Below, one piece after another: positions 1-34,623 of a stretch of DNA of 34,623 nt. The number at the start of each line of letters is the position of its first letter. Positions within the stretch are counted from its first letter, which is position 1. A program made the translations under genes and the position numbers. The stretch comes from an uncultured Lachnospiraceae bacterium. GTDB lineage: Bacteria > Bacillota > Clostridia > Lachnospirales > Lachnospiraceae. The stretch lies in the NCBI GenBank assembly GCA_902760755.1, contig CACWHK010000023.1, positions 1 through 34,623 on the forward strand. Direction: 5' to 3'. The notes beneath the pieces are model-generated. The model was not told where the DNA came from. It worked only from the letters and a program-made list of their open reading frames with translations, and did not search any database.

Positions 1-537
1 AAGACCGGCTTTGTCTTTCAGGATCATCGGCTGCTGCCATGGCTTACCGTGGAGCAGAATATCAAGCTGGCGTTGGAGCCAGGACAGAAGGATGCTGACG
101 CCATCGTGGAGAAATATCTGAAGCTGGTGGGGCTGTCGGAGTTCATTCACTCTTATCCGTCTCAGCTGTCCGGCGGTATGGCCCAGCGTGTGGCTATCGC
201 CAGGGCCCTGGCGAACCAGCCGGATATCCTCCTTCTGGATGAACCCTTTGGTGCGCTGGATGCCATCACCAGAATCTCCATGCAGCAGGAGCTGCAGAAG
301 ATCTGGAAGGAAGAGAAGATCACCATGATCCTCATTACCCATGATATCGCAGAGGCGGTGTTCCTGGGAGAACGGGTGGTGGTCATGTCCAGCAGACCGG
401 GAAGGGTTAAGGATATCGTGGACGTGGATCCGATCTGTCATTATCAGAGAACAGGAAGTGAATTCTCCAGAACCAGAGACCGGATCTATCAGGAATTCTT
501 CCGGGATGAAGAGATGCCCTTTGCATACAATATCTGA
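1..537 (+). CDS. SsuB/TauB-type ABC transporter ATP-binding protein (5' end off window)
   Basis: The reading frame is open from base 1, so the N-terminus, including Walker A, lies outside the window. Seen: a Q-loop (VFQDHRLLPWL), the ABC signature LSGGMAQRVAIARAL, Walker B (ILLLDEPFGALD) and the H-loop (ILITHDIAEAVFL). The Q-loop context and the C-terminal 'VVVMSSRPGRV' stretch are typical of the nitrate/sulfonate/taurine (NitT/TauT) importer ATPases. It would energise uptake of a small anion at the membrane. A permease and a binding protein are expected upstream but are not visible. The next gene is an isethionate sulfite-lyase-like enzyme 93 bp downstream, so a sulfonate such as isethionate is the natural inferred substrate. 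Nitrate or another sulfonate cannot be excluded from the ATPase alone. Confidence 0.9.
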   Translation, partial: KTGFVFQDHRLLPWLTVEQNIKLALEPGQKDADAIVEKYLKLVGLSEFIHSYPSQLSGGMAQRVAIARALANQPDILLLDEPFGALDAITRISMQQELQKIWKEEKITMILITHDIAEAVFLGERVVVMSSRPGRVKDIVDVDPICHYQRTGSEFSRTRDRIYQEFFRDEEMPFAYNI

Positions 538-553
538 GGCTGGTTTCTGAGGA

Positions 554-577
554 AAGCCCTCCGAAGGCATCGGGCTT
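554..577 (+). terminator. Weak hairpin between the ABC ATPase and islA
   Basis: AAGCCC (554-559) pairs with GGGCTT (572-577) around a 12-nt loop in the 93-bp gap. No T-tract follows, so this is at best a processing or attenuation hairpin. The gap otherwise shows only the islA ribosome binding site, AAAGAGGG at 617-624. Confidence 0.25.
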
Positions 578-630
578 AAGCGTGCAGGAAGTATAGATCA
601 GTGATTTTGAAAGAATAAAGAGGGTATATC

Positions 631-3099
631 ATGAGCGAATCTGTATATTCTCCCCAGGAGGAGAGAGTCATTAACAAAAAAGAACCCGTAAACCTGAACC
701 GGGCGACACATCTCATCGGTAAGGTAAGGGGAGTAAGACCGGAAATTGATATAGAGCGTGGTCTGCTTTTCACAAGATCTTTTCGGGAAACCGAAGGAGA
801 GCCCCTGATCGTACGATGGGCGAAAGCCCTCCGGCTGTATGCGGAGGAGTCCTCCATCTACATCGAAGAGGGACAGTTGATCGCAGGCAGAGGCGGACGT
901 GCAGGCAGATACGGAATCCTGTATCCCGAGCTGGACGGTGATACGCTGGGGATCAATATCGCAAAGCTTCCGGGGAGGGCTACCTCTCCTTTTGACATTT
1001 CTGCGGAGGCGGCAGGTAAGGTGAAGGAGGAGATCGAGCCCTATTGGAAGGGAAAAACCTACCACGAGGATCTGGCCAAATCTCTTCCGGAGGATACAAG
1101 GAAGCTCACCTATAATCCGGATGAGGAAGCCTCCTCACGGTTCATTGTCAATGAAACTTCTTCCTTCCGTTCCTCGATTCAGTGGGTTCATGATTATGAG
1201 ATCGTGCTGCAGAAAGGCTTTCTTTGGATCAAAAAGGATTCCGAGGAAAGACTTGCTCTGCTGGACGAGGACAGTGCATATGACATGATGGAGAAGAAGC
1301 CTTATCTGGAGGCGCTGATCATCGTGTCGGACGCTATCATTCACTGGGCAAACCGATATGCGGAAGAGGCAGAGAGACAGGCAGAGGTAGCAGAGGATCC
1401 GGAACGAAGAAAGGAACTCCTTGCCATCGCAGCGAACTGCAGGAAGGTACCGGCATATCCGGCGGAAAGCTTCTACGAAGCCCTGCAGTCCCAGTGGTTT
1501 ACCCAGATGTTTTCACGGATCGAGCAGAAGACCGGGACCATCATTTCCAACGGACGGATGGATCAGTATCTCTATCCGTATTACAAGGCAGATCTGGAGA
1601 AGGGAGCCATCACTCCGTTCAAAGCGCAGGAGCTTCTGGAATGTGTCTGGGTGGAAATGGCAGCCTTCGTGGATCTCTACCTTTCGGAAACCGGGGGCGC
1701 CTTCAACGAGGGTTACGCCCACTGGGAGGCGGTGACTGTGGGCGGTCAGACGCCGGAGGGACTGGACGCAGCAAATGATCTGACCTATATCATTTTAAAA
1801 TCAAAGAGAGATTTCCCTCTGAATTATCCCGACCTTGCGGCACGGATCCATACCGGGTCTTCGAAGAGGTATCTCCATGAGGTTGCGCTGACCATTAAGG
1901 ACGGATCGGGATTCCCGAAGCTCATCAATGACGAAGAAGTGATCCCGCTGCTTCTCTCCAAGGGGGCGGCTTTTGAGGAGGCGTATGATTATGCGGTTTC
2001 CGGCTGCGCAGAGTGCCGGATGCCGAACCGGGACACCTATACCAGCCCGGGAGCCTATATCAATTTCGGGGCGGCTCTCGAGATGACGCTCTATAACGGG
2101 AAGATGCTGAAATACGGAGATGAACTCCTGGGGCTTCCTACCGGAGAGCTGGAGGAGTTTGAAACCTTTGACCAGCTTCTGGAGGCGTACTTAAAGCAGC
2201 AGAAGAACTTTATCCGGCATGCATTTCGTCAGCAGTATCAGATCAATCATCTCAGGGCAAGGCATTTTGCAACTCCGCTGGGATCCGCATTGTCCAAGCC
2301 CAGCCGGGACAGCTACACCGATCTTCATCAGGAGCATGTACCCGGGGGGATCGATCTCGGATACTTTGAATTTATCGGCTTCGGAACCGTGGTGGATTCT
2401 CTGGCAGCCATAAAAAAGGTGGTCTTTGAAGAAAAGAGGATCACTCTCTCGGAATTGAAGGAAGCGCTTCTGCATGATTTTGAGGGTTACGAGGTGATCA
2501 GGGAGCTGATGAAGAATGCTCCCTCTTACGGAAATGATGATTCCTACGCGGATGAGATTGGTCTTCGTCTGGATAAGGAAGCCGGTGATTTCGCAAGAAA
2601 ATACGGAAAGGAATTCGGTGTGCATATCGATCTTCGGTATGTCCCGTTTACCTCTCATGTTCCTTTTGGAAAGGTGGTAAGCGCAACACCCAACGGAAGA
2701 CGCGCCTTTACTCCGCTTTCCGATGGAAGCAGCGCTTCCCAGGGCGCGGATGTGAACGGACCGACAGCCATCCTGCTGTCCAACTTCCGGACCAAGAACT
2801 GGAGCAACAATTACAGGGCTGCAAGACTGCTGAATATCAAGCTCAGTCCGAGGTGTGTTGAGGGAGAGGAAGGAACGGAGAAGCTGGTGGATTTCATCGA
2901 GGCTTTCCGGGATCTGAAGCTGTGGCATGTTCAGTTCAATGTCATCAATTCCGAGACCATGAAAAAAGCACAGAGAGAACCGGAACTTTATCGGGATCTG
3001 CTGGTGAGAGTTGCAGGCTACAGTGCGTATTTTACGGAGCTCTCCAAAGACCTGCAGGATGATCTGATCGCAAGAACCGAGCAGCAGGCAATCGTGTGA
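631..3099 (+). CDS. islA: Isethionate sulfite-lyase (glycyl radical enzyme)
   Basis: This is an 822-aa glycyl radical enzyme, predicted to cleave isethionate to acetaldehyde and sulfite in the cytoplasm. Seen: the radical Gly loop RVAGYSAYF (G796) near the C-terminus and the thiyl Cys loop SGCAECRMPNRD (C459, E461). From memory of the Bilophila enzyme, the functional residues are R189, Q193, W374, C468, E470, R678, F682 and G805. Here R180, Q184, W365, C459, E461, R669, F673 and G796 are the same residues at a constant offset of nine. CutC and other choline-type lyases, HypD and PFL have a different Cys-loop context (for example GCVEP). The related dihydroxypropanesulfonate sulfolyase HpsG is the main alternative. 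The start is set by AAAGAGGG six bases upstream. The activase gene follows. The enzyme should work only without oxygen. Confidence 0.88.
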   Translation: MSESVYSPQEERVINKKEPVNLNRATHLIGKVRGVRPEIDIERGLLFTRSFRETEGEPLIVRWAKALRLYAEESSIYIEEGQLIAGRGGRAGRYGILYPELDGDTLGINIAKLPGRATSPFDISAEAAGKVKEEIEPYWKGKTYHEDLAKSLPEDTRKLTYNPDEEASSRFIVNETSSFRSSIQWVHDYEIVLQKGFLWIKKDSEERLALLDEDSAYDMMEKKPYLEALIIVSDAIIHWANRYAEEAERQAEVAEDPERRKELLAIAANCRKVPAYPAESFYEALQSQWFTQMFSRIEQKTGTIISNGRMDQYLYPYYKADLEKGAITPFKAQELLECVWVEMAAFVDLYLSETGGAFNEGYAHWEAVTVGGQTPEGLDAANDLTYIILKSKRDFPLNYPDLAARIHTGSSKRYLHEVALTIKDGSGFPKLINDEEVIPLLLSKGAAFEEAYDYAVSGCAECRMPNRDTYTSPGAYINFGAALEMTLYNGKMLKYGDELLGLPTGELEEFETFDQLLEAYLKQQKNFIRHAFRQQYQINHLRARHFATPLGSALSKPSRDSYTDLHQEHVPGGIDLGYFEFIGFGTVVDSLAAIKKVVFEEKRITLSELKEALLHDFEGYEVIRELMKNAPSYGNDDSYADEIGLRLDKEAGDFARKYGKEFGVHIDLRYVPFTSHVPFGKVVSATPNGRRAFTPLSDGSSASQGADVNGPTAILLSNFRTKNWSNNYRAARLLNIKLSPRCVEGEEGTEKLVDFIEAFRDLKLWHVQFNVINSETMKKAQREPELYRDLLVRVAGYSAYFTELSKDLQDDLIARTEQQAIV

Positions 3100-3178
3100 G
3101 ATCGAATTCGTAAAATGACATGTGGAAGCTTTTTTTAGCACTAAGCAGAAAGCAGGACGTCAGGAAAAAGGGTATCAA

Positions 3179-4054
3179 ATGAAAGAAGATAAACGGCTAA
3201 TGATATTTAACATCCAGAGGTACTCTCTTCACGACGGAGCAGGGATACGGACGGTGGTTTTTCTGAAGGGTTGTCCCCTACGATGTCTCTGGTGCTGTAA
3301 TCCGGAATCCCAGTCCTTTAACCGGGAACTGATCTACCGGAAGGCGAGATGCATCGGCATGGAACACTGCGGGCTGTGCAGGAAAGCGGATCTACGGGAA
3401 GAGATCGGAACGAAAAATCATTTCCTCGGCGTCCGGACCGGGAGTGACGGAAAAGCACTTCCGGATATGGAGCGTTGTCGGGGAGCCTTTGGACTGGCAG
3501 AGATCTGTCCGGCCAAAGCCTTTGAAGTGGAAGGCAGAGAAATCTCCATAGAAGAGATAATGGATATCGTAAGACATGACGAAGTCTTCTATCGGGGAAA
3601 GGGCGGTCTTACTTTGAGCGGCGGAGAACCTCTGGCGCAGGAAGGAAGTATCGAACTCCTGAAACGGGCAAAAGAAGAATATGTTCATACGGCGGTGGAA
3701 AGCTGTGGATATGTGCCGGAGGACAGGCTCATTCGGGCCGCGGAGTATCTGGATGAGATCTTCTTTGACGTGAAATCTGTAAACAGCGAACAGCATATCC
3801 GTTATACAGGCGTTTCCAACGAACAGATCCTGTCGAATCTGAAAAGCTTAAAGAAAGCATTCCCAACAAAAAAGATTCATGTCCGGACACCGGTCATCCC
3901 GGGATTTAATGATTCGGAGGAGGAGCTATCGGCTATCGAAGCATATCTGGGATCCCTGGGGATCACGGACTGGGAGAAGCTCCCCTATCATACCTATGGA
4001 GTGGGGAAGTACGAAATGCTGGGGAGAGAGTATCTTCTCCCACGTAAGGATTGA
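3179..4054 (+). CDS. islB: Glycyl radical enzyme activase, radical SAM (IslB-type)
   Basis: This is a 291-aa radical-SAM protein that should install the glycyl radical on the upstream lyase, using SAM and reduced ferredoxin. Seen: the GRE-activase N-terminal motif around 'SLHDGAGIRT', the CxxxCxxC cluster motif (C32, C36, C39) within GCPLRCLWC, and the SAM-binding GGE motif in LTLSGGEPL (about 145-152). A Cys-rich insert follows the first motif, with C58, C64, C67, C100 and C110. This is fewer than the eight cysteines of a standard two-cluster ferredoxin insert, so it may carry only one auxiliary cluster. The frame is open upstream to 3122, but the ATG at 3179 has a purine-rich site (GGAAAAAGGG) at the right distance and begins where family homology should begin. 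Placement directly after islA supports the pairing. Confidence 0.88.
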   Translation: MKEDKRLMIFNIQRYSLHDGAGIRTVVFLKGCPLRCLWCCNPESQSFNRELIYRKARCIGMEHCGLCRKADLREEIGTKNHFLGVRTGSDGKALPDMERCRGAFGLAEICPAKAFEVEGREISIEEIMDIVRHDEVFYRGKGGLTLSGGEPLAQEGSIELLKRAKEEYVHTAVESCGYVPEDRLIRAAEYLDEIFFDVKSVNSEQHIRYTGVSNEQILSNLKSLKKAFPTKKIHVRTPVIPGFNDSEEELSAIEAYLGSLGITDWEKLPYHTYGVGKYEMLGREYLLPRKD

Positions 4055-4070
4055 TCGTTCGGCATGGATC

Positions 4071-4096
4071 AAACGCCCTGGGGCAGAGTGGCGTTT
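4071..4096 (+). terminator. Possible attenuator hairpin after islB
   Basis: AAACGCC (4071-4077) pairs with GGCGTTT (4090-4096) around a 12-nt loop, followed by CTATTATTT rather than a clean T-run. It may partly separate lyase/activase expression from the downstream sulfite-handling genes. Confidence 0.35.
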
Positions 4097-4177
4097 CTAT
4101 TATTTGGATAAAGGACACGATGCTTATTCATTTTCGGGCATGTGGCAATTTTTGGTAAATATAGGAGGAAGAATAAC

Positions 4178-4429
4178 ATGGCAGATATCGCATTTACGGT
4201 AGATGACAGAGTGGATATTACAGATGTGGTATGCCCGGTAACCTTTGTGAAAACCAAGATCGCACTGGAGGAACTGGAAGACGGGCAGATCCTTCAGGTG
4301 CATATGAATTCGGGAGAGCCGATCCTGAACGTACCGCGAAGCGTGAAGGATGAAGGACATAAGATATTAAAGATCAGTGAGAATGAAGACGGGACCTACG
4401 AGCTCTACGTTCGGAAGGTCGGAGATTGA
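4178..4429 (+). CDS. TusA/SirA-like sulfur-carrier protein
   Basis: This is an 83-aa protein of the TusA/YedF/SirA fold family. Such proteins carry sulfur as a persulfide or bind partners in sulfur transfer. Seen: C19 in 'VVCPVTFVKTK', in the place where TusA has its CPxP active-site motif. The second proline is replaced (CPVT), but the Cys-Pro and following helix are kept. The C-terminal part (VPRSVKDEGHKIL) also fits the family. The start is the ATG at 4178 behind AGGAGGAA, not the GTG further upstream. It lies between the sulfite-producing lyase and the siroheme sulfite reductase, so a role in handling sulfite or sulfide sulfur is the reasonable inference. The direct partner is not shown by the sequence. 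Confidence 0.75.
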   Translation: MADIAFTVDDRVDITDVVCPVTFVKTKIALEELEDGQILQVHMNSGEPILNVPRSVKDEGHKILKISENEDGTYELYVRKVGD

Positions 4430-4489
4430 TCGGTAGATTGTGATAAAAGCCATGACGGAGATCACCCGGAAGCTAAGAAGGAGAAAACC

Positions 4490-5353
4490 ATGGGAACAGA
4501 TTACGCAACCCTAAAAAAGGGAGGATTTATGCGGCAGAAGCAGAAGGATCATTTTTCCCTTCGCCTGTCAGTGGTAGGCGGCCAGGTGAGCGCGGAGCAG
4601 CTTGTGGCCATCACTAAGGTCGCAAATGAATTCGGCCACGGATATATTCATCTCACCTCCAGACAGGGGATCGAGATTCCGTATATTCAGCTGAAGGATA
4701 TCGATAAGGTGAAGGAAGCACTGGCGGAAGGCGGCGCAAAGCCAGGGGTCTGCGGACCGAGAGTCAGAACCATCACTGCCTGTCAGGGATCGGCAGTCTG
4801 CCCCAATGGCTGTATCGAGACCGAGGAACTGGCCCGGGAACTGAACGACCGGTATTTCGGAAAAGAGCTTCCACATAAATTCAAATTCGGTATCACCGGC
4901 TGTCAGAATAACTGTCTCAAAGCCGAAGAGAACGATCTGGGGATCAAAGGTGGGCTTAAGGTCAGCTGGAAGAAGGAGGACTGCATTAACTGCGGACTCT
5001 GCGAGAAGGTCTGCCGGGAAGGCGCCATCAAGATCGAAGACGGAGAAGTCCTGATCGATCAGGAGCTCTGCAATAACTGCGGAAGATGTGCCTTCAGCTG
5101 CCCGACAGATGCCTATGAGACATCTCCGGTCTATCTCATCAGCTTCGGCGGACTCTTCGGAAATAAGATCAACAAAGGCGAGCCCATCATCCCCTATGTG
5201 GAGGATAAGGAGACGCTGTTCCGGGTATGCGATGCAGCACTGAAATTCTTCGAAGAGAATGCAAATCCGGGAGAGCGGTTCAAGTTCACCATCGACCGGG
5301 TGGGGAAGGACAAGCTGGATGAAGTGATCTGGAAGGCGTACAACAGGGAGTAG
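4490..5353 (+). CDS. Small siroheme sulfite reductase with two [4Fe-4S] ferredoxin clusters
   Basis: This is a 287-aa cytoplasmic enzyme predicted to reduce sulfite to sulfide with six electrons. Seen: an N-terminal nitrite/sulfite reductase ferredoxin-like half-domain, then the siroheme/[4Fe-4S] ligand pattern C98-x5-C104 and C138-x3-C142. Two classical CxxCxxCxxxC ferredoxin motifs follow (C165-C175 and C194-C204). It resembles AsrC and the low-molecular-weight assimilatory-type reductases and is much shorter than DsrA/DsrB or CysI. There are no AsrA/AsrB flavin or NADH partners next to it, so electrons probably come from ferredoxin. AAGGAG at 4478-4483 supports the start at 4490. Whether it serves sulfur assimilation or electron disposal cannot be told from sequence. 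Confidence 0.85.
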   Translation: MGTDYATLKKGGFMRQKQKDHFSLRLSVVGGQVSAEQLVAITKVANEFGHGYIHLTSRQGIEIPYIQLKDIDKVKEALAEGGAKPGVCGPRVRTITACQGSAVCPNGCIETEELARELNDRYFGKELPHKFKFGITGCQNNCLKAEENDLGIKGGLKVSWKKEDCINCGLCEKVCREGAIKIEDGEVLIDQELCNNCGRCAFSCPTDAYETSPVYLISFGGLFGNKINKGEPIIPYVEDKETLFRVCDAALKFFEENANPGERFKFTIDRVGKDKLDEVIWKAYNRE

Positions 5354-5382
5354 AGAAAATTATAGATACAGAGGAATTCATA

Positions 5383-6351
5383 GTGATTAAAGGAAAAAGA
5401 AATATCCGTTTGTTTCTGATACTTTCGATGCTTTTGATCGGGGCATTGTCCCTGGCGGGATGCGGGAAGGAAGCATCCAAAGGCGTGGAAGCGGCAGAAA
5501 CCAAAACGGAAGCGATAGAAAAGAAGCGGGTCATCGCTCTCTCGAAATCCAACGCAGAGCTCTGGCTTCTGGCAGGTGGGGAACTGATCGCTACTTCAGA
5601 GGATGCACTGGTTCTTAAGGGAATCGGAGAAAATGTGGAATCTCTCGGGGATATGGACCATGTAAGTCTGGAAGCCGTAGCCGCACTTGATCCGGATTAT
5701 CTGATCCTCTTTTCCACGGACCCTTCACAAAAGGCACTGGGAGAAGCGGCAGAGGAGCTCGGAATCCCGGTACGGTTCACGAACATCGATAATTTCAGCG
5801 ATTATGAAGAGGTTATGCAGGAATTCACCAGCCTTACCGGAAGAGAGGATCTCTACCGGGAAAATGTCGCAAATGTGAAGGAAAGAATAAACGGGATCAA
5901 GGACAAGGCGGATAAGACACCGGAAGGATCCGAAGAAAGTGACCCGGAGAAAACGGCAGGAGAAGAAACCGGCATAAATGGAAAAACCTATCTTCTTCTG
6001 CATGTATCCGCGACGAAAAGCAAGGTGGAGAAGAATGATTATTTCGCCAGTGAGATCCTGAATGATCTGGGACTGGTGAATGTGGCATCGGATAACAGTA
6101 CATTTAATGAGTTATCCATGGAGGCAATCCTCAGTGCCGATCCGGATTACATTTTCGTGATCCCCAGAGGCGATGAGAAAAAGGCTCTGAAAAGTCTGGG
6201 AGAGAGCTTCACCGGGAATCCGTCCTGGGAGAATCTGTCCGCTGTAAAGAACGGACACTTCAGCATCCTTTCCAAGGATCTCTTCGGCCTAAAGCCGAAC
6301 AACCGCTGGGACGAGGCATATGAGGAAGCCTATCGGCTGCTGTATCAATGA
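5383..6351 (+). CDS. Metal-chelate ABC transporter substrate-binding lipoprotein (BtuF/FepB fold)
   Basis: This is a 322-aa lipoprotein that should capture a metal chelate outside the membrane for the permease encoded next. Seen: a basic N-terminus, a hydrophobic stretch, and a lipobox LAGC with the lipidated Cys at 27. The body has the two-lobe PF01497-type pattern (VIALSKSNAELWLLAGG; LEAVAALDPDYLILF; LSMEAILSADPDYIFVI). A charged Glu/Lys-rich linker lies at about 168-195. It begins at GTG (5383), six bases after GAGGAA. The stop overlaps the next start as ATGA. Ligand (ferric siderophore, haem, cobalamin or another tetrapyrrole) is not determined. The context of siroheme and Fe-S enzymes makes iron the first guess. 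Confidence 0.85.
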   Translation: MIKGKRNIRLFLILSMLLIGALSLAGCGKEASKGVEAAETKTEAIEKKRVIALSKSNAELWLLAGGELIATSEDALVLKGIGENVESLGDMDHVSLEAVAALDPDYLILFSTDPSQKALGEAAEELGIPVRFTNIDNFSDYEEVMQEFTSLTGREDLYRENVANVKERINGIKDKADKTPEGSEESDPEKTAGEETGINGKTYLLLHVSATKSKVEKNDYFASEILNDLGLVNVASDNSTFNELSMEAILSADPDYIFVIPRGDEKKALKSLGESFTGNPSWENLSAVKNGHFSILSKDLFGLKPNNRWDEAYEEAYRLLYQ

Positions 6352-7346
6352 AAAAAAGGAATCGTAAAATCATACTTTTTCTGATCATCCTTCTGATGGG
6401 AGCTGTCGTATGGTCGCTCCTCGCCGGCAATGAAGCCATCTCACCGAAGGACGTGCTGATGGTGCTGGCCGGAAAGATCAGTGACATGAGAAGAGTGATC
6501 GTGTTTCAGGTGAGGATCCCAAGAGTTCTTGCTGCTGCCGCAGTGGGAGCGGCCCTGTCCGTATCCGGATATCTTCTTCAAAGCAATCTGGATAATACGC
6601 TGGCCTCTCCCGGCATCTTAGGGATCAATAACGGAGCCGGACTATTTGTCCTGCTTTCGGCATGCCTTTTCCCGTATCAGTCCGAAGTGAAATGTGTTGC
6701 TGCATTTTTAGGGGCGATGACGGTAACACTGCTTATTTATCTTCTCACAGTAAAAACAGGGATGTCGAAAACCTCGGTGGTTCTATCCGGAGTGGCAGTA
6801 TCAGCATTCTGTATCTCCATCATTGACGTGATCCTTTCTCTGAAGCCGGAGGTGGCGGCGGACAAGGTGGCATTTCAGATCGGAGGCTTCGGTTCCCTGA
6901 ACAGTTCCGTGGTCTACTTTGCGGTTCCCGTGATCGTGGTGGGACTGATCGCTGCGGTGATTTTAGCTCCGTCTCTGGATCTTCTGCTTCTCGGAGACGA
7001 TGTGGCCTTCGGGCTTGGGCTGAATGTAAGACGGTTTCGGGTTCTGCATATTGTATGTGCGGCGCTGCTTTCCGGAGCAGCGGTAAGTATGAGCGGGGTA
7101 TTGGGATTTGTGGGACTCATCGTACCGAATGTGGTCCGACTGTTCCACCTGGGGAAGAGCAGAGAAGGAATCTTTTTCTGCATGACTTTGGGCTCGGCAT
7201 TTCTGCTGATCTGCGACACTCTGGGAAGGATCATCGTCTTCCCTTATGAGCTTCCATGCGGACTGTTCCTCAGTCTGCTGGGCGCCCCGTTTTTGGTGTG
7301 GATGCTGGTCAGAAGAAGAAAGCGGCTGGGAGTTCAGGAAGTGTAG
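6348..7346 (+). CDS. FecCD-family ABC transporter permease
   Basis: This is a 332-aa integral membrane protein of the FecCD/BtuC family, forming the translocation channel for the preceding binding lipoprotein. Seen: about ten hydrophobic segments, the early RIPRVLAAAAVGAALSVSG motif and the family hallmark GVLGFVGLIVPNVVRLF near residue 250. Both are typical of iron-siderophore and vitamin B12 permeases. The ATG overlaps the stop of the upstream gene (ATGA), so the two are translationally coupled. Its last codons lie inside the first copy of a tandem duplication that extends into the downstream gap. Confidence 0.92.
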   Translation: MKKRNRKIILFLIILLMGAVVWSLLAGNEAISPKDVLMVLAGKISDMRRVIVFQVRIPRVLAAAAVGAALSVSGYLLQSNLDNTLASPGILGINNGAGLFVLLSACLFPYQSEVKCVAAFLGAMTVTLLIYLLTVKTGMSKTSVVLSGVAVSAFCISIIDVILSLKPEVAADKVAFQIGGFGSLNSSVVYFAVPVIVVGLIAAVILAPSLDLLLLGDDVAFGLGLNVRRFRVLHIVCAALLSGAAVSMSGVLGFVGLIVPNVVRLFHLGKSREGIFFCMTLGSAFLLICDTLGRIIVFPYELPCGLFLSLLGAPFLVWMLVRRRKRLGVQEV

Positions 7347-7407
7347 AGAATATGAGAAGTCGGAGGATTCCGGAAGTGTACAGAATATGGACAGTCGGAA
7401 GGATTCC
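7337..7407 (+). repeat. Imperfect tandem duplication spanning the permease stop codon
   Basis: Copy 1 (7337-7371) and copy 2 (7372-7407) both run from GGAAGTGTA through GAATATG to GGATTCC, with four mismatches and one inserted base. In copy 1 GTG TAG ends the permease. Copy 2 reads GTG TAC and lies in the 95-bp gap before the ATPase gene. It is probably a local slippage duplication. Confidence 0.8.
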
Positions 7408-7441
7408 GAGAGAGTAAAAATGTGGAAACGGGGGATTCCAT

Positions 7442-8203
7442 ATGATCCGGGTTCAAAATATGAAAACAGGATATTTCGGGGAGATCACCTTTCTGGCAGA
7501 GGAGGCGTCCTTTCAGGAGGGGGCGATCTCTACCATTATCGGCAGGAACGGCAGCGGGAAGAGTACATTTCTGAAAGCGCTGGCGGGACAACGCCCGTAT
7601 GAGGGGTCCATTCTGATCGACGGACAGGAATTACGGGATCTTGATCCCTGGGAACGGGCAGGGCGGATCGCCTATCTACCGCAGAATGTCCGGACTGTGA
7701 GACTGAATGTCCGAACACTGGCAGAACATGGAAGATTCTCCTATCATGGAACATTTCGAAGGCTGTCAAAGGAAGATGAGAAATATGTGGAGGAGGCCTT
7801 GCAGCTGACAGGGATGAAGGACTATGAGGATCGGGATCTTACGTGTCTTTCCGGCGGAGAGCTGCGGAGAGCATATCTTGCCATGGTGATCGCACAGAAC
7901 AGTTCCATGATTCTTTTGGATGAGCCTACCACCTTTCTGGATATTCAGTATCAGGAGGAGTTTTACCGGATCCTGGAGAAACTGAAGGAGGCAGGGAAAG
8001 GCATCATTACAATCTGTCACGATATAGAGCAGAGCTTTGCGTACAGTGACAGTATCTTTCTTATGGAAGAGCATAGACTGATTTCCGGGGTAAAACCGGA
8101 GGAACTGGTTTGGGATGAACGCCGGCTCAGAGCGAATTTTGCAGTGGCACTGAAACCCAGTGACCGGAAGGATTCACTGTATCCCTATGTTCTGATCCGA
8201 TAG
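7442..8203 (+). CDS. FecE/FepC-type ABC transporter ATP-binding protein
   Basis: This is a 253-aa ATPase energising the FecCD-type importer. Seen: Walker A (IIGRNGSGKSTFLKAL, about 31-46), a Q-loop (YLPQNVRTVRLNV), the signature LSGGELRRAYLAMV, Walker B (MILLDEPTTFLDI) and the H-loop (IITICHDIEQSF). The LDIQYQ continuation after Walker B is typical of the iron-siderophore/B12 subgroup. The start ATG at 7442 follows a GGGGGATT site. It is separated from the permease by the 71-bp tandem duplication but clearly belongs to the same transporter. The siroheme synthase gene follows 25 bp downstream. Confidence 0.93.
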   Translation: MIRVQNMKTGYFGEITFLAEEASFQEGAISTIIGRNGSGKSTFLKALAGQRPYEGSILIDGQELRDLDPWERAGRIAYLPQNVRTVRLNVRTLAEHGRFSYHGTFRRLSKEDEKYVEEALQLTGMKDYEDRDLTCLSGGELRRAYLAMVIAQNSSMILLDEPTTFLDIQYQEEFYRILEKLKEAGKGIITICHDIEQSFAYSDSIFLMEEHRLISGVKPEELVWDERRLRANFAVALKPSDRKDSLYPYVLIR

Positions 8204-8228
8204 ACGGATCTTCCGTTGGAGGCATACC

Positions 8229-8813
8229 ATGGCATATTTTCCCATGATGATCGAACTGAATGATAGACCGGTACTTGTGGTTGGCGGAGGGGAGGAAGGA
8301 ACGAAGAAGGTTCAGATCCTTCAGTCCTTCGGAGCAAGGATCACACTGATCGCAGAGGACGCAAGCGAAGAAGCAAAACGTCTGTCGGAGCGTTTTATCG
8401 AGGGAAGTTTCCTTGAAGCGGATATTGACAGGGAGAATTTTACGCTTGTGGTTGCGTCCACGGATGACCGGAATCTCAACTCCCGGATCAGCAGCCTTGC
8501 AAAGGTAAGACGGATCCCGGTAAATGTGGTTGATGATGTGGAACTTTGCACATTTATCTTTCCAGCGGTTTTAAAGGAACGGGATGTGGTCTGCGCCGTA
8601 TCCAGCGGAGGGAAGAGTCCTTACGTGGCGCAGTATGTCCGGGACCGCCTCAGGGAATCCCTGCCGGAAGATATCGGGGAGATCAATGATAAAATGGGAG
8701 AACTCCGGATCCGTGCGAAGGAGGATTATCCGGAAGCGAAGGATCGCCGCAGGTTTCTGAAAGACAAATTCAATGAACTGATGAAAAACGGGGAAAGATA
8801 TTCAGAGAAATAA
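8229..8813 (+). CDS. Precorrin-2 dehydrogenase / sirohydrochlorin ferrochelatase (CysG N-terminal, Met8-type)
   Basis: This 194-aa protein matches the N-terminal half of CysG or yeast Met8. It oxidises precorrin-2 to sirohydrochlorin with NAD and inserts iron to give siroheme. Seen: a substrate-facing start (FPMMIELNDRPVLVVGGG) with the NAD-binding glycine loop GGGEEGTKKVQIL, VASTDDRNLNSRI, VNVVDD and the conserved SSGGKSP motif. The uroporphyrinogen methyltransferase half is absent, so that step must be encoded elsewhere. The ATG follows GGAGGC. It closes the block that starts with the sulfite-lyase, and siroheme is the cofactor of the sulfite reductase upstream, which explains its position. 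Confidence 0.92.
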   Translation: MAYFPMMIELNDRPVLVVGGGEEGTKKVQILQSFGARITLIAEDASEEAKRLSERFIEGSFLEADIDRENFTLVVASTDDRNLNSRISSLAKVRRIPVNVVDDVELCTFIFPAVLKERDVVCAVSSGGKSPYVAQYVRDRLRESLPEDIGEINDKMGELRIRAKEDYPEAKDRRRFLKDKFNELMKNGERYSEK

Positions 8814-8927
8814 ACCCAAAGAAGGCTAAGATCACATCCCTTATTTTACGGGCACTACGGCACTCTATGGCACAGGACGAAACTCCCGGGAGTGTCGCCC
8901 CATAAGTAACAAAATACCAACTCCTGC

Positions 8928-8966
8928 GATGGGCAGTCACGTAAGTGGCTGTCCATCTTCCTTTTT
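8928..8966 (+). terminator. Rho-independent terminator closing the sulfonate/siroheme block
   Basis: A 13-bp stem joins 8928-8940 (GATGGGCAGTCAC) to 8945-8957 (GTGGCTGTCCATC), with two G-U pairs and loop GTAA. It is followed by TTCCTTTTT. The bases 8814-8927 upstream hold only loosely paired sequence that I could not assign. Confidence 0.8.
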
Positions 8967-8977
8967 GCGTAAATACT

Positions 8978-9006
8978 TTGAGCAAGTTCCTGTTTTGTGG
9001 TATAGT
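8978..9006 (+). promoter_or_regulatory. Sigma-A-type promoter for the PP2C phosphatase gene
   Basis: TTGAGC (8978-8983) and TATAGT (9001-9006) are separated by 17 bases. They lie just after the preceding terminator and about 50 bases before the phosphatase start. Confidence 0.7.
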
Positions 9007-9054
9007 TTACTTACTGATACTATGATTTCTGACTGATTAATGAAAAGAGGTTTT

Positions 9055-10809
9055 ATGTCCGAAAAAAGCATCGCTCTGATGACCGATAAGGAGAAGAAAT
9101 ATCATTCATTATCAACACGGGTGTTCCGTCTGGTTCTGCTGGGAGCTTCCATCATGGGGATTCTCCTGCTCCTGCTCGGAATTTTTCTTTATTCACTGGC
9201 TGTGGCGAATCAGTATATCTCCACGTCCTATACCTTGGCCCACAGTGCTGCCGAGGTTCTGCAGAAGTCCGAGGATGTGGAAGCACTGGCGAATGAGGTG
9301 ACGGGGCGTTTTCGGTCCATGACGGACGCGGAACGGGCCGATGTCGATTCGGAGGCGTATGAGAGCCGGTTTGCGGATGTGCAGGAGAGAAAGGATTTTA
9401 TCAGTATCCGAACGACCCTTGGATATTTCCTGGAATCCAGTGATGTGTATGACGTTTATCTGGCTTTCTATGACAGGGAAACAGGTGGCCTTTTATACTT
9501 TGCTGATCCCTCGGAGGAGGATGTGGCGCTTCCGGGGTACTGGGAGGAGGTAAATGCTTCCGAGATAGAGCATTTCCTGTCCTGGGACGGAGAAGGGATG
9601 CTGTATAACATCAGTAAGATGGAGAAGTACGGATGGATCTGTACGTCCGGCTATCCCCTGAAGAATGAGAAGGGGGAGATCTATGCCTTTGTTCTGGCGG
9701 ATATCACCCTGAAGGAGCTGGTACCCAAGCTGACCGGCTTTGCCCTGGGGTATGGTGCCCTGCTGATCGTGCTGATCCCTCTCTTCGGATGGCTTATGCT
9801 CCGGCATATCAAAAAGAAGATCGTGAATCCGGTCAATACCATAGCGGAAGCGGCGCAGACCTACGTGCAGAGCAAGAGCAGCGGTGGTCAGCGCGGGGCC
9901 CTGTTTGAGGGGCTTAACATCCATACCGGGGATGAGGTGGAGAATCTTGCCCTCTCCATGACGGAAATGGAGAAGGATATCACGAACTATGAGGAAAATC
10001 TGACCAGGGTAACTGCCGAGAAGCAGCGGATCGGAACGGAGCTGGCCCTTGCCACCCGGATTCAGGCGGATATGCTTCCGAACATCTTCCCGGCATTTCC
10101 GGAGCGAAAGGAATTCAATATCTATGCAAGTATGACGCCTGCAAAGGAAGTGGGCGGTGATTTCTATGACTTCTTCTTCGTGACACAGGATCGTCTGGCC
10201 ATGGTGATCGCGGATGTTTCCGGAAAGGGAATCCCGGCAGCCATGTTCATGATGATGGCAAAGAGCATGATCCAGACACAGGCAGCCTCCGGACGTGGCC
10301 CGAAGGAGGTGCTGGAAACGGTGAACCGCCTGATCTGTGCCAACAATCAGGAGGAAATGTTCGTCACCGTCTGGTTTGCGATCCTTGATATGAAGAGTGG
10401 TCGTCTGACGGCAGCCAATGCCGGACATGAATATCCGATCCTGAAGAAACCGGATGGAGACTTTGAGATTTATAAGGATAAGCATGGGTTTGTGATCGGC
10501 GGAATGGAGCACATGCGGTATAAGGAGTACGAGATACAGCTGGAACCGGGGTCCAAGCTCTTCGTCTATACGGACGGTGTGGCAGAAGCGACAAGTATGG
10601 ATCTGGAGCTGTTTGGTATGGAGCGTACGCTGGAGGCGCTGAATGAAGCAAAGGACGGCTCGGCGGAGGAGATCCTTCTTTCCGTGAACCGGGCTATCGA
10701 CCGCTTTGTCGGGGATGCGGAGCAGTTTGACGATCTTACGATGATGTGCCTCGAGTATAACGGATATGAAAGTGTAACCGAAGACCATGAGTTAGCTGAA
10801 GAGAAGTGA
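9055..10809 (+). CDS. Membrane-anchored PP2C-family serine phosphatase (SpoIIE/RsbU-type) with HAMP
   Basis: This 584-aa sensor phosphatase probably dephosphorylates a Ser/Thr-phosphorylated regulator, such as an anti-anti-sigma factor, in response to an extracellular cue. Seen in order: a short cytoplasmic tail, TM1 (about 27-50), an extracytoplasmic region of roughly 180 aa, TM2 (GYGALLIVLIPLFGWLML), and a HAMP-like linker with coiled coil. The SpoIIE/PP2C catalytic domain follows. Its metal-binding acidic residues are present in GGDFYDFF, DVSGKGIPAA, YTDGVAEA and FDDLTMM. An upstream in-frame ATG at 9040 lacks a ribosome site, whereas the ATG at 9055 follows AAAAGAGG, so the latter was chosen. 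It has its own promoter and is monocistronic. No sigma factor, anti-sigma or STAS partner is encoded nearby. Confidence 0.88.
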   Translation: MSEKSIALMTDKEKKYHSLSTRVFRLVLLGASIMGILLLLLGIFLYSLAVANQYISTSYTLAHSAAEVLQKSEDVEALANEVTGRFRSMTDAERADVDSEAYESRFADVQERKDFISIRTTLGYFLESSDVYDVYLAFYDRETGGLLYFADPSEEDVALPGYWEEVNASEIEHFLSWDGEGMLYNISKMEKYGWICTSGYPLKNEKGEIYAFVLADITLKELVPKLTGFALGYGALLIVLIPLFGWLMLRHIKKKIVNPVNTIAEAAQTYVQSKSSGGQRGALFEGLNIHTGDEVENLALSMTEMEKDITNYEENLTRVTAEKQRIGTELALATRIQADMLPNIFPAFPERKEFNIYASMTPAKEVGGDFYDFFFVTQDRLAMVIADVSGKGIPAAMFMMMAKSMIQTQAASGRGPKEVLETVNRLICANNQEEMFVTVWFAILDMKSGRLTAANAGHEYPILKKPDGDFEIYKDKHGFVIGGMEHMRYKEYEIQLEPGSKLFVYTDGVAEATSMDLELFGMERTLEALNEAKDGSAEEILLSVNRAIDRFVGDAEQFDDLTMMCLEYNGYESVTEDHELAEEK

Positions 10810-10876
10810 CCTGATTCGGAGGGCTTACGATAAAGTCGAAAGTCATGAAAAAGAAAATATTCGCATGATATCTATA

Positions 10877-10904
10877 TTAGCAGCGGAGGCGGATGTTATA
10901 TAAT
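10877..10904 (+). promoter_or_regulatory. Probable promoter of the GH94 phosphorylase operon
   Basis: TTAGCA (10877-10882) and TATAAT (10899-10904) are spaced 16 bases apart, about 54 bases before the first phosphorylase start. The -10 is a perfect match and the -35 is 4 of 6. Confidence 0.55.
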
Positions 10905-10957
10905 CAGAGCATAAGCTTTGACGAAAACGGGTGGCAAAAAAGGAGGAGGAACGATCG

Positions 10958-13675
10958 ATGGCAAAGGGGACCATACAATTTTCGGGAACGGATGAATGCT
11001 TCGTTCTTTCATCGGCAGAGAATACGAATTATCTGTACTTTCCGATCGCGGGGGAGGCAGGACTGAAGGCCTGTGTCACTCCGAATCTCGGCGGAGATTC
11101 CAAGCTGGATCAGGAGCATTTTGTCCTGGAGCCGGTGAGCGTGGAGAATCTCCATAACAACAAGAATACAAGAAACTTCTGGCTTGGCTTTGGCGACGGA
11201 CGGACCTGGTCCGCTGTGGGAAGCTCGGCAGAGCAGGAGGCGGAGCGCTTCACAAAGGATCAGGAGGAGAGCCGGGTCGAGGGCGGATTCCTCTGGCAGA
11301 AGGCGGTAAGAGCCTCGAGGAAGTACGGGATCGAGGCGGAGGTCACCTCCTTCGTTCCGGTGGAAGCAAATGTGGAGATCATGCAGGTAACACTTCGAAA
11401 TACCTCTGACAAAGCAGTTGAGTTTTCGCCCATCGCCGTGATCCCGCTCTACGGACGGTCCGCGGATAATCTCCGGGATCATAGAAATGTAACCTCCATG
11501 CTGCATCGTGTCAGCGTAACGGAGGAGGGCGTACAGGTGAAGCCCACCATGTCCTTTGATGAGAAGGGACACCGTCTGAATCAGATGATCTACTATGTTC
11601 ATGGCTCCGAAGGGAACGGAGACCGGGCAGTAGGCTTCTTCCCCACCACGGAAAGCCTGATCGGCGAGGGAGGCAGCTTCCTTCGTCCGGAGGCAGTGAT
11701 CCTGGATAAGGAAGGTCTGCCCGCAGGAACGAAGATCGACGGACGTGAGGCCGTGGGCGGATTAAAGTTTAAGAAGAAAACGCTTCTTCCGGGAGAGGCT
11801 TGCACCTATATCCTCCGGATCGGTGCAGAGACGGAAGAAGAGAAGATCAGTGCAGCAGATGCGGCATACCGTACGGAAGCGGATGTGACGGATGCATTGG
11901 CGAAGACCTCGGGCTACTGGAAGAACAAGGTAAATGTACATTTCCATACGGGTGATGCGGACTTCGACCGCTTCATGGCATGGGTATCCTTCCAGCCCTT
12001 CCTTCGCCGGATCTACGGCTGCTCCTTCCTCCCATATCACGATTACGGACGTGGCGGAAGAGGCTGGCGTGATCTCTGGCAGGACTGCCTGTCGCTGCTC
12101 TTCATGGAGCCGGACAATGTACGGAAGATGATCGTTGCGAATTTCGGAGGCGTACGGGCGGACGGAACGAATGCCACCATCATCGGTGACGGCCTCGGGA
12201 ACTTTATCGCAGACCGGAACGGGATCGCCCGTGTATGGATGGATCATGCATTCTGGCCCTTCCGGACCCTGAAGCTTTATATCGACCAGACCGGAGATAT
12301 CGGAATCCTGGATGAAACAGCAGGCTACTTTAAGGATCCGCAGGCAAGCCGTGCCACCGATATCGATAAGGACTGGAAGACATCGGACGGCAACTGGCTG
12401 AAGACTGCCGACGGAGAGGTCTACAGCGGAAGCATTATCGAGCATCTGCTGGTGGAAACCCTCACCGCCTTCTGTGAGGTGGGAGAGCACGGGATCATCC
12501 GTCTTCGCGGTGCAGACTGGAATGACGCACTGGATATGGCGGCAAAGCGGGGCGAGAGCGTTGCATTTACCTTCGCCTACGCCATGAACCTGGAAGAGAT
12601 CGCGGATACCCTGGAGGAATACGGAGCAAAGACCGGAAGAAGTACCGTATCCGTGGCAAAGGAGCTTACAAGCCTGATCGAAATGGACGAGGCGGTCTAC
12701 GGGGATGCGGCAAAGAAGCTGGAGGCACTGGATGCCTACTGCAACAGCTGTGTACGGAATATCTCCGGGGAGCAGGAGGAGTTCGGGATCGATCAGATTG
12801 CAGCAGCGCTTCGGAAGATGGCTGCCTGGGAGAAGGACTTCCTTCGCGGACAGGAGTGGATCGACGGCGCCGAGGGCGAGGGCTGGTTCAACAGCTATTA
12901 TGATGATCATGCAAACCGCGTGGAGCGGTATACGGAAGAGGACGCGGATGTGCGGATGATGCTCACCGGTCAGGTATTTGCGGTAATGAGCGGAACGGCG
13001 GAGGACAGTGAGGTCGGAAAGATCGCGAAGGCGGCGGATCACTATCTCTACCGGAAGGAGATCGGCGGCTACCGCCTCAATACGGACTTCCGGGAGCTGA
13101 AGATGGATATGGGCCGGATGTTCGGCTTCTCCTACGGGGAGAAGGAGAACGGTGCAGTCTTCTCCCACATGGCCGTGATGTACGGAAATGCCCTTTATAC
13201 CCGGGGCTTTGCGAAGGAAGGCTACAAGGTTCTGAAATCCCTGTCCGACACGTCTCTTAACTTCGAGGTAAGCCGCATGTACCCGGGCATTCCGGAGTAC
13301 TTCAATATCGACGGACGGGGCATGTATCCGTATCTTACCGGAGCAGCCTCCTGGTATCTGATGACCATGATCCTGGAGGTATACGGAGTTCGCGGAAGGA
13401 ACGGAGACCTCTGGTTCAACCCGAGACTTCTGGCAGAACAGTTTGATGAGAAGCAGGAAGCAGCCATCGAGCTCTTCTTTGCAGGAAAGCCGCTTCGGGT
13501 GGTTTATCGGAACCCGAAGGGACTGGATTACGGAAGCTACCGCGTGGGCAGCATTTCCGTAAATGGAGCTACTACTATGTGTCAGGCAGGAGAGGAAGCT
13601 GTGCTCAGCCTGGATACCGTGAAAGCTTTTGGGGAAAGTGTAACAGAGATTACCATCGTATTGGAGGAAAACTAA
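10958..13675 (+). CDS. GH94-family glycoside phosphorylase (cellodextrin phosphorylase-like)
   Basis: This is a 905-aa enzyme of the GH94 phosphorylase fold, which splits beta-glucosidic bonds with phosphate to give a sugar 1-phosphate. Seen: an N-terminal beta-sandwich region, then the (alpha/alpha)6-barrel core with HDYGRGGRGWRDLWQDC and GADWNDALDM. D520 of the latter sits where the GH94 general acid lies. It is about 100 aa longer than the neighbour and has a different sequence around the catalytic loop. The ATG at 10958 has a near-perfect site, AAGGAGGAGGA (10940-10950), so the GTG at 10931 is not the start. The stop is immediately followed by the next start. Cellodextrin, laminari- or other beta-glucan oligosaccharides are candidate substrates. 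Specificity cannot be read by eye. Confidence 0.82.
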   Translation: MAKGTIQFSGTDECFVLSSAENTNYLYFPIAGEAGLKACVTPNLGGDSKLDQEHFVLEPVSVENLHNNKNTRNFWLGFGDGRTWSAVGSSAEQEAERFTKDQEESRVEGGFLWQKAVRASRKYGIEAEVTSFVPVEANVEIMQVTLRNTSDKAVEFSPIAVIPLYGRSADNLRDHRNVTSMLHRVSVTEEGVQVKPTMSFDEKGHRLNQMIYYVHGSEGNGDRAVGFFPTTESLIGEGGSFLRPEAVILDKEGLPAGTKIDGREAVGGLKFKKKTLLPGEACTYILRIGAETEEEKISAADAAYRTEADVTDALAKTSGYWKNKVNVHFHTGDADFDRFMAWVSFQPFLRRIYGCSFLPYHDYGRGGRGWRDLWQDCLSLLFMEPDNVRKMIVANFGGVRADGTNATIIGDGLGNFIADRNGIARVWMDHAFWPFRTLKLYIDQTGDIGILDETAGYFKDPQASRATDIDKDWKTSDGNWLKTADGEVYSGSIIEHLLVETLTAFCEVGEHGIIRLRGADWNDALDMAAKRGESVAFTFAYAMNLEEIADTLEEYGAKTGRSTVSVAKELTSLIEMDEAVYGDAAKKLEALDAYCNSCVRNISGEQEEFGIDQIAAALRKMAAWEKDFLRGQEWIDGAEGEGWFNSYYDDHANRVERYTEEDADVRMMLTGQVFAVMSGTAEDSEVGKIAKAADHYLYRKEIGGYRLNTDFRELKMDMGRMFGFSYGEKENGAVFSHMAVMYGNALYTRGFAKEGYKVLKSLSDTSLNFEVSRMYPGIPEYFNIDGRGMYPYLTGAASWYLMTMILEVYGVRGRNGDLWFNPRLLAEQFDEKQEAAIELFFAGKPLRVVYRNPKGLDYGSYRVGSISVNGATTMCQAGEEAVLSLDTVKAFGESVTEITIVLEEN

Positions 13676-16090
13676 ATGAAGTACGGTTTTTTTGATGATG
13701 CAGCAAGAGAATATGTGATCGACCGCCCGGATACACCGGAAGCATGGGCCAACTATCTTGGCTCTCCGGAGTACGGAGCCCTGATCTCAAATAATGCAGG
13801 TGGCTACAGCTTCGCCAAGTCCGGAGCCAGCGGACGGATCCTTCGGTATCAGTTCAACAGCTTCGACCGTCCGGGACGGTATATCTATCTTCGTGACAAT
13901 GACACGAAGGACTACTGGTCGGCATCCTGGCAGCCGGTGGGCAAGCCGCTGGATCAGTATAAGAGCGAGTGCCGTCACGGCCTCGGCTACACCCTGATCA
14001 AGGCGGATTATGCAGAGATCGAGAGCGTTGCCTCCTACTATGTTCCGAAGGATAAGGAGTATGAGGTATGGGCGCTGAAGGTAACAAATAAGTCCGACAA
14101 GGCACGGTCCCTGACCGTGACCGGCTACGCGGAGTTTACGAACAACAGCCACTATGAGCAGGATCAGGTAAACCTGCAGTATTCGCTGTTCATTTCCAGA
14201 ACCTACTTCGAGAAGAACCGGGTGATGCAGCAGATCCACGGTAATCTGGATGCCTATCCGGAGGGAGTTCTGATGGATGGCAAGAAGGTGCTGGAGCGCT
14301 TCTTCGGTATGGCAAAGTCCGGGGTGGACTCCTGCTGCGGAGATAAGACCGCCTTCCTCGGTGCCTACCATGATTACCGCGACCCTGAGGGTGTTGCGGA
14401 GGGTAAGCTGTCCGGAAAGATGAACTACAACCAGAACTCCTGCGGTGGTCTGGCAACGGTAGTGACGCTGGCTCCCGGAGAGACGAAGGAAGTGATCTTC
14501 CTTCTTGGCGAGAAGTACAGTGCAGAAGCTGCAGAGATCATTGCAAAGTATGATGCGGAAGACGGTATCGTTGCTAAGGAGATCGGAGAGCTTCGGGATT
14601 ACTGGGAGAAGTACCTCAGCCGGTTTGTCGTAAAGACACCGAGTGCAGAGTTCAACTCCATGATGAATGTATGGCATGCTTATAACTGCTTTATGACATT
14701 TATCTGGTCCAGAGCAGCCTCCTTCATCTACTGCGGTCTCCGGAACGGCTACGGCTACCGTGATACCGTACAGGATATCCAGGGCGTGATCCATCTGGCT
14801 CCCGAGATGGCAGAAAAGCAGATCCGCTTCATGCTGTCGGCACAGGTGGATAACGGCGGCGGACTTCCGCTTGTAAAGTTTACACACAATGCGGGCCATG
14901 AGGATACACCGGATGATCTTTCTTACGTACAGGAGACCGGACATCCCGCATACCGTGCGGATGATGCGCTGTGGCTCTTCCCCACGGTTTATAAGTATAT
15001 CACCGAGACCGGGGACCTTTCCTTTATTGATGAGGTGATCCCCTATGCGAATAAGGATGAGGGAACGGTATATGACCATCTGAAGAGAGCCATCGACTTC
15101 ACCTTAAAGCATCTTGGACCCCACGGCATGCCGGCAGGGCTTTATGCAGACTGGAATGACTGCCTCCGCCTCGGTGCGAATGGAGAGTCCTCCTTCGTGG
15201 CACTGCAGTTTGTCTATGCACTGGAGATCCTGCAGAAGTTTGCGGAGTACAAGAAGGATGACGCGTACATCACCTTCCTTCAGGATGAAGCAAAGAAGAT
15301 GAAGGCTCTGATCAATGAGATCTGCTGGGACGAGGACCGCTTTATCCGCGGCTTTGCGGAGAACGGAACCGTTGTGGGCCGGAAGGCAGACCCGGAGGCA
15401 AATATGTGGCTGAATCCCCAGAGCTGGGCAGTTATCTCCGGACAGGCGGACGAAGAGCAAAGAAAACTGGCCATGGATTCGGTTTACAACATCCTGAACA
15501 CCAGGTACGGTGCGATCCTGATGGATCCTCCGTTCCATGCACATGCCATCGACGGCGCACTGGCAGTGGGCTACAATGCGGGAACCAAGGAGAACTCCGG
15601 AATCTTCTCCCAGACCCAGGGCTGGCTGATCCTGGCAGAGTCCCTGATGGGACACGGAAACCGTGCATTTGAGTACTATATGGAGAACTGCCCGGCAGCC
15701 TTCAACGACCGTGCAGAGATCCGTCAGATGGAGCCCTACTGCTTCGGACAGTTCACGGAGGGTAAGGCAAGTCCCTGCTTCGGTCAGTCCCATGTTCACT
15801 GGCTGACCGGAACCGCATCCACCGTAATGGTAGGCTGCGTGGAAGGAATCCTGGGCTTCCGCCCCGACTTCTACGGACTGCATATCTCCCCGTCCATTCC
15901 GTCGGATTGGGACGGCTTCGAGATCGGGAAGGAGTTCCGCGGAAAGAAGCTTACGATTAAGGTACTGAACCCCGACCATAAGGAGTCCGGCGTGAAGACA
16001 CTTTCCCTGAACGGAAATGTACTGGAGGGCGATTACATCCCTGCAGAGCTTCTGAAGGACGAGAACGAGGTTGTTGTAACCCTCGGATAA
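13676..16090 (+). CDS. Cellobiose phosphorylase (GH94)
   Basis: This 804-aa cytoplasmic enzyme is predicted to convert cellobiose plus phosphate into glucose 1-phosphate and glucose, saving ATP. Seen: the characteristic N-terminus MKYGFFDDAAREYVI followed by NYLGSPEYGALISNNAGGYSF, very like clostridial/ruminococcal cellobiose phosphorylases. The barrel contains RNGYGYRDTVQDIQG and ADWNDCLRLG. D492 of the latter is close to the catalytic D490 I recall for the Cellulomonas enzyme. Length is normal for the family. It starts one base after the upstream stop, with its site GGAGG at 13663-13667 inside the upstream gene, so the two phosphorylases are co-translated. Other disaccharide specificities in GH94 remain possible. 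No sugar transporter lies in the window. Confidence 0.88.
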   Translation: MKYGFFDDAAREYVIDRPDTPEAWANYLGSPEYGALISNNAGGYSFAKSGASGRILRYQFNSFDRPGRYIYLRDNDTKDYWSASWQPVGKPLDQYKSECRHGLGYTLIKADYAEIESVASYYVPKDKEYEVWALKVTNKSDKARSLTVTGYAEFTNNSHYEQDQVNLQYSLFISRTYFEKNRVMQQIHGNLDAYPEGVLMDGKKVLERFFGMAKSGVDSCCGDKTAFLGAYHDYRDPEGVAEGKLSGKMNYNQNSCGGLATVVTLAPGETKEVIFLLGEKYSAEAAEIIAKYDAEDGIVAKEIGELRDYWEKYLSRFVVKTPSAEFNSMMNVWHAYNCFMTFIWSRAASFIYCGLRNGYGYRDTVQDIQGVIHLAPEMAEKQIRFMLSAQVDNGGGLPLVKFTHNAGHEDTPDDLSYVQETGHPAYRADDALWLFPTVYKYITETGDLSFIDEVIPYANKDEGTVYDHLKRAIDFTLKHLGPHGMPAGLYADWNDCLRLGANGESSFVALQFVYALEILQKFAEYKKDDAYITFLQDEAKKMKALINEICWDEDRFIRGFAENGTVVGRKADPEANMWLNPQSWAVISGQADEEQRKLAMDSVYNILNTRYGAILMDPPFHAHAIDGALAVGYNAGTKENSGIFSQTQGWLILAESLMGHGNRAFEYYMENCPAAFNDRAEIRQMEPYCFGQFTEGKASPCFGQSHVHWLTGTASTVMVGCVEGILGFRPDFYGLHISPSIPSDWDGFEIGKEFRGKKLTIKVLNPDHKESGVKTLSLNGNVLEGDYIPAELLKDENEVVVTLG

Positions 16091-16159
16091 TTCGCTGCGT
16101 ATCATCAGCCGGGGCAAAATACCTTATGTCCCATCATCATAGTATTGAGAATGCGTTGG

Positions 16160-16194
16160 AACGCCTGCTCCCCGTGAGCAGGCGTTTTCGGTTT
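16160..16194 (+). terminator. Rho-independent terminator of the GH94 operon
   Basis: AACGCCTGCTC (16160-16170) pairs perfectly with GAGCAGGCGTT (16176-16186) around CCCGT, followed by TTCGGTTT. Confidence 0.9.
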
Positions 16195-16235
16195 ACATAA
16201 CTAATGAGATATGAGACCGATCGGAAGATTCAGAG

Positions 16236-16264
16236 TTGACAGTATGCGTCCATCAGAATATAAT
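16236..16264 (+). promoter_or_regulatory. Consensus sigma-A promoter upstream of the c-di-GMP riboswitch
   Basis: TTGACA (16236-16241) and TATAAT (16259-16264) are separated by exactly 17 bases, a perfect match to the vegetative consensus. Transcription should begin near 16271, just ahead of the aptamer. Confidence 0.9.
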
Positions 16265-16280
16265 ATTTATCAAATATATG

Positions 16281-16350
16281 AATACGGCAAACCCGGGGAA
16301 ACCCGGCGACGCAAAGCTATAAGGGCCTGTAAAATGGTAGCCAGTTGCAC
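16281..16350 (+). ncRNA. Cyclic di-GMP-I (GEMM-I) riboswitch aptamer
   Basis: The segment contains the GEMM-I hallmarks in order. GGCAAACC is followed by a stem CGGG-GAAA-CCCG with the GAAA tetraloop that docks in this fold, then GACGCAAAGC, then an AGGGCCT arm. It ends with ATGGTAGCCAG and TTGC, which can pair with the 5' GCAA. It lies directly after a consensus promoter and before an intrinsic terminator and a small HTH gene, the usual transcriptional-control layout. Aptamer ends are approximate. Confidence 0.9.
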
Positions 16351-16360
16351 ATTCACCGAG

Positions 16361-16404
16361 CATCGGGATAACCATAGAAGGTTGTTCTGATGTTTTTTAT
16401 TTTG
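16361..16404 (+). terminator. Riboswitch expression platform: intrinsic terminator
   Basis: CATCGGGATAACC (16361-16373) pairs over 13 positions, with three G-U pairs, to GGTTGTTCTGATG (16380-16392) around ATAGAA. TTTTTTATTTT follows. It sits between the aptamer and the HTH gene. The competing antiterminator pairing was not resolved, so whether c-di-GMP turns the gene on or off is open. Confidence 0.85.
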
Positions 16405-16422
16405 GGAAAGAGGGATGAGAGT

Positions 16423-16653
16423 ATGGAAGGATATATGACAGTACAGGAAGTTGCAGAGAAGTGGAATCTGACCACAAGACGGATCCAGAAGATGTGTACC
16501 GACGGAACGATTCCGGGGGTTACGAAGTTCGGCAGATCCTGGGTGATCCCGGAATCCGCGGAACGCCCGAAGGACGGAAGAGTGACCACGGGGAAGTATC
16601 GGAACTGGAGAAAGAAGCATACAAAGGATCCGGATGCGGAGCCTTCGCTTTGA
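16423..16653 (+). CDS. Small helix-turn-helix (excisionase/MerR-like) DNA-binding protein under c-di-GMP control
   Basis: This is a 76-aa protein with a single HTH_17-type winged-helix domain: MTVQEVAEKWNLTTRRIQKM is helix-turn-helix 1, then GTIPGVTKFGRSWVIPE is the wing. A basic tail (RNWRKKHTK) follows. Such proteins bind DNA as small regulators or excisionase-like factors. The ATG at 16423 follows AAGAGGG; the in-frame ATG at 16390 overlaps the terminator stem and lacks a site. Transcription passes through the c-di-GMP-I riboswitch, so second-messenger level should set its expression. Its targets are unknown; the ABC exporter 160 bp downstream is one candidate. Confidence 0.8.
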   Translation: MEGYMTVQEVAEKWNLTTRRIQKMCTDGTIPGVTKFGRSWVIPESAERPKDGRVTTGKYRNWRKKHTKDPDAEPSL

Positions 16654-16718
16654 ATGTGACGAAAGTCATATCGAAAATGTATCATTTTTCACTACAAATG
16701 AAAACTGCATAAGGATAC

Positions 16719-16772
16719 AATGAGTGTGTCAGATGAAGAAGCAACGTGTCATCGGCACACTCATTTTATATG
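16719..16772 (+). terminator. Hairpin before the ABC-2 exporter operon
   Basis: AATGAGTGTG (16719-16728) pairs with CACACTCATT (16756-16765). An inner GATGA/TCATC pairing (16732-16736 with 16749-16753) extends it, and TTTATAT follows. It could end the HTH transcript or attenuate readthrough into the exporter genes. Confidence 0.5.
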
Positions 16773-16812
16773 AAAGCAATTACAGACCGTGAATGATCCG
16801 GAGGAAAAAAGC

Positions 16813-17565
16813 ATGGGAACCATTCTGAAAACCAAAGACCTGACAAAGAAGTATGACAACCGAACCGTGGTGGACAACCTGAACCTGGAGATCGAGGAGG
16901 GCGAGATCTTCGGCCTGCTGGGACCCAACGGTGCAGGGAAGAGTACCACCATGAATATGATCTGCAATATCGTGAAGCCGGATCTGGGCACTGTGGAATT
17001 CGAGGGAAAGGATTTCCGGAAGAATAGGAGAGAGCTCAGCGCGAAGCTTGGCTATATCCCCCAGCATCTGGCGATCCACGGAAACCTGAAGGCCTGGGAA
17101 AATGTGGAGCTCTTCACATCCCTTTACGGGATCAGGGGAGCGGAGCTGAAGGAGAGGATCGATGAATCCCTGGAATATGTGGGGCTCTCCGAGCGGAAAA
17201 ATGATTATGCGAAGAAGTTCTCCGGCGGTATGAAGCGGAGACTGAACATCGCCTGTGCCATAGGCCATCATCCGGACCTTCTGATCTTTGATGAGCCGAC
17301 GGTGGGGATCGATCCCCAGTCCAGAAACTTCATCCTGGATAAGATCAAGGAGTCCAACCGGAACGGTGCCACGGTCATTTACACCAGCCACTACATGGAA
17401 GAGGTGGAGGCCATCTGCACCAGGATCGCCATCATGGACAACGGTAAGATCATAGCCAGCGGAACCTCCGAGGAGCTTAAAAAACTGGTGGTAGACGACA
17501 CGGAATCCATCACACTGGAAGAGGTATTCCTGACACTGACCGGAAAGAAGCTGAGGGATGTATAA
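16813..17565 (+). CDS. ABC-2 exporter ATP-binding protein
   Basis: This is a 250-aa ATPase of the DrrA/NatA/CcmA type that drives export of a drug, peptide or lipid through the two permeases encoded next. Seen: Walker A (LLGPNGAGKSTTMNMI), Q-loop (YIPQHLAIHGNLKAWENV), signature FSGGMKRRLNIACA, Walker B (LLIFDEPTVGID) and H-loop (VIYTSHYMEEVEAIC). Start at 16813 after CCGGAGG; the GTG at 16789 would include the ribosome site in the coding region. The stop abuts the next ATG, and the gene heads a five-gene operon with a two-component system. Substrate is not identifiable. Confidence 0.93.
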   Translation: MGTILKTKDLTKKYDNRTVVDNLNLEIEEGEIFGLLGPNGAGKSTTMNMICNIVKPDLGTVEFEGKDFRKNRRELSAKLGYIPQHLAIHGNLKAWENVELFTSLYGIRGAELKERIDESLEYVGLSERKNDYAKKFSGGMKRRLNIACAIGHHPDLLIFDEPTVGIDPQSRNFILDKIKESNRNGATVIYTSHYMEEVEAICTRIAIMDNGKIIASGTSEELKKLVVDDTESITLEEVFLTLTGKKLRDV

Positions 17566-18630
17566 ATGATTCGATATCTGATTAAAAACAATTTCAAGAT
17601 CATGTTCCGCAGTCCGGTGAATATCCTGCTGTACATGCTTTGCCCGGTTCTGATGGGAGCCATCCTGATCAGCGCCTTCTCCTCGCTGCTGGCCAGCTAT
17701 GAAGCGCCGGAAGCCTTCGATGTAGGCTACCGGGTAGAGGCTAAGAGCAGCTACGGCGCAGCGGCCGAAGCCCTGGAACAGATGGGAAAGGAATCGGATG
17801 TTACCTTTATCCTGTATGAATCGGGGGATCCCGAGGAGCTGATGAAGTCCCACGGCCTCAGTGCCTTCGTGGAGTTCACCGAAGAGGGATATAAGATCTA
17901 CGAATCCAAGGATGCAAAGACGGAGGGCGCGAAGCTGGAGTATATGATCTCTGCGGTTTTCAACCGAGGACAGAGCGGAGATGTTTCGGACATTTCCGTC
18001 CCGGTGGAGACCAGAGAGGTTGCTCCGGCCGTCAATTCCACGGACTATTACGGGATCGTATTCGTGATCTACTTCGGATGGTGCGCCATCGTCTGTGCGG
18101 CCGGCCTGTTCTCGCAGGAGAAGAAGCACAGGATCCTGGAACGGCTTCAGGTCTCGAACCTGTCACCGCTTCAGACCTATCTTGGCAGAGTGATCCCTCT
18201 CATTACGGTGGTGGTGACCGGGATCGGAGTTGCAGTCATCCTCTCAGCGGTGCTTCTGGGAGTTCACTGGGGAAATGTGGCACTGTCCGCACTTCTGATC
18301 CTTCTCTCGGTGGTTGCAGCCTCCACCTTTGAAATGATGATCTACGAGATCACCCGAAGCATGATCGCCACGATCATTCTTTCCTTCACCATCGTCTGGA
18401 TCATGGGATATATCGGCGGTACATTTGAAACCTATCTCTTCTCTGCATGGCCGGAGAAGGTGAAGCTGATCTCTCCGCTGTATCATACCAACCGGGCACT
18501 GGTAGAGCTTTCCTCCATGGGAAAGAGTGACTATGTGGTAAGCTGTATCATTTATATGATAGCCATCACCCTGGTATCCTCCATGATCGCGGTTCTGGCA
18601 GGAACCATTCGGAGAAAGGACAGAGCATGA
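17566..18630 (+). CDS. ABC-2-type exporter permease 1
   Basis: This is a 354-aa membrane protein with the ABC-2/YhgE-like layout. TM1 is at about 20-42, a large extracytoplasmic segment of roughly 140 aa follows, then five hydrophobic segments from YYGIVFVIYFGWCAIVCAAGLF to the C-terminus. The cytoplasmic coupling sequence EKKHRILERLQVSNLSPLQTYLGR is typical of ABC-2 permeases. It begins directly at the stop of the ATPase gene and overlaps the next permease by ATGA, so it probably forms a heterodimer with that protein. Confidence 0.9.
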   Translation: MIRYLIKNNFKIMFRSPVNILLYMLCPVLMGAILISAFSSLLASYEAPEAFDVGYRVEAKSSYGAAAEALEQMGKESDVTFILYESGDPEELMKSHGLSAFVEFTEEGYKIYESKDAKTEGAKLEYMISAVFNRGQSGDVSDISVPVETREVAPAVNSTDYYGIVFVIYFGWCAIVCAAGLFSQEKKHRILERLQVSNLSPLQTYLGRVIPLITVVVTGIGVAVILSAVLLGVHWGNVALSALLILLSVVAASTFEMMIYEITRSMIATIILSFTIVWIMGYIGGTFETYLFSAWPEKVKLISPLYHTNRALVELSSMGKSDYVVSCIIYMIAITLVSSMIAVLAGTIRRKDRA

Positions 18631-19883
18631 AGACCATTATCAATTCCACAATCAAATTACTGTTCCGGAGTCCAGGGTTCTGGTTCTTCCTGCTCTTTGC
18701 CCCCATTGTCTCCACGCTGATCCTGAAGACGGAGCAGACGAATCTGTCCGCCTACGAGATCTCCGGCGCAGAGGGAGCCTCCGCCATCGTTGAGGTGGAG
18801 AAGGAGGACGAGAAGGTTGCTTATTACGGCGGAAAGGGACGTTACGTCATCAAGGTGTACGACGCTTCCGGAAGTGACCTGTCGGAGTATACACTGAAGA
18901 AGCTGACGGAGAGCGGAGCCTTCCTGATCTGCAGAGTGAAGGTTTCTCCCATGACCGGGGATGCATTGAATTCCCGTATCGATTCCGATATCGAAAGTGA
19001 CCGGATGGGTGCGGCCATGTATCTTGGCGAGGACTTCGATGCCGAGGCAGTTACCGGCAGTGTAAAGAACGGGATGCGGGTCTTCATCCTGTCCGAGGAT
19101 TCCAGAAAAGAATTGTTTGAAAATGAGTTAAAGATGATCCTGGGCCAGATCCGGAACGCAGCCGGAGTGGCAGGGGAAGGAGATGTGGGTAAGGTCCTCG
19201 GAGAGATGAGCCAGAGCCTTCCCGTAAAGACGGTGGAGACCATCGCGGGAAAGAACTCCCCGGTGCTTACAAATGAGCAGGTGGATAAAAGGACGATGAT
19301 GGGCTACGCCTTCGCCATCCTGACCCTGGGCTTTGTATTCGGCGGAGTCTTTGTGGCACAGACGGTGATCAATGAGCAAAAGGACATGGTCCTGACCCGG
19401 ATCCGGCTGACGAAGCTCAGTGAGGCAAAGTACTTTGCAGCAAAGCTTCTCTCCGGCGGGATCGTATCCCTGCTTCTTACCTTCGTGATGGGAATCTGCA
19501 CCTTCATGATCCCCGAGGAGCGGCTGGCAGTGGAGCGCCCCATTTTCCTTCTGATGGTGTTCTGCCTGGGACTGATCTTCTCATCCCTCAGCCTTCTGAT
19601 GGGAATCCTCCTCGGAAATGTGATGAGTGCGAATATCGCCGCATTTACCGTATGGAGCCTTTCCTCCATGCTGGCAGGGCTTTACTTCCCGCTGGATGAT
19701 ACCACGGAGACCGTGAAGATGATCTCGCACATCATGCCGCAGAAATGGTTCCTGAATATCACGGAATTGCTGATGACAGGAGACAGCAAAGGCTATATAA
19801 TGTTAGTATGTGTAACAGCAGCCTATCTGGTTGTTGTCTTAAGTCTCGGAAGCGTGGGGATCAAGTTCAAAAATCATGAGTGA
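18627..19883 (+). CDS. ABC-2-type exporter permease 2
   Basis: This is a 418-aa partner permease with the same topology as its neighbour. TM1 (FWFFLLFAPIVSTLIL) is near the N-terminus and a long extracytoplasmic region runs to about residue 220. Then come TMs starting at MMGYAFAILTLGFVFGGVFVA, with the coupling segment VLTRIRLTKLSEAKYFAAKLL between them. The start overlaps the upstream stop (ATGA), and its own stop overlaps the histidine kinase start by eight bases. Transporter and sensor are therefore made together, as in self-regulated exporter modules. Confidence 0.9.
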   Translation: MKTIINSTIKLLFRSPGFWFFLLFAPIVSTLILKTEQTNLSAYEISGAEGASAIVEVEKEDEKVAYYGGKGRYVIKVYDASGSDLSEYTLKKLTESGAFLICRVKVSPMTGDALNSRIDSDIESDRMGAAMYLGEDFDAEAVTGSVKNGMRVFILSEDSRKELFENELKMILGQIRNAAGVAGEGDVGKVLGEMSQSLPVKTVETIAGKNSPVLTNEQVDKRTMMGYAFAILTLGFVFGGVFVAQTVINEQKDMVLTRIRLTKLSEAKYFAAKLLSGGIVSLLLTFVMGICTFMIPEERLAVERPIFLLMVFCLGLIFSSLSLLMGILLGNVMSANIAAFTVWSLSSMLAGLYFPLDDTTETVKMISHIMPQKWFLNITELLMTGDSKGYIMLVCVTAAYLVVVLSLGSVGIKFKNHE

Positions 19884-21042
19884 ACGGGTGCGAAACAGTT
19901 ATTTCATATTCGTCCGGCTGGCGCTCCTTCTTGTGCTCAGCCTGTGCGGAGTCATGAATGCATTAAATGAGTCAGGGGTATCCCTTCGGATACTCCTGCT
20001 TGTTTCGTTTTATATCGGACTCATGGCAGCGAAGGAGCTCTTCGAACTTCCCGTACGCCGGATCCTTACGGCGCTGGGAGCACTGGTGTGTATCCTTCTT
20101 ATATATTTTGAGGGTATGTCCTTCCTGCTTCCGGCATTTTTTACGGTATATGAATTCCTTTCCCTGTTTCCGGAGCTGGATTTCAGATGGTATTTCGTCC
20201 CCCTGCTTGGGGCCCTGGTGGAGTCCCCCTACGGGTTTGCCGTGCAGGTTACGGTGGCGGTCATGCTGGCAGCGCTGTACGTGCAGCATAACTACGTGGT
20301 GGAGGGATATCGAAAGCAGATGCAGGAGGATGTTCTTACGGAGCAGAGCCTGAAGAAGGACATACGGGAGCGGGAGATTGCTACCAAGGCGGAGCTGAAG
20401 CGAAGTGCCCTGCTAGCGGAGAATCAGATTCTGGAGGAGCGGGCAGCCCTGTCCCAGACACTGCATGACAAGCTGGGGCATAACATCAACGGCTCCATCT
20501 ACCAGCTGGAGGCAGTGAAGATCCTGATGGAGAAGGATCCGGAGAAGTCCGGTCAGATGGTACAGGCCGTGATCGATCAGCTCCGGACCGGAATGGATGA
20601 GATCCGCGCCATCCTTCGGAAGGAACGACCGGAGAAGAAGGATCTGGCTCTCCTGCAGATGTATAAGCTCTGTGAGGATTGTAACAACAAGGGCGTGGAA
20701 ACGGAGTTTGAAAAGGAAGGGGATATCACCCAGATCCCGGATGATCTGTGGGAGGTGATCCTGGACAACGCCTACGAGGCGGTTTCCAATGCCATGAAAT
20801 ATGCCAGATGCACAAGGATCGATATCCGTATCGTGGTGATGAACCGGCTGGTTCGCTGCAGCATTTCCGACAACGGAATCGGGTGCAGGGAAGTGAAGGA
20901 CGGTATGGGAATCTCCGGTATGCGGCAGAGAGTCCGGGTTGCGGGAGGTACCATAGATTTTGAATCTGAGGCGGGCTTCAGGGTGAGCATGCTGCTGCCG
21001 ATATCCCAGGATTCTTCGTCGCCCGGCGGCTCCTCAGAATGA
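19876..21042 (+). CDS. DesK/LiaS-type sensor histidine kinase
   Basis: This is a 388-aa membrane kinase. Seen: several hydrophobic segments in residues 10-140 with almost no extracellular domain, suggesting intramembrane sensing. Next is a coiled coil, then the HisKA_3 dimerisation domain with phosphoacceptor H197 in LSQTLHDKLGHNI. A HATPase domain follows, with LDNAYEAVSNAMKYA (N-box), SDNGIGCREVKDGMGISGM (G-boxes) and a C-terminal lid. It overlaps the permease gene and is followed by its NarL-type partner. The exporter ABC genes in the same operon are the probable target, with lipid or drug stress the probable cue by analogy with DesK and LiaS. Confidence 0.92.
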   Translation: MSERVRNSYFIFVRLALLLVLSLCGVMNALNESGVSLRILLLVSFYIGLMAAKELFELPVRRILTALGALVCILLIYFEGMSFLLPAFFTVYEFLSLFPELDFRWYFVPLLGALVESPYGFAVQVTVAVMLAALYVQHNYVVEGYRKQMQEDVLTEQSLKKDIREREIATKAELKRSALLAENQILEERAALSQTLHDKLGHNINGSIYQLEAVKILMEKDPEKSGQMVQAVIDQLRTGMDEIRAILRKERPEKKDLALLQMYKLCEDCNNKGVETEFEKEGDITQIPDDLWEVILDNAYEAVSNAMKYARCTRIDIRIVVMNRLVRCSISDNGIGCREVKDGMGISGMRQRVRVAGGTIDFESEAGFRVSMLLPISQDSSSPGGSSE

Positions 21043-21065
21043 AATGAGTTTGGAAAGGAACGTAT

Positions 21066-21713
21066 ATGGACAAGATAAAGGTGATCATAGCAGACGACAG
21101 TGATTTCGTCCGGGACGGTATGAAGATCATCCTGGATGTGGATGATGCTTTCGATGTGCTCGGCTGTGCCGCAAATGGAAAGGAAGCCATCGAGATCGCG
21201 GAGCGGACGAAACCGGATGTCTTTCTGATGGATATCCAGATGCCGGTGATGGACGGGATCGAAGCCACGAAGTATATCGTGGAGCATGATCTGGGGAAGG
21301 TACTGATCCTTACCACATTTGATGATGACGAGCTGGTGCGTCAGGCCCTGGGCAGCGGGGCGAAGGGGTATCTCATCAAGAATCATACCCCGGAGCACCT
21401 AAAGCAGATGATCCGCTCCGTCTATATCGGAACCGGTGTCATGGAAGAGGGGATCCTGGAGTCTCTGGCCGGAAAGGCAGGGAGTGCGGATACCCTCACC
21501 TCCGCGGGGAGCGGCTTCAATCCCGAGGGCTACTCGGAGCGGGAGCTGGATATCGTCCGCGCCGTGGCAGAGGGGCTCTCCAACCGGGAGATTGCAGCAA
21601 AGCTCTTTATTTCGGAAGGAACCGTTAAAAACTATATCACCAATATCCTATCGAAGGAGAATCTGTCCCACCGGACGGCACTGGCTGTCTATTATCTGAC
21701 GGGAAAGAAGTAG
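21066..21713 (+). CDS. NarL/LuxR-type response regulator
   Basis: This 215-aa regulator has an N-terminal receiver (acidic pocket D10-D11, phosphoacceptor D56 in VFLMDIQMPVMDG, switch Thr in ILTTFDD, Lys in GYLIKN). The C-terminal LuxR-type HTH is YSERELDIVRAVAEGLSNRE through SEGTVKNYI. It should be phosphorylated by the kinase encoded 23 bp upstream and probably controls the exporter operon itself. The ATG follows GGAAAGGAACGT. The gene ends seven bases before a long palindrome that separates it from a convergent gene. Confidence 0.94.
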   Translation: MDKIKVIIADDSDFVRDGMKIILDVDDAFDVLGCAANGKEAIEIAERTKPDVFLMDIQMPVMDGIEATKYIVEHDLGKVLILTTFDDDELVRQALGSGAKGYLIKNHTPEHLKQMIRSVYIGTGVMEEGILESLAGKAGSADTLTSAGSGFNPEGYSERELDIVRAVAEGLSNREIAAKLFISEGTVKNYITNILSKENLSHRTALAVYYLTGKK

Positions 21714-21719
21714 ATCCGA

Positions 21720-21781
21720 AGAGACAGGGGACGGTTCTGTGTCTCCCTCAAAAGGGAGACACAGAACCGTCCCCTGTCTCT
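21720..21781. repeat. Perfect 29-bp inverted repeat between convergent genes
   Basis: Left arm 21720-21748 and right arm 21753-21781 are perfectly complementary around CAAA. The arms contain GACAGGGGACGGTTCTGTG, a motif I associate with dispersed repeats in Clostridia. It fills nearly all of the 72-bp gap between the response regulator (+) and the oxoamine synthase (-). It probably acts as a bidirectional terminator, and may be a REP/MITE-like mobile repeat that landed there. Confidence 0.9.
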
Positions 21782-21785
21782 CACG

Positions 21786-22979
21786 TTAGTCTCCGATATG
21801 ATGCTCCTTCAGCACCTCTGCGATGATGCCGACGGCTTCCTCGATCAGTGCCTCGGTATGGGATGCCATCAGGCTGGTGCGCAGCAGGCACTCGCCCGGT
21901 GCAACCGCCGGCGGAAGCGTGGGGTTCACGTATACGCCGCGTTCATAAAGATCCTTGGCTACCACCAGGGTCGGTGTCAGCTCGTAGGTATAGATCGGAA
22001 TGATGGGGATCCGCTCCCCGTTGGTCTCTCTGGTCCGGATACCGGCTTCCTTCAGCTTCTGCCGCATGAACAGGGCTCTTGCCTGCAGGGTTTCCGGCAG
22101 CTCCGGATGGTTCCGGAGGATATTCAGCGCTGCCAGAGCCGAAGCGCAGCTGGCAGGTGTGATGGATGCGGAGAAGATAAAGGGCCGTGAGCAGTGCTTT
22201 ACGTAGTCGATGACCCGCGCGGAGGTTGCCATATAACCGCCCAGGGATGCAAGGGACTTGGAGAAGGTACCCATGTAGATATCCACCTCATTCTCCAGCC
22301 CGTAATAGCTGGCAGTACCGCGACCGCCCTTACCGATCACGCCGAGTCCGTGTGCATCATCCACCATGACCCGGGCGCCGTACTTTCTGGCCAGACGGCA
22401 GATCTCCGGCAGGTTTGCGATATCGCCTCCCATGGAGAAGACACCGTCTGTTACGATGAGACACCCTGCGGTTTCCGGAACCGTTGTCAGCTTCTGCTCC
22501 AGATCCGCCATATCGTTGTGGCGGAAGCGTACCATTTTACCGAAGGACAGGCGGCATGCGTCATAAAGACTGGCATGGTTTTCCCGGTCCATAACAATAT
22601 AATCACCGTGATTTACAAGTGCACTGATGATACCCAGATTCGACTGATAGCCGGTGGAGAAGCACATAACGGCTTCCTTCCCCAGAAACTCAGCCAGCTC
22701 CTTCTCCAGCTGGAGATGCAGGTTCAGCGTTCCGTTCAGGAAACGGGAGCCGGAGCAGCCGGAGCCGTACTCCTCCAGCGCGCGAAGCCCTGCCTCGATC
22801 ACCTCAGGGTTTGTGGTGAGTCCCAGATAGTTGTTGGAACCGAGCATGATGCGTCGCTTTCCTTCCATCTGAACCTCTGTGTCCTGTCTGGACTCAAGTG
22901 CATGAAAATACGGGTAAATGCCCACCTCCCTGGCTTCGTCGGCCTGAGACCGTTCGAAGCATTTGGCAAAAATATCCAT
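21786..22979 (-). CDS. Alpha-oxoamine synthase, serine palmitoyltransferase-like (PLP)
   Basis: This 397-aa PLP enzyme belongs to the family that condenses an amino acid with an acyl-CoA/ACP thioester (KBL, BioF, HemA, Spt). Seen: a substrate loop GSNNYLGLTTNPEV, GSGCSGSRFLNGTL, HASLYDACRLS, DGVFSMGGDIANLPEI, DDAHGLGVIGKGGRG and the PLP lysine in MGTFSKSLASLGGY. 'TFSKSLAS' matches serine palmitoyltransferase and its Bacteroidetes relatives, whereas glycine C-acetyltransferase has TLGKALGG. The N-terminal YPYFHALESRQDTEV also fits the Spt-like group. The start at 22979 has GGAGG six bases ahead. The gene stands alone, so whether it makes a 3-keto-sphingoid base, aminoacetone or another alpha-aminoketone is unproven. 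Confidence 0.8.
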   Translation of the reverse strand: MDIFAKCFERSQADEAREVGIYPYFHALESRQDTEVQMEGKRRIMLGSNNYLGLTTNPEVIEAGLRALEEYGSGCSGSRFLNGTLNLHLQLEKELAEFLGKEAVMCFSTGYQSNLGIISALVNHGDYIVMDRENHASLYDACRLSFGKMVRFRHNDMADLEQKLTTVPETAGCLIVTDGVFSMGGDIANLPEICRLARKYGARVMVDDAHGLGVIGKGGRGTASYYGLENEVDIYMGTFSKSLASLGGYMATSARVIDYVKHCSRPFIFSASITPASCASALAALNILRNHPELPETLQARALFMRQKLKEAGIRTRETNGERIPIIPIYTYELTPTLVVAKDLYERGVYVNPTLPPAVAPGECLLRTSLMASHTEALIEEAVGIIAEVLKEHHIGD

Positions 22980-23022
22980 TTTAAACCTCCACATTGACTG
23001 CAAAAACAGTTAGCCCTGAAAA

Positions 23023-23031
23023 ATTGTATCA
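23023..23031 (-). promoter_or_regulatory. Extended -10 promoter for the oxoamine synthase gene
   Basis: On the minus strand TGATACAAT (23031-23023) gives an extended -10 element about 44 bases before the start codon. No good -35 is visible. Confidence 0.5.
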
Positions 23032-23178
23032 TAATTCCCGCATTTAGAAAACTAAGAATTATTAATCTAATTTTAATCTTCGTAAAAAGATTTATTCATC
23101 TTGCTTTGGTAGTATATCAGTCGAAGGGAAGCGATACGGGCTATCGCGAGAGGATGTTTCGCAGAGGAGGAGAAGATC

Positions 23179-23781
23179 ATGAGTGAATTCGAGAAGGCTG
23201 AATTATTAAGAGAGCGTGCAAATGTCAGCTTTGAGGAAGCAAGAGAAGCCCTTCGGGCATGCAATGGCAAGCTGGTGGAGGCACTGGAATATATCGAGAG
23301 CAAGAAGGCAGGGAAGGCCGCAGAGCGTGTAGAGACAACCTATACAAGAGAGACCGTAAGCTACACAAGCCGTCCGGGGTATACGCACTCGGAAGAGTAT
23401 GACAGAGTCTATAATGAAACCATCCGTAAGAATACAAGCTCCGGCAGCGGCTTCTGGGATTTCCTCCGGTCCGCGATCCGTAAGAGTGTTGAAACCGAGA
23501 TCGTGGTTTCCAAGGACGGGATCGAGAAGTTCCGTACTCCGGTGATCGTACTCATTATCCTTTTCTGCATCTTCCACGCAGCACTGCTGATCGCCATGGG
23601 CGTGTCCCTCTTCTTCGGTGTAACCTACAATGTGGTGGGTAAGGGAGATCTTTCCGGCGTGAACCGCACCCTGAACGAGGTAAGCAGCAGCGCATCCCGC
23701 TGGTGGGAGAACAGCCACATCAGCAACGAAGCAAAGGATCTTTGCAGAAAGTATGATGCGATGGATGAAATCAACAGATAA
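23179..23781 (+). CDS. UBA-like / DUF4342-type membrane protein
   Basis: This is a 200-aa protein of unknown function. Seen: an N-terminal three-helix UBA/TS-N-like domain (VSFEEAREALRACNGKLVEALEYI, where the middle matches the GxxxxALxxI pattern), a Thr/Tyr/Ser-rich linker (about 50-85), and a DUF4342-like segment (FWDFLRSAIRKSVETEIVVS). One transmembrane helix (VIVLIILFCIFHAALLIAMGVSLFF) and a C-terminal soluble tail follow. UBA-like domains in EF-Ts bind partner proteins, so a protein-interaction role at the membrane is possible. AGAGGAGGAGAAG gives a strong site before 23179. It is transcribed away from the oxoamine synthase and is monocistronic. Confidence 0.7.
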   Translation: MSEFEKAELLRERANVSFEEAREALRACNGKLVEALEYIESKKAGKAAERVETTYTRETVSYTSRPGYTHSEEYDRVYNETIRKNTSSGSGFWDFLRSAIRKSVETEIVVSKDGIEKFRTPVIVLIILFCIFHAALLIAMGVSLFFGVTYNVVGKGDLSGVNRTLNEVSSSASRWWENSHISNEAKDLCRKYDAMDEINR

Positions 23782-23813
23782 GAATTAATTAAGAATTACA
23801 CAAGAGACAGGTT

Positions 23814-23871
23814 AAGACTTCCCGCTTTGTTTGCGATATAGTAAGATCAGCAAACAAAGCAGGGAAGTCTT
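23814..23871. terminator. Long hairpin terminator before the FtsX-type ABC operon
   Basis: Arms 23814-23834 and 23850-23871 pair over 21 positions with one bulged A, around a 15-nt loop. Only a short T-run (TCTTTCGTT) follows. It ends the DUF4342-like gene and may also attenuate the ABC genes, whose ribosome site lies about 20 bases further on. Confidence 0.65.
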
Positions 23872-23906
23872 TCGTTATGGGAGGACGGTAAGGAAGGAGC
23901 TAAGTT

Positions 23907-24722
23907 ATGAGCGAGCAGAACAAGAAAACCATACTGACGGCAAAGGATCTCTCCAAGACATTTTCCAATGAATCGGTACAGCAGCACGTGCTGAAGAACC
24001 TGAACCTCTCGATCTACAAGGGAGACTTCACGGTGATCATGGGGAATTCCGGTTCCGGAAAGAGTACGCTGCTCTACGCGCTCTCCGGCATGGACCGTCC
24101 GAGTCTCGGAACCATCACCTACCATACGGAGGAGGGAGAAACCGAGATCTCGAAGTTCACCAACGATCAGCTGGCGGTCTTCCGCAGAAACCACTGCGGA
24201 TTCGTCTTCCAGCAGAACTACCTGAATGACAGCATGAGTGCACTGGACAATGTCATGGTAAGCGGTCTGCTCCGGACGAAGGACCGGAAGGGCCTGGCAG
24301 AGAAGGCGAAGGACCTGCTTTCGCGGGTGGAGATCGGTGAGCAGGACTGGAAGAAGTTCCCGACACAGCTCTCCGGCGGACAGCAGCAGAGAGTGGCTGT
24401 GGTCCGGGGCGTGATCAACAGCCCGGAGGTGCTCTTCGCGGATGAGCCCACCGGAGCGCTGAACTCCCAGAATACCACAAATGTTCTGGACATCCTGTCC
24501 GACCTGAATGATCAGGGACAGAGCATCGTCATGGTGACACATACGGTGAAGGCAGCGGAGCGGGCCAACCGGGTGATCTACCTGGCGGACGGTGTCATCA
24601 CCGATGAGGTGGACTTAGGACCGTACCTCGGGGATTACAAGGACGATACGAATCCGAACAAAGAAAAGGCGGTGGAGCGGCATAGGAAACTGAAGGATTT
24701 CCTTGCAGAGATGGGATGGTGA
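23907..24722 (+). CDS. ABC transporter ATP-binding protein (BceA/MacB/LolD type)
   Basis: This is a 271-aa ATPase for an FtsX-type permease. Seen: Walker A (IMGNSGSGKSTLLYAL), Q-loop (GFVFQQNYLNDSMSALDN), signature LSGGQQQRVAVVRGV, Walker B (VLFADEPTGALNSQNT, the ALN/SQN form typical of this class) and H-loop (IVMVTHTVKAAE). A C-terminal charged extension of about 40 aa ends in FLAEMGW. AAGGAAGGAGC precedes the ATG. Such mechanotransmission ABC proteins resist or sense peptide antibiotics or handle cell-envelope lipoproteins. The permease gene follows after a structured 200-bp gap, and a VanRS-like pair lies downstream. Confidence 0.93.
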   Translation: MSEQNKKTILTAKDLSKTFSNESVQQHVLKNLNLSIYKGDFTVIMGNSGSGKSTLLYALSGMDRPSLGTITYHTEEGETEISKFTNDQLAVFRRNHCGFVFQQNYLNDSMSALDNVMVSGLLRTKDRKGLAEKAKDLLSRVEIGEQDWKKFPTQLSGGQQQRVAVVRGVINSPEVLFADEPTGALNSQNTTNVLDILSDLNDQGQSIVMVTHTVKAAERANRVIYLADGVITDEVDLGPYLGDYKDDTNPNKEKAVERHRKLKDFLAEMGW

Positions 24723-24728
24723 ATTGAT

Positions 24729-24908
24729 TATTATTCACAGCTGTATATGTGGAAATTCTGCTGCATGCTCGCATGCTGAGCGGGATTTCCACATATACGG
24801 TCTGCGAAGCAGACAACCTTCCGCAACCGCCACAGTCATAAGCTGCGAAGCGGCGGCAGACGCGCGAAGCGCGGATGGACTGTGGCCGGCGGAAGGCTGT
24901 GAATAATA
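24729..24908. repeat. 180-bp multibranched palindromic element (MITE-like or structured RNA)
   Basis: A perfect 12-bp outer stem (24729-24740 with 24897-24908) encloses a 14-bp hairpin (24743-24756 with 24785-24798) and a mini-hairpin GTCTGC-GAA-GCAGAC (24800-24814). A third arm is made of an 8-bp stem (24817-24824 with 24889-24896) and a 9-bp stem (24829-24837 with 24878-24886). That arm closes two more mini-hairpins (24842-24854 and 24861-24873). All three mini-hairpins carry GCGAAGC at the tip. The element fills the gap between ATPase and permease genes of one operon. Terminal inverted repeats suggest a non-autonomous mobile repeat; a conserved cis-RNA is the alternative. Confidence 0.85.
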
Positions 24909-24925
24909 TAGTGGAGGAGATACGA

Positions 24926-27334
24926 ATGTACAAATTATTCTTCATTGCAAAAAACAACATGATAAAGCAGAAGGGCGACATGATCACCTTCTTCATCCTG
25001 ACCCTGATCGCAGCCTTCCTGATCTTTGACTGTGCGTCGGCCATGCTGGGCATGGGACAGGTGATGGAGGACCGGTTTCAGGCAGTGAACGGTGCAGAGG
25101 TAACGCTGACCATCGCGGATAAGGAACCCCTTCGGAAGGCAGCGGATGCTGTATTTGCGGAGAATCCGAATCTGCAGGGGTACGAGGCCTCCGAGCTTCT
25201 GAATGTAACCACAAAGTACCGGAACAAAAAGGACGAGAACTATGATGAGTATCAGTTCCTGGCAGAGGCCTTTGAGGATGAGCGTACCTATCTGAATCTG
25301 GAGCTTTGTCCGGAAGGAAAGACGGTAGATCAGCTGCAGGGAAATGATGTGATCATGCCCTATTTTATCAAGGACAGATTCCCCGTCGGCGACACCCTGG
25401 AATTAAAGATCGATGATGTATCCTATGAGTTCACGGTTGTCGGTTACACAGAGGATCCCTACATGGCCTCTGCGCTGAACATCAGTGTCTTCCATATCTT
25501 CATCTCCAGGAGCCGTCTGGATCAGATCGTGGCGGAGAGAACGGAAACCGCCGGCCGCTTCGTTATGTACAAGGGTAAGGTCAAGGACGGTGTACTGACA
25601 GATGACTTCAACACCGGAGACCTGGAGAAGGAGATTGGTAACAGCTACAAGGAGAAGACGGCTGCGATCGCGAAGGAGGACCCGACGCTGAACGTAACCA
25701 ATTACATGCTTCTCAACTGGCATACCATGAAGAGCGGCGGACAGATCCTGCCCATGATCGTTATGGCCATCTTCCTCCTCTTTGCGGTGATCATCCTGAT
25801 CGTGGCTACCCTGATCATCTCCTTCAGCGTAAAAAACTTTATTCAGAGAAATATGAAGAACACCGGAATCCTGGAGGCTTCCGGCTATACCGTGAAGGAG
25901 CTGCGCCGGGCCCTTACGGTGGAGATCCTTCTGGTGGCAGGTCTGGGCAGCATTCTGGGTGTGCTGATGGGCATCCTTACCTTCGGGGGCTTCGGAAATG
26001 TGGTCAGCAGCACCCTGGGACTTTCCTGGAATCAGCCGGTAAATGTTCCCGCAGCGATCTGCACGGTGGCAGGACTCCTGATACTCGTTACCCTTATCTC
26101 CATCCGGATCAGCCGGACCTACAGGAAGATCACGGTACTGGAGGCCCTGCGCGGCGGTCTCGGAACCCACAACTATAAGAAAAACCATTTCTCCTTTGAG
26201 AAAACAACCCTTCCGATCCCGCTTACCCTTTCCCTGAAGGAAACCTTCGGGAATCCCCGCAGGAATATCGCCATGGTTCTGATCATGACGATCCTCACCA
26301 TAGCCATGCTGAGCGGCTTCGGAATGCTGGAGAACTTCGGAACGGATCCGGATGCACTGATCGTGCTTACCGGAACATCAAACTGCCAGATGGAGCTTTA
26401 CGCAGAGGAGGGCCTTACGGAGGACCTCGTGAAGGTGGAGGGTATTACGCATGTGGATTCCATGTTTACCCTGGAGCCTACGGTATGGGCCGGTGAAAAG
26501 TCAGCGGCCATCTTCACCAGAGCAATCTGCGATCCTGAAAAAGGATATGATGCGGTGGTTCTGGAGGGACGTCTCCCGCGGCAGGACAACGAAGTGATGC
26601 TTACCATGGCAGCAGCGGAGGATCTGGGGGTTAAGATCGGTGACGTGGTAAAGATCGAGTTCGGCGGCGTGACCGAGGAATATCTTCTGACCGGTCTTAA
26701 CCAGATGATGCAGCAGATGGGGCGCACCATGATCCTTACGGAGGAGGGCGGACGGAAGCTCCTCCCCGCACAGCCGAAGTACTACTATGAAATCTTCGCG
26801 GATAAGAGTATCGGCTTCGATGCCCTGAAGGACCGGGTGGAAGCAGCCATCGCGGGAAAGGGCGGCAAGCATGTCTATACCGATATCGGAAAATTCGTGG
26901 ATGAATCCATGAACAGTCTGATGGGTGCCATGGGAGCGATCTGTCTGGTATTCACGGTTGTAACGCTCCTCATCGTTTTCTTCGTGGAAGCCCTTGTGAT
27001 CCGCGCGAAAATGGTTCGCGAGTGGCGCGGCATGGGCATCAGCAAGGCCATGGGCATGACCTCCGGAGGCCTGATCTCTCAGGTGATGCTGTCAAATGTA
27101 CCCGCCATCGTGGCAGGTGTGATCCTCGGAACCTTACTTGCCCCCACAGCCGGCTACTGGGGCTGCAGAGCCATCTTCGCCATGTTCGGGATCAAGAAGG
27201 TGGAGTTCACGATCTCCTTTGTTGCGATCCTTATCACGGCGGTGGGAATTATCTCGGTGGCACTGGTTACATCCGGCCTCTTCGGCCTGAAGGTACGGAA
27301 GCTTCAGCCGGTAGAAATGATCACGGAAGAATAA
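24926..27334 (+). CDS. FtsX-type ABC transporter permease with two FtsX domains
   Basis: This 802-aa membrane protein is the partner of the upstream ATPase. Seen: TM1 (FFILTLIAAFLIFDCASAML), then an extracytoplasmic domain of about 220 aa, then three TMs from ILPMIVMAIFLLFAVIILIV with FtsX-type motifs (GILEASGYTVKELRR). The pattern then repeats: a fifth TM (NIAMVLIMTILTIAMLSGFG), a second extracytoplasmic domain and three final TMs. The C-terminus LKVRKLQPVEMITEE is typical of the family. The ATG at 24926 follows GTGGAGGAG; the longer frame reaching back into the palindromic element is not coding. It does not have the classic BceB single large loop, so it may transport or sense a different envelope substrate. 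Confidence 0.9.
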   Translation: MYKLFFIAKNNMIKQKGDMITFFILTLIAAFLIFDCASAMLGMGQVMEDRFQAVNGAEVTLTIADKEPLRKAADAVFAENPNLQGYEASELLNVTTKYRNKKDENYDEYQFLAEAFEDERTYLNLELCPEGKTVDQLQGNDVIMPYFIKDRFPVGDTLELKIDDVSYEFTVVGYTEDPYMASALNISVFHIFISRSRLDQIVAERTETAGRFVMYKGKVKDGVLTDDFNTGDLEKEIGNSYKEKTAAIAKEDPTLNVTNYMLLNWHTMKSGGQILPMIVMAIFLLFAVIILIVATLIISFSVKNFIQRNMKNTGILEASGYTVKELRRALTVEILLVAGLGSILGVLMGILTFGGFGNVVSSTLGLSWNQPVNVPAAICTVAGLLILVTLISIRISRTYRKITVLEALRGGLGTHNYKKNHFSFEKTTLPIPLTLSLKETFGNPRRNIAMVLIMTILTIAMLSGFGMLENFGTDPDALIVLTGTSNCQMELYAEEGLTEDLVKVEGITHVDSMFTLEPTVWAGEKSAAIFTRAICDPEKGYDAVVLEGRLPRQDNEVMLTMAAAEDLGVKIGDVVKIEFGGVTEEYLLTGLNQMMQQMGRTMILTEEGGRKLLPAQPKYYYEIFADKSIGFDALKDRVEAAIAGKGGKHVYTDIGKFVDESMNSLMGAMGAICLVFTVVTLLIVFFVEALVIRAKMVREWRGMGISKAMGMTSGGLISQVMLSNVPAIVAGVILGTLLAPTAGYWGCRAIFAMFGIKKVEFTISFVAILITAVGIISVALVTSGLFGLKVRKLQPVEMITEE

Positions 27335-27360
27335 AACCGAATATGCAGGACCAGGGACGG

Positions 27361-27404
27361 AACCGGCACACACGATTTCAGTGTGTGTCGGTTTTACGTT
27401 TTTT
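27361..27404 (+). terminator. Rho-independent terminator of the FtsX-type ABC genes
   Basis: AACCGGCACACAC (27361-27373) pairs with GTGTGTGTCGGTT (27381-27393), with one G-U, around GATTTCA. TTACGTTTTTT follows. Confidence 0.88.
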
Positions 27405-27429
27405 AACGCTACTATTTCGGGACAAACTA

Positions 27430-27438
27430 TGATATAAT
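27430..27438 (+). promoter_or_regulatory. Extended -10 promoter of the EAL gene
   Basis: TGATATAAT combines a TG extension with a perfect TATAAT, 35 bases before the start codon and just after the preceding terminator. No convincing -35 is present, as is usual for extended -10 promoters. Confidence 0.6.
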
Positions 27439-27472
27439 TTAAGCACATATATCTTATGGATTGGGGATGCTT

Positions 27473-29158
27473 ATGGGCGAAGCAAAAACAGGTGTATTTT
27501 CATCTTTTATCAAGCGCCTGATCAAGGTTACGCATGAGGAACCATTTGATCGGGAAGCATATGTGATGCTCGTGAACGAGATGTCCGAACACTACCGGAT
27601 CGCCAGAGGAGATACGGAATTCTACCGGACTCCTGCACAGGAGGCCATGAAAGAGGGCGAGTACTTCTGTGATATCGATAACGGGAAGGGTGCTGTTGTT
27701 CTGGTACAGATCCGGATCGTTACCAAGGCGAAGGCTGTCGTGAAGGGCACACTTTATACGGAAGAGGGAGACGCGGAGCGAAGTGAGGAGGAACTGCAGG
27801 AGTTGAGAGCGATCCTGCGGATCATCATGGGCTTCGTCAGCCGCATGCGTCTGCTGCGTATGATAGAGGAGTTCGGCTTCTCGGATATCGACGGCTTCAG
27901 GAACTTCCGTTCTTTTGCACGGTTCCTCAGCTTTGCGAATATGGAAAACCGTCTCGACGGAATGATCGCATTTCATATCGACCTTCATAACTACACCATG
28001 GTCAATCAGGAGATCGGCCGGCAGAACGGAGATCTGGTTCTGAAACGCTATTACAGTATGGTTCAGGATGCCATCGGAGAAACCGGTATCATCTCCCGTC
28101 TGGGCGGGGATAAATTTATCGGAATATTTGACCGTAAGAATAAACGGAAGGTATATGGGCTGTTCTTGGAAGCTTTGGTTCCCTATGGCGAGAAGGATGA
28201 TAAGCGGATCAAGGTGTCTGCGGCTGCAGGCATCTATATGCTGCCGAATCCCTACATGATGAAGTCCATGGGCGATATCATGGATAAGATCATGATCGCG
28301 GGGGCAACTGCAAAACGTCAGTCCGAAGGAACCATCGTCATCTATGATGACAAGATGAAGCAGGAAAAGGATCATATGAAGAAGGTGCAGACGGATTTCC
28401 GGAATGCACTGGATAAAGAGGAGTTTCAGGTTTATTATCAGCCGAAGGTGGATATTGAGACCCGTGAGATCACGGGCGCTGAGGCACTGTGCCGCTGGCT
28501 GAAGCAGGGGAAGATCGTTCCTCCCATGGAATTCATCCCGATCCTTGAGATCAATACGGATATCTGCGACCTGGACTTCTATATGCTGGAGCATGTGTGT
28601 CAGCACATCCGGAAATGGCTGGATGAGGGACGGAATGTGGTGCGTGTTTCCGTGAATTTCTCCAGAAAGCACCTGATGGATGTGGATCTTCTGGATCACA
28701 TCATTTCCGTTGTGGATAAGTATCAGGTTCCCCATGAGTATATCGAGATCGAACTGACGGAGACGACCACGGACGTTCTGTTCCGTGATCTGAAGCGTGT
28801 GGTAAGCGGTCTGCAGGAGCAGGGTATCTGGACGGCAGTGGATGACTTCGGTATGGGCTACTCGTCCCTGAACCTGATCCGTGATATTCCGTGGAATGTG
28901 CTGAAGGTAGACCGAAGCTTCGTTCCGAAGAATGTGGAGGATGCAGGCAGCATTATGAATCTTATGTTCAAGCACGTAATCTCCCTGGCTCAGGATATCG
29001 GTCTGGAGTGCGTGATCGAGGGCGTTGAGACCATAGATCAGCTGGATGTGCTGCGTGAGAATAACTGCAATATCGCACAGGGGTATTTCTTTGACCGACC
29101 TCTTCCGCTGGAGGAGTTCGAGAGCCGGCTGGATCGAAAAGTCTATCCGGAGGATTAA
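27473..29158 (+). CDS. c-di-GMP phosphodiesterase: degenerate GGDEF plus intact EAL domain
   Basis: This is a 561-aa cytoplasmic protein. Seen: an unassigned N-terminal sensory region (about 1-150), a GGDEF domain whose active-site motif is RLGGDKF (G211-F215), so diguanylate cyclase activity is probably lost, and an EAL domain. The EAL domain has all catalytic motifs: EAL (337-339), VSVNFS, ELTETT, DDFGMGYSSL (DD at 457-458), LKVDRSF, EGVE and AQGYFFDRPLP. It should hydrolyse c-di-GMP, and the degenerate GGDEF could bind GTP as an activator. ATG 27473 was preferred over the TTG and ATG just upstream for spacing from GGGG. A two-component pair follows 17 bp downstream. It links this region to the c-di-GMP riboswitch at 16.3 kb. 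Confidence 0.9.
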   Translation: MGEAKTGVFSSFIKRLIKVTHEEPFDREAYVMLVNEMSEHYRIARGDTEFYRTPAQEAMKEGEYFCDIDNGKGAVVLVQIRIVTKAKAVVKGTLYTEEGDAERSEEELQELRAILRIIMGFVSRMRLLRMIEEFGFSDIDGFRNFRSFARFLSFANMENRLDGMIAFHIDLHNYTMVNQEIGRQNGDLVLKRYYSMVQDAIGETGIISRLGGDKFIGIFDRKNKRKVYGLFLEALVPYGEKDDKRIKVSAAAGIYMLPNPYMMKSMGDIMDKIMIAGATAKRQSEGTIVIYDDKMKQEKDHMKKVQTDFRNALDKEEFQVYYQPKVDIETREITGAEALCRWLKQGKIVPPMEFIPILEINTDICDLDFYMLEHVCQHIRKWLDEGRNVVRVSVNFSRKHLMDVDLLDHIISVVDKYQVPHEYIEIELTETTTDVLFRDLKRVVSGLQEQGIWTAVDDFGMGYSSLNLIRDIPWNVLKVDRSFVPKNVEDAGSIMNLMFKHVISLAQDIGLECVIEGVETIDQLDVLRENNCNIAQGYFFDRPLPLEEFESRLDRKVYPED

Positions 29159-29175
29159 GCCTGGGGGAGTGCGGG

Positions 29176-29886
29176 ATGCATTACAATTGTCTGATCGTAG
29201 ATGATGAAGCAGAGCTGGCGAAGATGACCACCGAGTACTTCATGATGTTTGATGTAAGTACGGCCTATGTCACGAGCGCGGCGGAGTGCTACGAATTTCT
29301 GGAACAGAATACGGTGGACCTGATCCTGCTGGATATCAATCTGGGGGACGGGTCCGGCTTTGAGGTGTGTCGGAAGGTGCGAGAGGATCGTCAGCTTCCG
29401 ATCCTCTTTATCAGCGCAAGACAGAGCGATGATGATGTGCTGGTGGCCCTCAGCATCGGCGGGGATGACTATGTGAAGAAGCCCTACAGTCTGTCGGTGC
29501 TCCTGGCGAAGGTGCGCGTGAACCTGAAGCGTCTGGAGCAGATGGAGAAGCTGAAGGAGGAGGCACGGCCTCAGGAAGCAGGGAAGAAGGAGAAGGACGG
29601 CGGAAGGCTCCGAATGGATGCGTCTCTCATGTCCGTCTGGAAGGACGGAGTGCAGATCCCGCTGAAGCCGAAGGAGTACGCACTGCTTTCCTGCCTCTAT
29701 GATCATAAAAATACCATCGTCACGAAGGAGACACTCTTTGACGAGGTTTGGGGAGATGCCTTCTACAGTGACGGTACCCTGAATGTTCACATCCGGAAGC
29801 TTCGCGAGAAGCTGGAGAAGGATCCGAACCAGCCGGAGCTGATCAAGACCGTCTGGGGAACCGGCTACATCCTGGAAGAGGAGTAA
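29176..29886 (+). CDS. OmpR/VanR-type response regulator
   Basis: This 236-aa regulator has a receiver domain (D9-D10, phosphoacceptor D53 in LILLDINLGDG, Lys in DDYVKKPYS), a charged linker (about 115-145) and a winged-helix DNA-binding domain (LKPKEYALLSCLYDHKN; DGTLNVHIRKLREKLEKD; VWGTGYIL). It is encoded just after the EAL gene and five bases before its kinase. Regulators of this type next to FtsX-type transporters usually control the transporter operon, though here the EAL gene separates them. Confidence 0.94.
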   Translation: MHYNCLIVDDEAELAKMTTEYFMMFDVSTAYVTSAAECYEFLEQNTVDLILLDINLGDGSGFEVCRKVREDRQLPILFISARQSDDDVLVALSIGGDDYVKKPYSLSVLLAKVRVNLKRLEQMEKLKEEARPQEAGKKEKDGGRLRMDASLMSVWKDGVQIPLKPKEYALLSCLYDHKNTIVTKETLFDEVWGDAFYSDGTLNVHIRKLREKLEKDPNQPELIKTVWGTGYILEEE

Positions 29887-29891
29887 GACGC

Positions 29892-31184
29892 ATGAAGAGC
29901 CTAAGGGGAATCATCCTGTTATTTGCCGCCCTCATGGGGGCGGCTCTTGTTGTTCTCCTGTTCATGAATCAGAAGACGGAGTACCACGGCAGGGACGTTT
30001 CCTACTACAATGACCGACTGCTTACCATGCAGAAGGATTATCTGGAGGGGACTCCGGTGGAGACCCTGGAAGAAAAGTACGGCTGCAGGATCATCTTCGC
30101 AACTGCACTGACGGATTCGGAGCTGGTGACCTTCTACGGGAAAAATGCACTGGTTGTGGACTTTGCTCCCGGCGGAGAGTACCTGGGCAAGGCTGTGTGG
30201 GATGATACCTCCGAGGCATATGAGACGGGACGGATGGCCGTCTTCCGGATGACCCTCATATTCTGGGGCGTGGTGCTGGCTGCGGGAATCCTGCTGATCG
30301 TGGTCCTTTACCTGCGCATGATCCGTCCGGTGCAGGAGCTCTCGGCATACTCCACGGAGATCGCCCGGGGGAATCTGGACGTTCCCCTTCCCATCCGTAA
30401 GAACGGGATCTCAGAGGGCTTCACGGAAAGCTTTGATCTGATGCGGGAAGAGCTTCGAAACGCCAGGGAACGTGAGGTGTTGGCGGAGAAGGCGAAGAAG
30501 GAGCTGGTGGCGGACCTCTCCCATGACATCAAGACGCCGGTGGCCACCATCCAGGCAACCTGCGAGGTGATGGAGATGAAGTTCCGCCGGAAGCAGGAGA
30601 GTGGAGAGCCCTACGACATTTCCGGAGAAGAACTGGAAGACCTCTCCGGGAAGGTAAAGAGCATCGCCACCAAGACGGAGACCATCAATCAAATCATGGG
30701 AAATGTATTCCATGCCACCATGGAGGATCTGGAGCAGATCAAAGTGAACCCCACAGAAGAGAGCACGGAGCTGATCGAGGAGTACCTCCGGAATCTGAAG
30801 AACTACGGCACGATCCTTCCGGAGAATCCGATCCCCCGGTGTCTGGTGTATATGGATAAGCTCCGGATGGAGCAGGTGATCGATAACGTGATCGGAAACT
30901 CCCATAAGTACGCGGGGACGGATATCCATGTATCCTTTGATGAGGTAAGGCAGGCGGACAGCAGTTTTATCCGTATCCGGATCCGGGACGAGGGCCCGGG
31001 GGTGGATGAGGAGGACTTGCCGCTGATCACGGAGAAGTACTACCGGGGAAAGCTTGCCGGAGACCGCAGCGGGTACGGGATCGGAATGCATCTGGTGAAG
31101 TCCTATATGGAGAAGCAGGGCGGAGGATTGGAGTATTACAATGACAACGGGTTCGTTGTGGAACTGCTGTTGAAGAAGGTATAA
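29892..31184 (+). CDS. VanS-type sensor histidine kinase
   Basis: This 430-aa kinase has TM1 (IILLFAALMGAALVVLLFM), a short extracytoplasmic sensor of about 90 aa, TM2 (LIFWGVVLAAGILLIVVLYL) and HAMP (IRPVQELSAYSTEIARGNLD). The HisKA domain has H211 in LVADLSHDIKTPVATI. The ATPase domain has EQVIDNVIGNSHKYA, RDEGPGVDEEDLPLITEKYY and SGYGIGMHLV. GAAGAGGAG before 29892 lies within the regulator's end, so the pair is coupled. It is the last gene before a strong bidirectional terminator. Confidence 0.94.
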   Translation: MKSLRGIILLFAALMGAALVVLLFMNQKTEYHGRDVSYYNDRLLTMQKDYLEGTPVETLEEKYGCRIIFATALTDSELVTFYGKNALVVDFAPGGEYLGKAVWDDTSEAYETGRMAVFRMTLIFWGVVLAAGILLIVVLYLRMIRPVQELSAYSTEIARGNLDVPLPIRKNGISEGFTESFDLMREELRNAREREVLAEKAKKELVADLSHDIKTPVATIQATCEVMEMKFRRKQESGEPYDISGEELEDLSGKVKSIATKTETINQIMGNVFHATMEDLEQIKVNPTEESTELIEEYLRNLKNYGTILPENPIPRCLVYMDKLRMEQVIDNVIGNSHKYAGTDIHVSFDEVRQADSSFIRIRIRDEGPGVDEEDLPLITEKYYRGKLAGDRSGYGIGMHLVKSYMEKQGGGLEYYNDNGFVVELLLKKV

Positions 31185-31187
31185 ATA

Positions 31188-31247
31188 AAACAGGAAGGCC
31201 GTGCAGTACACCGGTGAAATGGTGTGCTGCACGGTCTTCCTGTTTTT
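31188..31247. terminator. Bidirectional terminator between convergent genes
   Basis: A 25-bp stem joins 31188-31212 to 31221-31245 with two G-U pairs and an 8-nt loop. It is flanked by AAA on the left and TTTTT on the right, so it can stop transcription from both the VanS-type kinase (+) and the hybrid kinase (-). Confidence 0.9.
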
Positions 31248-31257
31248 CTATGATCCT

Positions 31258-34200
31258 TTATTCTTTAATGGCACCGGCTACGATTGCTACGGACTCCTTA
31301 TAGGTGGAAAGAAGTTCCTCCACTCCATCGTGGATCTTTGCAACATCCAGCGCTTTTGCGGCAAGCTCCTGTGCGTAAGCCAGATCCGCCAGCGTATCAT
31401 CGCCGATGGTCCTTGCGGAGCTCTTCAGACCGTGTACCAGAATCTGATAGTTCTGCCAGTCCTCTGCGTCGTAGGACTTCTTGATGCCCTCATATTTCTC
31501 GTCCAGATTCCTTACGAAGGTTTCCAGAAGCTCCAGATAGAACTCGTCATCCCCGATGGTGAATTCCCGCGCCTTCTCAATATTGAAGCCTGCCATGGCC
31601 AGCTGATCCACAAAGCCGGAAGATGAAGCCTCTCCGGTGGCTTCCGCTTCCGGAGCGGGTGCCTCTGCCGGCGTATCGGATGCCTTCGTGGTGTCTGCTG
31701 CCTTTGCGGTGTCTGCTGCAGGTGCCTCCGGCTCATCCTCCTTGAAATGAAGCTTCTCGGACGGAATATACTTGATCAGCATATCCTCCAGCTGGTTCAC
31801 ATCGATCGGCTTGGACAGATAGTCTGCAAAGCCGTACTCCAGATACTGTTCCCGCGCGCCTGCAATGGCATTTGCGGTCAGGGCGACGATCGGAACATCC
31901 TTCGGTGTCAGGTTCTGATCCCGGATCGCCTTCAGCGCATCCACACCGTCCATGCCCGGCATCATGTGATCCATCAGGATGATGTCGTAGCGCGTGTTCC
32001 GGATCAGATCCAGACTCTTTCTACCGCTGTCGCAAAGGTCCGGTACCACACCGTAGCGCTTCATCAGACCACGTGCCACACGGAGGTTCATCTCGTTGTC
32101 ATCGACAAACAGGATCTTCGCATCCGGCATCAGCAGGGTCTTACGGACAACAGCAGCTTCCTTTTCCTTGGAACGAAGGATGCTGTACTCGCCGATCTCT
32201 TCCCGGTCGATCACCTTCTGTGCCATGGAGAAGGAGAAGGTAGATCCCTTGCCGTACTCGCTTTCTACCTCCAGCTTGCTTCCCATCATTTCGAGAAGTC
32301 CCTGTACGATAGACATGCCGAGACCGGTTCCTTCGATATTTCGGTTCTTTTCTTCCTCCAGTCGCTGGAAGGATACGCACAGCTTGTCGATATCCTCCGG
32401 CTTGATGCCGATACCCGTATCCTTTACGGCTACCCTCAGGGTATAGTCATCGCCTTCCCCTTCTTCGCCGCGGATGGACAGGGTAACATCACCCTCGTGT
32501 GTGTACTTGACCGCATTGGTCAGAAGATTTGTGATGATCTGACGGATCCGCACGTCGTCACCGAAGAGGGTTCTCGGCAGCTTCGGATCGATATCCAGGA
32601 TCAGGTTCAGACCCTTCTTCTCTGTCCGGGCAGAAACCATATTCACCAGATTGTCGATCATATCCAGGGTCTCATACCGTACCTGCAGGATCTCCATCTT
32701 ACCGCTTTCAATCTTGGAGAAATCAAGGATTCCGTTGATCAGGGTAAGAAGCGTCTGGCTGGCACTCTTGATATTCTCTGCATATTCACGGATGTCCGGA
32801 TCATTATTCTCCCGGAGGATCATTTCATCCATACCGATCACGGCGTTGATGGGGGTCCGGATCTCATGGCTCATCTGTGCCAGGAAGTCGGACTTCGCCT
32901 GACCTGCGGCCATGGCCCGCTCCGCTGTGATCGCAAGCTCATGGTTCATATCCGCCTGAGAACGGATAACCCGGTTCAGAAGCAGGATAATAGTGATAAT
33001 GCAGGCTCCGATAAAGACTACATACATTCCGCAGTAGAGCAGGATCTCCCGGTACCAGATCCACCAGTTGCCGACCATGACGATGGAGAAACCGGAACCC
33101 TCTATCGTATTACAGAGGCAGAGACTGGTTTTGCCGTCATAGTCCCGGATGGTCCGGATTTCATCATTCTTACCCTCCAGGGAAGCTGCGTATATGTCAG
33201 CGTAGGGTGTATCTTCGATCTTTACCTGATTTGTCTTTGTCATCCGGTAGTCTGAATTCGGATGATTCAGGATGTTTCCGTAGCAGTCCACAAGGAAGAC
33301 ATATTCCTTGTCATAGACCTCGCTTTCAAAAATCCAGGTCAGCTGGTCCAGATAAATGTCGAGACCGAAGACGCCCAGGAACTTCTGGTTCTCATCGTAA
33401 ATGGCCTGGGACAGGGTGATACAGTAGGTACCGTTGGTTGCCTCGTAGTACGGCTCGGAGATGCACTGGTACGGATACTCCTCCAGCGCTTCCTTGTACC
33501 ACTCCCGTTCGGTGAAGTCGAAGCCGTCTCCGTCCCATCCGGTACTCATGATGATCGGATGTTCGGCTTCGGGATTTACAACGTAGCAGGCTGAGAAGAT
33601 GGGGTACTTCTGCGCCATCAGATTCAGCCACTCCACAGCCTGGTCATAGTTATTCAGGACCTCAGGCTGGGTTGAGATGACATTCACGAACATTTCCAGA
33701 ACGACGCTTTGTGTAACCTCCCAGTAAATGAAGTCCTGCGCGTAATGGTCCATATCGCTCTGTATGGTTTCCCGGACCACGTTGCTCCGGTTCCTTACAT
33801 AGAAGAACATGCTGATCCCGGAGATCAGGATGAGCAGGATGATGATCACATTTCGGATGCGTCGGATGGTGCTTGTAAGCGCCCGGTGCTTCTTGCGCCC
33901 GACCTCTATGGTCACGGGAGTATCTGATACGATGGTGGAGTAGGAGCGGAGGTTGTCCATCAGCTCCTTCAGGGTAAGTCCCGAGGCCTTGATGTCCGCC
34001 ATATCCGCCTTGATATCGTTGGAATTGTTGAAGCGTTCCATATCGCTGAGCCGGAGGATCTTGCCCAGAGGCTCATGCAGGTTGTTTACGATATTGGATA
34101 CAAATGCTTCGCGGCTCCGGAGGGCATCCTGTGCCTTGATCCGGTTCCTCGCACTGGCAATAAATGAGACAATGATCAGAAGAAGCAGGAGCAGATTCAC

Positions 34201-34323
34201 GATGATATTTATCCATCGCTGCGTAATGGCGTCCCCGTACAGGCTTTCATCATCCAGGAAGAGCGCCATATACCATCCGTTTCTCATGACGGAGTAAAAG
34301 GCTGTCACGTCCTCTCCTGCCAC
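31258..34323 (-). CDS. Hybrid histidine kinase with tandem Cache modules, truncated at the N-terminus
   Basis: A frame of 1021 aa from a GTG. Domains in order: the last part of a first Cache domain (AFYSVMRNGWYMALFL), TM, and a kinase-like dimerisation helix in which the H-box His is replaced (SNIVNNLHEPLGKI). Then come TM, a full second Cache-type sensor (about 185-430) and TM. HisKA (H486 in QMSHEIRTPINAV), HATPase (TNLLTNAVKY; DTGIGIKPED; GTGLGMSIV), a receiver (D785 in ILMDHMMPGMDG) and an HPt domain (H964 in LVHGLKSSARTIG) follow, after an Ala/Pro/Glu-rich linker. The GTG at 34323 has no ribosome site. Cache-like codons continue upstream (SVYKNRTSEKTNYYDVNV) to a stop at 34387-34389, so about half a Cache domain and TM1 are missing. 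It is probably a rearranged gene, possibly still expressed from an internal start. Confidence 0.85.
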   Translation of the reverse strand: MAGEDVTAFYSVMRNGWYMALFLDDESLYGDAITQRWINIIVNLLLLLLIIVSFIASARNRIKAQDALRSREAFVSNIVNNLHEPLGKILRLSDMERFNNSNDIKADMADIKASGLTLKELMDNLRSYSTIVSDTPVTIEVGRKKHRALTSTIRRIRNVIIILLILISGISMFFYVRNRSNVVRETIQSDMDHYAQDFIYWEVTQSVVLEMFVNVISTQPEVLNNYDQAVEWLNLMAQKYPIFSACYVVNPEAEHPIIMSTGWDGDGFDFTEREWYKEALEEYPYQCISEPYYEATNGTYCITLSQAIYDENQKFLGVFGLDIYLDQLTWIFESEVYDKEYVFLVDCYGNILNHPNSDYRMTKTNQVKIEDTPYADIYAASLEGKNDEIRTIRDYDGKTSLCLCNTIEGSGFSIVMVGNWWIWYREILLYCGMYVVFIGACIITIILLLNRVIRSQADMNHELAITAERAMAAGQAKSDFLAQMSHEIRTPINAVIGMDEMILRENNDPDIREYAENIKSASQTLLTLINGILDFSKIESGKMEILQVRYETLDMIDNLVNMVSARTEKKGLNLILDIDPKLPRTLFGDDVRIRQIITNLLTNAVKYTHEGDVTLSIRGEEGEGDDYTLRVAVKDTGIGIKPEDIDKLCVSFQRLEEEKNRNIEGTGLGMSIVQGLLEMMGSKLEVESEYGKGSTFSFSMAQKVIDREEIGEYSILRSKEKEAAVVRKTLLMPDAKILFVDDNEMNLRVARGLMKRYGVVPDLCDSGRKSLDLIRNTRYDIILMDHMMPGMDGVDALKAIRDQNLTPKDVPIVALTANAIAGAREQYLEYGFADYLSKPIDVNQLEDMLIKYIPSEKLHFKEDEPEAPAADTAKAADTTKASDTPAEAPAPEAEATGEASSSGFVDQLAMAGFNIEKAREFTIGDDEFYLELLETFVRNLDEKYEGIKKSYDAEDWQNYQILVHGLKSSARTIGDDTLADLAYAQELAAKALDVAKIHDGVEELLSTYKESVAIVAGAIKE

Positions 34324-34325
34324 AT

Positions 34326-34623
34326 TTACATCATAGTAATTTGTCTTTTCAGAAGTCCGGTTCTTGTATACGGAACAGACCGTGTATCACGGAAAAACAT
34401 ACTGTTTCCGGTATCATAAATCGGAGCTGGGCCAATAAATTCCATTGTGTCAGGATCGCGAAGGATTCCGAAATTTGCGAGATGTTCATCATCGTTGCTC
34501 AATAAAAAATCTGTAAGCGTCTGATAATCCATAAAATCAGACATTTTCTGTTCTGAAATACCGTGTTCAGAACAGATATGAATATACCCTTGATAGGAGT
34601 TCATATTGTTTCCATAACGACCG
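34326..34623 (-). pseudogene. HipA-like kinase fragment, cut at its C-terminus (N-terminus off window)
   Basis: The minus-strand frame is open to the window edge, so the N-terminus is outside. Seen: LTDFLLSNDDEHLANFGILR, matching the HipA-type catalytic loop (N/D-x-D-x-H-L-x-N-F-G), then FIGPAPIYDTGNSMFF, matching the metal-binding PIxDxGxS motif. Homology appears to run out around 34340-34350, where the hybrid kinase frame begins. The peptide ends with RQITMM and a stop, so the C-terminal helices of the kinase are lost. The DNA is visibly richer in A+T than the neighbouring genes, suggesting foreign origin. HipA kinases are toxins that phosphorylate glutamyl-tRNA synthetase; this one is very probably inactive. 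Confidence 0.7.

Follow-up and report, generated by a model that had tools for sequence, protein, structure and literature searches.

A gene cluster joining an IslA-type sulfite-lyase to a small siroheme sulfite reductase in an uncultured Lachnospiraceae bacterium, with a probable role in anaerobic sulfur assimilation

So far, the isethionate sulfite-lyase IslA has chiefly been interpreted as giving rise to sulfide in the gut. In Bilophila and Desulfovibrio, IslAB (IseGH) is described together with DsrAB and AdhE, and in Bilophila also with microcompartments, as serving sulfite respiration. An earlier note on the DNA analyzed here took the lyase to have been studied only in such sulfite respirers, a claim that is not supported: IslA and IslB reportedly serve sulfur assimilation in a fermenting gut anaerobe, Clostridium butyricum. 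The title of Xing et al. (2019, Biochem J 476:2271) announces anaerobic assimilation of taurine sulfur, and a text that cites this paper names the genes of its cluster as tpa, tauF, iseH, and iseG; a TauF-type reductase is described in the literature. In Rhodobacter, isethionate sulfur is likewise described as being assimilated anaerobically, with SsuCAB for uptake and the isethionate reductase IsrBHDK. Gene neighborhoods combining ThiS, JAB, E1, SirA (TusA), sulfite reductase, and OAH sulfhydrylase were catalogued in 2006 (Genome Biol, PMC1779556, row 4e).

The window analyzed in this study is the whole 34,623-nucleotide stretch of contig CACWHK010000023.1 (assembly GCA_902760755.1; genome G000 in our set) from an uncultured Lachnospiraceae bacterium, a fermenting relative of ruminant-gut species. 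Its positions 1–8813 carry nine predicted genes, each an open reading frame of the + strand, at spacings of −4 to 95 bp. The reading frames and family models thus confirmed the tightly spaced, one-strand, nine-gene block that the earlier note had described:

1..537, + strand: SsuB-type sulfonate ABC ATPase, truncated at the 5' side where the contig ends; 88% identity to SsuB of the related locus L032
631..3099, + strand: IslA-type isethionate sulfite-lyase, a glycyl radical enzyme, assigned from family models, active-site residues, and tree
3122..4054, + strand: IslB-type radical SAM activase (TIGR02494, 298 bits, over cut-off)
4142..4429, + strand: TusA-family sulfur carrier (PF01206, 70.5 bits)
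4490..5353, + strand: small siroheme-[4Fe-4S] sulfite reductase with inserted ferredoxin-type clusters, assigned from family models and conserved cysteines
5383..6351, + strand: FecB/IsdE-type substrate-binding protein of a metal-chelate importer (PF01497; IsdE model 78.6 bits, below cut-off)
6348..7346, + strand: FecCD-type permease (PF01032, 280.8 bits)
7442..8203, + strand: FecE-type importer ATPase (top model FecE, 183 bits, under its cut-off of 375)
8229..8813, + strand: SirC/CysG N-terminal-type precorrin-2 dehydrogenase of siroheme synthesis (TIGR01470, 152.8 bits, cut-off 62.3)

The lyase, activase, TusA, and reductase genes are consecutive, with gaps of 22–87 bp. The activase, for which an alternative ATG start is possible at 3179, scored 329.9 bits against NF048010, under the cut-off of 430.

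Base 1 had been taken as the start of the block. It is instead the contig end, and the cluster runs on into contig C41 of the same genome. The nine genes are the right half of a 22-gene cluster of about 22.6 kb, interrupted by an assembly gap of about 75 bp; 13.7 kb of the cluster lie on C41 upstream of the window. Comparison against the related locus L042 showed that the two contigs join within one gene: SsuB of the window starts at residue 77 of the relative's 254-residue protein, and SsuB residues 1–51 are found at the end of C41. C41 also carries genes for an Rrf2-type regulator, MetY, two JAMM proteases, two ThiF-type E1s (one with a rhodanese domain), ThiS, a family 2A encapsulin and its putative cargo cysteine desulfurase, serine acetyltransferase, LysR, and SsuA-SsuC; the last two, which the earlier note had proposed to look for upstream, are present both on C41 and in L042. 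C41 encodes a JAMM-TusA fusion whose TusA half matches the TusA-like protein of the window at 73% over 78 residues. The Rrf2-type regulator was assigned to its family only, since the CymR model gave 68 bits against a cut-off of 195, and its identification as CymR was rejected. The shell protein matched PF19307 and scored 489.2 bits against NF041162 (cut-off 380), which places it in family 2A. The putative cargo cysteine desulfurase scored 794.1 bits against NF041166 (cut-off 800) over residues 10–625 of 627, with the desulfurase domain beginning at residue 250, behind a candidate N-terminal extension.

On the right, the cluster ends with SirC, and synteny with the closest relative ends at 8823. 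A terminator-like hairpin is located at 8928–8957; such sites were not above chance in number (10 found, 9.5 expected), and promoter and terminator scans gave nothing beyond chance level. A search with Rfam over six sources for a sulfur-control regulatory RNA gave two matches, none inside the window's cluster. A c-di-GMP-I match lies at 16276–16352 of the window, and a GA-cis match, barely above threshold, lies in L032.

We consider it likely that the block forms that half of an anaerobic sulfur-assimilation cluster in which sulfite is produced and then reduced. In the proposed route, isethionate would be imported by SsuABC, IslB would install the glycyl radical on IslA, and IslA would convert isethionate to sulfite and acetaldehyde. 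The small siroheme reductase would reduce the sulfite to sulfide with electrons from ferredoxin; its siroheme would be made with SirC and the iron probably supplied by the Fec-type importer. TusA and the ThiS-type carrier would accept the sulfur, with JAMM predicted to cut ThiS back to its glycines and ThiF to adenylate it. The Wolinella HcyS route is a model for the step from carrier to homocysteine, and by analogy ThiS thiocarboxylate or free sulfide may be used by MetY to form homocysteine; the ThiS/MetY route could run parallel to free sulfide. Serine acetyltransferase and the cysteine desulfurase, presumably encapsulated, would connect the cluster with cysteine and, probably, with a store of sulfur. 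The gain for the organism would be sulfur, not electron-sink capacity.

On the strength of model NF048011 (1403.7 bits, cut-off 1000), NCBIfam labels the lyase a '(2S)-3-sulfopropanediol dehydratase'. Taking this name at face value was ruled out, because 7kq3, the isethionate lyase structure from Bilophila, reaches 1481 bits with the same model, which therefore does not discriminate. At all 11 active-site residues examined, the window lyase is identical to 7kq3 (BwIslA) and 5ymr (DvIseG). In BwIslA numbering, these are the equivalents of G805, C468, and E470 (glycyl radical, thiyl cysteine, and glutamate), the sulfonate-binding Arg189, Gln193, and Arg678, and the packing residues Ile192, Thr312, Trp374, Val680, and Phe682. 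The structure 6lon, which we take to be that of HpsG, departs at three of the 11 (192, 312, and 682). Changes at 10 of these 11 positions are described as lowering or abolishing BwIslA activity. The identity at these positions suggests that the window lyase cleaves isethionate to sulfite and acetaldehyde. In a tree built by a quick method, it was placed in a 61-row clade with support of 100, outside the 9-row clade of DvIseG and BwIslA; it is therefore called IslA-type rather than a proven orthologue, and isethionate is its presumed substrate. The place of HpsG in this tree is unsure, given the quick method and the long branches of both 6lon and the outgroups. The tree omits L038 and L066, whose lyases are in two pieces, and L033–L036, which are on the same contigs as L043, L044, L108, and L086.

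Another C2/C3 sulfonate, such as dihydroxypropanesulfonate, is an unlikely substrate, and it would leave the downstream route unchanged. The top NCBIfam model is that of HpsG, the substrates of HpsG and IslA are described as overlapping, and the binding protein encoded on C41 is assigned only to the SsuA family, a level that is not substrate-specific. BwIslA, however, matches the HpsG-named model as well, HpsG differs at three active-site positions at which the window enzyme does not, and related loci hold genes that fit the conversion of taurine to isethionate. At 19 of the best 80 of 337 named loci, a class III aminotransferase and an iron-containing alcohol dehydrogenase (Fe-ADH) are both present. 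These are candidates for the taurine-to-isethionate steps, a cautious wording since NCBIfam does not call the aminotransferase taurine-specific and the Fe-ADH scores too low for the SarD cut-off. A homologue of the aminotransferase is present in 3 of 10 lyase genomes.

The reductase shows DsrAB/AsrC-like features together with ferredoxin-type clusters, and its layout resembles that of group III Dsr-LP, to which it may belong. C98/C104, C138/C142, and six ferredoxin-type cysteines are conserved in the covering rows of a 19-row alignment. It scored 59 bits against dsrA and 77 bits against dsrB, below the cut-offs of 393 and 342, and is the only PF01077 (NIR_SIR) protein found in its genome; a DsrAB system was thus rejected, and the small, non-DsrAB reductase proposed in the earlier note was borne out. 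An AsrABC system was also rejected, because the AsrC score (149 bits) was under the cut-off of 324 and no AsrB of this genome exceeded its cut-off (best 61 bits). The genome had no match to PF01507 or PF01747. As it is 88% complete, such absences are soft.

The earlier note had left open whether the sulfide serves assimilation or electron disposal. Under the latter, sulfite from isethionate would be reduced by the small reductase to excreted sulfide as a sink for fermentation electrons, which we regard as very unlikely. The DsrAB/AsrC-like features and ferredoxin-type clusters would suit it, IslA is described as supporting sulfite respiration in Bilophila, and AsrB was over the cut-off in two lyase-bearing relatives (G183 and G103), on other contigs, and such hosts thus have sulfite reduction of another kind. 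Against it stand the single PF01077 protein and the lack of DsrAB and of an AsrB above cut-off in the own genome, an ATP-driven importer for uptake, and the MetY, serine acetyltransferase, and carrier genes within the cluster. Moreover, the surroundings of the reductase are assimilatory in the lyase-free genomes sampled. The small reductase is present without lyase in 33 of 388 family genomes, and in all 20 of those sampled it was near MetY, ThiS/ThiF, or JAMM, with PAPS reductase nearby in 7. The 20 were the best-ranked of the 33, the other 13 lying outside the sample; G147 was skipped because its match starts at base 127 of its contig, and one of two reductase places was used in G135. The earlier note's reading of a path from sulfonate through sulfite to sulfide is supported, and assimilation is favored because of MetY, serine acetyltransferase, ThiS/ThiF/JAMM, and this reductase context.

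The lyase was identified in 9 of 397 family genomes, all of which also carry the small reductase. The small Fsr-like reductase was present in 42 of 397 overall, counted by hand at no less than 52% identity, with a fragment in G038 left out. The earlier note had staked its reading on conserved linkage in relatives, and the two genes were within 10 kb of each other in 6 of the 9 genomes and at 14 of the best 80 of 337 named loci; these counts overlap, because four of the named loci (L043, L044, L086, and L108) lie on contigs that also belong to G234, G380, G325, and G183. In G325, G103, and G368 the two genes are on separate contigs, and the reductase adjoins MetY there too (L159–L161). Across the tree, linkage was scored in 17 of 83 rows, with at least 10 changes and truncated loci counted as unlinked. 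At 57 of those 80 named loci, no assimilation gene was found within 10 kb; truncation affects 46 of them, but 21 of the 34 with full flanks also have none. Homologue labels at the named loci and in the 20 sampled lyase-free genomes were assigned by BLAST against reference proteins, at identity thresholds of our choosing. Small siroheme reductases can also serve sulfite detoxification. A reading as two separate modules, in which the reductase acts in sulfite detoxification or in assimilating sulfate and adjoins IslA by accident, is very unlikely. The 33 lyase-free genomes, the PAPS reductase neighbors, and the three genomes with split contigs speak for it; against it stand the linkage counts, with linked loci spread over several regions of the tree, the lack of any PF01507 or PF01747 match in the own genome, and the consecutive order of the four genes in the window.

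On the preferred reading of sulfur assimilation, the lyase is best seen as an alternative source of sulfite. In the rumen, breakdown of sulfoquinovose is described as yielding isethionate. A fuller account, slightly less likely than not to hold, is that the 22 genes form one cluster in which isethionate from sulfoquinovose-degrading rumen neighbors is imported, desulfonated by the glycyl radical lyase, reduced by the small Fsr-like reductase, passed as ThiS thiocarboxylate to MetY, and banked through the cysteine desulfurase in the family 2A encapsulin; on several occasions, the lyase would have come in as a plug-in supplier of sulfite, in place of PAPS reductase or alongside it. If fermenters do use isethionate for cell sulfur, islA in a metagenome alone would not imply sulfide production, and the neighboring genes (DsrAB versus a MetY/ThiS/small-reductase module) may separate sulfide producers from assimilators. 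Family 2A encapsulins in anaerobes and small Fsr-like reductases would likewise gain a substrate and a testable role.

Each half of the cluster is a known kind of system. Similar to IslAB of Bilophila and Desulfovibrio, the window encodes the same enzyme pair, matching at 11 of 11 active-site residues examined; different from them, it has a small reductase, SsuABC, sulfur-assimilation genes, and a separate branch in the tree. The cluster of Xing et al. (2019), as described, starts from taurine, whereas a search of the genome studied here, at 1e-60, gave nothing homologous to the aminotransferase of the relatives, and entry through taurine was rejected for this genome. IsrBHDK of Rhodobacter is described as a nitrogenase-like enzyme, in contrast to the glycyl radical lyase here. 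All parts of row 4e (PMC1779556) occur on C41 and the window, namely a ThiS-like carrier, JAB, an E1 without rhodanese, SirA/TusA, sulfite reductase, and OAH sulfhydrylase (MetY); the row lists sulfate activation and reduction genes with this common module, where the present cluster has a sulfonate lyase. Family 2A encapsulins with cysteine desulfurase cargo, surveyed in PMC8346489, are alike in having serine acetyltransferase and a rhodanese domain nearby; the encapsulin studied here differs in sharing its cluster with a sulfonate lyase. A literature search for a link between islA and encapsulins returned one unrelated paper only. New in detail is their combination in a single cluster that also encodes a sulfur-related protein shell, namely the proposed direct entry of isethionate, the proposed coupling to sulfur carriers, and the link to an encapsulin.

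The draft genome to which the window belongs was 2.58 Mb in size and 88% complete, and the window was its entire contig C23. Nine genes were located on one strand at 1-8813 with a spacing of -4 to 95 bp, and the gene order and identities that the earlier note had read there, from a sulfonate-type ATPase to SirC, were borne out. The features identified in the window were:

1-8813, one strand, in order: SsuB-type ATPase (5' end cut), glycyl radical enzyme (the lyase, 631-3099), activase, TusA-like protein, small sulfite reductase (SiR, 4490-5353), FecB/FecD/FecE-type importer (three genes) and SirC
8898-8970: repeat of about 70 bp that covers a hairpin (8928-8957)
10931-16090: two tandem GH94-type phosphorylase genes, the first of which diverges from the family profile
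16276-16352: c-di-GMP-I riboswitch preceding an ABC-2 type exporter operon that includes a two-component system

The nearest named relative was Eubacterium sp. RGIG2873 (L042), a goat-omasum assembly. It aligned with the window in three pieces over 1-7355 and 7440-8823 at identities of 96.7–98.4%, and its TusA-reductase interval was about 126 bases longer. Its upstream order was LysR-SsuA-SsuC-SsuB-IslA, and C41, a second contig from the genome of the window, closed (reversed) with LysR-SsuA-SsuC and the first 51 SsuB residues. Given that bases 1-3399 of C41 matched L042 9295-5897 at 98.9% and that window base 1 corresponded to L042 9371, the two contigs are separated by a gap of about 75 bp within SsuB. 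Ahead of LysR, C41 carried, in this order, genes for an Rrf2-family regulator, MetY, a JAMM protease, a fusion of ThiS, ThiF and rhodanese, the shell of a family 2A encapsulin, a cysteine desulfurase, a serine acetyltransferase, a ThiS with GGGR as its last residues, a ThiF lacking rhodanese and a fusion of JAMM and TusA, which brought the cluster across C41 and the window to 22 genes in about 22.6 kb. The cysteine desulfurase possessed a long N-terminal extension as in encapsulin cargo and scored 794.1 bits against a cut-off of 800. The JAMM protease and TusA domain of the fusion were in a single reading frame (3696-4406 of the C41 locus, L138), by which the carrier-processing and sulfur-relay steps are joined; its TusA half was 73% identical to the stand-alone TusA of the window. 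In L042, MetY, JAMM, the ThiF fusion and the encapsulin were on the opposite side, 3' of SirC. Thus, the parts were kept together with their order changed. The synteny between the window and L042 broke directly 3' of SirC (window 8823-8970 versus L042 18238). Copies of the 70-bp repeat were also found in the L042 genome and close to the distal end of C41, and this repeat is possibly a mobile or rearrangement-prone element.

The solved structures that best matched the window lyase were 5ymr, which we take to be the Desulfovibrio enzyme, and 7kq3 (isethionate sulfite-lyase). The residues of the window lyase were the same as those of both at all 11 active-site positions compared (R189, I192, Q193, T312, W374, C468, E470, R678, V680, F682, and G805 in Bilophila numbering), and 6lon, presumably HpsG, departed at three of them. 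All 11 residues were common to 60 of 83 rows, the window included; I192L was the sole difference in 20 rows, I192L and V680I were found together in one, and the remaining two (L037 and L039) had their own pattern, RLQAWCERVQG. According to the structure paper on the Bilophila lyase, the source of 7kq3, activity was lost in R189E, Q193A, R678E, C468S, E470Q, V680A, and G805A and lowered by changes of F682, W374, and I192. The NCBIfam label of the window lyase was sulfopropanediol dehydratase, which is also that of the Bilophila lyase. An 89-row tree placed the window lyase inside a 61-row clade (support 100), whose members are mostly taken for fermenters from their record titles, and the two characterised lyases in a separate nine-row clade. 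Because of this placement and the active-site identity, the window lyase is, as judged from its sequence, IslA-type in its active site and belongs by descent to a separate lineage.

A third subgroup of glycyl radical enzymes, with an identity of about 56%, was found at L037 7360-9828, at L039 12522-15011 and, in two pieces, in L038. Those of L037 and L038 adjoined SsuABC, with 2-oxoacid:ferredoxin oxidoreductase-type genes nearby, and that of L039 was grouped with MetY/ThiF/JAMM/TusA/SiR. Their substrate is perhaps another sulfonate.

Among 397 family genomes, the lyase was found at identities of at least 56% in nine (next match, 38%) and the small reductase at identities of at least 52% in 42 by hand count (next match, 39%), including all nine with the lyase. 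The two genes were within 10 kb of each other in six of the nine and on separate contigs in three (L159-L161), where MetY also adjoined the reductase. The ORF list of L032 read LysR-SsuA-SsuC-SsuB-IslA-IslB-MetY-ThiS-ThiF-JAMM-TusA-SiR-HemA-SirC-HemC and that of L035 IslA-IslB-aminotransferase-SsuC-SsuA-SsuB-Fe-ADH-MetY-SiR-TusA, and in L036 IslA was alongside Fe-ADH, an aminotransferase, a sulfonate-type importer and cysteine synthase. In the best 80 of 337 named loci, the genes lying at most 10 kb from the lyase included the small reductase in 14, MetY in 13, ThiS/ThiF in 13, a sulfonate-type importer in 41 and aminotransferase together with Fe-ADH in 19; at least one assimilation gene was present in 23 and none in 57, and an encapsulin was within the locus in four (L042, L044, L057, and L058). 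For the 34 of these 80 loci flanked on each side by 9.9 kb or more, the corresponding numbers were 13 with an assimilation gene and 21 with none. Lyase and reductase were linked in 17 of 83 tree rows, which required a minimum of 10 changes on the tree, a figure inflated by the scoring of truncated loci as unlinked. Thus, it is unlikely that the two were inherited intact as one block.

IslA-type lyases were also found in five Bifidobacterium records (L065, L069, L072, L073, and L079), four of which had a class III aminotransferase and distant TauABC-like genes near the lyase and none of which had a member of the small reductase clade near it; we know of no report of IslA in Bifidobacterium. Moreover, six Oscillospiraceae loci (L093, L101, L105, L109, L111, and L113) had a common three-gene block, encoding proteins of about 450, 550, and 450 amino acid residues, ahead of the aminotransferase and lyase.

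As a control, the reductase surroundings were annotated in 20 of the 33 lyase-free family genomes carrying the reductase. At least one of MetY, ThiS/ThiF, and JAMM was present in all 20 (ThiS/ThiF in 19, JAMM in 18, TusA in 17, and MetY in 17), and PAPS reductase was present in seven. Given that module genes surrounded the reductase in every control genome, the small reductase appears to belong to an assimilation module irrespective of what supplies it. This type of neighbourhood was already listed in 2006 (row 4e of PMC1779556). Neither a PF01507 protein (PAPS reductase) nor a Sat-type ATP sulfurylase was found in the 88% complete genome of the window. PF01507, to which CysD belongs, had strong matches in five of the nine lyase genomes and a weaker one in a sixth. 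From this distribution, the lyase appears to serve the module as an alternative or an additional source of sulfite. AsrB was above the cut-off on other contigs of two family genomes (G183 and G103), which counts against a purely assimilatory picture.

Based on the observed gene content, contiguity, active-site identity and module context, a route is proposed in which SsuABC would import isethionate, IslA/IslB would release sulfite and acetaldehyde, and the small reductase would turn sulfite into sulfide with ferredoxin, which is suggested as the donor because no AsrB-type partner was above the cut-off in the genome of the window. JAMM would then trim ThiS, ThiF would activate it, TusA would relay sulfur and MetY would form homocysteine. 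The ThiS carriers at L138 5250-5456, L032 11411-11671, L033 10188-10394, and L034 374-580 ended in GGG and one extra residue, R or Q, an end consistent with trimming by the neighbouring JAMM protease. This carrier route is modelled on the Wolinella HcyS pathway, which by analogy it would follow. In addition, the encapsulated desulfurase is suggestive of sulfur storage. A survey describes co-occurrence of these encapsulin systems with serine acetyltransferases and rhodaneses and upregulation of a Synechococcus example under sulfur starvation.

No description of the lyase joined to a ThiS/JAMM/MetY module or to an encapsulin was recognised in the literature covered, which is weak evidence of absence as most subscription papers lie outside that coverage. 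The study of Xing et al. from 2019 is said to deal with a gut anaerobe that uses the lyase to assimilate taurine sulfur. Clostridia homologues of IslA were also pointed out in 2019, and a 2026 paper describes the formation of isethionate in the rumen when sulfoquinovose is broken down.
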